Below, in pieces: positions 1 to 64,000 of a stretch of DNA of 64,000 nucleotides. Under the pieces are notes generated by a model. The model ran no database searches and was not told where the DNA came from. It saw only the letters and a program-made list of their open reading frames with translations. The stretch lies in assembly GCA_012960245.1 (NCBI GenBank), contig DUBO01000012.1, positions 1-64,000 of the forward strand, in the 5' to 3' direction. Source of the DNA: Candidatus Binatota bacterium. Its GTDB lineage: Bacteria; Desulfobacterota; Binatia; UBA1149. Numbering within the stretch: position 1 is the first letter of the stretch; the number at the start of each line of letters is the position of its first letter. A program made the position numbers and the translations under genes.

Positions 1-1
1 G

Positions 2-1753
2 GGGCTGGTCGCGGTGTCGGTGGTGGCCTTGTCGCTGTCTGCTCCGGTGGCGGCCGATCGGCTGCGCAGGGACATGCACGCCCACCCGTGGCCGCGGGTG
101 GATAAACCGCGAGGTGCTGCTGGGCAGGTCTACCGTTTTCTTGCAGGAGCCACGGGACGCAGCGTAGTGATGGCCCCCATGGGGTTCTCCGAATTGCTGC
201 CCGCGTTGTCGGGCAAGCCGGTGGTCGCTGCCACCGAGCGCTGCACCCTGGTATTTTCGCGCAATGCCGCCGAGGCCTACCTCAGGCTGAAAGATTCGAC
301 CGAGTTCTACCTGCCGACGACAAGCGCTGGGCGGCGTGAGCAGATAGCCTTGCGTTACCAAGCCGGCTACGTGGTGGTGCCGAAGCGACTGGTAGCTACA
401 GGCAGCGAAGATCTGTGGCTGCGACGCACGAGTGCCTCCAGTTATATTGCCGTCGAGGCCACTGCGGCCGATCGCGGGACCGGCGAGTTTCCGCGGGAGT
501 GGACACGCGTGCTGGAAAACAGGGACTACCTTGTTTTTGCCACCGGGTACGCGACCGAAGAGGCGGATGGCCGGCGGCTCGCGGGGGGCGGCGATGATCT
601 GTCGTCCTGGCGTAAGTTTCTGGAACTGGATCCGGACCCCGGCCCGGATTCGGCAGAACAAGCCGGCCTTCAACCAGACAGCGAGGACACTTCGGGAGGC
701 CAGGCAGTGACGGGTCTGTTTGATGAGCGCCGACTGCTGCTGAGCGCTAACCCGCCGTCGCTGTCCAGTGGAGAGGCCGACTCGTTCAACTGGAGCGGGG
801 CAGTGTCTGCGTGGGAGGACTCAGCTGCCTGGGTAGAGCTGAGCCTGGAACTGCCCGAGGACTGTGTTGTCAGTGGCATAGAGATCGTTCCTTTGCAGGA
901 TGGCGACAGCAGGCAGGTCTTCGAGCTCAGTTCAGAGGGCCACAGCACGAGACGGCAGGCTCTTGATGGCCTGCCTATAGCGCTGTCTCTTGAGCCACGC
1001 AGGAGGACGCGAGTTGATCTGCAACTGGCCGGTCTGTTGGGCTCGTCGCCGGCGCTGTCTGGCTTTCGCGTGACTGGCGATCCAGAAAGTTGCAGGCCAC
1101 GCCGGGCCGAGCTGCCTCGAGTTGAAACTGGCACGGGCGAGTTACTGGAACTGGCGTGGACCTTTCCGCGCAACGCGCGGGCGGGCCTTGGCCTGGCCCG
1201 CCGCCTCGCCCACGAGGGGCGCACCGGCGACGCGCGGGCCGTGCTCGCGGCAGCGCTGGCGACTGACCCCGGGCTGGCCAGCGCCTGGGTCGAGTACGGG
1301 CTGATGCTCGATCAGCAGGGGGACTTTGATAGCGCGGTAGTCGCGTTTCGCCGAGCTCTCGAGGTGGATTCCAACCACGCCTGGGCGCAGGGCTGCCTGT
1401 CCTGGGCCCTTTTTCGCAGGGGTAACCTTCCTGCTTCCGTGTACCATTCGGCTCGCGCGTTGCGCCTGGATGAGGGCTACGCCGACGCTTGGACCTTGCT
1501 GGGGATGGCCCTGCGTTCGGCCGGCGCCCGCTCGCTGGCCGAGAGTTCTCTGCGGCGGGCGGTAGAAGAGGACCCCGGCCGTGCCTGGGGCGTGCTGGAA
1601 CTCGCCCGCCTGCTGGAGGACGACGGTCGCCGGGCCGAAGCTGTGCATCTGCTTGACGAGTTCGTGCGGCGCGAGCCCGGCCAAAACAAGGCTGCGCGGT
1701 TGCTGCGACTACTGCGGTCGAGGCTGCAGGCCGGAGTTGCGGTGCCGGGGTGA
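2..1753 (+). CDS. Membrane GT-C-like protein with C-terminal TPR repeats (5' partial)
   Basis: The frame is open from the window edge, so the N-terminus is missing; the visible part begins inside a hydrophobic segment that looks like the last membrane helix of a polytopic protein. Next comes a soluble region (about residues 45-190) with a 'PALSGKPVVA' stretch typical of the C-terminal part of GT-C (PMT/ArnT-like) glycosyltransferases. A beta-rich region follows (about 250-370), then TPR repeats over the last 200 residues (for example around 'AWVEYGLMLDQQGDFDSAVVAF'-like helices). The stop overlaps the start of the glycosyltransferase gene by four bases (GTGA), so the two are probably co-translated and may act in one surface-glycan or O-linked glycosylation pathway. 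The GT-C assignment is inference from the C-terminal part only; the TPR call is firm. Confidence 0.6.
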   Translation, partial: GLVAVSVVALSLSAPVAADRLRRDMHAHPWPRVDKPRGAAGQVYRFLAGATGRSVVMAPMGFSELLPALSGKPVVAATERCTLVFSRNAAEAYLRLKDSTEFYLPTTSAGRREQIALRYQAGYVVVPKRLVATGSEDLWLRRTSASSYIAVEATAADRGTGEFPREWTRVLENRDYLVFATGYATEEADGRRLAGGGDDLSSWRKFLELDPDPGPDSAEQAGLQPDSEDTSGGQAVTGLFDERRLLLSANPPSLSSGEADSFNWSGAVSAWEDSAAWVELSLELPEDCVVSGIEIVPLQDGDSRQVFELSSEGHSTRRQALDGLPIALSLEPRRRTRVDLQLAGLLGSSPALSGFRVTGDPESCRPRRAELPRVETGTGELLELAWTFPRNARAGLGLARRLAHEGRTGDARAVLAAALATDPGLASAWVEYGLMLDQQGDFDSAVVAFRRALEVDSNHAWAQGCLSWALFRRGNLPASVYHSARALRLDEGYADAWTLLGMALRSAGARSLAESSLRRAVEEDPGRAWGVLELARLLEDDGRRAEAVHLLDEFVRREPGQNKAARLLRLLRSRLQAGVAVPG

Positions 1754-2910
1754 GGATCGCGCTGCTCGGACCCGCGCCACCAATGCGCGGTGGTATCGCG
1801 GCGCACAGTCGTGGGTTGTTGCGCGAGCTGGAGAGCATCGGGCACGACACGCTGCTTGTCTCCTGGCGTCGACCTTATCCGCCCGGCGCGCGTGGCTACC
1901 AGCTCATCGATGAAGATCCTTCGGCCTTACTCGACGTTCTCAACCCGGTGACCTGGAGGAGGGCGGCGAGACAGCTTGTTGATCAGGCTCCGGATGTCCT
2001 GGTCGTGCAGTGGTGGCATCCAGTGACTGCTCCCTGCCTCGCCTGGGTCCTGGCCTCTTGTCGCGGCGCTGGCCTCGGCGCGCCCGTGCTGGTCGTTTGC
2101 CACAATCACACTCCGCACGAATATTTTCCCGGCAGCCGGCCGCTCACCCGCCTGCTTCTGGATCGGGCCGACGGCTTGCTTGCTCACTCCCGCTGGGTGG
2201 CAAGCGAACTCGGGCGGCACTACCCGAGGGCTGTTTTGAGGAGCTGTCCCATGCCGGTGCTGGAAGATTACTCTTCGAGTTTTCCTGGTCGTGACGAAGC
2301 CAGGAATAGACTAGGCCTGGACAACAGTGGGGTGGTTTTTCTCGCTGCCGGACATTTGCGCCGCTACAAGGGCATCGAGTTGTTACTTACTTCCTGGGCG
2401 CGTTCGGGTCTCGGCAACCAGGGAGCGGTGCTGATTCTTGCGGGCAGCAATTACCTGCCGGCCCGCGCTCGACGTCTGCTGCTGTCGTCGCTCGGCCATT
2501 CGTGTCGGTTGTTCGATCATTATCTCAACGACGACGAGCTGGCTACCCTGCTGGCCGCCAGCGACGTGGCCGTGTCTCCCTGCCTGAGGGCGTCTCAGAG
2601 TGGCTTTCTCCCCCTGGCCGAGGCCTCGGGGCTGGCCCTGCTGGCGAGCGACGCGGGCGGCCTGGCCGAACAGCTCAAGGGAGGGGCGCGGCAGGAGCTT
2701 TTCGCGGCCGGAAATCCAGCCCAACTCTGCCGGGCGCTGCAGAGGGCAGCGCAGACGGCAATTTCCAGTCCCCCCGGGGGAGGCTGGAATGCCGACAGGA
2801 TGAAGAAAAGCTGGCAACAAACAGTCCAAACCCTTGAGGACGAACTCAAAGGGCTTTTACGGCGGCAGTATACCGGGATAGCTGCAGCCGGACGGCCCGG
2901 CGTGGTATAA
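1750..2910 (+). CDS. Glycosyltransferase family 4 (GT-B fold)
   Basis: A protein of 386 residues starting at a GTG that overlaps the preceding stop (GTGA). The N-terminal half opens with 'RIALLGPAPPMRGGIAAHSRGL', a typical GT4 N-terminal Rossmann strand with a glycine-rich acceptor-side loop. The C-terminal half has 'FLAAGHLRRYKGIELLL' and 'SGFLPLAEASGLALLAS', which correspond to the GT4 sugar-nucleotide-binding region with the E-x7-E-type motif (the second Glu position is not conserved). It should transfer a sugar from a nucleotide-sugar donor to a lipid or glycan acceptor on the cytoplasmic face. Donor and acceptor cannot be told from sequence. It sits 12 bases before gspF, an unusual neighbour for a secretion operon. 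Confidence 0.8.
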   Translation: MRIALLGPAPPMRGGIAAHSRGLLRELESIGHDTLLVSWRRPYPPGARGYQLIDEDPSALLDVLNPVTWRRAARQLVDQAPDVLVVQWWHPVTAPCLAWVLASCRGAGLGAPVLVVCHNHTPHEYFPGSRPLTRLLLDRADGLLAHSRWVASELGRHYPRAVLRSCPMPVLEDYSSSFPGRDEARNRLGLDNSGVVFLAAGHLRRYKGIELLLTSWARSGLGNQGAVLILAGSNYLPARARRLLLSSLGHSCRLFDHYLNDDELATLLAASDVAVSPCLRASQSGFLPLAEASGLALLASDAGGLAEQLKGGARQELFAAGNPAQLCRALQRAAQTAISSPPGGGWNADRMKKSWQQTVQTLEDELKGLLRRQYTGIAAAGRPGVV

Positions 2911-2922
2911 TTTCCAATTCCA

Positions 2923-4155
2923 ATGCCGGTCTATTCTTACCAGGCCCTCGACCAGGACGGACAGGTCGTCGAGGGCGTAATTGACGCCGACACCGAGTCG
3001 ACGGTGATCGCCAACTTGCGTGGCCAGGGGCGCCGGCCGCTCTCGGTTTCGCTGGGAGAGATCGCGGGCAAGTCCAATGGGTTTTCGCTACCGGATCTCG
3101 CGTCGCTTCTGGGCCGCGACAAGGTACGCACACACGACCTCGCGTTGTTTACCCGAGAGCTGGCCACCCTGTTGCGTGCGGGCATGCCGCTGGACCGCAG
3201 CCTGCAGAGCCTCGCCGGGCTGAGCGAGAGCGAGGCCATGAAGACAATCGTCGGTGACGTGCTGCAGATGGTCAGGGAGGGCAAAACGCTTTCGTTTGCG
3301 CTCACCGAGCGACCCACCGTCTTTCCGCCCCTTTACGTCAACATGGTCCGCGCCGGTGAAGCCGGTGGCGTACTGGAGTCGGTACTCGAGCGCCTGGCCG
3401 ACTACATGGAAACCTCGGAGAAAAATCGCGAAGAGATTCGTTCGGCTATGACCTACCCGGCTATTCTCGGATTCGTCGGCAGTATTTCGATAATCATCCT
3501 GCTCACCTACGTCCTACCCCGCTTCACCGTCATATTTGAAGACCTCGGTGCGGCCATGCCGCTGTCGACCCGCATAGTGATGGGTGCCAGCGAGTTCATA
3601 CAGAACTGGTGGTTCATGATCATCATCGCGGGGGTGGGGTCCTGGCAGGGGTTCAGGCGCTGGGCCGCTACTCCCAAGGGGCGTGGCCTGATCGACGACT
3701 GGAAACTGCGCGCGCCCATGCTCGGCGATCTCACGCGGAAGAGTCAGGTCGCTGATTTTGCGCGCACGCTCGGCACCATGCTCAAGAGTGGTGTGCCGTT
3801 GATCCAGTCGCTGGAGATCGTCAGGGAAGTCATCACCAACACCGTCATCAGTCAGGCGGTAGAAGTCGTGCAGCGAGATGTCAGCGAGGGCAAGGGGATG
3901 GCCACCACGCTGGAACGAAGTGGCGTCTTTCCGTCGCTCGCACTGCAGATGGTGGCCGTCGGTGAAGAAACAGGGCGGCTCGACGACATGCTCCTGGTCG
4001 TCAGCGAACACTACGACCGTGAAGTTGGTACGGCTATAACCAGGTTCATGTCCATGCTTGAGCCGGCGATGCTCATGATCATGGGTCTGGTTACCGGATT
4101 CATAGTCATATCCATGATGTCGGCCGTGTTCAGCGTCAACGAGCTGGTGGGCTGA
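2923..4155 (+). CDS. gspF: Type II secretion inner-membrane platform protein GspF
   Basis: A 410-residue protein of the GspF/PilC family: the polytopic platform protein of the type II secretion system, which links the cytoplasmic ATPase to pseudopilus assembly. The N-terminus 'MPVYSYQALDQDGQVVEG' is characteristic. Two T2SSF cytoplasmic domains follow (about 75-195 and 275-400), each ending in hydrophobic segments ('IIILLTYVLPRFTVIF', 'MLMIMGLVTGFIVISMM'), with a third membrane segment near residue 225. It opens a continuous run gspF-G-H-I-J-K-L-M-C-D. The ATPase gene gspE, normally just upstream of gspF, is not in its usual place: a glycosyltransferase gene is there instead. Confidence 0.97.
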   Translation: MPVYSYQALDQDGQVVEGVIDADTESTVIANLRGQGRRPLSVSLGEIAGKSNGFSLPDLASLLGRDKVRTHDLALFTRELATLLRAGMPLDRSLQSLAGLSESEAMKTIVGDVLQMVREGKTLSFALTERPTVFPPLYVNMVRAGEAGGVLESVLERLADYMETSEKNREEIRSAMTYPAILGFVGSISIIILLTYVLPRFTVIFEDLGAAMPLSTRIVMGASEFIQNWWFMIIIAGVGSWQGFRRWAATPKGRGLIDDWKLRAPMLGDLTRKSQVADFARTLGTMLKSGVPLIQSLEIVREVITNTVISQAVEVVQRDVSEGKGMATTLERSGVFPSLALQMVAVGEETGRLDDMLLVVSEHYDREVGTAITRFMSMLEPAMLMIMGLVTGFIVISMMSAVFSVNELVG

Positions 4156-4182
4156 GGCAAAGTGAAGCGGAGGTAAGCGAGA

Positions 4183-4614
4183 ATGATGGACTTGAATAAA
4201 AAACGACGCGCGCAGCAGGGTTTCACCATGATCGAGCTGCTGCTGGTGATGGTAATACTGGGCATGCTGGCGGCCCTGGTCGGGCCCAACCTGATCGGGC
4301 AGGCTGGCAAGGCCCGCAGCAAGACGGCCAGGGTGCAGATAGCCAGCCTGGGCACGGCGCTGGATACCTACGCGCTCGACGTTGGCAGGTATCCCAGCGG
4401 GGCGGAGGGGTTGCAGGGGCTCAGGGACCGGCCGTCGGGCCTGGCCATGTGGGACGGACCGTACCTGGCCAAGAAGGTCCCGATGGACCCCTGGGGTAAC
4501 CAGTACCAGTACCAGGAGCCGAGTACGGGGGGTCTCTACACGATCACCTCTTTCGGATCCGACGGCAGGGCAGGTGGCGAGGGCGACGCCGTCGACATCA
4601 CGAACCTCGACTGA
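4183..4614 (+). CDS. gspG: Major pseudopilin GspG
   Basis: A 143-residue prepilin-type protein, the main subunit of the type II secretion pseudopilus. The type III signal is 'QQG/FTMIELLLVMVILGML', with cleavage expected between Gly and Phe and the conserved Glu at +5. The C-terminal part has the GspG pattern ('YPSGAEGLQGL', 'DPWGNQYQY', 'SFGSDGRAGGEGDAVDI'); the last segment contains the acidic residues that bind calcium in characterised GspG proteins. Length is normal. The gene lies 27 bases after gspF and 9 bases before gspH. Confidence 0.97.
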   Translation: MMDLNKKRRAQQGFTMIELLLVMVILGMLAALVGPNLIGQAGKARSKTARVQIASLGTALDTYALDVGRYPSGAEGLQGLRDRPSGLAMWDGPYLAKKVPMDPWGNQYQYQEPSTGGLYTITSFGSDGRAGGEGDAVDITNLD

Positions 4615-4623
4615 GATCTCTCC

Positions 4624-5148
4624 GTGTTGAACCGCAGCAGCCGCGCAGGATCGAGCAAGGGGTTTACCCTGATAGAGCTGGTCGTGGTCATGGTTATCCT
4701 GGCCGTGACCGCGGTGCTGGTGCTGCCCTCGGTGCAGGGCGGTATGCGGCAGCGCGAAGTGCGACATTCTCTGCAACGCTTTGTCGCCTCGGTTCGCAGG
4801 GCTTCGTCGCGCGCCACCTTCGAAAGAAAGCACGAATCGATGGCCGTCTGGCCACTGGAAGGAAAATGGTCGGTGGGGGTGCCCCCGCAGGAGTTCCTGT
4901 ACGGTGAAGGTGACGGTACGGCGAGCTCCGGCAAGATATTTGAGCTGCCCGAATTCGGGCGCTTCGAAGAAGTGCTCGGCGGCAGGGTCGTGCCGGGGGA
5001 CGTCGTGTTGTTCGATTTCTATCCGGCGGGTGGTTCGAGCGGTGGCAGCGTCGAGATCCTCTACGACGTGGGGGGCGAGCAACAACGCTGGACTTTGAGC
5101 ATAGACCCCCTTCTGAGCGATGTCAGGGTGGAGGCCCCGCAGGGATGA
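4624..5148 (+). CDS. gspH: Minor pseudopilin GspH
   Basis: A 174-residue protein with GTG start and a prepilin signal 'SKG/FTLIELVVVMVILAV' ending in the usual hydrophobic helix. Position directly after gspG and before gspI, together with size and the beta-rich C-terminal part, identifies it as GspH, a minor pseudopilin of the type II system. The sequence after the first 45 residues is poorly conserved in this family, so the call rests on signal peptide and gene order. Its stop overlaps the start of gspI by four bases (ATGA). Confidence 0.88.
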   Translation: MLNRSSRAGSSKGFTLIELVVVMVILAVTAVLVLPSVQGGMRQREVRHSLQRFVASVRRASSRATFERKHESMAVWPLEGKWSVGVPPQEFLYGEGDGTASSGKIFELPEFGRFEEVLGGRVVPGDVVLFDFYPAGGSSGGSVEILYDVGGEQQRWTLSIDPLLSDVRVEAPQG

Positions 5149-5585
5149 TTGTTGGGCGACAACACGCACCGCGTCCCATGCTCCGACGGCAGCAAGGCTT
5201 CACGCTGCTCGAAGTGGTGATCGCCGTTTCCTTCATGGCGGTGGCCATGGCCGCGTGCATGGAGCTGTTCTCGGGTAGCCTCAAGCTCGCCGGGCGGGCT
5301 TCTGCCAGCAGCGAGGCCACTATACTGGCCTCTTCGGTCATGGACGGAGTGATGTGGAAGGTTGAGCTCGATGACACCGAGGAGCGCGGCAGCGAAGGTC
5401 GTTTTGACTGGACTCTTTCGGTGACCGGCGTCGAGGCCGAGCTGGGCGCCTGGGAGGGCGTGCCGCGTGAAGAGCTCAGCGATGATTACGAACTCAAGAG
5501 GGTTGAAGTCACAGTTGCCTGGCGAGGCGTTTCGGGCGACCGCCGGGTGGCGCTGGCCACCACGCGCATGCAGGAGAAGTACTGA
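5145..5585 (+). CDS. gspI: Minor pseudopilin GspI
   Basis: A 146-residue prepilin-like protein with the signal 'QQG/FTLLEVVIAVSFMAVAM' (Glu at +5). In characterised systems GspI is the initiator of the pseudopilus tip and forms a complex with GspJ and GspK. The N-terminal extension before the cleavage site (MIVGRQHAPRPMLRRQQG) is somewhat long; an internal ATG in that stretch gives a shorter signal and is an equally possible start. It lies between gspH, with a four-base overlap, and gspJ. Confidence 0.9.
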   Translation: MIVGRQHAPRPMLRRQQGFTLLEVVIAVSFMAVAMAACMELFSGSLKLAGRASASSEATILASSVMDGVMWKVELDDTEERGSEGRFDWTLSVTGVEAELGAWEGVPREELSDDYELKRVEVTVAWRGVSGDRRVALATTRMQEKY

Positions 5586-5591
5586 AAGCCC

Positions 5592-6383
5592 GTGAAAAGT
5601 GATTTTCAGCGCGGGTTTACCCTGGTGGAGATGATGATCGCCATGACCATCGTCACGCTGATAGCTGCGTCCATATACGGGGTGGTGTCCATAGGCGCGC
5701 GCTCGGCTGGCTCCGGGGAGCGCGTAACCGAACAGGCCCGCCGTCATCGCGTGGCCACGGGTCTCATCACGCGCCAGCTTTCTTCGGCAGTGGCCATACG
5801 GCTGGAGGACGAGGACGGCGAGTCGGTGCCTTATTTCCTCGGCGAGAGCGAGAGCGTGGAGTTTGTTACGTCGGCGCCGCAGCGGCCCGATTCCAGTGGC
5901 ATGGGCCTGGTGCGCTACTGGTACGAAGACGGCGCGCTGTTGATGTCGGAGATGCCGGCCTTTGCGGTGGCGGGGGCCAACAGGCTGGGTGTCGACCTGG
6001 AGGATTACACGCTGACGACAGTGTTGTTTTACGACGTCGACAGGTTTCGTGTGGGCTACCTGCGCACGTCAAATGACATCGATGACTGGGAAGAAAGCTG
6101 GGACGCGGCCGATAGCGAGGAGCTACCGTCGGTGGTGCGTTTTGAATTGAGCTCCGATATACCCGGCGGGCCTAGCTGGACGCACGAAATTCCGGTCTAC
6201 GTGGCCGCCATAAATGAGCTGCACGGAGAAGGTGATTTTCGCGGGGCCAAGTCGATCAAGTCCACGCTGAGAAAGAAAGACAAGGACTCCGACAAGGAGC
6301 CCGACAAGGCAAAGTCTCAGTCGAAGTCCTCTTCATCGTCTAAAACCGGCACGTCCGGCCGCAAAACCACGAGCACTACCTGA
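5592..6383 (+). CDS. gspJ: Minor pseudopilin GspJ
   Basis: A 263-residue protein starting at GTG with the prepilin signal 'QRG/FTLVEMMIAMTIVTLI'. Size and place between gspI and gspK fit GspJ, a tip pseudopilin. It ends in an unusual tail of about 45 residues rich in Lys, Ser and Asp (from 'STLRKKDKDSDKEPDKAK' on), absent from typical GspJ proteins and probably disordered. Its role is unknown; it might tune interaction with GspK or with substrate. Confidence 0.92.
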   Translation: MKSDFQRGFTLVEMMIAMTIVTLIAASIYGVVSIGARSAGSGERVTEQARRHRVATGLITRQLSSAVAIRLEDEDGESVPYFLGESESVEFVTSAPQRPDSSGMGLVRYWYEDGALLMSEMPAFAVAGANRLGVDLEDYTLTTVLFYDVDRFRVGYLRTSNDIDDWEESWDAADSEELPSVVRFELSSDIPGGPSWTHEIPVYVAAINELHGEGDFRGAKSIKSTLRKKDKDSDKEPDKAKSQSKSSSSSKTGTSGRKTTSTT

Positions 6384-6384
6384 C

Positions 6385-7425
6385 ATGGAGCAGACAAAAA
6401 AGTCGCGGCAGGCCGGAGTGGCCCTTATACTTGTAGTGTGGACTTTTGCCGCCCTGTCAGTAATGGCGGCAGAGTTTGCGAGGGCCATGAGGGAGGACGC
6501 CCGGAGGGCCGGCAACTTTGAGCGGTCAACCCGGGCCCGCTACGTGGGCGTGGCAGCAGTGAATGAAGTGCTGCTGCTCCTGACCGAACGCGCGGGCAAG
6601 AGCAGGCGCAATCGCTCGAAGGACGAGGAAGAAGAGGAAGAACAGGTCGGCCCGCTGGACATGCTGGTACAGGGGGATGGCCAGTGGGTGAGGTCGCGAT
6701 TCCTGGGGCATCCCTGCGAGGTGAGGGTGTCCGATGAGGGTGGTAAGCTTGCCCTCAATGCTATCGACAGGGAAGCTGTCGAAGAGATAATGATGAACCT
6801 GGGTTACACGGAACTTGAGGCAGAGACTGTCGCCGACTCTATCGCCGATTGGCGTGACGGCGACGACCTGCACCGTGTGAACGGAGCCGAGGACCAGTAC
6901 TACGAGAGCCTGTCTCGACCTTACGTGGCCAAGAATGGTCCTTTCGATTCGCTGGAAGAATTGTTGCTCGTGAGGGGTGTGAGCCCGTTCGTTTTCTACG
7001 GAGATAGTGAGCTGCCCGGCTTGCGGGATATTTTTTCGGTCTACCACGACAGCAAGCGTCTCAATTCCAGCACGGTGCCGGCAGCGGTGATGATGGCCCT
7101 GAGTGGAGTAGAGAAAGAAGAAGCCTGGGGCTTCAGCGATGAGCGGGCAGTCGAAGGCAGGGACGTGCCGCCTGCCTTGCGAGAGTTGCTCGATGGCGGT
7201 GCGGTTTCTGCGAGGCCTTCGGCCATGCGCGTGGTAACGGTTGAGGCCCGGGTCAAGGAGCGAGGCGGCCGGGTACTCGGGCATGTGAGCACGGTGGTCA
7301 AGCTGGGTGGCAGAGGCGATGGCTTCCAGGCCCTGCGCTGGAACGACGTGATTTTCTCGCGCCCGGGCTTCGGTGACGATCGAGGTGGTCCAGACGAAGC
7401 GGGCCTGGGGCAGGTGGCGGGCTGA
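6385..7425 (+). CDS. gspK: Minor pseudopilin GspK
   Basis: A 346-residue protein and the largest pseudopilin, which caps the pseudopilus tip. The N-terminus 'RQAGVALILVVWTFAALSVMA' is typical of GspK, which lacks the Glu+5 found in other pseudopilins. The inserted alpha domain is recognisable ('LALNAIDREAVEEIMMNLGY', 'ADSIADWRDGDD', 'PYVAKNGPFDSLEELLLVRG'). A short acidic run (EEEEEE) near residue 90 is a local oddity. The last base of the stop is shared with the start of gspL (TGATG). Confidence 0.96.
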   Translation: MEQTKKSRQAGVALILVVWTFAALSVMAAEFARAMREDARRAGNFERSTRARYVGVAAVNEVLLLLTERAGKSRRNRSKDEEEEEEQVGPLDMLVQGDGQWVRSRFLGHPCEVRVSDEGGKLALNAIDREAVEEIMMNLGYTELEAETVADSIADWRDGDDLHRVNGAEDQYYESLSRPYVAKNGPFDSLEELLLVRGVSPFVFYGDSELPGLRDIFSVYHDSKRLNSSTVPAAVMMALSGVEKEEAWGFSDERAVEGRDVPPALRELLDGGAVSARPSAMRVVTVEARVKERGGRVLGHVSTVVKLGGRGDGFQALRWNDVIFSRPGFGDDRGGPDEAGLGQVAG

Positions 7426-8795
7426 TGGAATTGACCGGATTTCTTGGTCGCCTGGCCCGAGCCGATTTTGCCGACGCGTTGGGCATCTACGTAACGGCTG
7501 GAATGGTTTCCCTGGTGCTGGTCCGCAAGCGGGTCAACTCGGTCAAGGTGGTGGCGGTTGAAAGCGCCGAGCTCGCCGGGGAATCCGACGCTCGTGATTC
7601 TGTCCTCGAGGGCGTGATCAAGGCGTTTGTCGAGCGGCACGGGATTGACGACGCCAGAGTTTCCCTCGCAGTGGGCCGGGACATAACGATGTTCGGAGAC
7701 CTTCAGCTCCCCGCTTCGGCCGTGGCCAATCTCGAGCAGGTGCTGGGCTACGAAATGGATCGCCTGCTGCCGATCCCCGCCGAGGAGCTGTATTCGGATA
7801 CACTTGTGCGGCCGGTGGGCGAAGGCGATGAAAAATTCGCTGTGACCGTAGTCACGGTGATGAAGAAAGAAGCGGATCGCCTACGGGAGATTCTCGAGGG
7901 CCTGGGACTCGAAGGAGCATCTTTTACAGCCCAACCGGTTGCCGCCTGCGATTTTTTCGAGTTCTGTTCGCCGACCGCGGCAGGGGTAACCGGCCTTGTT
8001 ACCGGCGAAGGCGAGCAGACCTGCATGGCTGTGTGTTACGCAGGCTCGTTGGTTTCGAGCAGGACCTGGGATCGCTACGTGGTCGAGCCCGCCGAGGGCC
8101 GCCTGCGTCGCGAGGTAGAACGTTTTCTGCCCGAGAGGCTGGATGCCGAACTTCGGATCGTGGGTAGTAGCGGCAGCGACGGTGAGGTTTCCCTCGCTGA
8201 GCTGCTGCCAGCTGATTGCCTGGCCGAGGGGGTGTATATTTCAGACAACGAAGCCATCGCCGTTGGTGCGGCGCTGGGGCAGCTCGGAGAGGGCAGGCAG
8301 TCCTTCTGCCTGCTGCCGGCTGACATGGTCAGGGGGTCGGCCGGTTTCGGGCTCAGGGAAATGGCCCTGGCCGCGGTTGTGCTTTTGATGGCGGGCGGTC
8401 TTGCCATGACCATCGGGCTGAAGAACCTGGCCGTAAATGGGGCACTGGCGGCCGAGGTGGGCCGCCTGGCGCCACTGGCTGCGCAAGTCAGCTCGCTGGA
8501 AGAAGAGAACCGGCAGCGTCTTGATCTCGTGTTTCAACTCGAGGCGGATGCCGAACAGAGCGTGCTTTCCTACTTGAGGGCCGTAACCACCCTGGTGCCC
8601 CGCACGGCCTACCTCACGACTTTTCGTTTCAAGGGCGACAGGATCGAGCTCGATGGAATTGCCGACAGTGCTTCGGGGCTTATCGGCGTGCTCGAAAAGT
8701 CGCCGTTGTTCAATAACGTGGAATTTACGGCTCCGACAACCAAGTACCTTCAGAGTCAGGAGCGGTTTTCGTTGCGCATGAGGATTGAGAAATGA
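7425..8795 (+). CDS. gspL: GspL-like (PilM/PilN-type) type II secretion protein
   Basis: A 456-residue protein between gspK and gspM. The first 280 residues form a cytoplasmic actin-like PilM/GspL domain ('LPASAVANLEQVLGYEMDRLLP' is the conserved PilM/GspL segment). A single membrane helix follows near residue 310 ('REMALAAVVLLMAGGLAMTIG'), then a coiled coil and a PilN-like periplasmic ferredoxin-fold domain ('TAYLTTFRFKGDRIELDG'). This organisation, in effect a PilM-PilN fusion, is that of GspL, which recruits the GspE ATPase to the inner-membrane platform. It overlaps gspM by four bases. Confidence 0.88.
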   Translation: MELTGFLGRLARADFADALGIYVTAGMVSLVLVRKRVNSVKVVAVESAELAGESDARDSVLEGVIKAFVERHGIDDARVSLAVGRDITMFGDLQLPASAVANLEQVLGYEMDRLLPIPAEELYSDTLVRPVGEGDEKFAVTVVTVMKKEADRLREILEGLGLEGASFTAQPVAACDFFEFCSPTAAGVTGLVTGEGEQTCMAVCYAGSLVSSRTWDRYVVEPAEGRLRREVERFLPERLDAELRIVGSSGSDGEVSLAELLPADCLAEGVYISDNEAIAVGAALGQLGEGRQSFCLLPADMVRGSAGFGLREMALAAVVLLMAGGLAMTIGLKNLAVNGALAAEVGRLAPLAAQVSSLEEENRQRLDLVFQLEADAEQSVLSYLRAVTTLVPRTAYLTTFRFKGDRIELDGIADSASGLIGVLEKSPLFNNVEFTAPTTKYLQSQERFSLRMRIEK

Positions 8796-9418
8796 CCCTG
8801 GCTGAACGATGGGAGGCCCTGTCGCTTCGCGAGCGCGTGCTGGTTGGTGGCGTGGGGCTGTTGCTCCTCGCTTTTGGTGGTCGTTCTGCCTTCGTCGCCG
8901 TGGTGGCGGAGGTGCCCGGCGGAAGCACCGACGAAGCCTGGGTGCAGTTGAAGAAAATAGATACCTACAACAGGGTCTACGCGCGCCACGACGCGGCCGA
9001 GAAGCGGCAAGCAGAGGCGCGGGAGCGTTACCGGCGCGTTCAGGCGAGCCTGATCCCCGGTTCTACGCCCACGCAAGTCGGGGCCGAGCTGCAGGGAGAC
9101 CTGGGAACCATGGCGGGAGCGGCCGGTCTCAATGTTCTCAGCTCGCAGATACTGAGGGTGGAAGAAGTCCAGAACTTTCACCGCATCGGAGTGAGGCTTA
9201 CCCTCAGCGGCAATCTCAGCGGCGTGGCGAGGCTGCTGTCGTCGATTGAATCTGATGATATAGACTTGCGGGTTACCCTGTTGGAAATAAACAGAAAACT
9301 CGGCGCGCGCCGCCGGCCGACGCCTACCGCTAGGCCGGGTACGACTTCCACCAGCTCCACGGTAGCGGCGCTCACGGCCACGATGGAAGTGAAAACCTTC
9401 ATGCAGGAGCAGTTGTGA
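8792..9418 (+). CDS. gspM: GspM-like type II secretion protein
   Basis: A 208-residue protein with a short cytoplasmic N-terminus, one membrane helix at about residues 20-40 ('VGGVGLLLLAFGGRSAFVAVV'), a coiled-coil stretch and a C-terminal ferredoxin-like fold with 'VQNFHRIGVRLTLSGNLSGV'. This matches GspM/PilO architecture; GspM partners GspL in the inner-membrane platform. Sequence conservation in the family is low, so the name rests on topology and on position (four-base overlaps with gspL and with the next gene). Confidence 0.82.
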   Translation: MTLAERWEALSLRERVLVGGVGLLLLAFGGRSAFVAVVAEVPGGSTDEAWVQLKKIDTYNRVYARHDAAEKRQAEARERYRRVQASLIPGSTPTQVGAELQGDLGTMAGAAGLNVLSSQILRVEEVQNFHRIGVRLTLSGNLSGVARLLSSIESDDIDLRVTLLEINRKLGARRRPTPTARPGTTSTSSTVAALTATMEVKTFMQEQL

Positions 9419-10191
9419 AAGGCTTGATGCAGGCCGTTGCCCTCACGCTGGTAGTGCTGGCCGCTATCCTGGGCTGGCGTATTGTTTCGGTGGTGAGCAT
9501 CCAGCCTCCGCTTTTCAACGAGTTACCTGGCCAGCTGCTCGGAGAGTCTTTGCGGCCCGCTCCCAGGAGCTCTCCAGCCACGGGCCCGGTAATAAAGGCT
9601 ATATTGGACGGCAACTTGTTTGAGACCGAGAGGGGCTATCGGGAAGAAATTGTTGAAGTTGAGACCCAGGTCGCGCTGCCACCCCCGACGAACATCGTTT
9701 TGAACGGCGTAATTTCGATTTCAGGCCAGCCGGTGGCGATTATGAACGACACCAAGGTGGGCAATGCGCAGCTTTCTGTCAGCAAGGGTGATATGATCGG
9801 GGATTACGAGGTCGGTGAGGTCACGCCCAACGGGGTGATTCTCCTCGGAGCGGGGGGGCAGCAGTTTTCCGTGGGGTTACAGGTTCGTAAGGGTCCTGGG
9901 GTGAGAGCGCGCACGCGTCCGGCAGCGGGACGTGCGCCTGCACGCCCTACCAGCACCGGCCGGGCGACCACCGCAGCTGAACGGGCATCGACCGCTTCGG
10001 CAAGGGCGGCGAGGGCGGCGGCAACCAGGCCGCCGGCCGCGGCCAGGACGGGAGTTTCAAAGTCGATACCGAGAGGTAGGCCGACCGGTGCTGACCAGGT
10101 CGAGAATCCCCAATCGGGAACCTCGAGTGCGGCCCAGGCTCGCTTGGAGGCTCTCAAGCGACTGCGACAGGCTGCGAGCCAGGCCAGGTAA
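9415..10191 (+). CDS. gspC: GspC-like type II secretion protein, no recognisable PDZ domain
   Basis: A 258-residue protein starting at a GTG that overlaps gspM by four bases. One N-terminal membrane helix is followed by a Pro-rich linker and the homology region that binds the secretin N0 domain in GspC proteins ('LPPPTNIVLNGVISISGQPVAIM', 'LSVSKGDMIGDYEVGEVTPN'). The usual C-terminal PDZ or coiled-coil domain is missing; instead there are about 90 residues rich in Ala, Arg, Thr and Pro, probably disordered. It lies just before the secretin gene, as expected for its binding partner. Confidence 0.82.
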   Translation: MKGLMQAVALTLVVLAAILGWRIVSVVSIQPPLFNELPGQLLGESLRPAPRSSPATGPVIKAILDGNLFETERGYREEIVEVETQVALPPPTNIVLNGVISISGQPVAIMNDTKVGNAQLSVSKGDMIGDYEVGEVTPNGVILLGAGGQQFSVGLQVRKGPGVRARTRPAAGRAPARPTSTGRATTAAERASTASARAARAAATRPPAAARTGVSKSIPRGRPTGADQVENPQSGTSSAAQARLEALKRLRQAASQAR

Positions 10192-10194
10192 AGA

Positions 10195-12600
10195 GTGATG
10201 TATACTAAATCGTCTTACTGGATACGTTTCTCCCGAAAAACGCTGTTGGTCCCTGCTGCTGCTTGCCTGCTGGCGGCCGTTTTTTATGCACCGGCTGCTT
10301 TGGCTCAGAAGCTGCCGGGCGTGGGTGACGAAACGCCGGGGGCTATGGAAAAGAGTCGTGTCCAGGTCGAGAGCGGAGAGCTCAGCCCTGCGGCCAGGCT
10401 CGGCCGGTTCGTGGAGTCGGAGTACCAGCGTAAGCTCAAGCAGCAGGGCGGCGGCGTAGTCCAGCCGGTCGCAGCCTCGGTCCAGCCGGTCGCCGCAACT
10501 GTTCTCACCGCCGTCGAGGACAATATCAGCTCAGAAGAAAGCGACGACGAATCGGTGGTGCTCAACTTTGAGGGCGCCGACATACGCGAAGTCATCTTCG
10601 CCTTGGCCAGCTCATTGGGTATCAACTACTGGATTGATCCACGCGTAGCCGGTCAGGTTACGGTGCGCACCACCGGTCGTATCTCGCGCGGCGACCTCAT
10701 GCCGGTGTTTCACCAGGTGCTGCGCAACAACGGGTTCGTGGCGGTACTTGAAGGAGACATTCACTCGATAGTGCCGGCTGAAGAAGGACGCACGCGTGTG
10801 CGGGCGGGAAAAGAGACCGACGAGGGCGGTTTCGTGATGGAGCTGGTCAAGGTCCGCCACGTCAACGCCGAAGAGTTGGTCACAGTACTGCAGCCCTTCG
10901 TGTCGCCCGGCGGCGACCTCGTGGCCTACCCACGCAGCAACCTCGTGATCATTACAGAGTTGGCTTCGCGGGCCGACCGATTGCTCGAGCTGCTGGGCAC
11001 GTTCGATACCGATACCTTCGGCGATCTGACCGCTCGCATATACCATGTAGAGCACGCTTCGCTCGAAGAAGTGGCCGAGGAGCTCTGGGCTGTGCTGGAG
11101 AGCTACCAGGTTTCGAGTTCGGGTGCCGGCGTGTACATCATCCCACTGCTTCGACTCAACTCGCTAGCGGTGATCGCTTTCGACCCGTCGATTTTTGTCA
11201 ACGTTGAACTGTGGCTTGGCTTGCTCGATGTTCCCGCGGAGGGCGGCTCCATCCGCCAGGTGCACGTCTACCAGGTAGAGAACACCAAGGCTGTCGACTT
11301 GTCGGATATTCTCAACGACATTTTTTCTGATGAGGGCGGTGAGGGTAGCAGGCGGCGCTCGCGTTCCGGTGAGCTGGCCGAGTCCAATGCCGGGCTCGGG
11401 GGCGGGCTCGGGTCGTCGGCCCAATCGCGGCAGGCCAAGGGCGGGGACCGGCGTGGTGGCTCGCGCAAGGGACAGCCCGGCGGTGCGCCAAGGGCGCGAA
11501 CCAACATCTCTGGTGGCCTCGGCCAGGATTCTGTCCTCGAACGACCGGGAGCACTGTTCGAGCAGGAAGTCCGCATAGTAGCCGACGAGGTCACCAACTC
11601 GCTGGTCATCATAGCTACGCCTCGTGACTACGGCACAGTGGAGAGCGTGCTGCGCCAACTCGACGTTGTGCCACGCCAGGTGCTGATAGAGGTTCTTATC
11701 GCCGAGATATCTCTTACCGACAATGAATCTTCTTCGGCTACTCAGAGATTACTCGGTAATGCTAGCAAGGACAGCGATGGCAACATCATAAATGATCCGG
11801 TTATCGGTGATATGGGGGGGAGTTTTCTCGACATGTTCGGCGAGGCGGTCAGGTTAACCGGCACGCTAGGCGCCGGTGGCGTAGCGGGAGTTTTCACCCA
11901 CTTCAGGGGGAGCATGGCCGTGTATGAAGCTACCTTGTCATCGCTTGCCTCCGAGGGGCGCCTCAAGGTGTTGTCGCGTCCGCAGATCATGACCGCAGAC
12001 AACCAGGAAGCCAGTATACTCGTGGGTTCTGAGGTGCCCATAATCACCAGCCAGGTCGACTCCAACACGGCGGTCGGCGGATCAACCGGAACCCGTAACG
12101 AGGTCCAGTACCGCGACACTGGCATTTCCCTCACCGTACTGCCGCAGGTTAACTCGCAGGGCCTGGTCAACCTCAGTATTTCGCAGGAAGTAAGCAAGAT
12201 TGACAAACCCGCGCTGCAGGTCGGTTCGGGGGACGACGCGTCGACCGTTATCAACTCTCCCACCTTTATAACCCGAGAGGCAGAGACTACCGTGGTCGTG
12301 CAGAGCGGCGAGACAGTGGTTATCGCTGGTATTATCGACGAGCAGGAAACCTCTTCAGAAAGCGGGGTTCCTTTCATCAAGGATCTTCCCGTGCTGGGGC
12401 AATTCTTTCGCAGTCACTCCAAAGACGTGAAACGTACGGAACTGGTGATCCTGATTACGCCCTACGTCGTGCGCGACAGGGAAGAAGCCCGCGCGGTTTC
12501 CGAGGACTACAAGGAAAGGGTGGAGTACCTCATGGAGGACCCCGACCTGTTTGGCCCGAAAGATCGCGACGGCAGCCACACGGTCATACTGGGCGGCTGA
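10195..12600 (+). CDS. gspD: Type II secretion secretin GspD
   Basis: An 801-residue outer-membrane secretin. An N-terminal signal peptide ends near 'APAALAQ'. After a linker with duplicated 'QPVAA' come the N0 domain ('LNFEGADIREVIFALASSLG'), N1-N3 domains, and a Gly/Arg/Ser-rich insertion of about 80 residues around 385-460 within N3. The C-terminal secretin domain follows ('VLIEVLIAEISLTD', 'VLSRPQIMTADNQEASILVG', 'QYRDTGISLTVLPQVN', 'VPFIKDLPVLGQFFRSHS'). Translation may start at the GTG here or at the ATG one codon later. It closes the operon; secretins more often precede gspE. Confidence 0.97.
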   Translation: MMYTKSSYWIRFSRKTLLVPAAACLLAAVFYAPAALAQKLPGVGDETPGAMEKSRVQVESGELSPAARLGRFVESEYQRKLKQQGGGVVQPVAASVQPVAATVLTAVEDNISSEESDDESVVLNFEGADIREVIFALASSLGINYWIDPRVAGQVTVRTTGRISRGDLMPVFHQVLRNNGFVAVLEGDIHSIVPAEEGRTRVRAGKETDEGGFVMELVKVRHVNAEELVTVLQPFVSPGGDLVAYPRSNLVIITELASRADRLLELLGTFDTDTFGDLTARIYHVEHASLEEVAEELWAVLESYQVSSSGAGVYIIPLLRLNSLAVIAFDPSIFVNVELWLGLLDVPAEGGSIRQVHVYQVENTKAVDLSDILNDIFSDEGGEGSRRRSRSGELAESNAGLGGGLGSSAQSRQAKGGDRRGGSRKGQPGGAPRARTNISGGLGQDSVLERPGALFEQEVRIVADEVTNSLVIIATPRDYGTVESVLRQLDVVPRQVLIEVLIAEISLTDNESSSATQRLLGNASKDSDGNIINDPVIGDMGGSFLDMFGEAVRLTGTLGAGGVAGVFTHFRGSMAVYEATLSSLASEGRLKVLSRPQIMTADNQEASILVGSEVPIITSQVDSNTAVGGSTGTRNEVQYRDTGISLTVLPQVNSQGLVNLSISQEVSKIDKPALQVGSGDDASTVINSPTFITREAETTVVVQSGETVVIAGIIDEQETSSESGVPFIKDLPVLGQFFRSHSKDVKRTELVILITPYVVRDREEARAVSEDYKERVEYLMEDPDLFGPKDRDGSHTVILGG

Positions 12601-12762
12601 GTTCGGGCAGCTCCTCCACGGCTGCGATACTCAGCTCATCGCGCTAAGCCCGGCAGCGACTGGAAATTTAACGCAGAAACGTGCATGCTTCCCAGCGCGG
12701 GCCCGGTCAGGGGCCGTTAGAAACAACGGGCCCGGGCCCACTCAGCGGAGGTCTGCGGCCCC

Positions 12763-14145
12763 ATGGCCACGATAATAACCGACGATTGTATTAACTGTGC
12801 GGCCTGTGAGCCCGAGTGCCCTAACACGGCTATTTACCAGGGAGACATCGAGTACGAACAGGACGGCGCCAAACACGCCGCCCTTTCTGCGGATTTCTTC
12901 TACATAGTGGGTGACAAGTGCACGGAGTGCGTGGGGTTTTTCGATGAGGAAGCCTGTGCCGTGGTCTGCCCGGTGGACTGTTGCATACCCGATCCCGAAC
13001 GGCCCGAGAGCGAGCAGCTGCTGATCGAGCGCGCTCGTGTTCTTCATCCGGGTACCGAGTTTGCCGAGGGCTTTCCTTCTCGCTTTTCCGGGGGCGGCGG
13101 TGGCGATTCGGCTGCTGGTGATGCGGCTTCCGCTGATTCGGAGAGTGCTGATGGCGCGACAGTTGCTCCCGTGCAGGTGGCGGCTCCCGTACAGGCGGCA
13201 CCCGTGACTTCGAGTGGCCGGGTCGAAAAGGTTGTCAGGCCCGGCAATACGGTGGTGGCCTCGGGCAACGCCGGTGAGCGTTCGGAGGCCGAACTGGGCC
13301 TGGGGTATCGTCAGGTTGTCGACATGGCCGAGGAGCCCCTGGGCGGGGTCACTTCCACCCTGCGCGGCCTGGGCGCGCTGTTGCTTGCTCCCTTGCTGGG
13401 TGCGCTGGGGCACGGACCGAAGGCGGCCATCGAAGCGGCGGTGGGCAACCGGGCGTTCTTCAACGTGCAGACTTCCACGGCTCTTAACGTGGCCCATAAT
13501 TTCATCCTGTATCCCTTTCTGGCGATGGGCGTCGGGCTTGCCCTCGGAGCGCGTCCTTTTACTGAAGACGACAATGGGTGGATCTTCATAGGCGTGGTCA
13601 TCGCGCTGCTGGAGAGCACGGCCCGATTGCGGCAGGGCCTGCGGGGCACGCCGGTAGCCGAGATGAATATGGGCGCGAGTCTTTACGGATTTCCGCTGGG
13701 ACTGTTGGTGCAACCGCTGCTCGAGCGGCTCACCGAGACCGGTAGCAGCGGTGCGGTTCCTGTTGAGGGTTTTTACGGCGGCGAGTTCGAAGAAAAGCGC
13801 GAACGGCAGCGACGCTACGGGGACGTGTACACCGTTGAAGACCTTCCGCGGGGTTACAGGATCAGGCTGGAGTTGCCCCGGGTCATTCCCCCGTCGGCCA
13901 CGAGAGACGAGCTGGGAATCGGCGACGAAATGCCCGATTACGACCTGTCGGTCAGCGTGCAGGGCGACTCGATCACGGTAAAGGGCTCGGTGGTAGACGA
14001 AAAGCTCAGGGCCATATGTGGCGTGTCTTCGTCCTGCCCTGCCGATTTCCATACGCGGATTTCCCTGGACCAGCCGCTGGGTGGCTACCGGCAGAGTTAC
14101 GCGGACAAGTTGCTCGAGATCGTGGTACTCAAGCAGGTCACCTGA
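12763..14145 (+). CDS. 2[4Fe-4S] ferredoxin fused to a membrane region and an Hsp20-like domain
   Basis: A 460-residue protein with an unusual domain order. Residues 1-75 are a bacterial-type dicluster ferredoxin: C9-x2-C12-x2-C15-x3-C19 ('CINCAACEPECP') and a second C-x2-C-x8-C-x3-CP motif as in the Allochromatium/YfhL-type ferredoxins. A low-complexity Gly/Ala/Ser/Val linker follows (about 108-165), then two or three hydrophobic segments at about 200-300 ('GLGALLLAPLLGALG', 'NFILYPFLAMGVGLALG', 'GWIFIGVVIALLES'). The C-terminal 110 residues resemble an Hsp20/alpha-crystallin or CS fold ('YRIRLELPRV', 'YDLSVSVQGDSITVKG', 'YADKLLEIVVLK'). A GGAGG lies 11 bases before the ATG. Two KAS III-like genes follow, 13 bases on. 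The ferredoxin part is certain; the Hsp20-like call is pattern-based; the function is unknown, possibly electron supply to a membrane lipid-modifying enzyme. Confidence 0.7.
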   Translation: MATIITDDCINCAACEPECPNTAIYQGDIEYEQDGAKHAALSADFFYIVGDKCTECVGFFDEEACAVVCPVDCCIPDPERPESEQLLIERARVLHPGTEFAEGFPSRFSGGGGGDSAAGDAASADSESADGATVAPVQVAAPVQAAPVTSSGRVEKVVRPGNTVVASGNAGERSEAELGLGYRQVVDMAEEPLGGVTSTLRGLGALLLAPLLGALGHGPKAAIEAAVGNRAFFNVQTSTALNVAHNFILYPFLAMGVGLALGARPFTEDDNGWIFIGVVIALLESTARLRQGLRGTPVAEMNMGASLYGFPLGLLVQPLLERLTETGSSGAVPVEGFYGGEFEEKRERQRRYGDVYTVEDLPRGYRIRLELPRVIPPSATRDELGIGDEMPDYDLSVSVQGDSITVKGSVVDEKLRAICGVSSSCPADFHTRISLDQPLGGYRQSYADKLLEIVVLKQVT

Positions 14146-14158
14146 AAGGGAACGGCGT

Positions 14159-15163
14159 ATGGACGCGGTACAACTGCTCGGTCTCGAGACCGAATTGCCA
14201 GGTGAGGCGGTAAGTGACGCCGAGCTGGCGGCAATGCTGGCTTGCAGTGAGGACGCCGTTGCCGGCCTTTCGCAGGGCAAGCTGCGTCACCACGCGCCCG
14301 ACGGCACGGGTCCCTCCCACCTGGCCTGTTCGGCTGCTGAGCGCTTGCTGAAAAGGCTGGCCCTGGAGCCGGCCGATATCGACTTGCTCGTATTTGCAAC
14401 TAACACCCCCGACTTCTTTTTTCCCGGTTCCGCCTGCCTGCTGCAGGACCAGCTAGGCTGCCGCGCGGTTCCCTGCCTCGATGTACGTTCCGGTTGCACG
14501 GATTTTCTTGCCGCTCTCGACGTGTCCAGGCGCTACGTGGCCGTGGGGCGTTACCAGAGAGTGCTGTTGGCAACGGCCGAGGTCAGCTCGCACCAGAATC
14601 GCTTTGACGGCGAGTCTCCCGAGCTCGCCTGCCTGATGGGCGACGGTGCCGCGGTGGCGCTGTTGCAGAAGGGAGACTCGGGTCTCTCGGTGGAGGCCTG
14701 TTCCCTGGTGGTAGACGGAAGTCGAAAGGAAGACTATTGGTGCGAGTTCCCGGCCAGCCGCCACGTGTCTACCCTCGAGCTGCCGAGGGCCTGTCGCATG
14801 CCGGCGGAAAAAATCGCCGCGGGGGCTCACTTTCCGCTGGTTGATCTCGCAGCGATGAGAGAACTCGCGCTTCACAGGTTGCCCGAAGCTCTCGACGCGG
14901 CGCTGGCCGAAGCCGGGTTGTCGAGCGTCGACGCCACCGTGGTTGCTCACCTCGACCCCGTTACCGCCGGAGCCGTGGGAGAGCAACTGGGCGATAAGGC
15001 CGGGCGCATTATCGATCAGCGCCACGCCTACACCCTGAGCGCGGCGCTGCCCATGGCGCTGGCCGACCTGCTGGCCGACGGGCAATTGCAGCCGGGGCAA
15101 TCGCTTGCCCTGCTCACGGCCGGTTCGGGCGCGTCCTGGGGTGCTGCGGTAGTGAAGGTATGA
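14159..15163 (+). CDS. KAS III-like (FabH-family) protein lacking the catalytic Asn
   Basis: A 334-residue thiolase-fold protein of the FabH/3-oxoacyl-ACP synthase III family. I chose the ATG at this position because it follows the ferredoxin stop by 13 bases; the frame extends further upstream but would overlap that gene. Cys113 ('VRSGCTDFLAAL') aligns with the nucleophile and His264 ('VVAHLDP') with the catalytic His. Where the family has the 'YGNT' Asn, this protein has 'HAYT', so Asn is replaced by Tyr291. It may therefore make a thioester but be altered in decarboxylative condensation, or act as a partner of the complete enzyme encoded next, with which it overlaps by four bases. Confidence 0.8.
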   Translation: MDAVQLLGLETELPGEAVSDAELAAMLACSEDAVAGLSQGKLRHHAPDGTGPSHLACSAAERLLKRLALEPADIDLLVFATNTPDFFFPGSACLLQDQLGCRAVPCLDVRSGCTDFLAALDVSRRYVAVGRYQRVLLATAEVSSHQNRFDGESPELACLMGDGAAVALLQKGDSGLSVEACSLVVDGSRKEDYWCEFPASRHVSTLELPRACRMPAEKIAAGAHFPLVDLAAMRELALHRLPEALDAALAEAGLSSVDATVVAHLDPVTAGAVGEQLGDKAGRIIDQRHAYTLSAALPMALADLLADGQLQPGQSLALLTAGSGASWGAAVVKV

Positions 15164-16179
15164 GTGCTTCGGAACGGAACAAGCCTACCAGTCGTATCCT
15201 GGGCACAGCTTTTGAGGTGCCGCGCACGGTCATAACCAACGATGATCTCGCCCAGGTGATGGATACGAGTCACGAGTGGATCGAAAAACGCTCTGGCATC
15301 TGTGAGCGGCGCTACGTGGACAATGGCGAGGGCAGCCTGCCGCTGGCCGAACGGGCCGCTCTCAGGGCCCTGGAGCAAGCCGGACTCGAGGTCTCGGATA
15401 TCGACCTGTTGTTGTGCGCCACCCTGACCCCTGACGTTGATTTTCCCGGTAACTCGGCCCTGCTGCAGGAGCGACTGGGCATGGTAGGAATACCGGCCAT
15501 GGATATTCGCAACCAGTGCTCTGGTTTCGTTTACGGATTGTCGGTGGCTGACCTCTATGTCAGCAGCGGTGGTGCGAAGAACGTACTGCTGGTGGGGGCC
15601 GAGGTTCACTCCACGGGGCTGGAATTTAGCGACCGGGGTCGGGGAGTGACGGTGCTGTTTGGCGATGGTGCGGGAGCGTCGGTCATCGGGCCGGCAGACG
15701 GCGACCACGGCCTGCTGGAGATCACCCTGGGTGCGGAGGGTCGCTTTGCCGACAAGTTGTACACCGTCGGGGTTGGTCACCGTCGTAAACCCCGCATCGA
15801 CATGGATGTGGCACCGCCCGAATCCGGCTACATGTTTGCCCTCATGAACGGGCGCTACGTTTTTAAGCACGCTGTAGAACGCATGATTGAGAGCATAAGG
15901 GCGGTGCTCGAGCGGCGGGGACTCACGACAGCGGATCTTTCCATAATTATACCCCACCAGGCCAACCTGAGGATAAACCAGTTTGTGGCCCAGGAGCTCG
16001 AGCTGCGCGAAGACCAGGTGGTCAACAACATTCACAAGTATGGCAACACGACCGCGGCAACCATCCCGATTCTGCTCACCGAGACCCTGGCCGCGGGCAA
16101 GATCGAGGCAGGCGACCTCGTTTGCATCGTGGCCTTCGGCGCCGGCTTTACCTGGGGCGCTGCGCTGTACCGCTGGTAG
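15160..16179 (+). CDS. 3-oxoacyl-ACP synthase III (FabH-like)
   Basis: A 339-residue FabH-family condensing enzyme with the complete catalytic triad: Cys120 ('IRNQCSGFVYGL'), His266 ('IIPHQANLRI') and Asn296 ('KYGNTTAAT'). KAS III enzymes condense an acyl-CoA starter with malonyl-ACP; related enzymes join two acyl chains (OleA) or carry out acyl transfers in natural product pathways. No ACP, fabD or fabG is adjacent, so this is not a standard fatty-acid cluster. Pairing with a degenerate paralog and a ferredoxin-membrane chimera suggests a dedicated lipid or hydrocarbon pathway (inference). The exact substrate cannot be predicted. Confidence 0.88.
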   Translation: MSASERNKPTSRILGTAFEVPRTVITNDDLAQVMDTSHEWIEKRSGICERRYVDNGEGSLPLAERAALRALEQAGLEVSDIDLLLCATLTPDVDFPGNSALLQERLGMVGIPAMDIRNQCSGFVYGLSVADLYVSSGGAKNVLLVGAEVHSTGLEFSDRGRGVTVLFGDGAGASVIGPADGDHGLLEITLGAEGRFADKLYTVGVGHRRKPRIDMDVAPPESGYMFALMNGRYVFKHAVERMIESIRAVLERRGLTTADLSIIIPHQANLRINQFVAQELELREDQVVNNIHKYGNTTAATIPILLTETLAAGKIEAGDLVCIVAFGAGFTWGAALYRW

Positions 16180-16221
16180 CCTCTTTTCAGCCTCAAAAGA
16201 ACCCGGCAAGGCACCGTAAAT

Positions 16222-16238
16222 AAAGGAGTAACTCCTTT
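16222..16238. repeat. Perfect 17-bp palindrome at the carD promoter
   Basis: AAAGGAGT-A-ACTCCTTT: two perfect 8-base arms around one central base, overlapping the first two bases of the -35 element of the carD promoter. With a one-base centre it cannot fold as a normal terminator hairpin, so it looks like a binding site for a dimeric regulator. No regulator is identified. Confidence 0.5.
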
Positions 16239-16265
16239 GACCATAGCCGCCGTATGTGCTATAAG
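16237..16265 (+). promoter_or_regulatory. Sigma70-type promoter of carD
   Basis: A -35 element TTGACC (16237-16242) and a -10 element TATAAG (16260-16265) are separated by exactly 17 bases. The predicted start of transcription, near 16272, leaves a leader of about 35 bases before the TTG start of carD. It lies in the only substantial gap between the KAS III gene and carD. Confidence 0.65.
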
Positions 16266-16306
16266 TGCGGACTGCGCGAGTTTCTCGCGCCAACCAGGAG
16301 GGCAAC

Positions 16307-16795
16307 TTGGGAGCATTCAAAGTCGGTGAAAAGGTCGTTTACCCCGCACATGGGGTGGCGGTTATCGAAGAAGTAAAATCCCGGACAGTTTCGGGTACGG
16401 AGGCCAGGTTCTACAGCTTACGCATTCTTGATTCAGATATGAAAATAATGGTGCCCACGGGTAAGGCCGAGGGCGTGGGGCTGCGCCGGGTGATAGGCAA
16501 GGACATGATCACCAAGGTCTACAGGGTTCTTCGGGAAAAAAGGGTTTCCGTCGATCAGGCCACGTGGAATCGGCGTTATCGCGAGTACACTGAGAAGATC
16601 AAGACCGGCTCGGTGCTCGAAATCGCCTCGGTATTGCGGGATCTGTTCATGCTCAAGGGGGACAAGGAATTGTCCTTCGGTGAGCGCAAGATGCTTGATA
16701 CCGCGCGAAACCTGCTCGTCAAGGAGCTGGCCGTGGCCAAGGCAAACAGCGAAGAGAAGATTATGGAGGAGCTTAACTCAATCTTCGGACACTGA
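16307..16795 (+). CDS. carD: CarD/CdnL-family RNA polymerase-binding regulator
   Basis: A 162-residue protein from a TTG start preceded four bases earlier by a strong AGGAGGG ribosome site (16296-16302). An in-frame extension upstream exists but lacks such a site and overlaps the promoter. The N-terminal RNA polymerase-interacting Tudor-like domain begins 'FKVGEKVVYPAHGVAVIEEV', the hallmark of CarD/CdnL/TRCF proteins; the C-terminal helical DNA-binding domain follows ('LRDLFMLKGDKELSFGERKML'). The family stabilises open complexes at housekeeping and rRNA promoters. Position just before ispD, separated by a terminator, is common in Deltaproteobacteria-like genomes. Confidence 0.95.
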   Translation: MGAFKVGEKVVYPAHGVAVIEEVKSRTVSGTEARFYSLRILDSDMKIMVPTGKAEGVGLRRVIGKDMITKVYRVLREKRVSVDQATWNRRYREYTEKIKTGSVLEIASVLRDLFMLKGDKELSFGERKMLDTARNLLVKELAVAKANSEEKIMEELNSIFGH

Positions 16796-16884
16796 CGGCC
16801 GGCCGATTAAAGACATACACCGGGCGTGGCCTGGCGCCCCCTGGGGGGCGCAGCGCTCAGCCCCGGGTGGAAATGGATACTGTG

Positions 16885-16910
16885 AAAAGCCGGGTTTATG
16901 CCCGGCTTTT
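16885..16910 (+). terminator. Intrinsic terminator after carD
   Basis: A perfect 10-base-pair stem, AAAAGCCGGG (16885-16894) with CCCGGCTTTT (16901-16910), and a 6-base loop TTTATG. It ends in TTTTCTTCTT. It lies 90 bases after the carD stop and 15 bases before the ispD start, so ispD probably has its own promoter or depends on readthrough. Confidence 0.85.
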
Positions 16911-16925
16911 CTTCTTGTGGGGCAG

Positions 16926-17738
16926 GTGAGACAATCGGCCACGGTGAGTGTAGCATTGATCATTCCGGCGGCGGGCAGTGGTCGGCGGCTCGAGCTGGCT
17001 GTTCCCAAGGCCCTGGCCCCCATAGACGGCGTGCCTATGCTGAGGATGAGCGTGGGCTGTTTCCTCGAAGCGCCGGGCCTGGCCGAGATCATCGTTACCG
17101 CTCCCCATGGCCGCTCAGAGGCCTTTGCCGAGGCCCTCGAGGGGGTCTCTACGGGCCAGGCAGGCCTGAGGGTGGTCCCAGGCGGGGCGACGCGACAGGA
17201 GTCCGTACGGCTTGCCCTGGAGGCCCTGGAAAGCGACGCTGAGATTGTGTGCGTACACGACGCGGCCCGACCGGTGGTGTCTCAGCGAACTGTCGCTGAA
17301 GTTATCGCAGCAGCCGCGTACAGCGGCGCAGCCACTGCCGCTGTACGCCCGGTGGACAGTGTGCGCATGCAGCGAGGGGCCGAGGGCGACTCGGGCCGGG
17401 ACGCTGCTGGCGGTGCTGCTTCCGGTGCCAATTCCGGCGCTAATTCCGGCGCTGGTCGGACGCGGTCCTCTTCAGCTACGGTGGCGGTTGACCGCGACAA
17501 GGTGTGGCTGGTGCAGACGCCGCAGGCTTTCAGCCGCGAGCTGCTCGAGGCGGCTCACAGGGAAGCCCGTGCCACCGGCCGTTCTGCCACCGACGACGCA
17601 GCGTTGGTCGAAGCTGCCGGAACAGCCGTGACCGTGGTCGAAACCGACGGAGAAAACCCCAAGGTCACGAGGTCGTCGGATCTCGAGCTGGTCAGGTCGC
17701 TGTGTTCGGCTGGACGTTCAGGGCAAGAGCGTCGTTGA
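16926..17738 (+). CDS. ispD: 2-C-methyl-D-erythritol 4-phosphate cytidylyltransferase IspD with an internal insertion
   Basis: A 270-residue enzyme of the MEP isoprenoid pathway that joins MEP and CTP to CDP-ME. The start is the GTG after a GGGG stretch; a second in-frame GTG six codons later (giving 'MSVALIIPAAG') is equally possible. Motifs: 'ALIIPAAGSGRRL' (CTP-binding Gly-rich loop), 'VPKALAPIDGVPML', 'CVHDAARPVVS', 'VDRDKVWLVQTPQAF' and 'ATDDAAL'. An insertion of about 30 residues, rich in Gly, Ala, Ser and Asn with 'SGANSGANSGA', sits between the 'AVRPVDSVR' and 'DRDKVW' segments; typical IspD proteins are about 230 residues. The 3' end overlaps the convergent larE gene by 47 bases. Confidence 0.93.
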   Translation: MRQSATVSVALIIPAAGSGRRLELAVPKALAPIDGVPMLRMSVGCFLEAPGLAEIIVTAPHGRSEAFAEALEGVSTGQAGLRVVPGGATRQESVRLALEALESDAEIVCVHDAARPVVSQRTVAEVIAAAAYSGAATAAVRPVDSVRMQRGAEGDSGRDAAGGAASGANSGANSGAGRTRSSSATVAVDRDKVWLVQTPQAFSRELLEAAHREARATGRSATDDAALVEAAGTAVTVVETDGENPKVTRSSDLELVRSLCSAGRSGQERR

Positions 17739-18528
17739 GGCTGCCCGAGCGTAGCGGCTGCTCAGACAACTCCACTGCGCTGAATCCGAGTCCCAGCAAC
17801 GACGAGCGAATGCTATCGCATAGCGCCTGTTCTGTGAGCTTATAGAGGTCGTTGGCGCTTACTTCCACGCGCGCGGATTCGCCGAGATGGCGGACGCGCA
17901 GGTCGCCAAACCCCATGCCGTGGAGCAGGGTTTCGGCTTGTTCCACCTGTCGAAGCCTGTCAATGCTGATGCGTGTACCGTAGGGAAAACGGCTCGACAG
18001 GCAGGGCGAAGCGGGCTGTTCGGCGGTAGCGAGACCATAACGACGCGACAGCGCCCTGACGTCGGCTTTATCCAGGGCGGCCTCTACCAAGGGGTGGCGT
18101 ACACCCAGCTCTTGCGCCGCCTGCAGGCCGGGCCGGTAGTCGCCGAGGTCGTCCAGGTTGACGCCGTCTATGACCTGCGCGAGCCCTCTTTCTTCCGCCA
18201 GGCGCCGGCACAGGGGGTAAAGCGTCTGCTTGCAGAGGTAGCAACGGTGGGCCGGGTTCTCGCTGTAGCCCGGCGTCGCGAGTTCGTTTACCTCTACGAC
18301 CAGGTGGTTGGCCCCCAGCAGCCGGGCCACGCTGCGGGCCTGCTCGAGCTCGGTCCGGGGGAGGGTGGGCGAATCGGTGGTGACGGCGAGGTGGTCGAGT
18401 CCTTTAACGGAGCAGACAACCGCCAGCAACAGCGCTGAATCTACGCCACCCGAACAGGCCACGAGCACCGATCCCATGTCTGCCAGGTTGTCCTTGAGCA
18501 GCTGGTGACGGGCGTCGAGTGTTGCCAC
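17692..18528 (-). CDS. larE: LarE-type ATP-dependent sacrificial sulfur transferase
   Basis: A 278-residue PP-loop protein from a GTG that overlaps the cysK stop (TAGTG). The pyrophosphatase loop 'SVLVACSGGVDSALLLAV' and the LarE signature segments ('HRCYLCKQTLY', 'DGVNLDDLGDYRPGLQAA', 'SPCLSSRFPYGT') are present. In the characterised pathway LarE gives sulfur to the nickel-pincer nucleotide cofactor of lactate racemase and related enzymes; the Cys in 'SPCLSS' is a candidate sulfur donor. larB and larC are not nearby, so it could serve another thiolation. Coupling to a cysteine synthase gene fits a sulfur-supply role. Confidence 0.85.
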   Translation of the reverse strand: MATLDARHQLLKDNLADMGSVLVACSGGVDSALLLAVVCSVKGLDHLAVTTDSPTLPRTELEQARSVARLLGANHLVVEVNELATPGYSENPAHRCYLCKQTLYPLCRRLAEERGLAQVIDGVNLDDLGDYRPGLQAAQELGVRHPLVEAALDKADVRALSRRYGLATAEQPASPCLSSRFPYGTRISIDRLRQVEQAETLLHGMGFGDLRVRHLGESARVEVSANDLYKLTEQALCDSIRSSLLGLGFSAVELSEQPLRSGSLNDALALNVQPNTAT

Positions 18529-19490
18529 TACAGTCCCCCGCGGTCGAAAAGGTCGGTCGTCAGGTAGCGCTCGCCGGTATCGCAGAACACCACGAGTACC
18601 GTGCGCCCTTCGCCCAGCTCCTCGGCCACCTGCAGGGCGGCCTTGCACGCGGCGCCAGAGGATATGCCCACGAGTATGCCTTCCTGGTCGGCGAGCCGGC
18701 GGGTGGTTTCTGTAGCATCTTCGTCGCTGACTCCCAGCACCCTGTCGAGCAGGTCTTCGTCGAGTACGTCGGGCACGAAGCCGGCCCCGATGCCCTGTAT
18801 GCCGTGGAAGCCGGGTTCTCCTCCGGCCAGCACCGGTGAGCGCGAGGGTTCAACGGCAACGATTTCCAGTTCCGGGTTGTGTTCGCGCAGTACCGATCCC
18901 ACGCCGGTGATGGTGCCGCCGGTGCCGACCGCCGACACGAAGGCGTCCAGTTGCGGGCACTGCTCGATAATCTCGGTGGCCGTGGTCTTGCGGTGGGCCT
19001 CCGGGTTGGCCGGGTTAACGAACTGCTGTGGCATGAAGTAGTCGGGGTTTTCTTCGAGAACCTCCTGGGCCTTGCGGATGGCGCCGTGCATGCCGCGGGT
19101 GTCGGGCGTGAGCAGCAGCTCGGCTCCGTAGGCCATCAGGAGGCCGCGGCGCTCTTCGCTCATGGTATCGGGCATGGCCAGGATGAGCTTGTACCCACGG
19201 GCCGCCGCGACCACGGCGAGACCTATGCCGGTGTTACCACTGGTGGGCTCGATGATGGTTCCGCCCGGCTTGAGGCGGCCGTCAGCCTCGGCCTGCTCTA
19301 TCATGGCCAGGCAGATGCGGTCCTTGACTGAGCCTCCGGGGTTGGTGGATTCCAACTTGGCCAGTATTTTCGCAGATCCCGGGGCGGGAAGACGGCGCAG
19401 CTCCACGACCGGGGTGTTTCCTACCAGTTGCAGTACATTGGCTGCTACCTGCCGGGGCAAGGGCATGCGAGTGCGCGGCGGCGACTTCAA
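18528..19490 (-). CDS. cysK: Cysteine synthase (O-acetylserine sulfhydrylase), CysK type
   Basis: A PLP-dependent beta-replacement enzyme of up to 320 residues. 'QLVGNTPVVEL' is the substrate-entry motif, 'ESTNPGGSVKDRI' carries the Schiff-base Lys, 'EPTSGNTGIGLA' is the Asn-loop and 'GTGGTITGVG' binds the PLP phosphate. The C-terminal 'ILVGISSGAACKAALQVA' is typical of CysK. The frame begins at TTG 19490; an ATG at 19466 gives a 312-residue protein closer to the family norm. A good promoter lies just upstream. A second, more distant paralog is encoded at 55.5-56.4 kb, so the window has two cysteine synthase-like enzymes, of which this is the ordinary biosynthetic one. Confidence 0.93.
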   Translation of the reverse strand: MKSPPRTRMPLPRQVAANVLQLVGNTPVVELRRLPAPGSAKILAKLESTNPGGSVKDRICLAMIEQAEADGRLKPGGTIIEPTSGNTGIGLAVVAAARGYKLILAMPDTMSEERRGLLMAYGAELLLTPDTRGMHGAIRKAQEVLEENPDYFMPQQFVNPANPEAHRKTTATEIIEQCPQLDAFVSAVGTGGTITGVGSVLREHNPELEIVAVEPSRSPVLAGGEPGFHGIQGIGAGFVPDVLDEDLLDRVLGVSDEDATETTRRLADQEGILVGISSGAACKAALQVAEELGEGRTVLVVFCDTGERYLTTDLFDRGGL

Positions 19491-19511
19491 CCAGTCGCCT
19501 GCCTGTTGATA

Positions 19512-19540
19512 ATCCTATGGACGCCGGCCGATCTTGTCAA
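19512..19540 (-). promoter_or_regulatory. Sigma70-type promoter of cysK-larE
   Basis: On the minus strand, TTGACA (19535-19540) and TAGGAT (19512-19517) are separated by 17 bases. Transcription would start near 19505, about 15 bases before the TTG and 39 before the ATG candidate start of cysK. Confidence 0.65.
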
Positions 19541-19571
19541 CGCCGTTGTCGACCGGCAGCTTCAGAGTGGG

Positions 19572-19608
19572 GGCACCCCCGCTGTTCTTTTTGTACAGCA
19601 GGGGTGCC
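19572..19608. repeat. Long inverted repeat between divergent cysK and the DUF1844 gene
   Basis: Two 14-base arms (19572-19585 and 19595-19608) pair with a single mismatch around a 9-base T-rich loop. No T-tract follows on either strand, so it is not a convincing terminator. It lies upstream of the cysK promoter and about 50 bases before the DUF1844 start, where an operator or RNA leader element could sit. Confidence 0.5.
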
Positions 19609-19656
19609 TTGTCCCGAGGTTTCTGGTAAAAATGTTGCTCGGAGGCCTTGCCGGGT

Positions 19657-20115
19657 ATGTCGGAAGAAAAAGACGAACAATCGTTCACCTTTAAAGATAA
19701 GAGGCGTTTTGACTTGAGCGGCGATGACCGCGAAGAGGGCGCTGAGCAAGCAGACGAGCAGCCGGTCGAAGAAACGGGCGAGAGCCCGGCCGCGGCCGCA
19801 GAAACCAGCGCAACATCCGAAGCGGGCGGCGAACGCGCCGACCTGGCCTTTTCGACTTTCATCGTGGGGCTGGCATCGCAGGCCTTCATGTTCCTGGGAG
19901 CCATAGCGGATCCCGCCGACCAGCAGATAAAAAAGGACCTCGAACAGGCGGCAGCCATGATCGCCCTGGTCGAGGTACTCAGGGAAAAAACCCGCGGCAA
20001 CCTGACCGAAGACGAGGACTCCATGTTTGAAGACGTGCTATACCAGTTACACATGCGTTACGTTGCCGAGGTCGGGGCCGCCGACGAGTCGTCCGCAAAG
20101 GGAAGCGACTCCTGA
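19657..20115 (+). CDS. DUF1844 domain protein
   Basis: A 152-residue protein; the ATG chosen has GGAGG 11 bases upstream, while an earlier TTG would be too close to that site. The first 65 residues are acidic and Ala/Glu-rich, probably disordered. The conserved DUF1844 part follows ('DLAFSTFIVGLASQAFMFLG' to 'LTEDEDSMFEDVLYQLHMRYV'). The family is small, common in Deltaproteobacteria and Acidobacteria, and of unknown function. Its stop overlaps the start of the DegP gene by one base, suggesting a shared transcript and perhaps an envelope-related role. Confidence 0.85.
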   Translation: MSEEKDEQSFTFKDKRRFDLSGDDREEGAEQADEQPVEETGESPAAAAETSATSEAGGERADLAFSTFIVGLASQAFMFLGAIADPADQQIKKDLEQAAAMIALVEVLREKTRGNLTEDEDSMFEDVLYQLHMRYVAEVGAADESSAKGSDS

Positions 20116-21587
20116 TGGTTGCAAAGAATGGATTGCGTGCGGCCCTCGTCCTTGCCGGTGTGCTGGTGGGCGTTGTGGTCACCGTTTCGCTCAACCGGCA
20201 GAGCTGCACTGCTGCCGACGATGTCGTTCCGCCTACGCTGTTGCCCGTGGGGCAGCCCTTGTCGGTGGGAAGCTCGGGTCTTCCCGATTTTGTATCGCTG
20301 GTCGATACCATCGCGCCGTCGGTGGTCAATATCTCGGTGTCCGAAAAGGCCAGCTCCAAGCTCGGCCGTCGGCGCGACTTCAGTGGTCCCTTCGGTTTGC
20401 CGTCGCCTTTTGAGCGGCCCGAGCGCAAGCCCCGCACCCGGCGCAGCCTGGGCTCCGGCTTTATCATCGATACCGAGGGCTACATCCTCACCAATCACCA
20501 CGTGGTGGCCGACGCGAGCAAGATCGTGGTCCGGCTGCACGACGAATCCGAGTACGACGCCGAAGTAATAGGCTCGGATGAGAAGACCGACATCGCTGTC
20601 ATTCGCATCACCGACGCCGCTGACCTGCAGCCCGTTCCGCTGGGCGATTCGGACGCGCTGCGCGTGGGCGAGTGGGTGCTCGCGGTGGGTAACCCCTTCG
20701 GGCTCGATCACACGGTGACCGCCGGCATCGTTTCGGCCAAGGGGCGTCGCATCAGCCAGGGCAATCCCTACGACGACTTCGTCCAGACCGACGCCGCCAT
20801 CAATCCGGGCAACTCGGGTGGGCCGTTGATAAACCTCGCGGGACAGGTCGTGGGTATAAACACGGCGATTTTCTCGCGCGGTGGCGGCAGCATAGGTATC
20901 GGCTTTTCGATTCCCATCAACATGGCGCGGCGGGCGGTTCCGCAGCTCAAGGAGCACGGTTTTGTTACCCGCGGGTGGCTGGGCGTCCGCATTCAACCAG
21001 TGGACGATGACATCGCCGAGTCGCTGGGACTGGACGAGGCCCAGGGCGCCCTCGTGGCCTCGGTGTTCGACGACAGCCCGGCCAGCGAGGCCGGTGTCGA
21101 GGCCGGCGACGTCATTGTTTCGTTCGACGGTAAGGACGTAGACAAATCCGAGGACCTGCCCGCGATAGTCGCCGAGACCGTACCGGGTAAAGAAGTCGAG
21201 CTGGTTGTCATTCGCGACGGAGCATCGACTACCCTCAAGGTCACCGTGGCCCGGATGGATTCAGACGAGGAGCCGGCCAAGCCGGTGAAGGCCGAGGCGC
21301 TGGGACTGTCGGTGCAGGACATCACCGCGGAGCTCGCGGCCGAGCTTGGCATTGATACCGACGTGGAGGGCGTGATCGTCTCGGCCGTAGAGGCGGGGTC
21401 TCCCGCTGAGAGCGTGGGCATCAGGCCGGGCGATGTTATCGAGCAGGTTGCCAACACGAGGGTCAGCAACGTCAAGGAGTTTCGCGAGCAGCTCGCCGAC
21501 AGGGACGAGGACGACAGCGTGCTGGTGTTGGTGCGGCGTGGTGACGACACCCTGTTCCGGGTGATCAAGCCTGGCGCCGAGGACTGA
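20115..21587 (+). CDS. degP: Periplasmic DegP/HtrA serine protease
   Basis: A 490-residue secreted or membrane-tethered protease and chaperone for envelope protein quality control. An N-terminal hydrophobic segment (about 8-27) serves as signal or anchor. The trypsin-like domain has the full triad: His129 ('ILTNHHVV'), Asp159 ('KTDIAV') and Ser234 ('GNSGGPL'). Two PDZ domains follow (about 280-375 and 395-485). A Cys at residue 31 follows the hydrophobic segment, but the context ('SLNRQSC') is not a lipobox. The domain set matches DegP/DegQ/MucD. It is coupled to DUF1844 and precedes a PBP gene. Confidence 0.95.
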   Translation: MVAKNGLRAALVLAGVLVGVVVTVSLNRQSCTAADDVVPPTLLPVGQPLSVGSSGLPDFVSLVDTIAPSVVNISVSEKASSKLGRRRDFSGPFGLPSPFERPERKPRTRRSLGSGFIIDTEGYILTNHHVVADASKIVVRLHDESEYDAEVIGSDEKTDIAVIRITDAADLQPVPLGDSDALRVGEWVLAVGNPFGLDHTVTAGIVSAKGRRISQGNPYDDFVQTDAAINPGNSGGPLINLAGQVVGINTAIFSRGGGSIGIGFSIPINMARRAVPQLKEHGFVTRGWLGVRIQPVDDDIAESLGLDEAQGALVASVFDDSPASEAGVEAGDVIVSFDGKDVDKSEDLPAIVAETVPGKEVELVVIRDGASTTLKVTVARMDSDEEPAKPVKAEALGLSVQDITAELAAELGIDTDVEGVIVSAVEAGSPAESVGIRPGDVIEQVANTRVSNVKEFREQLADRDEDDSVLVLVRRGDDTLFRVIKPGAED

Positions 21588-21604
21588 GGGTAACCGGGGT
21601 TTCT

Positions 21605-22705
21605 GTGATCCGACCGAGCTGGGGGGTCTCTCGCCGGTTTCTTGCCTATACCTGCGGGCTGTTGTTGCTCGCCGGACTCGCCGGGGGACTGCTGGCCTGG
21701 CGTTTCTACCTGCAGACCGACGAGCTTCTCACCGGGCACTTCGCGGGGCAGCGCTGGGATTTCCCCTCGCGCATCTATTCCGACCAGTACGCCGTCTACC
21801 CGGGGCTGGGCGTGGATGGCGAGCTGTTTGCCTGGAGGCTCAAGCGCAGGGGCTACGTCGCGGTGCGAGACAGACCCAAGGCCAGGGGAGAGTACCGCTA
21901 CGTTGCGGCCGGCGGTGAGCCGGGGCAGCCACGCAGGCTCGAACTGTTTCTTCGTTCTTTTGATTTCCCGGGTCGGCGCGAAGCGGGCCGCCTGCTCGAC
22001 ATCAGGCTCGACGCGGGCGGGCGCATACTGGGTATGCACGAAGGCACTGGCGGTGAGGAGATATACTCGTTTTTTCTCGAGCCGGTGATGCTGGCCGGCC
22101 TGCACGGCGAACTGCGCGAAGACAGGCGGGAAATGAAAATAGCCGAGGTCCCTGCGCCCCTGGTGCGGGCCGTCGTATCGGTGGAGGATCGTCGTTTTTT
22201 TGAGCATCGCGGTGTCGACCTGCGGGGACTGGCACGCGCGTTCCTCGTCAACCTGAGGTCGGGCAGGGTCAGGCAGGGGGGGTCTACGCTTACCCAGCAG
22301 CTCATGAAGAACTTCTTCCTTGATAATGAGCGCACCCTTACCCGCAAGGCGAGGGAGGCAGTGATGGCGGTCATGGCCGAGCGCCGCTTTTCCAAGCTCG
22401 AAATACTCGAAAACTATCTCAACGAGATCTACCTCGGACAGAAAGGCGGGGTTGGCGTGCACGGCCTCGGCCTGGTACTTCGGCCGAGAACCGCGGGAGC
22501 TCTCGCTGGGGCAGGCGGCTATGCTGGCCGGCGTCATTCGGGCGCCCAACTACTACTCGCCCCACCGCCATCCCGAGCGCGCCATCGAGCGCCGCAACGT
22601 CGTGCTGCGGGTGCTACTCGACGTGGGCGAGATCGACCACCGTACTTATCGCAGGGCCCTGGCCGAGCCCCTGGGAACCGTGCCGCCGGTTGCGGCTACG
22701 GGTAG
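21605..22705 (+). pseudogene. Class A penicillin-binding protein (PBP1B type), N-terminal part before a frameshift
   Basis: The N-terminal part of a bifunctional peptidoglycan synthase. A membrane helix (about 12-33) is followed by a UB2H-like region as in PBP1B, then the GT51 glycosyltransferase domain with catalytic Glu194 ('SVEDRRFFEH'), 'GGSTLTQQLMKN' and 'ILENYLNEIYLGQ'. Homology stops near residue 289 (about base 22471); the rest of this frame to the stop at 22705 is unrelated Arg/Ala-rich sequence. The next frame resumes the same protein at once with 'WYFGREPRELSLGQ'. The site is in a GGCCTCGGCCTGG repeat, prone to slippage or assembly error. If the sequence is right, the single synthase is broken here. 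Confidence 0.85.
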
Positions 22706-23924
22706 CGCGTCACATTTCACTGATTTCGTTCGCAACGAACTCAAGGAGAACTTTCCCGCCGAGGTGCTCAAGAGCGAGGGCTACAGCATCTTCACGACCC
22801 TGGACGCGGGTTTTCAACACGCGGCCGAGCGGGCCGTTGCCGAGGAGCTCGACAGGCTCGAGCGGGATTTTCCCACCCTGGTCAGGGAGCAGGGCGACCG
22901 CATAGAAGGGGCGCTGGTTGTCCTGAACCCACGCACGGGAAGGATCCTCTCCATGGTGGGTGGGCGCGACTACGGGCGCACTCAGTTCAACAGGGTCCTC
23001 AACGCGCGCAGGCAGACCGGCTCGGTGTTCAAGCCGGTCGTCATGCTCGCGGCGGTCGGCAGCGAGGAAGTAGGCAGGGTGCACCTGCTGCCCACCAGCC
23101 GCGTGACCGATGAACCGTTTACCTGGGACTATGACGGAAAGCAGTGGTCGCCGGCCAACTACTCGGACAAGTTGTACGGAGAGGTAACCGTCCGCGAGTC
23201 ACTGGAGCGCTCGATCAACACCGCCACCGCGAGGATCGCTCGCGATGTGGGTATCGAAGAGATACGCGACCTGGCCGTTCGCCTGGGAGTAGACGAAGAG
23301 TTGCGGCCCTGGCCAGCCATCTCGCTGGGCGCTTACGAGATCACGCCCTTCGACGTCGCCCGCGTGTACTCGGTGTTTGCCAGCGGTGGCATGAAGGCCG
23401 AACCGCTGGGGGTTGCCAAGGTTGTCGACCGAACGGGTAAGGTCATCGAGGGCAACCGCCTGGAGTTTGAACGGGTAATCCCCGCCGAGGACGCTTACCT
23501 GGTGACTCACCTGTTGGAGGGAGTAATGGAGCGAGGCACGGGTCGACGTGCGCGCACCGACGGTTTTACTCGCCCGGCCGCCGGCAAGACCGGCACCAGC
23601 AACGACTACAACGACGCCTGGTTTGCCGGCTACACCCCCGGGCTGCTAGCGGTGGCCTGGGTGGGCTTCGACAAGGCCGGGCACGTGGGCCTGAGCGGGG
23701 CGACGGCTGCGCTGCCCGTGTGGACGCGTTTTATGAAGGAAGCACTCGAGGACCAGCCACCGTCGGCTTTCCAGGTGCCGGCCGGCGTCAAGCTGGTCGA
23801 GGTCGATGCTCGAAGTGGACTGTTGGCCACCGTGGCTTGTAACGATACAATCACGGAGGCATTTCTCGAGAATGACGTTCCCACCCAACACTGTGGTGCC
23901 CTTGGCCACCTGCTGCCCAGGTAG
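22452..23924 (+). pseudogene. Class A penicillin-binding protein (PBP1B type), C-terminal transpeptidase part after a frameshift
   Basis: This frame carries the end of the GT51 domain from about base 22473 and the whole transpeptidase domain: Ser191-x2-Lys194 ('RQTGSVFKPV'), Ser254-x-Asn256 ('ERSINTATA') and Lys379-Thr-Gly ('AAGKTGTSND'). The nominal start at 22452 lies within the upstream frame and is probably not a real initiation site. Together with the previous entry it would form a protein of about 770 residues, normal for PBP1B. All catalytic residues of both domains are intact, which favours a recent or artefactual frameshift over a decayed gene. Confidence 0.85.
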
Positions 23925-23946
23925 GCAGACCCCTGGCACTGAAACA

Positions 23947-24468
23947 GTGCCGGCCCTGGCAGTCGTTGCGCGCCTTGTTCTGCTCTGTTCCCTGTTGCTC
24001 GTCTCGGCCTGCTCGGTGGCCAACCTGCCGCGTTTTCCGGCCGACGGTGCCTCGGCGGGTCGGCCGGGGCAGGAGCCGGTTAAGTCGGGGCAACTGGCCA
24101 GGGCGGGGCTGCTGCTCGACGAGGCCGTCGCTGCGGCTGCTGCCGGGGGACAGCTGGGGGCGGGACGCCTGGCCAGCCTGCGCTTTGTTGCCCGCGCGAG
24201 GGACCTGATGACACGCGAACGTAACGAAGAGGCCCTCGACCTGCTCGAGCGCTCCATGGGGCTGGACGGCGGCAGCTGGTACACCTGGTTGTACATGGCC
24301 GAGGCATGGCGCCGGGGCGGTGACCCAGCCCGCGGACGGGTGTACCTGGAGAAACTCGACGGCCGAGTCCCCGATGACGACCAACTGGCGCTTGAAATTG
24401 AGCTGCTCAGGCGGCAGGTGTATCTCCCCGCCGGGCTCACCGGCAAAATTTCTGGCCGGGACGGCTGA
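23947..24468 (+). CDS. Small TPR-like lipoprotein, function unknown
   Basis: A protein of about 173 residues. I chose the GTG giving 'VPALAVVARLVLLCSLLLVSAC', a lipoprotein signal peptide with lipobox LVSA/C; the frame runs further upstream into the PBP gene. After an Ala/Gly-rich stretch the mature part has a helical repeat ('NEEALDLLERSMGLDGGSWYTWLYMAEAWRRGGD') that looks like one or two TPR motifs. It lies 22 bases after the PBP frame and 2 bases before tsaD. Proximity to a PBP1B-type gene hints at an outer-membrane activator such as LpoB (inference only). I do not recognise a named family. Confidence 0.65.
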   Translation: MPALAVVARLVLLCSLLLVSACSVANLPRFPADGASAGRPGQEPVKSGQLARAGLLLDEAVAAAAAGGQLGAGRLASLRFVARARDLMTRERNEEALDLLERSMGLDGGSWYTWLYMAEAWRRGGDPARGRVYLEKLDGRVPDDDQLALEIELLRRQVYLPAGLTGKISGRDG

Positions 24469-24470
24469 AC

Positions 24471-25469
24471 GTGCTTGTACTGGGTATAGAAACTTCCTGC
24501 GATGACACGTCGGCCGCGCTGGTCGAGGATCGGACGGTGCTGTCCAACCTGGTGGCTTCGCAGGACGCGTTGCACGCCGACTACGGTGGAGTGGTGCCAG
24601 AGCTGGCGGCGCGACGCCACCTTGAGACGGTACAGACCGTTATCGGGCGGGCACTGGAGCTGGGCAACAGGCAACTCGGCGAAATCGACGTTGTCGCTGT
24701 TACGCGCGGGCCGGGGCTGGTGGGTTCACTGCTGGTGGGCCTGTCGGCGGCCCAGGGCCTGGCGCTGGCGCTCGACCGACCGCTGTACGGGATCAACCAT
24801 CTCGAAGGACACGTGTTGTCTCCGCTGGTCGAAGCGCAGGACGATTTCCCCTTGCTGTCAGTGCTGGTGTCCGGTGGACACACGGCGATGTACCTTGTCG
24901 AAGACGTGGGCGTATATAGGGAGCTTAGCCGCACGCGCGACGATTCGGCCGGTGAGGCTTTCGACAAGGGTGCCAAGATGCTCGACCTGGGCTGGCCCGG
25001 GGGCAAGGTCATGGACGAACTGGGGAGCAGGGGCGATCCGACCGCGCTGCGTTTTCCGCGGCCGCGGGTCCGTGACGATTCGCTGGCATTCAGCTTCTCG
25101 GGCCTGAAAACATCACTATGGGATTTTCTTCACTCCGACGACAGCAAGGGCCACAGTCTCGAGGACGTGTGCGCGTCGTACCAGGAAGCCATAGTAGATT
25201 GCCTGTTGAAAAGGGTAGGGGAGGCCGTGGAACGTTTTGCCCCCGCATCGGTAGCGGTTGCCGGTGGCGTGTCGGCCAACAGCCGGCTGCGCAGGCGACT
25301 TACCGAGCAACTGTTGCAGAGTGGCATGACTCCGTTGTTTCCGCCCTTCAGCCTGTGCACCGACAACGCGGCCATGATCGCCTACGCGGCGGTTCGTCGC
25401 ATGGAAAACGGCCTGCCGGGCGAGCAACTCGAAGCCGTGTCCCGGCTGCCGCTGGGCTCGGTGCAGTGA
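24471..25469 (+). CDS. tsaD: tRNA N6-threonylcarbamoyladenosine transferase TsaD
   Basis: A 332-residue enzyme that transfers the threonylcarbamoyl group from TsaC-made adenylate to A37 of ANN-decoding tRNAs, with TsaB and TsaE. It starts at GTG two bases after the lipoprotein stop. Motifs: 'VLGIETSCDDTSAALVED', 'HLEGH' (metal ligands, in 'YGINHLEGHVLSPL'), 'LVSGGHTAMYLVED', 'GEAFDKGAKMLDLGWPGG' and 'VAVAGGVSANSRLRRRL'. Length and motifs are standard. It is followed by ksgA and fpg in a nucleic-acid maintenance cluster. Confidence 0.97.
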   Translation: MLVLGIETSCDDTSAALVEDRTVLSNLVASQDALHADYGGVVPELAARRHLETVQTVIGRALELGNRQLGEIDVVAVTRGPGLVGSLLVGLSAAQGLALALDRPLYGINHLEGHVLSPLVEAQDDFPLLSVLVSGGHTAMYLVEDVGVYRELSRTRDDSAGEAFDKGAKMLDLGWPGGKVMDELGSRGDPTALRFPRPRVRDDSLAFSFSGLKTSLWDFLHSDDSKGHSLEDVCASYQEAIVDCLLKRVGEAVERFAPASVAVAGGVSANSRLRRRLTEQLLQSGMTPLFPPFSLCTDNAAMIAYAAVRRMENGLPGEQLEAVSRLPLGSVQ

Positions 25470-25490
25470 AGCGCCAATGGTGAAGTTCCA

Positions 25491-26312
25491 GTGGTGAAGG
25501 GCTCCCGGCGGCGGGCTCCGCGGCTGGGGCAGAACTTTCTCGTCGACAGGGTTGCCTGTGAAAGGATAGTCGACTGGGCGGGTGCACGGGGCCGCAGCGT
25601 GGTCGAGATCGGTCCTGGCCGAGGCGCGTTGACCGGACTGCTCGCCGATCACTCGAGCAAACTGCTGGCCATCGAGCTCGACAGCAAATTGGCCGCGAAG
25701 CTGTCGGCACGTTACGACAACAGCGATCACGTCCGCGTGCTGCAGGCCGACGCGCTAGCGGTCAATCTGGACGCACTGCTCGACGAGCCCTGCCTGGTGG
25801 TGGGCAATCTTCCCTACGAGAGCGGTACTGCCATCGTCCGTCACCTGCTCGAGCAGCACCCACCGGTGGAAGAGATGGTGGTCATGCTGCAGAAGGAGGT
25901 CTGCCAGCGCTTGTTATCTGGCCCGGGCAGCCGTAGCTACGGCGTGTTGTCGGTGATGACGGGTATGTACGCCGACGTGGAGGCCGGGCTCGAGGTCGGG
26001 CCCGAAAGTTTCGACCCCGCGCCGGCCGTGGACTCGATGGTCATAAGAATTTCCTGCCTCGACGGGCCGCGCTATGATCCTGGCGATGAAGCGCTCTTTG
26101 CCGAGCTGGTAAAGGCGGCCTTTGTGTCGAGGCGTAAGATGCTGGGTAACACTCTGGTCAAGTGGATCGACGCGCGACTTGGCGAGGGCAGCGGTCGCGA
26201 GCTCATCGAAGAGGCAGACATCGATCCTGGCTGCCGTGCCGAGCAGATCGAGATAGAAAAACTGGCGGCGCTGTGCCGCGGACTTCACCGGGAAGAACAG
26301 CGCGGTGCCTGA
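25491..26312 (+). CDS. rsmA: 16S rRNA (adenine1518/1519-N6,N6)-dimethyltransferase RsmA/KsgA
   Basis: A 273-residue SAM-dependent methyltransferase for ribosome small-subunit maturation. 'RLGQNFLVDRVACERIVDWA' and 'VVEIGPGRGALTGLLA' form the KsgA N-terminus and SAM site; 'VVGNLPYESGTAIVRHLL' has the NLPY catalytic motif, and 'VTSRRKMLGNTL'-like sequence ('FVSRRKMLGNTL') marks the C-terminal domain. Two GTG codons stand in tandem at the start; either may serve. It overlaps fpg by eight bases. Confidence 0.95.
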   Translation: MVKGSRRRAPRLGQNFLVDRVACERIVDWAGARGRSVVEIGPGRGALTGLLADHSSKLLAIELDSKLAAKLSARYDNSDHVRVLQADALAVNLDALLDEPCLVVGNLPYESGTAIVRHLLEQHPPVEEMVVMLQKEVCQRLLSGPGSRSYGVLSVMTGMYADVEAGLEVGPESFDPAPAVDSMVIRISCLDGPRYDPGDEALFAELVKAAFVSRRKMLGNTLVKWIDARLGEGSGRELIEEADIDPGCRAEQIEIEKLAALCRGLHREEQRGA

Positions 26313-27123
26313 GCTGCCCGAGGTCGAGGTGGTTCGTTCCAGCCTCGAACCACTACTGGTCGGGCGCAGGATCACTGGTGTGCAGTTGCGCTGCGCGTCG
26401 TTGCGGCGGCCGGTCGACCCGGCCTTGCCCCGCCTGCTGACCGGGCGCAGCATCACCGCCACCCGCCGGCGCAGCAAGTACCTGGTGCTCGACCTCGACC
26501 AGGGGCCTTCCTGCATACTGCACTTCGGTATGAGCGGCACCCTGATCCACAACCGCGGGGGCCTTGAGAGCCCGGCCAGGCACGACCACCTGTTGTTCGA
26601 ACTCGACGACGGCGCGGTGCTCAGTTTCAACGATCCCCGGCGCTTCGGCCTGGTGGTGATGGACGACTACGACAGCTGCTCGCTGTTCTCCGAGCTTGGC
26701 CCCGAACCCCTGCAGGCCGATCGCTTCACGGCCGCGTACCTGGCTGGCTTCAAGACGCGCAGCCGCAGGACCATCAAGGACGTACTTATGGATCAGCGCG
26801 TGGTGGCTGGCCTGGGGAACATCTACGTAAACGAAATACTCTTCGACTGCGGTGTGAGGCCGCGTCGGCGCATGCCGAGAGTGAGCCGGGCCGAGTGTGC
26901 GCTGCTGGTCGAGAGCAGCCGTCGTATACTCACCGAGGCCATAGAGCACCGCGGTTCAACGGTGTCGGATTTTCTCGACGGAATAGGTCGGCGAGGGGGG
27001 TACCAGTGGCGGCACCAGGTCTACGACAAGGTGGGGAAGCCCTGCGGCCACTGCGGCTCGGTGATCAAGCTCGTCAGCGTGGGCGGTCGGTCGAGTTTCT
27101 ACTGCCCGTCCTGCCAGCACTGA
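26305..27123 (+). CDS. mutM: Formamidopyrimidine-DNA glycosylase (Fpg/MutM)
   Basis: A 272-residue bifunctional glycosylase/AP lyase that removes 8-oxoguanine and formamidopyrimidines. The GTG start gives 'PELPEVEVVRSSLEPLLVGR' after Met removal, with the catalytic Pro1 and Glu2. The H2TH region is seen at 'DQRVVAGLGNIYVNEILFDCGVRP'. The C-terminal zinc finger is complete: C-x2-C and C-x2-C ('CGHCGSVIKL', 'FYCPSCQH'). It overlaps the end of rsmA by eight bases and is convergent with the dpp-type operon. Confidence 0.96.
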   Translation: MPELPEVEVVRSSLEPLLVGRRITGVQLRCASLRRPVDPALPRLLTGRSITATRRRSKYLVLDLDQGPSCILHFGMSGTLIHNRGGLESPARHDHLLFELDDGAVLSFNDPRRFGLVVMDDYDSCSLFSELGPEPLQADRFTAAYLAGFKTRSRRTIKDVLMDQRVVAGLGNIYVNEILFDCGVRPRRRMPRVSRAECALLVESSRRILTEAIEHRGSTVSDFLDGIGRRGGYQWRHQVYDKVGKPCGHCGSVIKLVSVGGRSSFYCPSCQH

Positions 27124-27143
27124 AGCGCGCGGCAGCCGCTCTC

Positions 27144-27971
27144 TCAGCCTGGAAAACGAACGTCGAGACGGTCGCGCAAGGCGTCACCCAGCGAGTTAAG
27201 TCCGAGTACCGTGAAGAGGATGGCCAGCCCCGGAAAAATGGTCAGGTGCGGTGCCACCAGCAGGAACGATCGTCCGTCGTTGAGCATTGAGCCCCAGGAC
27301 GGCGACGGCGCCTGCACGCCGAGGCCGAGAAAACTAAGAGATGATTCGGCCACGATAGCTCCCGCTACGCCAAAGCTCGCCTGGACCAGTAGCGGTGCCG
27401 CCAGCAGCGGCAGCAGGTGCCGGGTCACTACCCTGGCCGGACCCAGGCCCATGGCCTCGGCGGCGAGTACGTGTTCGCGACGGCGCAGGCTCAGCACCTC
27501 GCCGCGGGCCAGGCGGGCGTAACTCGTCCAGGCGGTGAGCCCCAGTGCCAGCACTACGTTGCCTGCCCCGGGACCCAGCACCGCAGCCAGGGCGATGGCC
27601 AGCAGCAGCCCCGGAAACGCCAGCAGCACGTCGACCAGGCGCATTATCAGAAAATCGACCGGGCCTCCCAGGTAGCCGGCCGCGCAGCCCAGCAGCACGC
27701 CCAGCACCAGCGACAACGTGACGGTGCCAAGTCCTATGCCCAGTGACACCCTCGCGCCGTAGAGCACACGGCTGAGTTGGTCGCGTCCCAGGCGGTCACG
27801 TCCCAGCGGGTGGTCGAGGGCGGGAGCGGCCAGGCCGTTCTCCAACGATTGGGCCGCGGGCGGCGAGGGGGCCAGCAGTGGCGCAAACAGAGCCCCGGCG
27901 GTGAGCAGCGACAGCACCAGCAGTCCCGGCAGCAGCGGCGTGCGTTTTCGTGCGCGGGGTGTGTCAGTCAT
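27144..27971 (-). CDS. Dipeptide/oligopeptide ABC transporter permease (DppC/OppC family)
   Basis: A 275-residue inner-membrane permease. An N-terminal membrane segment is followed by 'HPLGRDRLGRDQLSRVLYGARVSL', the typical DppC/OppC motif, and the BPD_transp_1 domain with the EAA-type loop 'YVLAAEAMGLGPARVVTRHLLP'-like sequence ('HVLAAEAMGLGPARVV'). I chose the ATG overlapping the end of the partner permease by eight bases; a GTG three codons earlier is possible. With the next two genes it forms a peptide-type importer, but no DppD/DppF ATPase is in the window. Confidence 0.93.
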   Translation of the reverse strand: MTDTPRARKRTPLLPGLLVLSLLTAGALFAPLLAPSPPAAQSLENGLAAPALDHPLGRDRLGRDQLSRVLYGARVSLGIGLGTVTLSLVLGVLLGCAAGYLGGPVDFLIMRLVDVLLAFPGLLLAIALAAVLGPGAGNVVLALGLTAWTSYARLARGEVLSLRRREHVLAAEAMGLGPARVVTRHLLPLLAAPLLVQASFGVAGAIVAESSLSFLGLGVQAPSPSWGSMLNDGRSFLLVAPHLTIFPGLAILFTVLGLNSLGDALRDRLDVRFPG

Positions 27972-28896
27972 CGTCGTCACCGTAGTTCACTCGCGGGTTG
28001 GCCCAGGCGTAGGCCAGGTCGGTGAGCAGGTTCACCAGCACGTAGGTGACAGCGATTACCAGCACGCAGCCCTGCACCACCGGGTAGTCGCGGCTGTAGA
28101 TCGCCTGCACCATGAGCCTGCCCAGCCCCGGCCAGGCGAATATCGTCTCGGTGATCACGGCGCCGGCCAGTAGACCACCCAGTTGCAGGCCCAGCACCGA
28201 GAGCAGTGGCGTGAGCGCGTTGGCCAGTACGTGGCGAAGCATGACCATGCTTTCACCGAGGCCCTTGGCCCTGGCGGTGCGCACGTAGTCTTCGCCCATG
28301 ACTTCGAGCAGGCTGCTGCGGGTCATCCTTACCAGCAGGCCGGCCATGGCCGTACCCAGGGTGAGGGCGGGCAGCACGAGGTGGGCCGCACCTCCCCTGC
28401 CCGACACCGGCAGCCAGCCGAGCTGTATCGAAAACAGCAGTACGAGCATGGGGCCCAGCCAGAAGTTGGGCACGGCAACTCCCAGCATACTGCCGGCCAG
28501 CGACAGGCGGTCGACCGCACCGCCGGCTTTCCACGCCGACAGCAGGCCCAACGGCAGGGCAATGGCTATCGAGATCAGCAGCGCGGCCAGGGCCAGCTCG
28601 GCGGTAGCCGGCGCGTGCAGGGCCACCAGTTCGGCCACCGGCTGATCACCCTGTATGGATCGGCCGAGGTCGCCGCGGGCCAGGCCGGACAGGAACGACA
28701 GGTACTGCTCCGACACGGGTCGGTCCAAGCCCAGGCGTCGCGACAGTGCTTCGCGGTCGGCCGCCTGGGCGTACTCGCCGAGCATTATGTCGACCGGGTC
28801 GCCGGGCATGGCGTGGGTCAGAAGAAACACTACGGTGGCGACCCCCAGTACGGTGGGTACGAGTACGGCCAGGCGCCTGCTCAGGTAGGGCAGCAT
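27964..28896 (-). CDS. Dipeptide/oligopeptide ABC transporter permease (DppB/OppB family)
   Basis: A 310-residue six-helix permease: 'MLPYLSRRLAVLVPTVLGVATVVFLL' and 'HAMPGDPVDIMLG' are the classic DppB N-terminus, followed by 'YLSFLSGLARGDLGRSI'. The EAA loop is 'DYVRTARAKGLGESMVMLRHVLANALTPLL'-like, split here as 'YVRTARAKGLGESMVMLRHV'. The family pairs with DppC to form the membrane channel for peptides, nickel or heme. It follows the binding-protein gene by 11 bases. Confidence 0.95.
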   Translation of the reverse strand: MLPYLSRRLAVLVPTVLGVATVVFLLTHAMPGDPVDIMLGEYAQAADREALSRRLGLDRPVSEQYLSFLSGLARGDLGRSIQGDQPVAELVALHAPATAELALAALLISIAIALPLGLLSAWKAGGAVDRLSLAGSMLGVAVPNFWLGPMLVLLFSIQLGWLPVSGRGGAAHLVLPALTLGTAMAGLLVRMTRSSLLEVMGEDYVRTARAKGLGESMVMLRHVLANALTPLLSVLGLQLGGLLAGAVITETIFAWPGLGRLMVQAIYSRDYPVVQGCVLVIAVTYVLVNLLTDLAYAWANPRVNYGDDDD

Positions 28897-28907
28897 ACGA
28901 CGGTAGT

Positions 28908-30545
28908 TTATCTCAAGGGCTCGCGCGCTGCGCGTCCTTCGGGGCTGCTGTCAACAGGCGGGGGTTTTTCCAGGAGCTCAGAGGAGGCCAGTCCCAGCAG
29001 GTCTCCGGATGGATGGGGGGTAAAGCCTTTGAGTCGTCGGCTGGTCACCACCACGTTCTCGGGCCACCACAGCGGGATAACCGGCAGCAGCGCGGCCAGT
29101 CTTTTCTGAACGCGCGCGTAGAGCCGGGCCCGCTGTTGGACCGTCTCGGTCAGCAGGGCCTTGTCGGTCAGTCGGTCCACGCGGCGGTCGGCAAACCGGC
29201 CACGGTTGGCTCCGAGGGGCGGTGTCATGCCGGAGTGAAACACGTTGCGCAGGATATCGGGGTCCGAGATTCCCACCCAGGCCAGCGAGTAGCTGTCGAA
29301 ATTGCCCTTCTTGATGTCCGAGTAGAACGTGCCCCACTCCCAGGACGAGAGTTCCAGTTCTACCCCCAGCGCTGACAGCTGGGCGGCTATGGCCTCGGCC
29401 AGGCGGCGACGGAGCTGCTGGGTAGTGGTCTTGTAATCCAGCGTCAGTCTCGTTCCGTCGGGGCCTCGCCGGGGATAGCCGGCGAGGTCGAGCAGGTGTC
29501 CGGCCCTGTCGGGCGCGTAAACGATCGCCGGGCCGCCGTCGTGGTGGGCCCAGTGCTGGGGTGGCAGCAGGCCGCTGGCCACCCGGGCTCGGCCCGCGAG
29601 CAGGTAGTCGACGATGGCCTGTCGGTCAATGGCCATGGCGATAGCCCTGCGCACACGCTTGTCGGCCAGGGCAGGGTGGTCGAGGTTGAGTCCGAGGTAT
29701 TGGAAACTGTTGGAGGGCGACCGCCTGATTTCGAGATGGTCGGCGTTCTCTTTGAGCCAGCTCACGGTGTCGGGGTCGAGCGCGTTCTGCACCAGGTCAA
29801 CCGAGCCGTGCTGCAGCTCGAGCGCGCGCATGGTCTCGTCGGGAATCACCCTGAACTCTATGCGCTCTATGGGTGGGTGCCCGTCGGCGTAGTCGGGGTG
29901 GGCTTCGAGCAGTACGCTGTCTCCGTGACGAACTTCGAGCAGGCGGTATGGACCAGCGCCTATCAACTGCTCGCTCGAGAGGTGGCGCTCAGCCGCCAGG
30001 TCGGACGGCAGCACGGCGAAGCTTGCCGCCTCCAGGAAAGCTGCGTCGGGTTGCGAGAGCTTGAACACGACCTCGTAGGGCCCCGTCTTTTCAATCGATT
30101 GCACCGAAGCGAGCATGGCCTTACGCGGCGACCCCAGGTCTGGATCCATCAGCGCCCGGTAACTGGCCACGACGTCGTCGGCGGTAACGGGTCGTCGGTC
30201 ATGAAAAACAAAGTCTGTACGTAACTCGAACCGCCACGTCAGCGGGTCGACCGCCTGCCAGTTTGAGGCCAGCCAGGCGACGGCCCGGCCACCGGCGTCG
30301 CGGCGAAGCAGCGAAGCAAACAACAGGCTGCCGATTCGCGAAGAGTGCGCATCGGTGGCCAGCCTCGGGTCGAGCTGGGTGGGCATGGCCTCCAGGGCCA
30401 CGGCCAGGGTGCCGGGCTGTCGTGGGGGGGCGTTGCAGCCTGGCAGGAGGAGGATGGCCGCCGAAAGGCTGATCAGCGCCAGGAAGACCCCCGTAATGGC
30501 CCGCCGGACCGGGGTTTCCGGCGCAGTGTATAGAATGCCTATCAT
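28908..30545 (-). CDS. Peptide/solute-binding lipoprotein (SBP_bac_5, DppA/OppA-like)
   Basis: A 545-residue extracytoplasmic binding protein. The N-terminus has a hydrophobic stretch ending 'AAILLLPGCNAPPRQPG', a lipobox with Cys36. The SBP family 5 fold is seen in 'LAVALEAMPTQLDPRLATDAHSS', 'LTWRFELRTDFVFHDRRPVTADDVVASY' (split), 'RSPSNSFQYLGLNLDHP' and 'RRAIAMAIDRQAIVD'. It delivers ligand to the DppB/DppC-like permeases encoded next; the ligand (peptide, metal complex or sugar) is not predictable. It is divergent from the MltD-like gene with only 50 bases between the starts. Confidence 0.93.
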   Translation of the reverse strand: MIGILYTAPETPVRRAITGVFLALISLSAAILLLPGCNAPPRQPGTLAVALEAMPTQLDPRLATDAHSSRIGSLLFASLLRRDAGGRAVAWLASNWQAVDPLTWRFELRTDFVFHDRRPVTADDVVASYRALMDPDLGSPRKAMLASVQSIEKTGPYEVVFKLSQPDAAFLEAASFAVLPSDLAAERHLSSEQLIGAGPYRLLEVRHGDSVLLEAHPDYADGHPPIERIEFRVIPDETMRALELQHGSVDLVQNALDPDTVSWLKENADHLEIRRSPSNSFQYLGLNLDHPALADKRVRRAIAMAIDRQAIVDYLLAGRARVASGLLPPQHWAHHDGGPAIVYAPDRAGHLLDLAGYPRRGPDGTRLTLDYKTTTQQLRRRLAEAIAAQLSALGVELELSSWEWGTFYSDIKKGNFDSYSLAWVGISDPDILRNVFHSGMTPPLGANRGRFADRRVDRLTDKALLTETVQQRARLYARVQKRLAALLPVIPLWWPENVVVTSRRLKGFTPHPSGDLLGLASSELLEKPPPVDSSPEGRAAREPLR

Positions 30546-30595
30546 CGCTCTGTTAGACTCATGAGTTTGGGCTCAGGGGCGGCGGAGGTAAGTAG

Positions 30596-32359
30596 ATGAT
30601 AGCAGTGGTGAATGAGTGGGCGGCCCGGGTCGCGGTGGGTTTCGCGTGTATCTTCCTCCTGGTGGGTCCTGCGGCGGCAGCTGGGACGGCCTCGCCCGGT
30701 TCTCCGAACGAACAGTTTCCCCTTTTTGACGAACTTGTTCCCAACGTCGAGTTCTGGACCGACGTGTTTGCTGTCTACAGCAGCAGCCAGGCTGTCTATC
30801 ACGATATGTACGACCTCGGATTGGTCTACAGGGTTGTTGATTTTGCTGACATTGTCGACGGCCGACTTTCCGCAGCTGCCAAGGACCGTGCTATCAGGGC
30901 GCGCCTGGGCGCCGAAAAGACTCGCATCGCTGCGATGCTCAAGTCCGTGGCTGCCGGCAGTCTCAAGAACGACGAGGAGAAAAGAATCGCTGGGCTGCTC
31001 ACCGAGCGAAGCGGTGGCGTTAAGTCGGGCCTGCGGCTTGCTGGCCAGTTTCGTTATCAACGGGGACTGGCCGACCGTCTTTGCGGTGCCCTCGGCCGAA
31101 AGGCCAGCTACGCCCCCGAGACCTCCAAGCTGCTCGCCAAACACGGGGTACCCGTTGACCTGCTGGCGCTGCCGCTGGTCGAATCGTCTTACGTCATCGC
31201 CGCGCGTTCTTACGCAGGGGCAGTGGGCATCTGGCAGTTCACCTGGGGCACCGGGCGTCGTTTCATGCACGTCGACCATACCTACGATGACAGGCGCGAC
31301 CCTATACGTTCTACCGAGGCCGCGGCACGCTACCTGCGCGAGAACTACGACCGGCTCGGATCCTGGCCGCTGGCCATCACTGCTTACAACCACGGCGCCG
31401 GTGGCGTGGCTTACGCGGTCAGAAAACTGGGTACCGAAGACCTCGGCAACATTGTCACCAATTATCGCAGCCGTCGTTTCGGCTTTGCCTCTCGCAATTT
31501 TTACTCTGAGTTCCTGGCCGCGCGCGACGTTGCCGCGAGGGTCGATGAGTTCTGCCCTGGTCTGCAGGTGCCCGAGTGGAACGTCAAGACCGTCGAGATG
31601 GATCACTACGTGGCCCTGTCGGAGCTGGCCAGCTGTGCGGGCGTGGACGAAGCGAGGCTGGTTGAACTCAACCCGGCACTGTCGCACGAAGTCATTCGCG
31701 GTCGCGCGTGGGTTCCTTCCGGCTACAAGCTCAACCTCCCGGCAGACAAGGCCGCCGCGTTCGGTACGTCATACGCGGCGCTGGCCGCGTCGAGCCTTCA
31801 CAGCGAGCAGCAATACTACCTTTCGAGTTACAGGGTAGGCAGGGGGCAGACGCTGTCGCAGCTGGCCCGCAGCTACAGGACCACGGTGCGGGAGTTGCAG
31901 CGCATCAACAACATCGTTAACCCGCGTTCACTCAGGTACGGGCAGCTGCTCAAAATCCCGGTTGCTGGCTCGCGATCGGCCAGCTCGCGATCGACCGGCC
32001 CGGCGGCGATTGCTTCGTCGCCATCGGCGGCCAGCAGCGGCCAGACGCGGCACCTCGTTCGCCGTGGCGAGACCCTCGATCGCCTGGCCCGCCGCTACGG
32101 CACCACGGTGGGTTACCTGCAGTACCTCAACGGTATTCGCGACCCGCGTTCGCTCAGGTATGGCACCTGGATACAGATTCGCCGCGGCGGTAGTGGCGCG
32201 ACTGCGAGCGCGGCCTCGATGGTTCACCAGGTGCGCAGCGGACAGACGCTATCGCAGATAGCCCGGATATACGGCACATCGGTGCCCGCGCTGCAGCGGC
32301 GCAACAGTATCTCCGACCCTCGTAAGCTCAGGCGGGGACAGGCGCTGCAGATACCCTGA
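30596..32359 (+). CDS. mltD: MltD-like membrane-bound lytic transglycosylase with three LysM domains
   Basis: A 587-residue exported enzyme that cleaves peptidoglycan glycan strands to 1,6-anhydro ends. A signal peptide (about 1-29, ending 'AAAAG') is followed by a helical region and the SLT domain, where Glu in 'LPLVESSYVIAARSYAGAVGIWQF' is the catalytic residue and 'LAITAYNHGAGGV' the substrate motif. Three LysM repeats follow ('YRVGRGQTLSQLARSYRTTV', 'HLVRRGETLDRLARRYGTTV', 'HQVRSGQTLSQIARIYGTSV'), separated by Ser/Ala-rich linkers. GGAGG precedes the ATG. No lipobox Cys is seen, unlike E. coli MltD. Confidence 0.92.
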   Translation: MIAVVNEWAARVAVGFACIFLLVGPAAAAGTASPGSPNEQFPLFDELVPNVEFWTDVFAVYSSSQAVYHDMYDLGLVYRVVDFADIVDGRLSAAAKDRAIRARLGAEKTRIAAMLKSVAAGSLKNDEEKRIAGLLTERSGGVKSGLRLAGQFRYQRGLADRLCGALGRKASYAPETSKLLAKHGVPVDLLALPLVESSYVIAARSYAGAVGIWQFTWGTGRRFMHVDHTYDDRRDPIRSTEAAARYLRENYDRLGSWPLAITAYNHGAGGVAYAVRKLGTEDLGNIVTNYRSRRFGFASRNFYSEFLAARDVAARVDEFCPGLQVPEWNVKTVEMDHYVALSELASCAGVDEARLVELNPALSHEVIRGRAWVPSGYKLNLPADKAAAFGTSYAALAASSLHSEQQYYLSSYRVGRGQTLSQLARSYRTTVRELQRINNIVNPRSLRYGQLLKIPVAGSRSASSRSTGPAAIASSPSAASSGQTRHLVRRGETLDRLARRYGTTVGYLQYLNGIRDPRSLRYGTWIQIRRGGSGATASAASMVHQVRSGQTLSQIARIYGTSVPALQRRNSISDPRKLRRGQALQIP

Positions 32360-32471
32360 GCGCTGCAATATCGGTCGCCGCGTCGGTGCGGGGGGCTCGA
32401 CTGGAAGGGGCGGGCTCTCCTGACTATGCTGGCCTCGACGCCGCCCGGTTATCGCGGACGGCGCTGTAGAA

Positions 32472-33302
32472 ATGGAACTGGCTTTTCTCCAATTGGCTGC
32501 TACGGCCTACCTGGCATCGGCGCTCGCGTTCGGTGCCCACGTGTTGTGGTCGGTCAAGCGCGCGGCTTCGGCTGGCCCCCTGTTGCTTGGCCTGGGCTTT
32601 ATTGTTCATGGCTTGTCGATTGCCTGGCGCACGGTTGATTCGGGATTGGTCACAATGGTGGGCTTCGCCGAGGGGCTGTCATTTTTTGCCTGGCTGGTGG
32701 CCGGTGCCTGGCTGGTGACACAACGCCGCTACAGCCTGTCAGTGATAGGAGCGGTGGTCAGTCCCCTGGCCTTTGCGCTCACGCTGGCCGCGGTCATCCT
32801 GTTTACCGGTGCGCGGGATGTGCCACCCGAGTTGATGGGCCCGTGGTTGCCGGTACACGTCTCGCTCGCGTTTCTCGGCAACGCCGTTTTCGCGCTGGCC
32901 TTTGCCGTCAGCGTTATCTACCTGGTGCAGGAGAACGCGCTCAAGTCGCACCGCACGGGCTCGGTGCTGAACCGCCTGCCGTCACTCGAACAGCTCGACA
33001 GGGTCAATTTTACCTGCCTGGCCTGGGGTTTTCCGCTGCTCACCCTGGGCATCATGACCGGCGGTCTATGGGCATCTGCCTACTCGGGGCAGTTCTGGTC
33101 GGGTGAACCCCGCGAAATATTTTCTACCGTGCTCTGGGTGCTCTACGCGGGCTTGTTGCAGCTGCGCTACACACGCGGGCTGCGCGGACGTCGGGCTTCT
33201 CTGGCCACCATTCTTGGCTTTGCCATACTGGTGTTCGCCTACCTTGCGGTCAACATACTTCCCCTGGCGGCGGGACGGCACGGTGGGGGCGTGCTTTCCT
33301 GA
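32472..33302 (+). CDS. hemX: CcsA/HemX-type cytochrome c assembly membrane protein
   Basis: A 276-residue protein with about eight membrane segments of the CcsA/CcmC/HemX family. 'WLPVHVSLAFLGNAVFALAF' contains a conserved periplasmic His, and 'LDRVNFTCLAWGFPLLTLGIMTGGLWA' with 'FWSGEPREIFSTVLWVLYA' matches the tryptophan-rich WWD-like region in reduced form. Directly upstream of hemA (9 bases), it corresponds to the HemX protein that in other bacteria influences HemA level or heme handling. A true role in cytochrome c maturation is possible; no ccmF or resB gene is nearby. Confidence 0.88.
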   Translation: MELAFLQLAATAYLASALAFGAHVLWSVKRAASAGPLLLGLGFIVHGLSIAWRTVDSGLVTMVGFAEGLSFFAWLVAGAWLVTQRRYSLSVIGAVVSPLAFALTLAAVILFTGARDVPPELMGPWLPVHVSLAFLGNAVFALAFAVSVIYLVQENALKSHRTGSVLNRLPSLEQLDRVNFTCLAWGFPLLTLGIMTGGLWASAYSGQFWSGEPREIFSTVLWVLYAGLLQLRYTRGLRGRRASLATILGFAILVFAYLAVNILPLAAGRHGGGVLS

Positions 33303-33311
33303 TACAGATCC

Positions 33312-34586
33312 ATGGCACGCGGACTCCTGGTCTACGGCATTAATCACCACAGCGCGCCGGTGGAATTACGCGAGCGCCTGAGCGTGCCCGAAGAGGCGCT
33401 GGCGGATCGCCTGGGCGAGCTGCTCGAGGTGCCGGGCGTAGAAGAAGCGGTCTTGTTATCGACCTGCAACCGGGTTGAGATGATAGCCTGCTGCGCGGGC
33501 GACGTTTCTCACGGTGAATTGCTGCGTAAGGCCCTGTTGGCCGACAGCGGGGTAGCTCCCGAGCTGGCCGCACCCCACGCTTACCAGCACACGGGCAGGG
33601 AGGCGGTGAGGCACCTGTTCCGGGTGGCCTCCAGCCTGGACTCCCTGGTGGTGGGCGAGCCGCAGATACTGGGACAGATGAAGGACCAGTACCTCCTGTC
33701 GCACGGCCACAGCAGCACGGGAGCGGTTCTCAACCGTTTGTTTCACAAGAGCTTTTCGGTGGCCAAGAGGGTTCGAAGCGAGACTGGCATCGCCTCCAAA
33801 TCGGTGTCCGTGGCCTCGGTAGCTGTAGACCTGGCGGGTAAAATTTTCGAAAACCTGGAGGGGCGCACGGCTCTACTGCTGGGCTTGGGCGAAATCGGCG
33901 AGGTCACGGCGCGGCAGTTGCTGTCGGCCGGCGTGGAACGCCTGCTGGTGGCCAACCGCACGCTTGAGACCGCGCTCGAGCTGGCTCGCGAACTTGACGG
34001 AACGGCTCTTCCACTCGAGCGCATGGCGGGCTACCTGCCCCTTGCCGACCTCGTCGTAGGATGCTCGGGCGGCGGGCAGCTCGTGATGGCGGCCGAGGTA
34101 TCAGCCGCACTAAAAGAGAGGCGGCACCGGCCGATGTTCTTCATTGATCTCGCTGTTCCCCGCAACTTTGACCCGGCGATCAACAACGTCGATGGCGCCT
34201 ATCTCTACGACGTGGACGATCTCGCTTCGGTGATCAACGAGAACAAGAGTTCGCGCCGTAGAGAAGCCACCGAGGGCGAGGTCATGGTTGAGCAGGAAGT
34301 CGACAGCTTCTGGCAGTGGTTCGAAGCCCTGGAACTCGTGCCCACCATCGTGGAGCTGCGCGAAAGCGTCGAAATCATCAGGGCCACCGAATTAACGCGC
34401 ACTCTCGACAAGATGTCTCTTGACGAGGAAAGCCGCGAGCGCGTGGACCAGATGACGCGCTCGATGATGAACAAGTTGCTGCACTCGCCCACTTCGGTGC
34501 TCAAGGAAGCAGGCGGCAGCAACGAGGAAACCGGGCTGCTCAGCGCGACCAGGCGGTTGTTCGGCCTGGGAGACCCGGAGAAGTGA
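33312..34586 (+). CDS. hemA: Glutamyl-tRNA reductase
   Basis: A 424-residue enzyme of the C5 tetrapyrrole pathway that reduces glutamyl-tRNA to glutamate-1-semialdehyde with NADPH. 'YGINHHSAPVELRERLSV' and 'LLSTCNRVEMIA' with the catalytic Cys mark the N-terminal domain; 'GEPQILGQMKDQY', 'LLLGLGEIGEVTARQL' (NADPH site) and 'FFIDLAVPRNFDP' follow, then the dimerisation helices. hemL is not in the window. It leads a hemA-hemC-cobA/hemD-hemB run with four-base overlaps. Confidence 0.97.
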   Translation: MARGLLVYGINHHSAPVELRERLSVPEEALADRLGELLEVPGVEEAVLLSTCNRVEMIACCAGDVSHGELLRKALLADSGVAPELAAPHAYQHTGREAVRHLFRVASSLDSLVVGEPQILGQMKDQYLLSHGHSSTGAVLNRLFHKSFSVAKRVRSETGIASKSVSVASVAVDLAGKIFENLEGRTALLLGLGEIGEVTARQLLSAGVERLLVANRTLETALELARELDGTALPLERMAGYLPLADLVVGCSGGGQLVMAAEVSAALKERRHRPMFFIDLAVPRNFDPAINNVDGAYLYDVDDLASVINENKSSRRREATEGEVMVEQEVDSFWQWFEALELVPTIVELRESVEIIRATELTRTLDKMSLDEESRERVDQMTRSMMNKLLHSPTSVLKEAGGSNEETGLLSATRRLFGLGDPEK

Positions 34587-35512
34587 AGCTGCGCCTGGGC
34601 ACGCGGGGCAGCGAGCTGGCACTGCTGCAGGCGGGCCTGGTCGCCGACCAGCTGCGCGGAAGCCACGAAGGCCTCGGGGTCGAGCTCGTGGAGGTCAGTA
34701 CCACCGGTGACAGGGTTCTCGACCGGCCGCTACGTGAGCTTGGCGGCAAGGGCTTGTTTGTCCGCGAGCTGGACCAGGCCCTGCTCGAGGGCCGCATCGA
34801 GTGCGCAGTGCACTCGGTGAAGGATATGCCCTCTGCGATCGAACCGGGGCTTGTGCTGGCCTCGGTACCAGCCAGGGAGAGCGCGGTCGACGTGCTGCTG
34901 ACCCGCGGTGCCCTTGGCCTGGACGAACTCGCCCGGGGCGCGACGGTGGGGACGACCAGCCCACGCCGTTCGGCGCTGCTCAAATCAAAGCGCCCGGACC
35001 TTGAGATCGTGTTTTTGCGCGGCAACCTGGGTACGCGTCTTGATCGCCTGAGAAACGCCGAGTTCGACGCGACCTTGCTTGCCGCCGCCGGACTCAAGCG
35101 CCTGGGCCTGGACCTGAGCGATCTATGTTGCACACCGCTGGACCCGAGGGAGTTCTGCCCGGCGCCGGGACAGGGCGCTCTCGGTGTCACCGTGCGGTCG
35201 GTCGACGGCGAGGTCAGGGGCCTGCTCGCCGCCATCAACGATCCCGACAGCTTCCAAGCCGTCGAGGCTGAGCGCGCGGTATCCCGGCGACTCGGCGCTA
35301 GTTGCTACTCGCCGGTGGCCGCCTGGGCGCGACACGAGGACGGTGTCCTGAAAGTGGAGGCTACGGTGGTGAGCCCCGACGGCAGCCTGGTACTCAACGA
35401 GGCGGCCCAGGGGGATCCTGGCCGCGCTGTGGCACTGGGGCTCGAGGTAGCCAACGGACTGCTGGCGCGGGGAGCGGCCGATATAATGGCCAGCGCGGAG
35501 GCGGGCGATTGA
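34583..35512 (+). CDS. hemC: Porphobilinogen deaminase (hydroxymethylbilane synthase)
   Basis: A 309-residue enzyme that assembles four porphobilinogens into hydroxymethylbilane. It starts at a GTG overlapping the hemA stop (GTGA). 'LRLGTRGSELALLQAGLVAD', 'DRPLRELGGKGLFVRELDQALLEGRI'-type sequence and 'HSVKDMPSAIEPGL' are family motifs, and 'RLGASCYSPVAAWA' holds the Cys that anchors the dipyrromethane cofactor. Length is normal. Confidence 0.97.
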   Translation: MKLRLGTRGSELALLQAGLVADQLRGSHEGLGVELVEVSTTGDRVLDRPLRELGGKGLFVRELDQALLEGRIECAVHSVKDMPSAIEPGLVLASVPARESAVDVLLTRGALGLDELARGATVGTTSPRRSALLKSKRPDLEIVFLRGNLGTRLDRLRNAEFDATLLAAAGLKRLGLDLSDLCCTPLDPREFCPAPGQGALGVTVRSVDGEVRGLLAAINDPDSFQAVEAERAVSRRLGASCYSPVAAWARHEDGVLKVEATVVSPDGSLVLNEAAQGDPGRAVALGLEVANGLLARGAADIMASAEAGD

Positions 35513-37020
35513 CCGCCAAGGTTGTCCTGGTCGGCGCCGGTCCGGGCGACCCCGGCCTGCTGACCCTCAGGGGCCGCGACTGGTTGGCTTCTGCCGACGT
35601 GGTTCTCTACGACGCTCTGGTCGACACGCGCTTGCTCGCGCTGGCCGGCAAAACTGCCGAGCTACTCCTGGTGGGTCGTCGCCACGGACTCGAGGTCTGC
35701 AGCCAGGCCGAGGTCAACAAAATGATAGTCGGTTACGCGCTGGACGGGCGCGTGGTCGTGCGCTTGAAGGGAGGGGACCCTTTCCTCTTCGGGCGCGGGG
35801 GTGAGGAGGTCGAGGCCTGTCGCCTGGCCGGTATCGACTGCGAGGTTATACCCGGAGTGAGTTCGGCCCTGGCCGTGCCGGCCCTGGCCGGCATACCACT
35901 CACCCACAGGGACTATGCCTCGTCGGTCACTATTCTCACTGGTCGCTCAGGCAAGGGCCGCGAGGGCAGGGAGCCCGACTGGGCGGCCCTGGCCGCCTCG
36001 GGTTCGACCATGGTCTGGCTGATGGGAATGCTCAAGGCCGACTACATTGTCGAACAGCTGCTGTCCGCGGGCATGGCCGCTGCCACTCCCGCGGCCGCGG
36101 TGGTGCGCGGAAGCACCGCGGCGCAGGCGTCCGTGCTATGCTCGCTCGAGGAACTACCCGGCAGGCTCAGGAGCGCCGACCTGCGTCCACCGGGAGTGCT
36201 GGTTATAGGCGAGGTGGTTAAACTCGGAAGCAGTGGTGGCAGCTGGGAAAAACGCCCTTTGTTCGGGCGTCGTATCGTGGTCACGCGGGCGGCAGAACAA
36301 GCCGCTGCCTTCTGCACCCGGCTCGAGCAACTAGGCGCCGAGGCGGTCGAGTATCCGGTGATCGAAACCCAGCCCATTACCGAGGGCCCGGACATCGACC
36401 GACTGTTGCCACTGCTATCGAGTTTCGACCTGCTCGTGCTCACCAGCGTTAACGGCGTGAATTTTTTCTTCGACCTTCTCGCTGCGACTAGCACCGACCT
36501 GCGCGAACTGGCCGGTGTCGATATCGCCGCGGTCGGCCCCGCGACGACGGCGGCCATAGAGGCGCGGGGCCTGCGCGTGGCTTTTCAACCGCCGCGCTAC
36601 CGGGCCGAGGAACTGGCCGACGCACTGGGAGACGTGGAGGGCAAGCGCGTACTGATCGCCGGGGCCGAACTGGCTCGCGAGGTTCTGCCCGACACCCTCG
36701 CTGAACGCTCGGCCGTCGTGGAGATACTGCCGGTTTACCGCAGCGTGATTCCCCGGGCTACCGGCAGATTCGAAGAGCTGGGCGAGGTCGACATGGTCAC
36801 CTTTGCCAGCCCTTCGGCGTTGCAGCACTTCGATGAGCTCAACGATGGGCGAGCGGCCGAGTTGCTGGCTGGCAAGGCCGTGGCCGTCATAGGCCCGGTC
36901 ACGGCAGAGGCGCTGGTAAACAAGGGGATAATCCCGGACGTGCTGCCCGACGAATGGACCAGTGCGGGCATGGCGGTGGCAATCGAAAGCTACTTTGCAA
37001 ACCAGCAGGGGCTGCCGTAG
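35509..37020 (+). CDS. cobA-hemD: Uroporphyrinogen-III C-methyltransferase / uroporphyrinogen-III synthase fusion (CobA-HemD)
   Basis: A 503-residue fusion starting at a TTG that overlaps the hemC stop (TTGA); upstream in-frame codons lie inside hemC. Residues 1-245 are a SUMT methylase ('KVVLVGAGPGDPGLLTLRG', 'VVRLKGGDPFLFGRGGEE', 'VIPGVSSALAVPALAGIPLTHR'-type motif), which makes precorrin-2 for siroheme and cobalamin. Residues about 255-500 are HemD ('GRRIVVTRAAEQAAAFCTRL', 'DLLVLTSVNGVNFFFDLL', 'VTFASPSALQHFDEL'), which cyclises hydroxymethylbilane. The fusion is common in Deltaproteobacteria, Firmicutes and relatives and places the heme/siroheme branch point in one protein. Confidence 0.95.
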   Translation: MTAKVVLVGAGPGDPGLLTLRGRDWLASADVVLYDALVDTRLLALAGKTAELLLVGRRHGLEVCSQAEVNKMIVGYALDGRVVVRLKGGDPFLFGRGGEEVEACRLAGIDCEVIPGVSSALAVPALAGIPLTHRDYASSVTILTGRSGKGREGREPDWAALAASGSTMVWLMGMLKADYIVEQLLSAGMAAATPAAAVVRGSTAAQASVLCSLEELPGRLRSADLRPPGVLVIGEVVKLGSSGGSWEKRPLFGRRIVVTRAAEQAAAFCTRLEQLGAEAVEYPVIETQPITEGPDIDRLLPLLSSFDLLVLTSVNGVNFFFDLLAATSTDLRELAGVDIAAVGPATTAAIEARGLRVAFQPPRYRAEELADALGDVEGKRVLIAGAELAREVLPDTLAERSAVVEILPVYRSVIPRATGRFEELGEVDMVTFASPSALQHFDELNDGRAAELLAGKAVAVIGPVTAEALVNKGIIPDVLPDEWTSAGMAVAIESYFANQQGLP

Positions 37021-37032
37021 CATCGCGTTATC

Positions 37033-38004
37033 ATGGCGTTTCCACTGCATAGGATGCGCAGGCTTCGCAACAGCGAAGGCCTCAGGCGCATGGTTCGCGA
37101 AAACAGCGTGGCCCCGGCCGACCTGGTCCAGCCTTACTTCGTCTGTCCCGGCAGCGGCGTTGAGAGCCCCGTGTCTTCGATGCCCGGGGTCAGCCAGCTG
37201 TCGGTGGACAAGGTAACCGAAGCTGCGTCCAGGGCCGCCGACGCAGGCGTGGCGGGGGTTCTGCTGTTCGGCATACCCGAGCACAAGGACGCGGTGGGCA
37301 GCAGCGCTTCTGACGACAATGGCGTTGTGCAAAGGGCGGTGGCGGCCATCAGGAAGGCCTCACCCTCATTGCTGGTCATTACAGATGTCTGCCTGTGCGA
37401 GTACACCGACCACGGCCACTGCGGAGTTATAGAGGGCGAGCAGGTAGACAACGACGCGACCCTGCCGCTTCTGGTGGAAGAGGCCCTGTCGCACGCGCGG
37501 GCCGGCGCCGACATCGTTGCTCCTTCCGACATGATGGACGGTCGGGTGGGTGCCATCAGGGCCGCTCTCGACGAGCATCACTTCGAGGAACTTCCCATAA
37601 TGTCTTACTCGGCCAAGTACTGCTCGGGTTTTTATGGACCGTTCAGGGAGGCGGCCGAGTCGGCGCCGCAGTTCGGCGACCGGCGCAGTTACCAGATGGA
37701 CCCTGCCAACTCGGCTGAAGCCCTGCGTGAGGTGGAGCTGGATCTCGAAGAAGGTGCCGACATCGTCATGGTGAAACCGGCAATGCCCTACCTTGATGTC
37801 ATCAGGTCGGTCAAGGACACTTTTGCCTGCCCGCTGGCTGCCTACCAGGTCAGTGGCGAGTACTCCATGATCAAGGCCGCGGTAGAGCGTGGCTGGCTCG
37901 ATGAATCACGGGTGGTGGCCGAGTCGCTGATGGCAATCAAGAGGGCCGGGGCTGACATCCTGATCAGCTACTACGCCACCGACGTCGCCACCGGCGCCGT
38001 CTAA
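37033..38004 (+). CDS. hemB: Delta-aminolevulinic acid dehydratase (porphobilinogen synthase)
   Basis: A 323-residue enzyme that condenses two aminolevulinates. 'PIMSYSAKYCSGFYGPFREAAES' and 'MVKPAMPYLDVI' carry the two active-site lysines. The metal-site segment 'DVCLCEYTDHGHCGV' has three Cys, the zinc-dependent type. It follows cobA-hemD by 12 bases and completes the run from glutamyl-tRNA reductase except hemL. Confidence 0.97.
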   Translation: MAFPLHRMRRLRNSEGLRRMVRENSVAPADLVQPYFVCPGSGVESPVSSMPGVSQLSVDKVTEAASRAADAGVAGVLLFGIPEHKDAVGSSASDDNGVVQRAVAAIRKASPSLLVITDVCLCEYTDHGHCGVIEGEQVDNDATLPLLVEEALSHARAGADIVAPSDMMDGRVGAIRAALDEHHFEELPIMSYSAKYCSGFYGPFREAAESAPQFGDRRSYQMDPANSAEALREVELDLEEGADIVMVKPAMPYLDVIRSVKDTFACPLAAYQVSGEYSMIKAAVERGWLDESRVVAESLMAIKRAGADILISYYATDVATGAV

Positions 38005-38012
38005 GGTCTCCG

Positions 38013-39446
38013 GTGTCTACGCGTGCTCGCTTCCGCTGGCTGGTGATGGTCGCCGTGCTTGCCCAGTTGGCCGTTCTGCCCGCCGCGGCCCCGGCCACGG
38101 TTGGCATGGAGAAGGAGCTGGGCGAGGATTTCGTCAGCCAAGCGCGCAAGGGGCTGCCGCTTATCTACGATTACGAGATCAACGAGATGGTGTCCGAGAT
38201 CGGGGGGCGCATCGTGCGGGGCCTGGGCATGCAGCCTTTTGACTACGAGTTTTTCGTTGTCCGCGACGACAGCATCAACGCCTTCGCCGTCCCTGGCGGC
38301 AAGGTTTTTGTTCACGCGGGTCTCATTTCTCGCGTGAAGTCGGAGGACGCATTGGCCGGTGTGCTTGCTCACGAGGTCGCCCACGCTCACGCCCACCACG
38401 CGGTGCGACAACAGCAGAAGGGAGCCGCCGCCGGCTACGCGGGCCTGGCGGGCATTTTTCTTGCGCTCATCAACCCAGTGCTCGGACAGGCTGCACTGAT
38501 GGCCTCCCAGGCAAAGACCCTTGAGTACCAGCGCGACTTTGAACGCGAAGCCGACTTCCTGGCCTTGGAGTACACCCGTCGGTCGGGCTTCGACCCACAA
38601 TCGATGCTTGAACTGCTGCGCGTTATCTACGATGAGCAGAAAATAAACCCCACCAGCATACCTCCCTATTTCCTTTCGCATCCGCTCACTGCCGAGCGAA
38701 TGGCCAATATCGAGGCTGCGCTGGGCAGACTGGAGTGGGAGCGCGAGAGTCGCCCGGTGGCGAGTGAGCGCCTGCTGCGCGCGGCGGCCGTCGCCCGTGG
38801 CACATCGCAGCGACGGGCGAAGGCCGTGGGCGATTACGAGGCGGCGGTGAGTTCGGCGAAGGCCGGCGAAGAACGTTTGCGCGCGGTCGAGATGGCCGGT
38901 GTGCTGATGGTGCACGGCGAAGACTACACTGCTGCGCTGGCTTATCTGCGCGAAGCCGCAGCGGGGGGACGCAATATGGACCGCGAGCTGGGCCGTGCGC
39001 TACTACGCCTGGGCGAGTACGGCGAGGCGCTGCCTCTGCTTAAGAGAGCGGTCAAGGAGAGACCGGGCGATTGGAACGCGCTCGCCGACCTGGGCGAGGC
39101 CCACTATAGGCTCTCCGACGCAGAGCAGGCAGTGGCTGCCCTTGAGAAGTCATGGGAGCTCAGCCCCTGGCGCCCGCGGGTTGCCGAAAGTTTTGCGCGC
39201 GCTCTCGACATGGCCGGTAAGCGCGAACGCGGCTACTACTTTCTCGCCGTGAGGGCAGAGACCACCGGGCGCCTGGACCGTGCCCTGTTATACTATCGCA
39301 AGGCCCTGCCTGGACTCGAAGAGGGCGGCGAGGAGTGGAAGCAGGCGTCTTCTCGGCTCGAGCAGCTTGAAGACGCCGCCGAGCAGCTGCATCGGCGACC
39401 GAAACCACCCGTCGCCAGGCCGCGAGAGTTAGCCAACGGTGGCTGA
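38013..39446 (+). CDS. bepA: Periplasmic M48 metalloprotease with TPR repeats (BepA-like)
   Basis: A 477-residue exported protein starting at GTG. After a signal peptide (about 1-30) comes an M48 domain with the zinc motif 'GVLAHEVAHAHAHHAVRQQQ' (HExxH) and the third ligand in 'FEREADFLALEYTRRSGFDP'. The C-terminal 200 residues form TPR repeats ('YTAALAYLREAAAGG', 'YGEALPLLKRAVKERPGDWNALADLGEAHY' in part). BepA (YfgC) degrades or promotes assembly of outer-membrane proteins such as LptD at the BAM complex. It sits between hemB and hisC with an eight-base overlap to hisC, probably by chance of operon packing. Confidence 0.92.
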   Translation: MSTRARFRWLVMVAVLAQLAVLPAAAPATVGMEKELGEDFVSQARKGLPLIYDYEINEMVSEIGGRIVRGLGMQPFDYEFFVVRDDSINAFAVPGGKVFVHAGLISRVKSEDALAGVLAHEVAHAHAHHAVRQQQKGAAAGYAGLAGIFLALINPVLGQAALMASQAKTLEYQRDFEREADFLALEYTRRSGFDPQSMLELLRVIYDEQKINPTSIPPYFLSHPLTAERMANIEAALGRLEWERESRPVASERLLRAAAVARGTSQRRAKAVGDYEAAVSSAKAGEERLRAVEMAGVLMVHGEDYTAALAYLREAAAGGRNMDRELGRALLRLGEYGEALPLLKRAVKERPGDWNALADLGEAHYRLSDAEQAVAALEKSWELSPWRPRVAESFARALDMAGKRERGYYFLAVRAETTGRLDRALLYYRKALPGLEEGGEEWKQASSRLEQLEDAAEQLHRRPKPPVARPRELANGG

Positions 39447-40515
39447 GCGCGTGATCGCGGGCGTGCTGCCGCGCGTGCGGGCGATGAAGGCTTACACCCC
39501 GGGCGAACAGCCCAGCGGTGGCGAGCTTGTAAAACTCAACACCAACGAGAATCCCTATCCACCGTCACCGGCCGTGGCGGAGGCCGTGCGCGCCGTGAGC
39601 AATGGCGACTCGCTGAGGCTCTATCCGCAGCCGGCGAGCGACGATGTCAGGGCCGCGGCCGCGGCGGCCTGGCAACGACCGATCGAAGGCGTGCTCATCG
39701 GCAATGGCTCCGACGAGCTGCTGGCTGTGCTCACCAGGGCCTGCCTTGAGCCGGGGCAGACCGTGGCCTGGCTGTCTCCCACTTACTCGCTGTACCGCAC
39801 TATGGCCGAGGCTGTAGGCGCCCGCGTGGTCGAGCTGCCTGTGCAACGAGAAAAAGACCACAGCCGGGCGCTGCTCGACGAAGACCTGGCTTCGTGCAAT
39901 CCGCGGTTGATCTTCGTGTGCAGGCCCAATTCGCCCTGGGGCGAGACCGTTGGCTTGGAAGAACTCGGGCGGTTGTGTCGTTCGACCGACGCCCTGGTGG
40001 TGGCCGACGAGGCCTACATTGATTTCAGCCACGCCGAGTCGGCCCTTGAACTACTTGACCAGCACCAGAACCTGGTCGTACTGCGCACCCTGTCGAAGGC
40101 GTTCTCGCTGGCCGCCGTCCGTATAGGCATTGCTTTTGCCAGTCCGGATCTCGTTGTCGAGCTGGATAAGCTGCGCGATTCCTACAACGTCTCGCGGCTG
40201 AACGCCGCCGCCGCCGTGGCCGCCTTGCAGGACATGGACTACCAGCGTGTGAACTGCGACAGGGTTATGGCCAGCAGGCAACGCGTGATCGAACGCTTGT
40301 GTGCTGCCGGCTGGGGGCCCTGGGCCAGCGACGCCAACTTCTTCTGGTTGCCCTGTCCGGGTGACGACGGGAGGGCGGTTTACAGTCGCCTGGCCGACGC
40401 GGGAGTGCTCGTACGCTGGTTTGACAGCCCCCGGTTGAGCGGTGGCGTGAGGATAACCGTGGGTACCGACGAACAGATGGACCTGCTCGTGCGGTGCCTC
40501 GGAAACTTTAACTGA
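39439..40515 (+). CDS. hisC: Histidinol-phosphate aminotransferase
   Basis: A 358-residue class I/II PLP aminotransferase. 'KLNTNENPYPPSPAVAEAV' is the HisC N-terminal motif, 'IGNGSDELLAVLTRAC' binds PLP phosphate, and 'LRTLSKAFSLAAVRIG' carries the Schiff-base Lys. It converts imidazole-acetol phosphate to histidinol phosphate, although close relatives act on aromatic amino acids. The GTG start overlaps bepA; no other his gene is in the window. Confidence 0.93.
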   Translation: MAERVIAGVLPRVRAMKAYTPGEQPSGGELVKLNTNENPYPPSPAVAEAVRAVSNGDSLRLYPQPASDDVRAAAAAAWQRPIEGVLIGNGSDELLAVLTRACLEPGQTVAWLSPTYSLYRTMAEAVGARVVELPVQREKDHSRALLDEDLASCNPRLIFVCRPNSPWGETVGLEELGRLCRSTDALVVADEAYIDFSHAESALELLDQHQNLVVLRTLSKAFSLAAVRIGIAFASPDLVVELDKLRDSYNVSRLNAAAAVAALQDMDYQRVNCDRVMASRQRVIERLCAAGWGPWASDANFFWLPCPGDDGRAVYSRLADAGVLVRWFDSPRLSGGVRITVGTDEQMDLLVRCLGNFN

Positions 40516-40544
40516 GCCGACGTCGTTCTGCCCGGTGGCGCAGG

Positions 40545-41972
40545 CTACTCGGCAGCGGGCGTTTCCTTTGAGGCGGGAGCTTCTTCGACCTGGGGCGCTG
40601 AGAGAAAGTCGTCGGCTACGAGATCGGCTCTTGAGTACAGGTACTGGGGTACGGCCATGACCATATTGCCGGCTTCGCTCGAGAGATAGTAGCGCTTGTC
40701 GTCGTCTTCGCCGACGCTGCCGGCCAGGGCCGCGCCACAGGAACGCCCGTCGGCTCTCGCCATCGCCACTCGCAGCGAGGGCGGCCGCAGGCCGTACAAC
40801 CCGAGGGTAGAATTCTTGCTGTCCTCGGCCACGATGCTCTTGCCTGCCAGTTCGGCCAGGTCGCCCACGGCGCGGTCAATGCGCATCTCCTTGAGTAGCC
40901 TCTGGCCGTGCTCGGTGCTCATGGTCCAATCGTCGGCCGCCGACGTCCTCGTGAGCTCGAAGCCCCGCTTGTCATCACGTTCGACCGACAGCGACGTTAT
41001 CTCGCCCGGCAGGCAGTCAAACAGTCCCTTGTCTCGCAGCTCGCCGAGCGGCCTGGCGAAGGCCACCTTCGTGGCCCGATCAACCGCGGCCAGTTGTCCG
41101 TCTCCCAGGCGCGACAGGTAAAGGCCGGCTGGTTGGTCTGCCGGAGCGCTGCCCAGCTTGAAGCCATCCAGGTTGTCCAGGCCGATTCTCAGTGTCAGGC
41201 TCACCGACGGCTCGTCGAGGCCCGTGGTCGCACTGTCGGCGTGGCCCTGGTCGTAAAAGGCCGTGGCCCTGGTAGTCGAAAGCGCCTCCAGCAGGTTGGA
41301 CACGACGCGCGTGTCGGCTCGCCCCTTGACGGGCTCGAGCAACTGCCACTGGTCACCGGCGCGTTGCAGTTCGATTTTGCCGGCCTCGGCGGTCTCGAGG
41401 GTCATGGCTATAACGTCCGCCGGTTTGAAGTCGAACAGGCGCTTCTCCCTGAGGTCGAAGACCGACTTCTTTACCCCGGTGTGAAAGATCAAGGGCGTGA
41501 CGACGATCTCTCCAGAGTTTTCGATTCTCACGAAGGCCTGGTAGCCCACCGGGGTGGTGTCGCCTACCACGATGTCGTCCAGCTGGTCGCCGTCGTCCAG
41601 GCGCATTTTTATGCGGACCTGGCTGCCGTTGTCTTCGAGCCCGTAGACTGACAGGTCTTCGGCCTCACTCACGGCAATGCGCCGCTCGACCCTGGTGTCG
41701 CGTATGGCCTTGATCAGCCGCTCAACTGTAATGCGGTCGGCGTCCACGGTCAGCGGGGCACTGATCGACCAGTCGGCCGCCTCGTCGCGTTCAAGGACGA
41801 TGGTCGTTCCGTCGGGGTAGTCCATTGATATGTGGGCCACGGCCTCAACGTCAAAGGAGATAAGTTCGTCGGCGTGGAGTTCGGCCTCCATGCGGGGCCT
41901 TTCGACACTGTAGAGCCAGGCGCCGGCCGCGATGGCTATCAGCGCCAGCAGCAGCGTACGGCGTGGGTTCAC
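40545..41972 (-). CDS. DUF4340 protein of a Gld-type ABC exporter operon
   Basis: A 475-residue protein. I chose the GTG that overlaps the stop of the upstream GldG-like gene (GTGA); a GTG seven codons earlier is possible. One N-terminal membrane helix ('TLLLALIAIAAGAWLYSVE') is followed by repeated beta-rich DUF4340 units ('ISMDYPDGTTIVLERDEAADWSI', 'IELQRAGDQWQLLEPVKGRADTRVVSNLL' in part, 'FELTRTSAADDWTMS'). DUF4340 proteins are regularly encoded last in operons with a GldA-type ATPase, a GldF-type permease and a GldG-type periplasmic protein. Substrate and function of the complex are unknown. Confidence 0.85.
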   Translation of the reverse strand: MNPRRTLLLALIAIAAGAWLYSVERPRMEAELHADELISFDVEAVAHISMDYPDGTTIVLERDEAADWSISAPLTVDADRITVERLIKAIRDTRVERRIAVSEAEDLSVYGLEDNGSQVRIKMRLDDGDQLDDIVVGDTTPVGYQAFVRIENSGEIVVTPLIFHTGVKKSVFDLREKRLFDFKPADVIAMTLETAEAGKIELQRAGDQWQLLEPVKGRADTRVVSNLLEALSTTRATAFYDQGHADSATTGLDEPSVSLTLRIGLDNLDGFKLGSAPADQPAGLYLSRLGDGQLAAVDRATKVAFARPLGELRDKGLFDCLPGEITSLSVERDDKRGFELTRTSAADDWTMSTEHGQRLLKEMRIDRAVGDLAELAGKSIVAEDSKNSTLGLYGLRPPSLRVAMARADGRSCGAALAGSVGEDDDKRYYLSSEAGNMVMAVPQYLYSRADLVADDFLSAPQVEEAPASKETPAAE

Positions 41973-43534
41973 AGCGAGGTTCGCCGCCACCACACGGCGA
42001 TGCCCATCATGAGTATGAACTCGGGCAACAGCAGCACCGAAAGATAGAAGACATTGCGGCCTTCTTTTGCCGTCAGGTGTGCGCGAGAGGCTCTCACCCC
42101 GCGGGGCGGGATAGAGATGAGATGGCTCTCGCCGGCCAGCCAGCCGGTGGCCGACAGTACCAGCGCGTCGTTGAAGAGCTGCCTGAAGTACTGGTTGGTG
42201 AGCAGGCTTGCGTCTCCCAGCACCACCATCTGGAACTCGCCGTCGCCTTCGCCGCCTATGGCTTCTGCGAAGGCGCTAACGGCCGTGGCCACGACAACCG
42301 GCCCCTTGATGTCGGTGTCCTGCAGCTTGGCCTCGCTTGAATCGAAGAGCGTGTCGAGGTCGGTCTCGGCCCAGCTGGTGTCCGAGGTAAAGGCCAGGGG
42401 CTCTACGACCAGCCCTTCGCGGGGCGAGGGCGAGGGCGTAACCGAGCGCGCCAGCGAGAACAGGGTACGTTCTTTCATCGAGGCCACGGCCGGGTGCTTG
42501 CCGTAGCGCGCCACCACGGGGTCTAGTCCCAGCGACACGCCCTGAAACATCCGAACCTGCTGATCAACGATGACATCGTCGCCCACAGTTACTCCCCACT
42601 CGGCCAGGAAGCCCGCGAGCCCGCTGTCCCGCCTTGGCTCGAGAGCTACCAGAAGGCGGCCGCCGTTTTTCATGTAAGCCCTGAGTAGTTCAAATTCCCG
42701 GGGAAACCAGTCCTTGGCCGCGCTCGATATTACGAGCACGTCGGCGTCGTCTGGCACAGATCCGAGCTCCGGCAGAAAAAGGGCGTCTACGTCGTAGTTC
42801 TGGTTGACCAGCTCCTGCTTGAACTGGCCCGTGCCGCCGGGACCACGAGGGTCGTCGCTGTCGGGCTCACCGTGGCCTTCCACGAAGTAAATCTTCTTGC
42901 GCTCGCCCCCCGCGAGACTATGGATACCGTTGGTAATGGTGGCCTCGTCGGTCTTGGTGACCAGCGTGCTCCTGTCGCCGTAAATGATGCGCAGCGAAGG
43001 CACCTGGGTGACAGCGGACTTCTGCGCCAGTTCGGGGCGAAGCTGGGGGTCGATGATGCTGTAGCTCAGGTGGTTGTTCTCGTAACGGTATGCGGCCAGG
43101 AGTTCGCCCAGCACCGGGTCGCTGCCTCCCTGCAGGTAGGCTTCGATGACCACGTCTTCTTCGATCGCGCCCACGACCTCGCGCGACTGTTCGGAGAGAC
43201 TGTTGACGCCCGAGGCGCTCAGGTCTATCCGGCTGTGGTAGCGTGCAGCCATAAAGTTGCCCATGACGAGCACCAGCACGAACAGCAGCGAGTAGGTTAT
43301 GGCGTTGGCGCCGTATCGAGTGGAGCGCTGGCGAATAAAATCGTTGACCGACGAAGTCGAGCCGCTGGTAGCGTAGACGGCCAGTGCGGCTGCACCCAGC
43401 AACAGGTGGCCGAGCGAGTACCAGCCGAAGGAGAAAAAGCTGTCGGCTGGTTGCCGGGTCATCAGGTGGCTGATGAGGCCGAAGGCCATCAGTACCAGGC
43501 CGGCTATGGCAAGGATGGGGGCACGTCGGCTCAC
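41969..43534 (-). CDS. GldG-like ABC-type transport auxiliary protein
   Basis: A 521-residue protein of the GldG family (ABC_transp_aux). The chosen GTG overlaps the permease stop by four bases; a GTG three codons earlier also exists. Two or three membrane segments at the N-terminus, a long periplasmic region with a glutamine amidotransferase-like fold ('KKIYFVEGHGEPDSDDPRG', 'DADVLVISSAAKDWFPREFELLRAYMKNGGRLL' in part) and a C-terminal membrane helix match the family. GldG with GldF and GldA is required for gliding in Flavobacterium, but homologs are widespread in non-gliding bacteria, so no motility role is claimed. Confidence 0.88.
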   Translation of the reverse strand: MSRRAPILAIAGLVLMAFGLISHLMTRQPADSFFSFGWYSLGHLLLGAAALAVYATSGSTSSVNDFIRQRSTRYGANAITYSLLFVLVLVMGNFMAARYHSRIDLSASGVNSLSEQSREVVGAIEEDVVIEAYLQGGSDPVLGELLAAYRYENNHLSYSIIDPQLRPELAQKSAVTQVPSLRIIYGDRSTLVTKTDEATITNGIHSLAGGERKKIYFVEGHGEPDSDDPRGPGGTGQFKQELVNQNYDVDALFLPELGSVPDDADVLVISSAAKDWFPREFELLRAYMKNGGRLLVALEPRRDSGLAGFLAEWGVTVGDDVIVDQQVRMFQGVSLGLDPVVARYGKHPAVASMKERTLFSLARSVTPSPSPREGLVVEPLAFTSDTSWAETDLDTLFDSSEAKLQDTDIKGPVVVATAVSAFAEAIGGEGDGEFQMVVLGDASLLTNQYFRQLFNDALVLSATGWLAGESHLISIPPRGVRASRAHLTAKEGRNVFYLSVLLLPEFILMMGIAVWWRRTSL

Positions 43535-44304
43535 GCCTTCCACCTCGCTGATTCAACGGCCCGGTGGGTGAGGAAGAGAAATGCTCCTATGGCGCTGCCG
43601 AAGTAGACCAGGTCGGTGGTGTCTATGACCCCGCGCGCCATGTTACGAAAGTGCTCGGTGACCGACACGTAAAGCAGGATGGCTTTCATCGGCTCGCCGG
43701 CATTCTCGGCCGGCCAGCTGATGACGAACAGCAGCAGCAGTATGACCAGGGCGCTGATGGCGGCCACTATCTGGTTCGATGTGAGCGCTGAGCAGAAGTT
43801 GCCCACCGCCACGAAGCCCAGTGCCATGAGGTACAGGCCCAGGAAGCCCGCCGTCATGAGGCCGACCTCGGGGTTGCCGTAGATCATAAGTATGGCGGGG
43901 TAGACAAGCGTCAGGGCTATCATCAGCGTTACCACTGCGCAGCCGGCCAGGTACTTGCCCAGCACGATCTCGTGCACCTTGAGCGGCGAGGTGAACAGCA
44001 GCTCGTAGGTACCCTGGCTGCGCTCCTCGGCGAAGCTGCGCATGGTGATCATCGGCACCAGAATGACCAGTACCACCGACAGGTTGGAGAGCAGGGGAGT
44101 GATGATCGCGTCGTTCAAGTTCATCCAGGTGGTGTCGGCGCCCTGCATGCCGCTGTACAGCGCCACGATACGATTGAACTGGGCCAGCAGGTTGAAGAAG
44201 AACCAACCGGCCAGCAGAAGGAAGCCGGTGAGAACCACGTAGCCTATGGGCGACACGAAGGTCGAGCGCAGGTCCCGCCAGGCTATGGTGAGTGCGTTAC
44301 GCAC
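43531..44304 (-). CDS. GldF-like ABC-2 transporter permease
   Basis: A 257-residue inner-membrane permease with six helices. I chose the GTG that overlaps the ATPase stop by eight bases and gives 'VRNALTIAWRDLRSTFVSPIGYVV', the typical GldF/NosY-like N-terminus; the frame continues upstream but only as shadow of the ATPase gene. 'MRSFAEERSQGTYELLFTSPLKVHEIVLGKY' (split) is the ABC-2 signature. It pairs with the ATPase encoded upstream. Confidence 0.92.
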   Translation of the reverse strand: MRNALTIAWRDLRSTFVSPIGYVVLTGFLLLAGWFFFNLLAQFNRIVALYSGMQGADTTWMNLNDAIITPLLSNLSVVLVILVPMITMRSFAEERSQGTYELLFTSPLKVHEIVLGKYLAGCAVVTLMIALTLVYPAILMIYGNPEVGLMTAGFLGLYLMALGFVAVGNFCSALTSNQIVAAISALVILLLLFVISWPAENAGEPMKAILLYVSVTEHFRNMARGVIDTTDLVYFGSAIGAFLFLTHRAVESARWKA

Positions 44305-45088
44305 CGGGCGTGTCCTCCTTGTTCTCTGCGATGGCGTTATCAGGGGCGCTCGCCGGCCGGGGAGCAGGCACCGCGCCGTGTGCTTCGCCGCCCACGTGGC
44401 GCATGTACTCTTCCTCCAGGCTTCGTCCAGCGGGCAGGTCGGACAGGTCGGCCTCCAGCGCCACACGGCCTTCGTTGATGATGACTACTTTTTCGCAGAT
44501 CTGCGCCACCTCGGGCAGGATGTGGGTGGATAGTATCACCGTCCTTTCGGCGGCAAGTCGTCGTATGAGTCCCCTGATCTCGATGATCTGGGCGGGGTCC
44601 AGGCCCACGGTGGGCTCGTCGAGCACCAGAACCTCGGGTTTGTGGATGAGCGCCTGGGCGAGCCCTACACGCTGTCTAAAGCCCTTGGACAGGTGTCCGC
44701 AGAGGCGGTTCGCTACCTTGCCCAGGGCGCAGTCCACTATCACGGAGTCGGCCGCGTCGCGCGCGGCGGCGCCACGGATTCCCTTGAGCCGGGCCACGTG
44801 CACGAGGTAGGGACGCACCGCCATCTCGAGGTACAGCGGCGGGTGTTCTGGCAGGTAGCCTATGCGGCGGCGTACCTCGAAGCTGTCATCGAACACGTCA
44901 AAGCCTTCAACGGTCACGGTACCGGAGCTGGCAGGCATGAAGCCGGTGATGATGCGCATGGTGGTGGTTTTGCCGGCGCCGTTCGGGCCGAGAAACCCCA
45001 GGGCCTTGCCACTTTCGACCGAGAACGAGATTCCGTCCACCGCGGCAACGGAGCCATAACTCTTGCTGAGATCAGAAACCTTTATCAT
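44297..45088 (-). CDS. GldA-like ABC transporter ATP-binding protein
   Basis: A 263-residue ATPase with Walker A ('GFLGPNGAGKTTTMRIITGF'), Q-loop ('GYLPEHPPLYLEM'), a weakened signature 'LSKGFRQRVGLAQAL' (LSKGF instead of LSGGQ, usual in the GldA/CcmA/NosF group), Walker B ('EVLVLDEPTVGLDP') and H-loop ('VILSTHIL'). The last 50 residues are an Ala/Pro-rich extension. It energises the GldF/GldG-like components and has a clear promoter upstream, divergent from polA. Confidence 0.95.
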   Translation of the reverse strand: MIKVSDLSKSYGSVAAVDGISFSVESGKALGFLGPNGAGKTTTMRIITGFMPASSGTVTVEGFDVFDDSFEVRRRIGYLPEHPPLYLEMAVRPYLVHVARLKGIRGAAARDAADSVIVDCALGKVANRLCGHLSKGFRQRVGLAQALIHKPEVLVLDEPTVGLDPAQIIEIRGLIRRLAAERTVILSTHILPEVAQICEKVVIINEGRVALEADLSDLPAGRSLEEEYMRHVGGEAHGAVPAPRPASAPDNAIAENKEDTPGA

Positions 45089-45138
45089 GGGGGTACGTGT
45101 CGCGGTCGAGCGCGGCGGGGCGGGCCCTGCGCAGATGT

Positions 45139-45167
45139 TTTTTACCGGCGCCTTCGTGAGCTGTCAA
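45139..45167 (-). promoter_or_regulatory. Sigma70-type promoter of the Gld-type ABC operon
   Basis: On the minus strand TTGACA (45162-45167) and TAAAAA (45139-45144) are 17 bases apart, about 50 bases before the ATPase ATG. This is the divergent region between the ABC operon and polA. Confidence 0.6.
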
Positions 45168-45244
45168 CGCGGCCTCTCAACGCGGGCTGTCGGGCAGGCC
45201 CGGGTTGGTCGCGGTAATCGGCATGGGCTAGAGTCGTCCTCGCC

Positions 45245-47923
45245 GTGACAGGTAAAAAAGAAAGCGCTGTATACCTGCTCGACACCAGCTACTTTATTTT
45301 CCGTTCCTACCACGCCCTGCCGGGCCTGACCACGGCCGAGGGCCTGCCTACCAACGCCGTGCACGGGGTCGCCAGCATGTTCGAGAAACTGCTGCGTACG
45401 CGCAAGCCCGGCTGGATAGTGGCCGCCTTTGACAGTGGCCGTAAGACCTTTCGCAACGAGTTATACCCCGACTACAAGGCCAACCGGGACGAGCCTGACG
45501 AAGAGCTGAGGGTGCAGTTTCCACTCGTGCAGCGGCTCGTTGAGGCCATGGGGATTCGCTGCGTGCGCCGCGACAACTACGAGGCCGACGACCTCCTGGC
45601 CTCAATGGCTCGGCTATTTTCGGCCCAGGGGTGCCCGGTGGTCATCGTCACGGGAGACAAGGACCTCATGCAGTGCGTGGGAGAGGGCGTGACGCTCTAC
45701 GACGCGGCCAAGGGCGTGGATGTCGGCGAGGCACAGGTGATGGAGAAGTTCGGCGTGCCTCCCACTGGCGTGGTTGACGTGCTGGGGTTGATGGGCGACT
45801 CGTCGGACAACATCCCCGGTGTCAGGGGTATTGGACCGAAAACGGCGCGCGTGTTGATGGAGCACTTCGGCAGCATGGACGCGATGTATGCCAGGCTTGA
45901 CGAGGTCAAAGACCTCAAGTTGCGCGGCGCGGCGTCGGTGCATAGCAAGCTCGAGATGGGGCGTGAGGCGGCCGAGCTTTCGCGCGACCTGGCTACGGTG
46001 CGCGACCAACTCGACGTTGACTTCTCTCTTGACGACGTACGCGTTGTGTCGCCCTACCGAGTAGAGCTCGTGGAATTTGCCGAGGAACTGGAAATGTCGC
46101 GCATGCTGTCGCGATTCAGGGATCTCACTCCCGGCGCAGACGCGGTCGATGCGGCCAGTACGGGCAAGGGTGGTCCGACGGATCCGGTCCAAGCCGGACT
46201 GTTCGATGAACCCGGAGACGCCGCCGCCGAAGGATCGGAGAAAACCAACAGTGAAGGGCAATCCCCCGTCGAGGAGAGCGGCATTGACTGGCGCGAACTT
46301 ACCGGCCCGGAACTCTACTTTCACATCAAGCCAGGCGGCGAGGGCGAAGAGGCCACAGGGCCATGCCTGCTGCTGGGCGGTGAGCAGGGCTGGGCCCTGC
46401 TGCAGGGCCGGCAGGCGTTGGTGGATTGCCTGGCCCTGGCGGCCGAGTCGGGGGTCGACCTGATCGGCTTCGACATCAAATTGCTGTGCCGCGAGGTGGG
46501 TCTGGAGGCCACTCCGCCGGGCTTCGACCTGGGACTGGCGTCTTATCTCTGCGACCCCGGCGCCGGGGCCCACGACAGGGCCAGGGTGTCCCCGCGCTGG
46601 CTGGGCGAAGAGGCGGCTGACGAGCAGGATTCCGCAGCGCTGTTGGCCCAGCTCGAGCGATTGGCTGTTGAGCTGGGAGGCGAGGTCGATTCCCGTGGCC
46701 AGAGGGCCATATACGATGAGCTGGAGTATCCACTGGTCGCCGTACTGGCTTCCATGGAATCGCGGGGTATGCTCCTGGACCTGGAACTGCTCAAGTCGCT
46801 TTCCGCCGATTTCGGGTCGAGGATGGAGGGGTTGGTAGGCAGGATCTACGAGGCCTCGGGCGAAGAGTTCAACATACTGTCACCCCTGCAGCTGCGGGAG
46901 ATTCTTTTCGGAAAACTGGGCCTGCCCACCAAGGGCGTCAAGAAGACCAAGACCGGTTTTTCCACCGACAGTGACACCCTGGATGCGCTGTCGGGCAGCC
47001 ACCCGCTGCCGGCGCTGGTGCTGGAGTACCGCGGCCTGGCGAAGCTCAAGTCTACTTACGTTGACGCCTTGCCGCGGCTGGTCGACGAGCAGGGGCTGGT
47101 TCACACGCACCTTAATCAACTGGTCACGGCCACCGGCCGTCTGAGTTCGAGCGACCCGAACCTGCAGAACATTCCTGTTCGCAGCCAGGACGGCGGTCGC
47201 ATACGCAAGGCCTTCATCGTTCCCGAGGGGCAGCTGCTGGTGTCGGCCGACTACAACCAGATCGAGCTACGGGTGCTGGCCGACCTGTCGGGCGACCCCG
47301 GACTGGGCGGCGCTTTTGAGCGTGGCGAAGACGTGCACCGGGCTACCGCGGCCGAGATATTTGAGGTTGCTCCCGACCAGGTCAGCAAGCAGATGCGCCG
47401 CGAGGCGAAGGTCATCAACTTCGGCATCGTTTACGGCATGGGGCCGGTGCGCCTGTCACGCGAACTCGACATTCCGAGGACACAGGCGTCTGAATTCATA
47501 AAACGCTACTTTCAACGCTACCCGGCCGTGCAGGGATTTTTTGACGAGATGCTCGAGCAGGCCAGGGCCACGGGCTACGTGGCTACCAGGCTGGGCCGGC
47601 GCCGTTACCTGCACGACATCGACAGCGACCATGGGGGCCGCCGGCAGGCGGCCGAGAGGGTGGCCACCAACACCCCCATACAGGGGGGAGCGGCGGACAT
47701 CATAAAAATGGCCATGGTCGAGGTGGAGCGGCGGCTGGCCGAATCCGATTCCGGCGCGACCATGTTGCTGCAGGTGCACGACGAGTTGCTGTTGCAGTGC
47801 GCCGTTGAGGATGAGCCCGAACTGGCCGAAATGCTGCGCAGCGCCATGCAATCGGTGGCAGAACTGTCGGTTCCTGTGCTTGTCGACGTGGGCAGCGGCC
47901 GCAGCTGGGCCGAGGCACACTGA
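45245..47923 (+). CDS. polA: DNA polymerase I
   Basis: An 892-residue replication and repair polymerase. The 5'-3' exonuclease domain is at about 8-290 ('AVHGVASMFEKLL', 'IVTGDKDLMQCV'). The polymerase domain is complete: motif A 'VSADYNQIELRVLADLSGD', motif B 'RREAKVINFGIVYGMG' and motif C 'LLQVHDELLLQ'. The middle region (about 340-480) aligns in place with the 3'-5' exonuclease domain, but the metal-binding D-x-E near its start is lost ('ELYFHIKPGG'), and the later Asp motif is also altered, so proofreading is probably absent. A spacer of about 60 acidic/Gly-rich residues joins the first two domains. Confidence 0.95.
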   Translation: MTGKKESAVYLLDTSYFIFRSYHALPGLTTAEGLPTNAVHGVASMFEKLLRTRKPGWIVAAFDSGRKTFRNELYPDYKANRDEPDEELRVQFPLVQRLVEAMGIRCVRRDNYEADDLLASMARLFSAQGCPVVIVTGDKDLMQCVGEGVTLYDAAKGVDVGEAQVMEKFGVPPTGVVDVLGLMGDSSDNIPGVRGIGPKTARVLMEHFGSMDAMYARLDEVKDLKLRGAASVHSKLEMGREAAELSRDLATVRDQLDVDFSLDDVRVVSPYRVELVEFAEELEMSRMLSRFRDLTPGADAVDAASTGKGGPTDPVQAGLFDEPGDAAAEGSEKTNSEGQSPVEESGIDWRELTGPELYFHIKPGGEGEEATGPCLLLGGEQGWALLQGRQALVDCLALAAESGVDLIGFDIKLLCREVGLEATPPGFDLGLASYLCDPGAGAHDRARVSPRWLGEEAADEQDSAALLAQLERLAVELGGEVDSRGQRAIYDELEYPLVAVLASMESRGMLLDLELLKSLSADFGSRMEGLVGRIYEASGEEFNILSPLQLREILFGKLGLPTKGVKKTKTGFSTDSDTLDALSGSHPLPALVLEYRGLAKLKSTYVDALPRLVDEQGLVHTHLNQLVTATGRLSSSDPNLQNIPVRSQDGGRIRKAFIVPEGQLLVSADYNQIELRVLADLSGDPGLGGAFERGEDVHRATAAEIFEVAPDQVSKQMRREAKVINFGIVYGMGPVRLSRELDIPRTQASEFIKRYFQRYPAVQGFFDEMLEQARATGYVATRLGRRRYLHDIDSDHGGRRQAAERVATNTPIQGGAADIIKMAMVEVERRLAESDSGATMLLQVHDELLLQCAVEDEPELAEMLRSAMQSVAELSVPVLVDVGSGRSWAEAH

Positions 47924-48087
47924 GTCCTGGGATGTATCGCGCGGGCGGGAGTCAAAGCCGGATCTTGACGCAGGGCGCTAAGTGGTGGAAAAGAAGAGAT
48001 AATCCTGTTCGGCGATGAGAAAAGTCAGCTTTGGTTGAATAGCAGGCGACCGGGTCTCGTCGTTCAGAGTGGTATGGAGCGTTTCGG

Positions 48088-48663
48088 GTGGCATTTAACG
48101 ATTCCGAGCTTGTTTCCCTTGCGCAGCAAGGGGACAGGGATTCCATGCGGGTCCTCGTCGAACGGTACCAGGATCGGCTGGTCGCCGTTGTCGTTGGTAT
48201 GGTGCGAAACCACGATGACGCCCTCGATGTGGTGCAGGAAACCTATATCAAGGCTTTCCGCAATATCGACGGTTTCAGGGGCCAATCATCGTTTTACACC
48301 TGGATCTATCGCATCGCGGTCAACCAGGCCATCGACCTCAAGAGACGAGAAAGCAGGCGTGTCTCCGTTGAGTTTGACGAAGTGCTACCCCCCGGAGGGG
48401 TGGACGAGTGGAGTCAGAGCTCGGTTGGCGGAAACGATACGTTTGCGCGGGTAAGGAACAGGGAACTGGTGGCTAAAGTGTATGAGGCTATGGAGAGTTT
48501 GACGCCTGACCACCGCGCGGTCATAATTCTTCGAGAAGTCGACGGTCTTTCCTACGAGGAAATCAGTGACTCCGTTGGCTGTTCTCTCGGCACTGTTATG
48601 AGCCGTCTCCACTACGCCAGAAAAGCACTTCAGCTACGACTAGAGGAGATAATCGGATCATGA
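48088..48663 (+). CDS. ECF sigma factor (RpoE-like)
   Basis: A 191-residue group 4 sigma factor from GTG. Region 2 spans 'LVERYQDRLVAVVVGMVRNHDDALDVVQET' (split) to 'SFYTWIYRIAVNQAIDLKRR'; region 4 has 'LTPDHRAVIILREVDGLSYEEISD' and the helix-turn-helix 'CSLGTVMSRLHYARKAL'. The organisation matches the RpoE-like ECF group, which usually responds to envelope stress. It overlaps the anti-sigma gene by four bases (ATGA). The 164-base gap upstream holds no promoter I could assign with confidence. Confidence 0.94.
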   Translation: MAFNDSELVSLAQQGDRDSMRVLVERYQDRLVAVVVGMVRNHDDALDVVQETYIKAFRNIDGFRGQSSFYTWIYRIAVNQAIDLKRRESRRVSVEFDEVLPPGGVDEWSQSSVGGNDTFARVRNRELVAKVYEAMESLTPDHRAVIILREVDGLSYEEISDSVGCSLGTVMSRLHYARKALQLRLEEIIGS

Positions 48664-49307
48664 AATCCGGTACCCCGGTTGATTGCCACGACTTCGAGGA
48701 ACGCGTACACGCGTTTATCGACGATGAGCTGCCCGATACCGAACTGGCAGCCATGCGTGGGCACCTGGGCGATTGTCCTCGCTGCGAAAAGATAGTGACG
48801 GGTTTCCAGAAAACCGGCACTCTTATCTCAACGGCCGTAACCGAAATGGTTACGGCCGTTGACGTTTCCGGCATCTGGCAAGCGGTGGAAAGCGGGCTTG
48901 ATGCGGAGCTGGCGACCCCGCCAGTCTCCGCGCACGAGCAGCCAGCACAAAGCGACCAGCATCCGCCTCGCTGGGATTCGCCTCGCTGGGATTCAGTGCA
49001 ACGTGTGCTCGACAGCATCGCGGCCCGCGTGAGTCCCAGTAATCTTGGCTGGGCTGGTGCTGCCGCATCTGTGACCGCGTTGGCCATGTTCATGCTGCTT
49101 CCCGGCGGTCAGGGCGGGCAGGTAGTCGATACCGGTCGCAACGTGACCGTTGCTCGAGCGACCGGTCTCAAGTCAGCCCGGCTCGATAGTCTTTCTGGCG
49201 CCCCGGGCTACACGGTTTCGAGTTGGGTACAGCCGCGGACCAAGGCGCGCGTCATATGGGTGGACAACAGCGCGGACGGGTTTGCCAGCCGCGACGCGAG
49301 GTACTGA
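48660..49307 (+). CDS. Zinc-finger (ZAS) transmembrane anti-sigma factor
   Basis: A 215-residue protein. The N-terminal anti-sigma domain has the zinc motif H-x3-C-x2-C ('MRGHLGDCPRCEKIV') with an upstream His ('ERVHAFIDDELP'). A hydrophobic membrane segment lies near 142-160 ('AGAAASVTALAMFMLLPGG'), preceded by a Pro/Gln/Ser-rich linker containing a duplicated 'PRWDS'. The periplasmic C-terminus ends 'ARVIWVDNSADGFASRD', a segment seen in myxobacterial and deltaproteobacterial relatives. It should hold the ECF sigma factor inactive until an envelope signal. Confidence 0.9.
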   Translation: MKSGTPVDCHDFEERVHAFIDDELPDTELAAMRGHLGDCPRCEKIVTGFQKTGTLISTAVTEMVTAVDVSGIWQAVESGLDAELATPPVSAHEQPAQSDQHPPRWDSPRWDSVQRVLDSIAARVSPSNLGWAGAAASVTALAMFMLLPGGQGGQVVDTGRNVTVARATGLKSARLDSLSGAPGYTVSSWVQPRTKARVIWVDNSADGFASRDARY

Positions 49308-49310
49308 GCG

Positions 49311-50204
49311 GTGGGCGGAGTAGGCACGATCACGGGTATGGTACTGGCCGCGCTGGTCAGTGTGCCCTGTGCAGCCGAAGCTGAACAGCAGCCGGGCGTC
49401 GCCCCGGTGGCTGTGGCCCCAGCGACTGCGGCCCCAGTGGCTGCTGCTCCAGTGGCGGCGGCTCCAGTGGCTGCGGCTCCAGTGGCTGCGGCTCCAGTGG
49501 CTGCGGCTCCAGTGGCTGCGGCTCCAGTGGCTGCGCCCCAAGCAGCTGGTGCTGATACAGGCGCCCCGCAGGCAGACCTCTCCCAAGCCGCGGCGGCGGG
49601 AACAGCAGCGGTGGTAGTAGAACTTCCCGGAGTGGTGCAGGTGGCCGCCATACACGCATCGAACAAATCTCGGGCTTTTGATCCCCAGCTGCAGCCCTAC
49701 AGACCCGAACTCAAGCGCATGCGTTTCAAGAACTACGAACTCATCGAGGCCACCAAACAGAACGTGCAGGCCGGCGACCAGTACGGCATGGAGTTGCCGG
49801 GCAATCGTTACCTGCACATAACAGCGCTCGACAGCACGACCGAGTACCTGCAACTGAGAGTTCTTGTCAACGAGAACAACCGCCCGATCGTAAACACCGA
49901 TGTGCGCATCAACCGAGGCGCACCGTTGCTAATTGCCGGCCCCAAGATGGGCAGCAACGGCACGTTGATTCTTGCCATACAGGCCACGCCGCCAGTGCCT
50001 GGCCCGGAGCGAGCAAGCGCTCGCGTGGCCAGCGGCCAGCGGCTGCCACAGGTGGTTGGCGGGGCTACGGCTCCGGTCGGGGTCAACGCTTCAAGCCGCG
50101 AACAACTGGCCAACGACGATGCACCCACGGCTGTAGAGCCGGCTGCTATTCCGGCCCAGGCTCCCGCGGTCCCGGCTGCCGTTCCGGCGACGGACCTGCG
50201 CTGA
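49311..50204 (+). CDS. Exported protein with APVAA tandem repeats and a C-terminal beta domain
   Basis: A 297-residue protein starting at GTG three bases after the anti-sigma gene. A signal peptide (about 1-24, ending 'PCAAEA') is followed by seven near-identical APVAA pentapeptides (see repeat entry), a Pro/Ala linker that could span the peptidoglycan layer. A compact beta-rich domain of about 105 residues follows ('QPYRPELKRMRFKNYELIEA', 'QYGMELPGNRYLHITALD', 'VNTDVRINRGAPLLIAGPKM'). The last 60 residues are again Pro/Ala-rich. The domain is not assigned to a family. Co-transcription with an ECF sigma/anti-sigma pair suggests an envelope-stress target or sensor. Confidence 0.75.
   Translation: MGGVGTITGMVLAALVSVPCAAEAEQQPGVAPVAVAPATAAPVAAAPVAAAPVAAAPVAAAPVAAAPVAAAPVAAPQAAGADTGAPQADLSQAAAAGTAAVVVELPGVVQVAAIHASNKSRAFDPQLQPYRPELKRMRFKNYELIEATKQNVQAGDQYGMELPGNRYLHITALDSTTEYLQLRVLVNENNRPIVNTDVRINRGAPLLIAGPKMGSNGTLILAIQATPPVPGPERASARVASGQRLPQVVGGATAPVGVNASSREQLANDDAPTAVEPAAIPAQAPAVPAAVPATDLR
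49431..49535 (+). repeat. Seven 15-bp tandem repeats encoding APVAA
   Basis: Seven consecutive units of consensus gctccagtggctgcg. The last five are identical; the first two differ by one to three bases. The 15-base unit keeps the frame, so copy number can change by slippage without breaking the protein. Confidence 0.95.
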
Positions 50205-50220
50205 GCGGGAACAAAGAAAA

Positions 50221-50574
50221 TTGGCGAGCATAGAAGACGAGATTTCTGACTTTCTCGACCAGGCCGGTCGCAGGCTGGACGGCCTCTGGCAGAGTTTTTC
50301 GTCGGCCGGTTTTTCGACGGCGAGTTTTTCGGATTTGAGCGATACCGCTTCGGAGATGACCACGTTGTTTGAGCCCGTGGCTCCCTACAACGCTTCTCAG
50401 CTCCTGACGCCACTGGTGTCACTGGCAGCGGGAGTTTCTGTACTGGTGCTGGCAGGAGTGTCGGTGGCGGCATTGTCCGCGCTACTGGCCAGCCTCTTAG
50501 CGGTAGCCTTCATACTGGCCGAGGTATTCGGCTACGACGTTTCGCTGGCCAACCCGGGCGAGTTTTCTTCTTAA
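50221..50574 (+). CDS. Small membrane protein, function unknown
   Basis: A 117-residue protein from a TTG start 16 bases after the preceding gene. The first 55 residues are acidic and amphipathic ('IEDEISDFLDQAGRRLDGLW', then a Ser/Phe-rich stretch). The C-terminal half is very hydrophobic and probably forms two helices ('LLTPLVSLAAGVSVLVLAGV', 'AALSALLASLLAVAFILAEVFGY'). It ends the ECF operon and may be a membrane component of the same response. No family is recognised. Confidence 0.6.
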   Translation: MASIEDEISDFLDQAGRRLDGLWQSFSSAGFSTASFSDLSDTASEMTTLFEPVAPYNASQLLTPLVSLAAGVSVLVLAGVSVAALSALLASLLAVAFILAEVFGYDVSLANPGEFSS

Positions 50575-50612
50575 AAGGGCAGCGCGGCCGGGTTCTCCTG
50601 CTTCAGCTGCCC
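50573..50612 (-). terminator. Intrinsic terminator of sat
   Basis: On the minus strand GGGCAGC (50606-50612) pairs with GCTGCCC (50577-50583) and is followed by TTTT (50573-50576). The first arm overlaps the last codons of sat. It lies between two convergent genes and has no T-tract on the plus strand. Confidence 0.55.
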
Positions 50613-51865
50613 TGGGCCATGTGGTGGCACAGGATGTCTGAGGTTCCTTCGCGCATGATACGCGGGTCTACCTTTTCGCCAGCCAGCAGGGTCTTTCGCA
50701 CGTCCTTGCCCGATATGAACACGGGCTTTTCCTCGTCGTGGTTCTCCATCAGGTCCACCCGGCCAAGCGACTCGTAGTAGGCAGCAAAGCCTACGTTGAC
50801 CGTCTGTATGTCGAGCTTGCCGTTGAGCTTGCCGAAGATTTCCTGGGCGTCAAAGTCACCCCAGATGGCCGAGCCGTCGGCGAAGGGCGCGTCGGCGTGC
50901 TTACGGCCGATGATGATGTCGGTAAAGCCGTAGTTCTGCCGGTAGATGCCGTGCATGACAGCTTCTTTCGGGCCGCCATAGTACATCTTGATATCAAGAC
51001 CGAGCAGCATGACGCGGTCGGGCACCGAGTCGTCCCTCGCGTCCCACAGGGCCGGGTCGCTGTCGCCTTCGCCTATGCCACGCGATTCGATCAGGGCCTG
51101 GTAGGTCTGCATCCTCACCTCGGCGTTGACGTCGTCGCCCTTGGTCTCGCCCACGAGCGGGTTGAGACAGGCGCCGGCGTTAAGATCCTGCTTGAGCAGC
51201 GTCTCCAGTCCGTACACCAGTGCGTACTCGTGGGCGCGGTGCAGGGGGTTTCGGGTCTGGAAGGCCACCACACGCTCCCAACCCAGGTCTGCGAGCATCT
51301 GCCTGACCTCCACCGGGGATTTCACCGAGGCGCCGAAAGCCGGGTTTGTGGGCTGGGGAAGCACGCGTATGGAGCCACCCAGCAGGTGGCTGCAAGCGGC
51401 GTCGCCCTTGAGTGCCATGTCGGCTCCCGGGTGGTCTTCGCGGGTAGTGCCGTAGACGCTTTCGAGGTAGCGGGGCTTGTCCCACTCGTACACGTCTGTC
51501 AGTTCGAGGATGGCCACCAGATCGCCGCCGGGGGATTCGAGCGCCACCGACTGCCCGGCCGAAAGCGTGGCCGCCAGCTCTGCGCTCACGGGCAGGGCCA
51601 TGGGGATGGTCCAGGCGTAGCGCTCACCGTTGTTCTCGATGACGCCCTCGTCGAGCGAAAGATTCCACGCGGCCTCTCCCATGGGGCCCTCCAGCGGGCT
51701 CAAGGCGCCGTCGCCGAAGCGGTAGACCGTAGAAAGATCGGCTGCCGAAACGGGCACGCGGGTGAGCGAGGCGGCTTCGCTGGCAAAGCTGCCGAGGTCG
51801 GCTTCGGCGACTGTTCGGTTTACCGGGGTGCTGAGTCCGCCGTGGGGCGAGATAAGGTCGGGCAT
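50603..51865 (-). CDS. sat: Sulfate adenylyltransferase (ATP sulfurylase), Sat type
   Basis: A 420-residue single-chain ATP sulfurylase that converts sulfate and ATP to APS. The PUA-like N-terminal domain leads to the catalytic part with '[18 protein letters not shown]' (the Q-x-R-N-P-x-H-R-x-H motif) and '[13 protein letters not shown]', the counterpart of the GRxHAG motif with Asp replacing Gly. No fused APS kinase domain is present, and no apr, dsr or cysD/N genes are in the window, so assimilatory use is more likely than dissimilatory. GAGGAG precedes the ATG. The next gene upstream on this strand is an anion permease. Confidence 0.94.
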
Positions 51866-51897
51866 GTTATTCTCCTCAAAAGTCTAGTTAATCGCGC

Positions 51898-51926
51898 AAT
51901 TTAGACCATGCGGACGGCGGATCCAA
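51898..51926 (-). promoter_or_regulatory. Possible sigma70-type promoter of sat
   Basis: On the minus strand TTGGAT (51921-51926) and TAAATT (51898-51903) are 17 bases apart, about 30 bases before the sat ATG. Both elements are only partial matches. Confidence 0.4.
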
Positions 51927-51999
51927 ACTTTCGCCATGGGGGCGTCCGGTGGCTGGGGAGGACGGCCGGTGGGGGGAGCGGTCACCGTGAACCAGCGGT

Positions 52000-53454
52000 C
52001 TACAGGTGGATGTAGCCGGCCCAGGTCCAGTAGAAGCGCACCGTGAGATTGAACACGACCCAGCCGGTGGCGCCCATAATCGCGCCGGGCAGGATGATGT
52101 CGCGCAGGCGCAGAAAGCCCGACGAGTAGGCGATGGCGTTAGCCGGTGTGCCGATGGGAAACGCGAAGGCCAGCCCCGCCGGTATGGCGATGAGCGGCGC
52201 TATGGTGGCGGGCACCAGGCCTATGGTGTCGGCCATTCCAAGGCCCATGGGCATCATCAACGCCACCACGGCCGAGTTGCTTATGGCCTCGGTGAGCAAC
52301 CAGGAACTCGCCGACAGGGCGGCGACGGCGCTCGAGGGGCTGTCGGCCATCAGGCCCAGGGTGCGCTGGGCCAGCCAGGTGGCGGCCCCCGAATCGTTGA
52401 GCGCCGCGCCCAGGCAGATCGCGCCGCCGTACATCAGGATGATGCCCCAGTTGACGTACTCCTCCACGTCGCGCCACTTGACCAGCTTGAACACGAACAG
52501 CAGCACGATGGCGCCTATGGCCACGTTGGCCAGCCCGAGGTTGTGCCCGGCCAGCACCCAGGTGGCCACGGTTCCGAGCATTACGGCTCCTATGGCCTTC
52601 TCGTCACGGCTCATCGGGCCCAGTTTCGCCACCTTTTCGGCCAGGGCCGTCTCGGCGTCGGCCACGCTGTCCTGATCGATGGGGAAAAATCTGGTTATGA
52701 CCAGCCAGCCCACCCCCAACATGACCACTACCACCGGCAGCGCCCTGAGCGTCCAGTCGAGAAAGGTAAAGGGGTTCGTGCCCTCGTACTGCTCCAGTAT
52801 GCCCAGGGCCAGCGGCGCGCGCCCCCCGCCAAGCAGGGTGGCCACCCCGCCTATGGTTGAGCCCCAGGCCAGCGCCAGGAACAGGGCCTTGGCATAGCTG
52901 CTGCGGCGCTGCCTGAGCTTGAGCACCATGACTATCTCCATGATGATCGGAAAGTTCATGGCAGCCACCGCGTGTTCTGACATCCAGAAAGCCATGAAGG
53001 CGTTCATGAGAAAGACCGCGCAGAGCAGCGAGCGGGGGCTGTGACCGAAGCGTCGCAGGAAGAGCAGCCCCAGCCGCGTGGACAGGCCCGATTTCATCAG
53101 GCAGGCGGCCAGTATGAAGGCGCCCATGATGAAGAACACGGCAGAGTTGCCAAAAAGAGAATAGGCCTGCTCGGCCGGCATTATGCCCGTGAGCGGGATG
53201 AGGGCTATGGCCATCAGGCTGGTGATCATCAGCGGCAACACGTTGAGAACCCACCAGGTCAGGCACAGGGCGAATACCGCCATGGCCTTGCGTCCTTCTT
53301 CGGAGAGGCCCTCGGGAGTCTCCATGCTGTACACCAGCACGAACAGGCCCACGCCCAGGAGCAGGCGCAGGGGGCGGTTCAGCCGGCTGAGCAGCACCAG
53401 GGCCAGGGGCCGGGTGTCGACCACGTATTGTTTGCTGGTGTTTTCCTGGCTCAT
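52000..53454 (-). CDS. SLC13/DASS-family anion symporter (possible sulfate or dicarboxylate permease)
   Basis: A 484-residue inner-membrane transporter with 11-12 helices. The DASS/CitT signatures are visible: 'ALIPLTGIMPAEQAYSLFGN', 'SAVFFIMGAFILAACLMKSGLS' (split), 'LNDSGAATWLAQRTLG' and 'IPAGLAFAFPIGTPANAIAYSSG', the last a conserved substrate/Na-site loop. Members carry sulfate, citrate or C4-dicarboxylates with sodium. Because sat lies 134 bases downstream on the same strand, sulfate is a reasonable guess, but this is context only. Confidence 0.85.
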   Translation of the reverse strand: MSQENTSKQYVVDTRPLALVLLSRLNRPLRLLLGVGLFVLVYSMETPEGLSEEGRKAMAVFALCLTWWVLNVLPLMITSLMAIALIPLTGIMPAEQAYSLFGNSAVFFIMGAFILAACLMKSGLSTRLGLLFLRRFGHSPRSLLCAVFLMNAFMAFWMSEHAVAAMNFPIIMEIVMVLKLRQRRSSYAKALFLALAWGSTIGGVATLLGGGRAPLALGILEQYEGTNPFTFLDWTLRALPVVVVMLGVGWLVITRFFPIDQDSVADAETALAEKVAKLGPMSRDEKAIGAVMLGTVATWVLAGHNLGLANVAIGAIVLLFVFKLVKWRDVEEYVNWGIILMYGGAICLGAALNDSGAATWLAQRTLGLMADSPSSAVAALSASSWLLTEAISNSAVVALMMPMGLGMADTIGLVPATIAPLIAIPAGLAFAFPIGTPANAIAYSSGFLRLRDIILPGAIMGATGWVVFNLTVRFYWTWAGYIHL

Positions 53455-53515
53455 GGCCTTATCGGCTGACGCCCCTGGGCTGTAGCCGCGTTTCTCTTGC
53501 GCGGCGGCGGACGGT

Positions 53516-54742
53516 TCAGAGCTGGGAGGAATCGAAAGAGTCGCTCACCTGTTTGACCCGCAGGCGACGCCTGAACCGCGAAAGGCTGCGGGCCGCGCGG
53601 CCACCCAGCCTTGAACGGTAGAAGCTGCTCACCGCGACGTCCAGTTTAGCATCATCTCCGGCAAAGAATCGAGCTTCGAGCGGGGTGACGGCCTGGCCGA
53701 GATCGCGCAGCCACTGCAGGTTGAGCCTGCCCTCGCGCGCGGCCTTGTAGAGGTGGGCGTATACGGGCACCACGTCGTCGGGGTCGGTCAATGGGTGGGC
53801 GGCCAGGCTGGCCAGGTCAGAAGGACGGTGAAGCGATAGGACCGGCAGCACGCCCAGTGAAACCAGCAGGTCGATACCTTCCATGGTCGAGGTCGGTTCC
53901 TCCAATCCCACCATGAGGTCGCTCCATACGGTTCCGCGCGGGAATACCCGTGCCGCTCGCTCAAGGGCGGCCAGGGTCTGTTCGCGGGGCACCTGCGTGC
54001 ACCTGTCCGCGCAAGTCCTGGCCAGGCTCTTGTCGTCGAAGGTAAAAAGCGGGTAGTTCACTGCGTCCACGCCAGCGGCGTAGGCTCGGTCCACCCAGCC
54101 GGCATCGATCGGCGGGCTCACCTGTATGGCCACCAGGGTATCAAAATGCTCCTTGACGGCCTTAACGTAAGGCTCAAGCAGGGCGAAGCCTCCGTCGTCG
54201 TCGTGGTAGTGGCCGGTGCGAAAGTAAATGAACTCGACCGCGCCTTCGTCGAAGGCCGCGCGTATTACTTCGAGGACTTCTTCCAGGGGCCAGGGCTTGC
54301 GACGAGTGGCGCCGCGGTTGCGGCGGGCGGGGCAGAGCACGCAGGGCTTGCTCTCGCCTGCGAACGCACAGGCGCCGGCCGGGTCTATGGCGAGAAAGTC
54401 GCCGTGCAATAGCCCCAGCCGGTTCATCTTTGTGCCTGCCGAAGTCGTTTTTGCGTAGAATTCGGGCCGGCCCACCACGCTCACCGGCACCGGTGTTGAG
54501 TCGTCTCCGGTGCGCAGCAGGAAGCGGTCGTTTTCAACAGTAAGTCGATGCCTCGAACCGCCGTCTCCGCCCTTGTCGACCTGGCAGCTGGCCACGAGGT
54601 CACCGGGAAGCAGCAGCTCAACGAGGTTGTCGCCGCCGGGCTCGGTGCCGGCGGCCGCCAACTCGGCGGCTTCCAGTCCCTGCTCGAGTCTGAGCCCGCG
54701 CATGGCCAGCTCCAGCTTGAGGTGGGCCGAGCTGGCGTTCAA
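53516..54742 (-). CDS. Radical SAM-like protein with atypical C-x8-C-x2-C motif
   Basis: A 408-residue protein from a TTG overlapping the preceding stop (TTGA); a GTG 11 codons earlier is possible. After about 120 residues of unfamiliar N-terminal domain comes 'GLLHGDFLAIDPAGACAFAG' and three Cys spaced C-x8-C-x2-C ('ACAFAGESKPCVLCPARRN'), in place of the usual C-x3-C-x2-C. A TIM-barrel-like sequence follows with radical SAM character ('EVLEVIRAAFDEGAVEFIYF', 'AIQVSPPIDAGWVDRAYAAGVDAVNYPLF' in part, 'VWSDLMVGLEEPTSTMEGI'). I infer a 4Fe-4S cluster and SAM chemistry; the reaction is unknown. It is the last gene of the SAM-riboswitch sulfur operon. Confidence 0.7.
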   Translation of the reverse strand: MNASSAHLKLELAMRGLRLEQGLEAAELAAAGTEPGGDNLVELLLPGDLVASCQVDKGGDGGSRHRLTVENDRFLLRTGDDSTPVPVSVVGRPEFYAKTTSAGTKMNRLGLLHGDFLAIDPAGACAFAGESKPCVLCPARRNRGATRRKPWPLEEVLEVIRAAFDEGAVEFIYFRTGHYHDDDGGFALLEPYVKAVKEHFDTLVAIQVSPPIDAGWVDRAYAAGVDAVNYPLFTFDDKSLARTCADRCTQVPREQTLAALERAARVFPRGTVWSDLMVGLEEPTSTMEGIDLLVSLGVLPVLSLHRPSDLASLAAHPLTDPDDVVPVYAHLYKAAREGRLNLQWLRDLGQAVTPLEARFFAGDDAKLDVAVSSFYRSRLGGRAARSLSRFRRRLRVKQVSDSFDSSQL

Positions 54743-55194
54743 GCCTGCTCGCCTCGCAGCAGCCAGGCCAGGCACAGGCAGGCGGCCTCGCAGGCGGCGG
54801 CCTGTTCGAGGCCGGGCTCGTTAGGGGCCCCAGCAGAGGGTAGTTCGTTCGCCGGTAGCTTGTCGGAGGGCAGAAGCGCCATTGCGCTCGTTGTCTGCCC
54901 GTTTGCGTGGCCGTAGCAGGCAACGGGCGTGCCGGCTTCGAGCAGCCCGGCAGCCATCTGCATGCAGTTGGGACCAAGGAGCGCGCAGTCGCCCTGGTAG
55001 CGCTGGTCGGAGCCTGTCTCGCGGTCCACCGTAACGCCCGAAGCGGCCAGGTAATCGGCCGCCGTCTGCTGGCCGGGCGTGCAGCCGAGCACCAACACGC
55101 GGGCTGCGAGCAGGCGCTCTTGTCCGGCGATTCCAATTTCGGGCAGGATCACCTGCCTCGAGTAACGTTCGAGCTGTTCGTCGCTGAGCGACAT
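54739..55194 (-). CDS. Short degenerate E1-like (MoeB/ThiF N-terminal) protein
   Basis: A 151-residue protein. The first 37 residues are a textbook MoeB/ThiF N-terminus: 'LSDEQLERYSRQVILPEIGI' and 'GQERLLAARVLVLG'. The following nucleotide loop is ruined ('LGCTPGQQTAADYL' instead of GAGGLG), no ATP-binding Asp/Arg/Lys motifs follow, and the protein ends where a full E1 has 100 more residues. It keeps Arg13 of RYSRQ, equivalent to the arginine finger that MoeB-type enzymes insert into the partner subunit. The other E1 in this operon lacks exactly this segment. A decayed remnant is the alternative, but the frame is intact and coupled to its neighbour. Confidence 0.75.
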   Translation of the reverse strand: MSLSDEQLERYSRQVILPEIGIAGQERLLAARVLVLGCTPGQQTAADYLAASGVTVDRETGSDQRYQGDCALLGPNCMQMAAGLLEAGTPVACYGHANGQTTSAMALLPSDKLPANELPSAGAPNEPGLEQAAACEAACLCLAWLLRGEQA

Positions 55195-55201
55195 GACAGT
55201 T

Positions 55202-55441
55202 CTATTCTATTACGTTTTTCTCGATGGGTTCGACCTTGACTCCCTTGCCGGCCAGCCACTCCATCGCGTCGCGTATTTCGTCGCCGTCCCCGTCGAGTTC
55301 AAGCGCCACTATGCCAATGTGGTCGCTCACCGAGGCTCCGCGAATGTTGGTGACCACCTTGAACTTGTGTCCGAGCTGGTAAATCAGGGGTTCTTTGATC
55401 TTTTCCTGGCTGTAGGTCAGGTAGAAACGCTGCAGGGCCAT
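55202..55441 (-). CDS. NIL-domain protein
   Basis: A 79-residue ferredoxin-fold protein. I chose the ATG preceded by GAGGAGG; a longer frame runs into the cysteine synthase-like gene. 'LQRFYLTYSQEKIKEPLIYQ' and 'VTNIRGASVSDHIGIVALEL' are typical of the NIL domain, named from the MetN methionine importer where it senses methionine. Stand-alone NIL proteins are found with sulfur amino acid genes in Deltaproteobacteria and archaea. Here it may bind methionine or an intermediate and regulate neighbouring enzymes. Confidence 0.85.
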   Translation of the reverse strand: MALQRFYLTYSQEKIKEPLIYQLGHKFKVVTNIRGASVSDHIGIVALELDGDGDEIRDAMEWLAGKGVKVEPIEKNVIE

Positions 55442-55451
55442 GGCTCCCTCC

Positions 55452-56417
55452 TCATTGCTTGCGGGTCTGTTTGCGGTTTTTCCAGCCCATCCAAAGGTTG
55501 GTTGAAAGGTAACGGTCTCCAAAATCAGGGAAAATCACGACTATTAACCCCTCGTCGAGCTGCCGGGCCACTTCCAGCGCTCCGCAGAGGGCAGCGCCGC
55601 TGGATTGCCCAACCAGCATACCCTCGCTGGCAGCTATATCGTACACCATGTCGTAGGCGTCGTCGGTGGCCACGCCGATCTTGGAGTCGAGCTCCTGCTC
55701 CTTGAAGATTCCCGGCACGATCGAGCTCTCCATGTGCTTGAGCCCTTCGATGCCGTGAAAGGCGTCGGCCGGTTCAATGGCTATCACCTGCACGGCTTTG
55801 TTCTGGCTTTTCAGATAGCGGCCGGTGCCCATCACAGTGCCGCCGGTGCCGATACTGGCCACGAAGTGGGTAATGGCGCCTTCGGTTTGCTCCCAGATCT
55901 CAGGCCCGGTGGTCAAGAAGTGTGCCTCGGGGTTGGCCTCATTGAAATACTGGTCGGGCTTGAACCACTTGTCGGGCTCGGCCTCGTACATTTCGCGGCA
56001 CATCAGCAGCGCGCCGTCCGAACCCTCCAACGGGTCCGAATACACCGCGGTGGCTCCGTAGGCAGTCACGACGCGCTTGCGTTCGATAGACACGTTGGCG
56101 GGCATGACCAGGGTCACCGGAAAGCCCAGGGCCGCCCCGACCATGGCCAGGGCTATGCCGGTGTTGCCCGAAGTGGAGTCGAGTATGGTCTTGCCCGGGG
56201 CGAGTCTGCCTTCATCCAGCCCGTGTTTGAGCATGTTCCAAGCGGCGCGGTCCTTGACCGAGCCACCGGGGTTGAAGCCCTCCAGCTTGGCGTAGATCTT
56301 AACGCCGTCGGCCACGCCTTCGCGCAGCCGCTGGATCTCGACCAAGGGGGTGTTTCCCACCAGGTCACAGACGGTCCCGGCCGTGTGGGCCGCGACGCTT
56401 GCGGGCGTTGAACTCAC
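55452..56417 (-). CDS. Cysteine synthase-like PLP enzyme (CysM/CysK family)
   Basis: A 321-residue fold-type II PLP enzyme from GTG. 'DLVGNTPLVEIQRL', 'GFNPGGSVKDRAAWNML' (Schiff-base Lys), 'DSTSGNTGIALAMVGA' and 'IGTGGTVMGTG' are the family motifs. The sequence 'DFGDRYLSTNLW' ends the enzyme. It is clearly different from the CysK at 18.5-19.5 kb. Lying directly after a ThiS/MoaD-like carrier gene, it resembles the CysO-dependent CysM of Mycobacterium, which takes sulfur from a protein thiocarboxylate. Its acceptor could be phosphoserine, acetylserine or a homoserine ester; this is not decided by sequence. Confidence 0.88.
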   Translation of the reverse strand: MSSTPASVAAHTAGTVCDLVGNTPLVEIQRLREGVADGVKIYAKLEGFNPGGSVKDRAAWNMLKHGLDEGRLAPGKTILDSTSGNTGIALAMVGAALGFPVTLVMPANVSIERKRVVTAYGATAVYSDPLEGSDGALLMCREMYEAEPDKWFKPDQYFNEANPEAHFLTTGPEIWEQTEGAITHFVASIGTGGTVMGTGRYLKSQNKAVQVIAIEPADAFHGIEGLKHMESSIVPGIFKEQELDSKIGVATDDAYDMVYDIAASEGMLVGQSSGAALCGALEVARQLDEGLIVVIFPDFGDRYLSTNLWMGWKNRKQTRKQ

Positions 56418-56431
56418 CGCTGCCGAGCGCC

Positions 56432-56722
56432 TCAGCCCAACGACCGAGTGCCACCGGCGATGGCGGGCACTATCGACACCTCATCGCCATCCTTGAGCGG
56501 TGAGGCCAGGTTGTCGAGAAAACGAATGTCGTCGCCGTTCACGTAGACGTTTACAAAGCGCCGCACCGAGCCATCGTCTTCGCAGATCCTGCCTTTGAGC
56601 CCGGGGTGGTTTTTGTCGAGATCGTCGAGCAGCTCGGCTATCGAACTGCCTTCTACGGGTACGGTGTCGGCACCGCCGGTTAACTTTCGCAGTGGCGTGG
56701 GAATTCTTACTTCAACTGGCAT
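56432..56722 (-). CDS. MoaD/ThiS/CysO-like sulfur carrier protein with C-terminal extension
   Basis: A 96-residue beta-grasp protein of the ubiquitin-like sulfur carrier group. 'VEVRIPTPLRKLTGG', 'LKGRICEDDGSVRRFVNVYV' and 'NGDDIRFLDNLASPLKDGDEVSIVPA' match CysO/MoaD proteins. The Gly-Gly that is normally the exact C-terminus is followed by five more residues ('AIAGGTRSLG'). In HcyS and QbsE systems such an extension is trimmed by a JAMM-type metalloprotease before the E1 can adenylate the Gly. No such protease is seen in the window. The carrier lies between thrC and the cysteine synthase-like gene. Confidence 0.9.
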   Translation of the reverse strand: MPVEVRIPTPLRKLTGGADTVPVEGSSIAELLDDLDKNHPGLKGRICEDDGSVRRFVNVYVNGDDIRFLDNLASPLKDGDEVSIVPAIAGGTRSLG

Positions 56723-56782
56723 GGTTTTACTGGTCTCCTTGTTCCTGTCGTTGGCCTTATCGAGTCAGCTTACTGGCAGGTG

Positions 56783-56815
56783 GCCGGGCGGGCAATCGGG
56801 GCCCGGCGCTTTTTT
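56783..56815 (+). terminator. Plus-strand intrinsic terminator inside the minus-strand sulfur operon
   Basis: GCCGGGC (56783-56789) pairs with GCCCGGC (56801-56807) and is followed by GC and six T (56810-56815). It would stop transcripts running on the plus strand, antisense to moaD-like gene and thrC. On the minus strand the same hairpin has no T-tract. Confidence 0.5.
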
Positions 56816-56846
56816 CTGCCGTATTGTTTGCCCTTCCGTGCTCGCA

Positions 56847-58082
56847 TCAGGTCAGGGTGGCGTACAGCTCGTCAAAATCTGCCAGCCTGGCCGGTATCAC
56901 GTGCGGTTCCTTCACGCTGGCGGTCACCGCCTCGATAGTCTTGTAGCCGTTGCCCGTAATGCTGATTACTATCGATTCGTCGCGCGGTATGCGGCCGGTG
57001 TCTATCAGCTTTTTTGTAACGGCAACGGTCGTACCGCCAGCCGGTTCGGTAAAAATACCCTCGGTGCGGGCCAGCAGCTTGATGCCCTCCACTATTTCTT
57101 CGTCGGTCACGCTCTCGCCCCAGCCGCTGTGCGAGCCGCGTACGGCCTTGAGCACGTAGTAACCGTCGGCCGGGTTTCCTATGGCTATCGACTTGGCAAT
57201 GGTGTCGGGCTTTACGGGTTCGATGAGTTCGCTGCCGGAGTGCAGGGCATTGATGACCGGCGCGCAACCCGACGCCTGGGCCGAGTAAATCGACCAAGGC
57301 TCGTCGGCCACCAGTCCGAGGCGGGTAAACTCTTCGAAGGCCCGCGCCACCTTGGGCAGTATGGTGCCGCCGGCGGTGGGCACCACTATGTGGCGGGGCA
57401 GTTTCCAACCCAGCTGCTCGGCCACCTCGAAGCCGTAGGTCTTGGCGCCCTCGGTGTAGAAGGGACGCAGGTTGATGTTGACGAAGGCCCAGCGGTACTT
57501 GTCGGCTATCTCGGCGCACAGCCTGTTTACATCATCGTAGTTGCCCTTGATGGCCACCGGGACCGGGTCGTAGATGACCGAGCCAATGACCTTGCCCTGC
57601 TCGAGGTTGTCGGGGATGAAGATGTAACATTTTAACCCGGCGCGCGCGGCGTGGGCCGACACCGAGTTGGCAAGGTTGCCCGTTGACGCGCAGGCCACGG
57701 TGTCAAAGCCCAGCTCCACGGCCTTGCTTATGGCCACCGAGACCACGCGATCCTTGTAGGAAAAGGTCGGGTGGTTGCAGGAGTCGTCCTTGACGTAGAG
57801 CTCTTCGACCCCCAGCTCACGGGCCAGATGATCGGCCTTTACAAGCGGCGTCCAGCCCGAATACAGGCCTATGGTGGGCTCGTTTTCCACGGGCAGCAAC
57901 TCGCGGTAGCGCCACAGGTTATGAGGTCGCGACTCGATGAGCTCCCTGCTTATGACCGAGGCGATGGCGTCGTAGTCGTACTCCACCTCCAGCGGGCCGA
58001 AGCAGTACTCGCACACGTGCTCGGGGCCGATTTTGTATTTTTCGCCGCACTCGCGGCAGGTCAGTCCATTTACGAAAGCCAT
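56847..58082 (-). CDS. thrC: Threonine synthase
   Basis: A 411-residue PLP enzyme of fold type II. I chose the ATG giving 'MAFVNGLTCRECGEKYKIGP'; a longer frame lies inside the ThiF gene. The N-terminus has a rubredoxin-like zinc motif ('CRECGEKY', 'CEYCFGPLE'), common in this subclass. 'DDSCNHPTFSYKDRVVSVA' holds the Schiff-base Lys, 'ACASTGNLANSVSAHAA' the Ser-x-Gly-Asn loop and 'VPTAGGTILPKV' the phosphate loop. Normally it makes threonine from phosphohomoserine. Its place between an E1 and a sulfur carrier under a SAM riboswitch raises the possibility of a sulfur-transfer reaction on phosphohomoserine. Confidence 0.9.
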   Translation of the reverse strand: MAFVNGLTCRECGEKYKIGPEHVCEYCFGPLEVEYDYDAIASVISRELIESRPHNLWRYRELLPVENEPTIGLYSGWTPLVKADHLARELGVEELYVKDDSCNHPTFSYKDRVVSVAISKAVELGFDTVACASTGNLANSVSAHAARAGLKCYIFIPDNLEQGKVIGSVIYDPVPVAIKGNYDDVNRLCAEIADKYRWAFVNINLRPFYTEGAKTYGFEVAEQLGWKLPRHIVVPTAGGTILPKVARAFEEFTRLGLVADEPWSIYSAQASGCAPVINALHSGSELIEPVKPDTIAKSIAIGNPADGYYVLKAVRGSHSGWGESVTDEEIVEGIKLLARTEGIFTEPAGGTTVAVTKKLIDTGRIPRDESIVISITGNGYKTIEAVTASVKEPHVIPARLADFDELYATLT

Positions 58083-58807
58083 GATTCCTGTCTCCGTTGT
58101 CCTGTTTCCTGCACCTGCAGGGGGTCTAGCCTGGTAACTGCCGTGGCGCAGATGCAGCCCGGCCTTGGCCGAAATTCCACGCTGCGCCAGCGCGGCTGTT
58201 TGATCTGAAATATTCTCATGCACCCGCCGCGGGCACGTGCGGGATCGGCGAGTACGCGCGAGGCTTCGAGCGCCTGAAGTGAGCCTAGGACGCCGGCAAC
58301 CGGGCCAAGCAGGCCCAGCTCGCCGCAGCCCTCGCCGGTGGTGCCGGCCATGTTGTCAGGCGAGGCGGCCCCGGGCGGAAAGACACACTCCAGGCAGGCC
58401 GAGCGCCCTGGGATGACCGTCATCAACTGCCCGCCCATGCGGGCTACGCCGGCGTGGCAGAAAGGCGTACCGCTGGCGAGCGCCGTGCGGTTGATGACAA
58501 ACTTGCTGGCCGGGTCGTCGCAGGCGTCGATAACGAAATCGTGTTTCTCAAACAATGAAGCAGCGTTGTCCTCGTCAAGGCGAAGGGGCAGGGCGGCGAT
58601 CTCCAGATCGGGCTGCCCGGCCAACAGTGCGAGTCGGGCCTGCTCGGCCTTGTTGCGGCCCAGGGTCGAACGGTCGAACAACAGCTGCCGTTGCAGGTTG
58701 GACAGCTCAACTCGGTCGGGGTCGATCAGGGTCAGGGCGAAGCCCGGCGTTGCAGCAAGCGCCGAGGCCGCCGGGCAGCCCAAGGCACCGGCGCCCACTA
58801 TGAGCAC
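58070..58807 (-). CDS. ThiF/MoeB/HesA-family E1-like adenylyltransferase lacking the N-terminal segment
   Basis: About 245 residues from the GTG chosen here, which has AGAGGAA 12 bases upstream. An in-frame ATG at 58861 lies inside the riboswitch terminator and is rejected; TTG codons at 58846 and 58843 are other options. 'LIVGAGALGCPAASALA' is the nucleotide loop, 'DPDRVELSNLQRQLLF' has the Asp and Arg of the ATP site, 'LGRNKAEQA' the Lys and 'VIDACDDPASKFV' the catalytic Asp. A zinc-type 'CLEC' is present, and Cys in 'TTGEGCGELGLLG' may be the sulfur-relay Cys. The usual first 35 residues with the RYxRQ arginine finger are absent. It should adenylate the sulfur carrier's Gly-Gly. It overlaps thrC by 13 bases. 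Confidence 0.85.
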   Translation of the reverse strand: MLIVGAGALGCPAASALAATPGFALTLIDPDRVELSNLQRQLLFDRSTLGRNKAEQARLALLAGQPDLEIAALPLRLDEDNAASLFEKHDFVIDACDDPASKFVINRTALASGTPFCHAGVARMGGQLMTVIPGRSACLECVFPPGAASPDNMAGTTGEGCGELGLLGPVAGVLGSLQALEASRVLADPARARGGCMRIFQIKQPRWRSVEFRPRPGCICATAVTRLDPLQVQETGQRRQESWLS

Positions 58808-58844
58808 CCGTCGTCTGTTCCTCTGTGGCTGTCGTTCGCGCAAC

Positions 58845-58890
58845 AAAAAACCCCTTCCCATCGGCCTTTACTTGCGTGGCCAGGAAGAGG
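58845..58890 (-). terminator. Expression-platform terminator of the SAM riboswitch
   Basis: On the minus strand CCTCTTCC (58883-58890) pairs with GGAAGGGG (58851-58858), GGCC pairs with GGCC inside, and six T follow (58845-58850). The 5' arm is shared with an antiterminator: GGAAcGGTT (58898-58906) pairs with AACCtcTTCC (58883-58892). Confidence 0.85.
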
Positions 58891-59029
58891 TTCTAGTAAC
58901 CGTTCCCGCCCCATTTTCCGCATCTGCAACCAAGGCAGGCGTAGGAATTAGCACCTGCACTTCCCCGCGGGGAAGCCGGCTGCTGTGGTTTCAACGGGCC
59001 TAATCCCTCCACCACTCGCAATAAGGCAG
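58845..59029 (-). ncRNA. SAM-I (S-box) riboswitch with transcription-terminator platform
   Basis: The minus strand has the S-box core: GGTGGAGGGA, GGCCCGTTGAAACC, an extended P3 hairpin (GGCTTCCCCGCGGGGAAG region) and AGGTGCTAATTCC. P1 can form between CTGCCTTATT (59020-59029) and AATGGGGCGG (58906-58915), ten pairs with three G-U. The aptamer is 58906-59029; the antiterminator and terminator fill 58845-58906. The promoter 5' of it would start transcription at the P1 strand. High SAM should favour P1, release the terminator and switch off the sulfur operon. The 58808-59171 stretch holds only this element, its promoter and about 110 bases with nothing recognised. Confidence 0.9.
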
Positions 59030-59033
59030 CCCA

Positions 59034-59062
59034 AGAGTAGCGCTTGGCCCGGGGGCTGTCAA
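59034..59062 (-). promoter_or_regulatory. Sigma70-type promoter of the SAM-riboswitch operon
   Basis: A perfect TTGACA (59057-59062) and TACTCT (59034-59039) on the minus strand, 17 bases apart. The expected start at about 59027-59028 falls at the 5' strand of riboswitch P1, which supports both calls. Confidence 0.7.
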
Positions 59063-59171
59063 AAGAGTCGTTTCTGCGGCCGGCTACCCGCTATTCCGGT
59101 GTGCGCTCGGAGGACCCCTGCAAGCCAGGCCGGGCTTGATTCGCGGTGCTCCTGCGTGCAAGGGTGTCGTC

Positions 59172-59906
59172 ATGCACAACCAGCCGCTTGCGCTCGACGG
59201 GTCGTTTAATTTCAGGGATATCGGTGGCTACAGCACGGCGTCGGGTCAGTCGGTTCGCCGCTCTATCGTTTATCGGGCCGACACCCTGCACCGACTGAGC
59301 GACAGCGACGCGCGCGTGCTCGAGGGTCTTAGCATCGCCAGGGTCGTAGACCTGCGCAGCGATCTGGAACTCCAGCGCGACGGGGTGGGAGTGTTCGTGG
59401 AGGGCAGGGGCATTCACGTGCACGCTCCGCTGGTGGCGGTTTCGCTCAGCCCCTTCGACAGCGACATAGACTGGGGCAAGGTCGACCTGCGCGAGCGTTA
59501 CATCGAGATGCTTGAGGTCGGTACTGCTGCAGTGCGCGAAGTTTTCGAGTCGGTGGCAGGCGACCGGGTGCCACTGGTGTTTCACTGCACCGGCGGGAAG
59601 GATCGCACTGGCGTGGTAGCGGCACTGCTGCTGCGAACGCTGGGGGTCAGCGATGCGGTGATAGAGCAGGACTACAGCGCCTCGGAGCGTTACCTCGCGC
59701 AGGTCATAAGCAAGCACCGCGGCGCGCTGGAGGGCGAGGGATTGGCCGACGACGTGATAGCCTACCTTTGCTCGAGCCCTGCCTCGAGAATTCGCTATAC
59801 ATTGGAGCAACTCGACCGGCGCTGGGGTTCGACGCAGAACTACCTGCTGCAGGCCGGGGTCGATAGGGTTACGCAGGACGCGTTGCGCGATAAGCTGCTG
59901 GGCTGA
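59172..59906 (+). CDS. Tyrosine-specific/dual-specificity phosphatase (Y_phosphatase3 family)
   Basis: A 244-residue protein. The ATG gives 'NQPLALDGSFNFRDIGGYST', the 'NFRDIGG' opening of this family. The P-loop 'VFHCTGGKDRTGVVAALLL' has the C-x5-R signature with the K-D-R-T variant seen in MptpB/IphP-like enzymes, which hydrolyse phosphotyrosine or phosphoinositides. No signal peptide is seen, so it is probably cytoplasmic. It is divergent from the sulfur operon and convergent with bamD. The physiological substrate is unknown. Confidence 0.88.
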   Translation: MHNQPLALDGSFNFRDIGGYSTASGQSVRRSIVYRADTLHRLSDSDARVLEGLSIARVVDLRSDLELQRDGVGVFVEGRGIHVHAPLVAVSLSPFDSDIDWGKVDLRERYIEMLEVGTAAVREVFESVAGDRVPLVFHCTGGKDRTGVVAALLLRTLGVSDAVIEQDYSASERYLAQVISKHRGALEGEGLADDVIAYLCSSPASRIRYTLEQLDRRWGSTQNYLLQAGVDRVTQDALRDKLLG

Positions 59907-59909
59907 CGC

Positions 59910-60581
59910 TCAGCTACCGGCCAGTCGTTCGCGGGCTTCGCGCGCGGCCGAGGTCAGCGGATACTCGTCGAGGACGAAGTGGAAGCGGAGGTCCGCCGCA
60001 GCGGTGTCGCCCGTTCGGCGGTAGTAGTCGCCCACGTACAGTTCCTGGTCGGCCAGGTTCTCGTGGCATTCGGCCTTGCGAAAGCGAGCCAGGGTGGCCC
60101 ACACCGAGTCGGGGTACCTGAGTATCACCCGGTCGAAGTGCAGTATGGAGTTGACCGATGAGCTCTTGTCCCTGTCGGCCGAGCTCGCCTGGTCGAGCCA
60201 GCACATGCCCGTGATGTACTGCGAAAAAGCTATGGCTTTACTGGCAGGATAGCGTCGCTCGAAGTCTTCGAAGGTGCTCACCGCCTGGTCGTACTTCCGG
60301 CCGAGGTAAAACGCATGGGCCACGCGCAGCCTGGCCAGCTCGGAGTGTTCAGAGAACGGGTGCTGGTCGAGCAATCGACTGTATTCTTCTACCGCGAGCA
60401 TATAGTTACCCGACTCGAAGGCCCGCGCCGCGTTCACCGCGAGGTGGGTTTCCTTGGGCGGCGGGGGAGTCGAGCAGCTCGCTGCCGATAACAGCAGCAG
60501 GCTGGCAAGGAGGCAGGGGACCAGCTGACCTGCCAGGATCCGGGAACGCTTGAGCGAAAATGACTGTAGCCCGTGTTTCAC
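59910..60581 (-). CDS. bamD: BamD-like outer-membrane assembly lipoprotein
   Basis: About 223 residues from GTG 60581; the frame can also start at TTG 60590. The lipoprotein signal ends 'LLASLLLLSAASCSTPPPP'. TPR-like repeats follow with BamD pattern ('ARAFESGNYMLAVEEYSRLLDQHPFSEHS' in part, 'KYDQAVSTFEDFERRYP', 'YPDSVWATLARFRKAEC', 'YYRRTGDTAAADLRF'). BamD is the essential lipoprotein of the beta-barrel assembly machine with BamA. No other bam gene is in the window. Confidence 0.9.
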   Translation of the reverse strand: MKHGLQSFSLKRSRILAGQLVPCLLASLLLLSAASCSTPPPPKETHLAVNAARAFESGNYMLAVEEYSRLLDQHPFSEHSELARLRVAHAFYLGRKYDQAVSTFEDFERRYPASKAIAFSQYITGMCWLDQASSADRDKSSSVNSILHFDRVILRYPDSVWATLARFRKAECHENLADQELYVGDYYRRTGDTAAADLRFHFVLDEYPLTSAAREARERLAGS

Positions 60582-60650
60582 AACCCGCAATGTAGCGGCT
60601 GGCGTCGGCAGGGTCTACAGTGGGCCGGCTCGCAGGGCTGGGCGAGGTAT

Positions 60651-61622
60651 ATGGCTGATACCAGGCTGCAGATAGTGGTTGGCAAGGGAGGCGTGGGCAA
60701 GTCCACTGTCGCGGCGGCACTGGCTTTGGAAAGAGCGGCGCGCGGTGGACGGGTGCTGGCGCTTGAGCTGGGCGGTAGCGGCGGGCTGGCGCGAGCGCTG
60801 GGCGTTGAGTCCTCGTCCGACCCGGTAAAGACAAGTCAGGCCTTGCCGCCGGGCGAAGTCTACGTGGCGTCAGTGGATGGCGAGGCGGCGCTCTCGGAAT
60901 ACCTGGCCCTGATGGTACCCGTGCGGCGAATGCTTCACGGCGTGACGACCAGCCGCTTTTACAAGGCCTTCGTCGGTGCCGCGCCGGGGCTGAAAGAACT
61001 GATGGCCGTAGGCAAGGTCTGGTACGAGTGCCAGAAGACCAACGACGACGGCAGCCCGACCTGGACTACCGTCATAGTTGAGGCCGGCGCCACCGGCCAC
61101 AGCTTGCGCTACCTGCGTATGCCAGAGGTAGCTGCGCGGACTTTTGGCTCGGGCCTGGTGCACAGGGAGGCCGTCAGGGTGGGCGACATGCTGTGCGATC
61201 CCGACTACTGCCGCGTGCACGTGGTGGCCTTGCCCGAGGCGATGCCCTTGTCCGAGGCCCGCGAGGTGCTGGTCGCGCTCGATGAAGAACTGGGCATGGA
61301 GGTGGGCAGGCTCATCGTGAACTGTTGTCGACAGGCCGCGCCGCCCGCGGCCGAGCGCTTGTCCGGCGAGTTGGCGACTGCTGCATCAAGCGGGCCGGAG
61401 GGTGGTTTGGCTACCGTCCTGGCCGAGCTGGCAGCACGCGAGCTGTCCTGGCTTGGGATACAGGAACGAGGTCTTGAGCGTATAGAACGCGACAGCGGGC
61501 GCCGGGTGCTGAGGCTGCCCTTGCTGGTGGCAGAAGAGTTCGGACCGGCCGAGCTCAGCCGGCTCGCCGGGTTGCTGGCCGGAGAGCCGGGTATCAACGC
61601 AGGCGGGGTGGCTGAGTCGTGA
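60651..61622 (+). CDS. ArsA/Get3-like ATPase, subunit lacking the switch aspartates
   Basis: A 323-residue P-loop protein of the ArsA/Get3/MinD superfamily; the ATG has GAGG just upstream and replaces a longer frame start. The deviant Walker A 'VVGKGGVGKSTVA' keeps the signature Lys12. The switch I motif, DPA in Get3, is replaced by Gly-rich 'LELGGSGGLARALG', and the switch II Asp is Glu ('IVEAGATGHSLRYL'). It may bind nucleotide yet hydrolyse poorly. It overlaps the second ATPase gene by four bases. Paired ArsA-like ATPases occur in Actinobacteria and Myxococcota; their client (membrane-protein targeting or an unknown cargo) is not known here. Confidence 0.82.
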   Translation: MADTRLQIVVGKGGVGKSTVAAALALERAARGGRVLALELGGSGGLARALGVESSSDPVKTSQALPPGEVYVASVDGEAALSEYLALMVPVRRMLHGVTTSRFYKAFVGAAPGLKELMAVGKVWYECQKTNDDGSPTWTTVIVEAGATGHSLRYLRMPEVAARTFGSGLVHREAVRVGDMLCDPDYCRVHVVALPEAMPLSEAREVLVALDEELGMEVGRLIVNCCRQAAPPAAERLSGELATAASSGPEGGLATVLAELAARELSWLGIQERGLERIERDSGRRVLRLPLLVAEEFGPAELSRLAGLLAGEPGINAGGVAES

Positions 61623-62740
61623 GCGTGGGCGGGCTGCTTTCAGAGCACCGAGTGATTGTGTGCGTGGGTAGCGGCGGGGTGGGCAAAACCACCATCGCGG
61701 CGGCGCTGGCTTTGCGAGCTGCCGCCGAGGGCAAACGCGCCATGGTTCTCACCATCGATCCGGCCCGTAGGCTTGCCCAGGCACTGGGGCTGGACTCTCT
61801 GGCCAGCGGAGGACAGCGGGTGAGCGAAGAGGCGCTGGCCGCGGCCGACTGTCGCGTGAGCGGTACGCTCAGCGCCGGCATGCTCGAGCAGAAGGGCGCC
61901 TGGGACGATTTCATCCGCCGCAGCGCGGCCTCCGACAAAATCGCGGAGGCCATACTGGCTAACGAGTTTTACGGCCACCTGTCGGTTTCCTTCGCGGGTT
62001 CTGCCGAATACATGGCCGTTGAGGAACTCGCGCGCATAGTTGACTCCGAGCAGTACGATGTCGTCGTTCTCGACACGCCGCCCACGGCCCACGCGCTGGA
62101 CTTTCTGCTCGCGCCCCGGCGCCTGCGCGAGTTTCTTGATCGTTCGTTACTGGGGTGGTTGGTCAAGCCGTCGGTCGCGGCAGGAAAAGTGGCGTGGAAG
62201 ACCGCGCGGCGCAGCCTGGGCTACGTGCTCGACCGCCTGGAGGAGGCTACCGGGGCCCAGGCCCTGGCCTCGATAGCCGAGTTCTTTGTGGCCATGGATA
62301 CGTTGTTTGACGGTGTCGCTGAGCGAGGGGCCAGGGTGAGCGCGTTGCTCGAAAGCGAGCAGACGGCCTTCGTGCTGGTGGCCGGACCCGACGACAGGGT
62401 GCTCGACGAGAGTGACTACCTGCAACGGCGTATGGCTGAGCTGGGTGTTCCCCTGAGGGCGGTGGTGATCAACCGCCTGGCCGTATGCCCGCTGCAACCC
62501 GAGGCCCCGGCCCGCACCGAGGCCGCAGCATTGCTCGATGGGATGGATTCGGACGAGCTGGCCCGCAGCTGGCTTCTACAACTGTGGGACGACGCCTGGC
62601 GTGTGAGCCAGGGACAGGAACAGCGGCTGGAGGCCTTCGAGGCCCAGCTGCCCAAGGAGGTGAGAGTAGCCAGGGTGCCCGAAATGGATCACGACCTGCA
62701 CGAGCTGTCCGACCTGGCCGTCGTTGCGGCCGAACTGTAA
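61619..62740 (+). CDS. ArsA/Get3-like ATPase, subunit lacking the signature lysine
   Basis: A 373-residue partner of the preceding ATPase, GTG start, GTGA overlap. Walker A is 'CVGSGGVGKTTIAAAL', so the signature Lys of the deviant motif is Ser18, while the catalytic-loop Lys23 remains. Switch I 'LTIDPARRLAQALG' (Asp47) and switch II 'VVLDTPPTAHALDFLLAP' are intact. The active-site elements lost here are present in the partner and the reverse, as expected for a heterodimer in which each site borrows residues across the interface. No arsenic resistance gene is nearby, so arsenite export is unlikely. Confidence 0.85.
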   Translation: MSVGGLLSEHRVIVCVGSGGVGKTTIAAALALRAAAEGKRAMVLTIDPARRLAQALGLDSLASGGQRVSEEALAAADCRVSGTLSAGMLEQKGAWDDFIRRSAASDKIAEAILANEFYGHLSVSFAGSAEYMAVEELARIVDSEQYDVVVLDTPPTAHALDFLLAPRRLREFLDRSLLGWLVKPSVAAGKVAWKTARRSLGYVLDRLEEATGAQALASIAEFFVAMDTLFDGVAERGARVSALLESEQTAFVLVAGPDDRVLDESDYLQRRMAELGVPLRAVVINRLAVCPLQPEAPARTEAAALLDGMDSDELARSWLLQLWDDAWRVSQGQEQRLEAFEAQLPKEVRVARVPEMDHDLHELSDLAVVAAEL

Positions 62741-62756
62741 GCAGGGACGCGTTCCC

Positions 62757-63998
62757 TCAGGCAGCCGTGTCGAGGCTGCTCCAACGGCCGCAGCAGGTGC
62801 AACGCGGTGTCCATTCACTGCTGCCCGCCGAGCAGGCCGAGCATGCGAATATCGGTCCGGGGCCGTCCACAATGACTGCATTCCCATTGCTGCCGGCGCC
62901 GTTGGATACCCCGTTGCCCGACGCCGAGTTACCGGCCTCGATCTGCAGCCACAGAGTTTTTGCTGCGTCGTTGTCGGCTGCGGTTTTTTCGAGCAGCTCG
63001 CGGGCCGTATCTGCTTGCGAGTGGCCCGCGTAGTAGCGCGCCGCCAGCAGCGCCAGCCCCTGCTTGTCGGGGTAACGGGCCAGTAGCTTGTCGTAGAGTT
63101 TAGGCATGCGTTGAGTCTGGTCGCCGTCGGCCAGCAATTCCAGTTCGCGCAGCAGTATGGCCGCTGGTTTTCTCAGCACGGCTTTTTCCAGCAGCCGGGT
63201 GGCCTGGCGTTGATGGTCCGAGGTCGCCAGTGTGCGCGCGCGTTCGAGCAGGGCGGCCGAAAAGTCGGGATCGCTGTCGGTGATGCTCCTGAGCAGGGCC
63301 TCGCGCAGCTCGCCTTGGCTCTGCATTGCTTTTTCATAACGCGCGCCCAGCAGGCGGTTGCGCTCACCGTCGTCGTCGGGCCGTATGCGCGCCAATCGTT
63401 GTTGCACCTGTTCCGCGGCGTCCCAGTCGGACACTGCGAAGAGTTGGTCGCGCAGCATCTCCAGCACTCGCGGACTGTCGGGGTAGCTCGCACGCGCGCG
63501 ACCGAGCGCCGCCACGGCCGCCGGGTGATCGCCCAGCAGCGAGCAGGCACGGGCGTATGCAAAGAGCAGCAGGGGGTCATTGCCGAGTTCCTTCAAGCCG
63601 TCTTCCAGGATTTTGCGGGCCTGGTCGGGGCGGCCCTCTTCGAACCAGGTGTCGGCCATGTCGACCACCTGTCCGGGGTCGGGTTCGTGTTTTTTAGCCG
63701 CCTTGGTAAACAACGCCCGGGCGCGTGCGTAGTCGCCCGACAGTGCCAGCGAACGGGCCTCGCTGCGGGCCGACAGGCTCCAGGCGGCAGCTCTCACCTC
63801 GCGGTTGACCCGCCATGCCCGAAGCGCATTGCGGCCCTCGTGTATCAGCGCGAGCACGAAGATGGCCAGCGCGCCAGCGCAAAGCGACAGCAGCACCAGG
63901 ACCCCCACGGGCAGCTCCACGGCCCACTCGGCTCCCAGTGAGAACCGGGCCTTGTCGGGGTTCAGGTGTAGCAGGGCGGCGATGGCGCCAGCCATGAG
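62757..63998 (-). CDS. lapB: LapA-LapB-like membrane TPR protein with C-terminal rubredoxin-type zinc site (5' edge)
   Basis: At least 413 residues; an ATG lies at 63995, but the frame is open to the window edge and the first hydrophobic segment looks cut, so the true start may be outside. The N-terminal 65 residues resemble LapA (DUF1049): a hydrophobic strand, 'ALLHLNPDKARFSLG', a second helix ('PVGVLVLLSLCAGALAIFVL'), then a basic segment. About eight TPR repeats follow ('GDYARARALFTKAAKKHEPD', 'GRPDQARKILEDGLKELGND'). The C-terminus has two C-x2-C pairs ('FACSACSAG', 'PRCTCCGRW') as in LapB/YciM, which controls LPS synthesis through LpxC and FtsH. The order suggests a LapA-LapB fusion. 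Confidence 0.75.
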   Translation of the reverse strand, partial: LMAGAIAALLHLNPDKARFSLGAEWAVELPVGVLVLLSLCAGALAIFVLALIHEGRNALRAWRVNREVRAAAWSLSARSEARSLALSGDYARARALFTKAAKKHEPDPGQVVDMADTWFEEGRPDQARKILEDGLKELGNDPLLLFAYARACSLLGDHPAAVAALGRARASYPDSPRVLEMLRDQLFAVSDWDAAEQVQQRLARIRPDDDGERNRLLGARYEKAMQSQGELREALLRSITDSDPDFSAALLERARTLATSDHQRQATRLLEKAVLRKPAAILLRELELLADGDQTQRMPKLYDKLLARYPDKQGLALLAARYYAGHSQADTARELLEKTAADNDAAKTLWLQIEAGNSASGNGVSNGAGSNGNAVIVDGPGPIFACSACSAGSSEWTPRCTCCGRWSSLDTAA

Positions 63999-64000
63999 CA

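Follow-up and report, generated by a model that had tools for sequence, protein, structure and literature searches.

The question raised by this locus was which pathway a SAM-I riboswitch controls in a Candidatus Binatota (class Binatia) genome where the genes behind it are not, as with other SAM-I elements, those of met transsulfuration or transport. In their place stands a carrier-dependent operon built around MetM, a paralogue of threonine synthase. The window, the whole stretch of DNA that was analysed, is 64 kb long, and the operon was followed through 96 Binatia genomes and into other phyla. We hold it highly likely that the locus is a methionine-precursor operon of the MetM/MetO type, controlled by the SAM-I element and its terminator, with an E1 that is most likely a heterodimer.

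The leader RNA and its operon

A first-pass annotation, made from the letters alone, had placed a SAM-I (S-box) riboswitch on the minus strand and proposed a scan with the Rfam model RF00162. That scan gave a full-length match at 59027–58908 (minus strand, model positions 1–108) with a score of 66.7 bits (E 2.4e-13) against a gathering score of 44.4 bits, and the riboswitch is real. No other Rfam match passed threshold in the window, and the genome as a whole gave no second RF00162 match above the cut-off. The switch resembles other SAM-I elements in its full aptamer match and its terminator expression platform, and it presumably binds SAM as they do; the switch itself belongs to a known kind of riboswitch and is not where the novelty lies.

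The promoter, terminator and P1 helix that had been claimed were also found. The sigma-70-like promoter TTGACA-N17-TACTCT was read directly from the minus strand (59062–59034, with boxes at 59062–59057 and 59039–59034) and had the same letters in two sister species (L063 and L064). An intrinsic terminator followed the aptamer at 58892–58845 (minus strand), with stem arms CCTCTTCC and GGAAGGGG, then U6, and a hairpin of about −22 kcal/mol. Terminators were located 36–60 nt past the aptamer in 25 of 32 homologous leaders. The P1 helix, described as having ten pairs, formed up to 10 when folded in the window and 8 in the consensus. Among 16 homologous aptamers, changes on both sides were retained at 12 of the 32 pairs, and the four-helix core was intact. 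The claimed antiterminator is a possible further element: many relatives have a P1 3′ strand, GATAAGG, that complements CCTTATC of the terminator 5′ arm, a relation that is less clear in the window.

The terminator 3′ arm holds AAGGGG, a sequence resembling a ribosome-binding site, ahead of the first gene. Most relatives have a purine-rich stretch in this arm followed by a U-tract and an in-frame TTG, so the terminator hairpin may also mask the ribosome-binding site. Because the ATG at 58861 falls within the hairpin, the first gene probably starts at the TTG at 58846 or 58843.

A switch of a related type was found at 5288–5408 of contig C7 of genome G000 (locus L002). This SAM-I/IV riboswitch (RF01725, 46.4 bits) lies ahead of unidentified genes on a contig of 7.3 kb that, since the switch is absent from sister species, may be foreign to the bin.

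Nine genes follow the SAM-I switch, all on the minus strand. The first encodes E1a, a ThiF/MoeB-type adenylating enzyme (58070–58846; PF00899, 1.8e-55) with a complete active site and no N-terminal arginine-finger segment. Next come the MetM-like threonine-synthase paralogue, the proposed homocysteine synthase (56847–58073; PF00291/TIGR00260), and a MetO-like sulfur carrier of the ThiS/MoaD type (56432–56722; PF02597, 3.2e-18). They are followed by a CysM-like cysteine synthase (55452–56417; TIGR01138, 382 bits, slightly below the cut-off of 394) and a small stand-alone NIL-domain protein (55202–55522; PF09383, 1.1e-12), homologues of which were found in 47 of 98 relatives. The sixth gene encodes E1b (54739–55194), a degenerate E1-like protein of 151 residues in which ERYSRQ is kept and the adenylation site is gone. 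The last three encode a radical SAM protein (variant_rSAM, MSMEG_0568-like; 53516–54775; NF045502, 130 bits, cut-off 125), a DASS-family sodium:anion symporter, probably for sulfate (52000–53454; TIGR00785, 269 bits), and ATP sulfurylase, sat (50603–51865; PF01747, 2.5e-56).

The profile matches thus agreed in kind with the earlier calls of ThiF, threonine synthase-like, ThiS, CysM, NIL and radical SAM genes. To these are added the second, degenerate E1-like gene and, probably, the transporter and ATP sulfurylase. The end of the E1b gene overlaps with the radical SAM gene, which is downstream of E1b in many relatives too; many relatives also have the DASS gene after the radical SAM gene, and sat has the same neighbourhood in relatives. 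The transcript may well continue past the NIL gene, probably to include the symporter gene and possibly sat. Elsewhere in the window we noted, by eye, two tandem ArsA/GET3-like ATPase genes on the plus strand (60573–62740) and, at 49311–50204, a protein with alanine-rich repeats (VAAAPVAAAPVA) that is probably secreted or at the surface.

The order E1-ThrC-carrier-CysM, with the switch upstream, was kept in most of the fetched relatives. Because several operons have no NIL gene, MetM rather than NIL was used as the operon marker. SAM-I homologues were present in 47 of the 96 Binatia genomes, distributed as 44 of 56 genomes with MetM and 3 of 40 genomes without it. In the latter three (L083 in G004, L085 in G040, and L092 in G077) the switch still precedes E1-carrier-CysM. 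Related operons without the element, which the first-pass annotation took to speak against it, did occur (12 of the 56 MetM-bearing genomes); we read them as lineage-specific loss. Upstream of six such operons (L094–L098 and L100, belonging to families f5, f6 and f7), no other riboswitch was found at Rfam gathering thresholds.

MetM and the probable route to homocysteine

Across the 96 genomes the ThrC-like enzyme of the operon scored at least 628 bits, and other ThrC proteins scored at most 259. The genome of the window has a canonical thrC beside hom on contig C51, apart from the operon copy, as well as a separate CysK at C12:18579 and MetH. It has no MetX and no full-length PF01053 enzyme (MetB, MetC, MetY or MetZ), only weak partial matches of which the best was 3.5e-7. 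A MetY-type carrier pathway is therefore ruled out there, and the DUF39/NIL pathway is ruled out by the absence of DUF39/HcyBio (PF01837) from all 96 genomes, this one included.

MetM and PF01053 enzymes had a complementary distribution. MetM alone was found in 25 Binatia genomes, a PF01053 enzyme alone in 38, both in 31, and neither in 2; for this table the Fisher p value was 1.8e-5, which is descriptive because the genome counts are related by descent. The two genomes with neither (G012 and G057) are contig-edge artefacts, the other operon genes being at a contig end in both. The 25 genomes with MetM and no PF01053 enzyme come from nine families, and in other phyla three of the four MetM genomes tested were without PF01053 enzymes. 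Because MetM and PF01053 enzymes occur together in 31 genomes, MetM is not always the sole route.

Adjacency of MetM and the carrier recurs in many phyla. In Nonomuraea, a SAM-I element, a MetM protein 51% identical to that of the window, and a Gly-Gly carrier stand in one row. In five Nitrospirota loci (L136, L141, L156, L181 and L183), MetM, carrier and NIL genes are directly followed by a second ThrC gene (35–37% identity), probably the canonical one, an arrangement in which the two enzymes that use O-phosphohomoserine are encoded next to each other. Close homologues of the operon ThrC-like gene were also found among Aquificota records. That Aquifex and Acidimicrobium have an unknown route to homocysteine was pointed out by Price et al. 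2018 (PMC5764234).

Synteny, the switch and the identity to the Nonomuraea protein suggest that the ThrC-like protein of the window is a MetM-type orthologue. The gene content had led to the proposal that a methionine precursor is the product of the carrier pathway; the missing alternative enzymes, the complementary distribution and the match to the published MetM/MetO pair support this proposal. We conclude that the operon very probably makes the precursor homocysteine, using a ubiquitin-like sulfur carrier.

The operon might instead serve mainly for cysteine, as CysO-CysM does in Mycobacterium, with the switch governing general sulfur assimilation and the ThrC-like protein acting as an ordinary threonine synthase. 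The presence of CysM, sat and a sulfate symporter in the cluster would fit such a role, as would the three genomes in which SAM-I-E1-carrier-CysM occurs without MetM. However, all three of these possess a full PF01053 enzyme, and genomes without such enzymes cannot convert cysteine to homocysteine by transsulfuration. The canonical ThrC and CysK are encoded elsewhere in the genome, and in other phyla it is MetM, not CysM, that constantly stands beside the carrier. We regard a mainly cysteine-directed operon as improbable and retain homocysteine as its probable product.

The carrier of the window ends in ...SIVPAIAGG followed by TRSLG, and so has the form of a pro-protein. Residues beyond Gly-Gly were present in 40 of 54 Binatia carriers (1–12 extra residues) and in 38 of 50 carriers elsewhere. 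Since most carriers extend past Gly-Gly, trimming is probably needed, and QbsE and HcyS are known precedents for carriers made as pro-forms. The sole Prok-JAB protein of the genome, the candidate for this step, is encoded on contig C52, outside the operon.

A proposed two-part E1

E1a and E1b have lost different parts of an E1. E1a keeps the GxGxxG, DxDxVExSNLxRQ and CxxC motifs and has no RYxRQ segment ahead of the nucleotide strand. E1b keeps ERYSRQ, and the segment that holds the nucleotide and catalytic residues is gone. The missing N-terminus of E1a is not an annotation error: the stop-to-stop frames are without the finger motif, and several are too short upstream. The E1s were scored in the fetched operons, excluding loci cut at contig ends. 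A truncated E1a was accompanied by an inactive E1b in 41 operons, a complete E1a stood without E1b in 12, and one operon (L072, family f10) had two complete E1s; the coupling of E1a truncation to E1b had no exceptions among the scorable operons. A single complete E1 is found in families f5 and f14. In MetM neighbourhoods outside Binatia, every scorable E1 was complete; E1s of Phycisphaerae that at first appeared to have no finger motif were rejected as further cases, RYHRQ being present.

The E1b sequences are divergent (about 25% mean identity in 45 sequences), and their only invariant residues are R13, Q14, Q25 and G53, of which R13 corresponds to MoeB Arg14. Over its whole length the E1b profile matched ThiF (5.6e-39) and MoeB (1e-33); when compared with eukaryotic canonical E1s, it matched only the inactive subunit SAE1 (5e-4). 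An AF2 model of E1b (pLDDT 75.7) had MoeB as its nearest structure. In the tree, truncated E1a formed one group and E1b formed one group, so the split probably occurred a single time and persisted as the families diverged.

Judged from these sequences, the E1 of this lineage is most likely a heterodimer in which E1a would provide the adenylation site and E1b the arginine finger. In MoeB, Arg14 is the finger from the neighbouring subunit (PMC13139853). On balance we favor an origin of the two-gene E1 of Binatia inside bacteria by reciprocal degeneration, in which E1a kept adenylation while a shrinking E1b came to supply the arginine finger and half of the dimer. The single complete E1 of f5 and f14 and the pair of complete E1s seen in f10 and in other phyla would then survive as other states.

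A less probable reading, which we nevertheless take seriously, is that E1b stands apart from the E1 as a pseudo-enzyme that regulates or chaperones the carrier, and that E1a acts as a finger-less homodimer, as reported for E. coli TcdA. The finger is reported to be non-essential in MoeB and ThiF and absent from TcdA (PMC13139853), which weakens the claim that R13 is catalytic and makes a structural role possible; moreover, according to the tree, the E1a-E1b coupling has arisen a single time. On the other hand, every scorable operon with a segment-less E1a also has E1b, which is absent wherever E1a is complete and single, and the finger motif comprises the best-conserved residues of E1b. The canonical MoeB encoded elsewhere in the genome could also serve as an alternative partner of E1a. 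That E1b is simply a decaying pseudogene left by an E1 duplication, as the loss of the catalytic stretch and its reduction to 119–151 residues in some families might suggest, is very improbable. Each of the 41 scored E1b-bearing operons, which span 11 families, has an intact E1b gene at its usual position, the dN/dS of 0.18–0.29 indicates purifying selection on E1b, and the four invariant residues have been retained. A paired E1a and E1b thus remains the reading that we prefer, and the novelty appears to lie here. None of the open papers searched was found to describe a sulfur-carrier E1 that is a heterodimer encoded by two genes; this feature looks new.

Proposed pathway and known systems

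The RNA element, the gene content, the paralogy, the missing alternative enzymes, the complementary distribution and the reciprocal degeneration were established here, and the following pathway would join them. A JAMM protease encoded elsewhere in the genome would trim the carrier tail behind Gly-Gly, and the E1 would adenylate the C-terminal glycine of the trimmed carrier. Sulfur would then be loaded onto the carrier as a thiocarboxylate, from which MetM would convert O-phosphohomoserine to homocysteine, to be methylated by MetH. When SAM is plentiful, the riboswitch and terminator would lower transcription of the operon.

Hasebe et al. reportedly described in 2024 (in AEM) that Streptomyces MetM/MetO makes homocysteine from O-phosphohomoserine and a carrier thiocarboxylate. 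Because that published route uses the same pair, the Binatota pathway is not new. A SAM riboswitch is reported to lie upstream of metM in S. albulus (PMC12172450, citing Hasebe 2024). The two systems share a ThrC-like enzyme by a carrier, this riboswitch, and the lack of canonical homocysteine genes. Compared with the Streptomyces system as reported, the Binatota operon adds the E1 pair, CysM, NIL, radical SAM and sulfate uptake genes, and its carrier often extends past Gly-Gly.

Two other carrier systems are similar in part. Wolinella uses HcyS, HcyD, HcyF and the PF01053 enzyme MetY to make homocysteine from a carrier thiocarboxylate, the carrier being made as a pro-form. The Binatota operon is like it in both the thiocarboxylate route and the pro-form but has MetM in place of MetY, and PF01053 is missing from the genome. 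The Mycobacterium CysO/CysM/Mec+ system is a cysteine pathway that also has its carrier beside a CysM. It corresponds to operon types 4c and 4d of PMC1779556; unlike it, the Binatota operon contains no JAMM protease, includes MetM and is SAM-controlled.

For the E1 pair, the nearest parallels are heterodimers. SAE1 and NAE1 carry an inactive E1 half (PMC12355090), BilD is a fused bacterial E1 pair (PMC11354881), and in yeast the inactive ThiF-fold protein Tcd1 provides its partner Tcd2 with an arginine finger (PMC13139853). In SAE1/UBA2, NAE1/UBA3, BilD and Tcd1-Tcd2, as proposed for the Binatia pair, one half has the adenylation site and the inactive half supplies the finger arginine. The Binatia proteins differ in being encoded by separate bacterial genes and in forming their putative complex for sulfur-carrier activation; E1b is also much reduced, and there is no sign of a catalytic-cysteine domain.

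The operon would explain methionine synthesis without the textbook enzymes in much of the uncultured phylum Binatota, and the same route probably serves Nitrospirota, Omnitrophota and others. Because MetM matches threonine-synthase models, genome-based predictions of auxotrophy are likely to miss it. If the E1 pair is heterodimeric, the operons with one E1, with two complete E1s and with a split E1 would be living stages of the type of step thought to lie behind the asymmetric eukaryotic E1s. The pair, whose small proteins make the idea easily tested, would then be a bacterial parallel to SAE1/UBA2 and NAE1/UBA3 that arose independently and is under SAM control.

Follow-up and report, generated by a model that had tools for sequence, protein, structure and literature searches.

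The window, by which we mean the whole 64,000-nucleotide stretch of DNA that was analyzed, comes from a genome of 2.8 Mb in 60 contigs that is 96% complete, and it carries two overlapping forward-strand genes, here called A and B. The two genes and their nucleotide-binding motifs are arranged as follows.

60651 to 61622, forward strand: subunit A, a BagA-like Get3/ArsA-fold ATPase of 323 residues, with the signature lysine kept and its own site degenerate
60681 to 60704, forward strand: P-loop of A, GKGGVGKS, with signature Lys12 (60684-60686) and P-loop Lys17
60771 to 60773, forward strand: switch I position of A, Gly41 in LELGG (counterpart in B, Asp47 in TIDPA)
61080 to 61082, forward strand: switch II position of A, Glu144 in IVEAGATG (counterpart in B, Asp152 in VLDTPPTA)
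61619 to 61622, forward strand: GTGA overlap of 4 bp between the stop of A and the start of B
61619 to 62740, forward strand: subunit B, a BagB-like Get3/ArsA-fold ATPase of 373 residues, with its own site complete but lacking the signature lysine
61667 to 61690, forward strand: P-loop of B, GSGGVGKT, with Ser18 at the signature lysine position and Lys23 kept
61757 to 61771, forward strand: switch I of B, DPARR, with Asp47 and Arg51 (61769-61771)
62072 to 62083, forward strand: switch II of B, DTPP, with Asp152

Gene A starts with ATG at 60651 and stops with TGA at 61620-61622, while gene B starts with GTG at 61619 and ends at 62740; the GTGA shared by the two suggests that their translation may be coupled. 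Both products match PF02374, the ArsA family, well above its cut-off of 24.3 bits (A, 77 bits; B, 110 bits), and both are, judged by sequence, real members of that family. The closest named relatives of A are found in the draft genomes "bacterium UBP10_UBA1149" (93%) and "Proteobacteria bacterium isolate NIOZ-UU50" (89%), UBP10 being, as we take it, a former name of Candidatus Binatota.

The original prediction was that the two subunits have suffered complementary losses in their active sites, and the residues at the locus bear this out. A keeps the signature lysine in GKGGVGKS, lacks the switch I aspartate (Gly41), and has a glutamate at switch II (Glu144), and B lacks the signature lysine (Ser18 in GSGGVGKT) and retains both aspartates (Asp47 and Asp152). 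According to passages of PMC10248533, the first lysine of the Get3 motif GKGGxGK[ST] crosses the dimer interface and aids catalysis at the other subunit, just as had been supposed for the signature lysine at the outset, and the second binds phosphate in its own subunit.

Searches by sequence and by fold led to the same protein pair. The best PDB chain by sequence is 6bs3_A (Rv3679) for A (E 7.7e-25, residues 3-229) and 6bs3_B (Rv3680) for B (E 3.7e-59, residues 4-371, nearly its full length). These chains come from an entry entitled "Crystal structure of ADP-bound bacterial Get3-like A and B in Mycobacterium tuberculosis." Structure models, each computed for A or B as a single chain, returned the same best matches: the A model (pLDDT 92.9) fits 6bs3_A with a Z score of 30.4 and an rmsd of 3.0 over 307 residues at 26% identity, and the B model (pLDDT 87.1) fits 6bs3_B with a Z score of 31.6 and an rmsd of 3.9 over 348 residues at 37% identity. 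The helical stretch that follows switch II is longer in the B model (156-173, 175-182, 190-211, and 213-245) than in the A model (148-165 and 169-182), in a region where confidence in B is low around residues 170-220.

BagA/BagB (Rv3679/Rv3680; PDB 6bs3-6bs5) of M. tuberculosis is thus the best match for both chains, and its motifs show nearly the same division. The mycobacterial A protein, with GKGGTGKS, EVEG, and VVDAPPTG, keeps the signature lysine and has lost the switch I aspartate as A of the window has, but it retains the switch II aspartate where the window has glutamate; the mycobacterial B protein, with GAGGVGKT, TIDPAKR, and VVDTPPS, has lost the signature lysine and kept the rest, like B of the window. 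With NF053622 (BagA), A scores 124.5 bits against a cut-off of 400, and with NF053621 (BagB), B scores 289.1 bits against a cut-off of 521; an actinobacterial pair from Tsukamurella, used as a positive control, exceeds both cut-offs (449.4 and 557.9 bits). Since the window pair stays below these thresholds, the name BagAB-like is used for it here rather than BagAB. The Tsukamurella genes are likewise adjacent and in the order A-B, but they differ from those of the window in gene neighborhood.

Get3 is a homodimer in which all catalytic residues lie in one chain. The Get3/TRC40 proteins of eukaryotes and archaea share the fold of A and B (3zq6, 2woj, and others, Z 26-29) and the same layout of P-loop and switches, but in the window pair the catalytic residues are split over two chains. 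Inspection of A and B by eye for a CXXC motif revealed none. ArsA, of the same Pfam family, is a pseudo-dimer of two Get3-like halves, and, unlike A and B, it keeps the signature lysine, the P-loop lysine, and both aspartates in each half (two ArsA proteins compared). Profile scores stay below the cut-offs for both of these families, with A reaching 69 bits and B 98.7 bits for TIGR00345 (Get3/TRC40, cut-off 135) and 35.9 and 60.7 bits, respectively, for TIGR04291 (ArsA, cut-off 650). In Get3d (NosGet3d and others), portions of PMC10248533 describe a similar drift of single catalytic residues, including replacement of the P-loop lysine by arginine, but in a protein that differs from A and B in being encoded by one gene, in having a C-terminal alpha-crystallin domain, and in keeping the signature lysine.

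How strictly the division of residues holds was examined among relatives drawn from the window's class, other classes of its phylum, and three actinobacterial records, a sample that consists mostly of one class. After duplicates, recognized by identity of an inner 70-residue stretch, and controls had been removed, the final set comprised 130 A and 132 B sequences; three of the latter were incomplete (L226 and the two pieces of L241) and were dropped, leaving 129. Loci L069-L087, which are weak matches, were excluded from the scans, and the ArsA controls L131 and L132 were left out of the counts. Their four halves, three aligned with A and one with B, are canonical at all the positions considered. 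Smaller preliminary tallies agree with the final counts. In L241 (G300:C119), the B reading frame is interrupted, its two parts lying in different frames, and a KSGALSA stretch is repeated where the break occurs.

The marker without a single exception is the signature lysine, which behaves in opposite senses in the two subunits: it is present in 130 of 130 A sequences and in 0 of 129 complete B sequences, where serine, proline, glutamate, alanine, threonine, aspartate, glutamine, or cysteine takes its place. The remainder of the B site is invariant, with Lys23 and Thr24 of the P-loop, Asp47 and Arg51 of switch I, and Asp152 and Thr153 of switch II all found in 129/129. In A, by contrast with its signature lysine, the P-loop lysine is kept in 110 of 130 sequences (the other 20 have arginine in 19 cases and threonine in one), and the switch I aspartate in only 41, being replaced elsewhere by G, E, A, R, N, H, P, T, or S. 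The switch II aspartate is present in 127 of 130, the three exceptions (L008-L010) having glutamate and all belonging to the window's genus, and Asn224 is kept in 129/129. Hence, the switch residues that had been put forward as markers of the split describe A of the window correctly but do not stand as a general rule, loss at switch I being frequent and glutamate at switch II local. Where A has lost its P-loop lysine, B lies in the same stretch in 17 of the 20 cases and is intact in all 17; the other three belong to family f12, in which B is located elsewhere. As the split of residues is present in all pairs examined, it is not a product of chance, and it is common to the window's phylum and Actinomycetota. 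Besides Arg51, Asp96 of B (61904-61906) is found in 129/129 B sequences, and the aligned ArsA half has Asn and Arg at these two positions.

The two genes also occur together. Among 148 genomes of the window's class, 101 contain both, one contains A alone, one contains B alone, and 45 contain neither; B is present in 102, as is A once one cross-match and two matches of Get3/ArsA type are removed. For six class genomes without A, four are among those listed as lacking B, and the other two (G013 and G026) lack B as well. In the class of genome G070, B was found in 16 of 97 genomes, with an A sequence for each of the 16 (L058 and L134-L148). Relatives with a single gene, which had been named beforehand as evidence that would speak against an obligate pair, thus came to two drafts among the 148 class genomes, of 1,040 and 450 contigs. 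One of them, G254, has B (L249) without A on a 5.4-kb contig, and its best A match was rejected as a cross-match to B itself; the other, G269, has two A matches, each starting less than 70 bases from a contig end, and no B. Because both are fragmented, neither decides anything. Weak A matches in G332 and G335 (approximately 1e-16) were also rejected, being of Get3/ArsA type (TIGR00345, approximately 130 bits over 155 residues); the one in G335 reads GKGGLGKT and SVDP.

Gene order is similarly constrained, with A followed by B on the same strand for 121 of the 130 A sequences, at a median of 57 nt from the stop of A to the P-loop of B. The nine A sequences that are not followed by B consist of L036, in which A is cut by the contig end, and eight members of family f12, and the ten B sequences that stand alone consist of nine of family f12 and L249. 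In this family (L096/L095 in G020, L251-L263, and L194/L195 in G025), the first pair has come apart: its A and B genes occupy separate loci, and each locus has recurring neighbors of its own. An apparent natural fusion of A and B, a 688-residue gene in L097 (L097:4671-6734, G019:C4, minus strand), was rejected as a frameshift in one genome, as the C terminus of A and its stop are found in another frame just before the start of B; the locus was counted as an adjacent pair.

In the class, the majority of pair-bearing genomes have two pairs, which are paralogous to each other. The second pair of the window's own genome (G000:C56:40132-42095; L038:4094-6102, minus strand) encodes an A protein of 292 residues and a B protein of 370 residues and shows the same split, with GKGGCGKT in A and GEGGVGKT in B.

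The direction of these changes was followed in quick FastTree trees, for which a long-branch warning was raised. In a tree computed jointly for A, B, and five controls, each of the three groups is set apart from the others by a branch (support 93, 100, and 98, respectively), so that each subunit has a single origin, and the signature lysine changes once, at the base of B. Constant in A and lost a single time in B, this residue offers no variation in which the co-variation proposed beforehand as a check could show itself. A separate tree, of A only and calculated after removal of the trait columns, requires at least 7 changes for loss of the P-loop lysine, at least 12 for the switch I state, and 1 for the switch II glutamate. 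If both lysines of A were equally free to be lost, the chance that seven independent losses would all fall on the P-loop lysine is (1/2)^7 = 0.008.

Considering these data, we propose that A and B form a BagAB-like heterodimer of the Get3 fold in which ATP is hydrolyzed in the B half, at a site completed in trans by the signature lysine of A, a reading to which we give a probability of roughly two in three. The site of B is complete but for the lysine that a partner would bring, and A always keeps that lysine; an A:B dimer would therefore contain one complete site, that of B. Judged by residues, a B:B dimer would lack the signature lysine altogether, and an A:A dimer would usually lack a switch aspartate. 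In this model, B would bind and hydrolyze ATP with its P-loop lysine and both switch aspartates in cis, and A would donate its signature lysine across the dimer interface. Retention of the switch II aspartate and of Asn224, which by analogy may be the adenine-side asparagine, suggests that A probably still binds nucleotide, but its site would be dispensable for hydrolysis and decaying. Hydrolysis at the single composite site would drive opening and closing of the dimer, as it does in Get3, and a client, perhaps a membrane protein, would thereby be carried or released. Thus, the heterodimer that was originally predicted is supported by the two chains of 6bs3 and by co-occurrence, and the accompanying claim that it has one working site, although an inference, is well supported by the pattern of conservation and is the best reading of the sequences.

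Some observations sit less comfortably with this reading. The invariant Arg51 of B could stand in for the signature lysine; the conservation of the switch II aspartate and Asn224 in A is more than a pure lysine donor would need; and in family f12, the genes of the first pair have been split to separate loci. The first two of these favor another account, in which the same heterodimer forms but the A site also turns over, slowly, with B giving a basic residue such as Arg51, which lies within switch I. Retention of the P-loop lysine in most A sequences would agree with this, and so would NosGet3d, which is reported in passages of PMC10248533 to have arginine at the P-loop lysine and glutamate at the switch I aspartate and yet to be an active ATPase, so that the losses seen in A need not kill its site. 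However, 89 of the 130 A sequences lack the switch I aspartate and 20 lack the P-loop lysine, and such repeated loss makes the A site look unheld by selection, while the site of B is intact in every complete sequence. We therefore consider two working sites unlikely, even if this is the likeliest of the alternatives.

Arg51 also opens the way for a second alternative: B would be active as a homodimer, its signature lysine being replaced by Arg51 or some other residue, with A acting as a regulatory or separate partner. Neither Arg51 nor Asp96 varies in B, the ArsA half aligned with it has other residues at both positions, and Arg51, which is part of switch I, may bear on the missing lysine. A precedent exists in McdA, which is listed with SGGQGKT, and hence without the signature lysine, in an excerpt of PMC9178275; B need not be dead alone for want of this residue. 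The separate locus of B in family f12 and the one draft genome with B only would also agree with an independent B. Against this, the M. tuberculosis homologs were solved as a single entry containing A and B, and the two genes co-occur strictly and in coupled order; moreover, Lys23 is the only lysine of B that reaches 85% conservation, and a B homodimer leaves unexplained why Lys12 is the most constrained catalytic residue of A. On balance, this alternative appears quite improbable to us. That the pair is simply an ArsA-type arsenite efflux ATPase of the usual sort, or a canonical Get3, with its sequence divided between two genes is hardly credible, for despite the PF02374 matches of A and B, their scores stay under the ArsA equivalog and Get3 subfamily cut-offs, the control ArsA proteins have complete sites in both halves, and no arsenic genes are found among the five neighbors scanned.

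One may go a step further and regard A as a dedicated lysine donor, a degenerate paralog with an ATP site of its own that has repeatedly been lost, kept for the residue that completes its partner's site. We advance this tentatively, at somewhat less than even odds. Such a donor could be likened to an arginine finger supplied by a separate protein.

The kind of heterodimer described here is already known from the solved Rv3679/Rv3680 pair. What is new is the strictness of the signature lysine rule, the repeated decay of the A P-loop, and the reach of the pair, known from mycobacteria, into a distant bacterial group. A literature search that did not extend to the primary publications (two in J Bacteriol, 2019 e00159-19 and 2020 e00202-20, listed among the references of PMC10597346) or to a 2023 J Mol Biol review found no paper on a one-site mechanism for BagAB; given this scope, we do not claim that the split is unreported. 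If the model is true, nature would here provide a Get3-like ATPase with one site, such that the contribution of the trans signature lysine is separable and each half represents one side of the chemistry.

With respect to function, a Get3-like chaperone or targeting role would be the most likely one for A and B, judging by fold. The mycobacterial pair is credited with protection against glycerol and nitric oxide toxicity in work cited in PMC10597346, and its mutants show enhanced fitness in streptomycin according to an excerpt of PMC12216072. Seven proteins were scanned at 56847-63995, and the five that are neighbors of the pair are a threonine synthase-like protein, a ThiF-like protein, a tyrosine phosphatase, a BamD-like protein, and a TPR protein. 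Across the class, gene order around the pair is conserved, with the clusters of the BamD-like protein and the tyrosine phosphatase on one side and, on the other, the TPR cluster together with additional shared genes. As this neighborhood points to no client and differs from that of the Tsukamurella pair, it gave no function.

At the locus itself, the BamD-like lipoprotein gene (59910-60590, minus strand; TIGR03302, 154.6 bits) is divergent from A, the tyrosine phosphatase gene (59136-59906, plus strand; PF13350) lies beyond it, and the TPR protein gene lies downstream of the pair. Elsewhere in the window, positions 7425-12600 encode a PilN-like protein and a GspD-type secretin, probably belonging to a locus for type II secretion or type IV pili, and genes for an ATP-sulfurylase, a sodium:sulfate symporter, and a radical SAM protein adjoin one another on the minus strand at 50603-54775.
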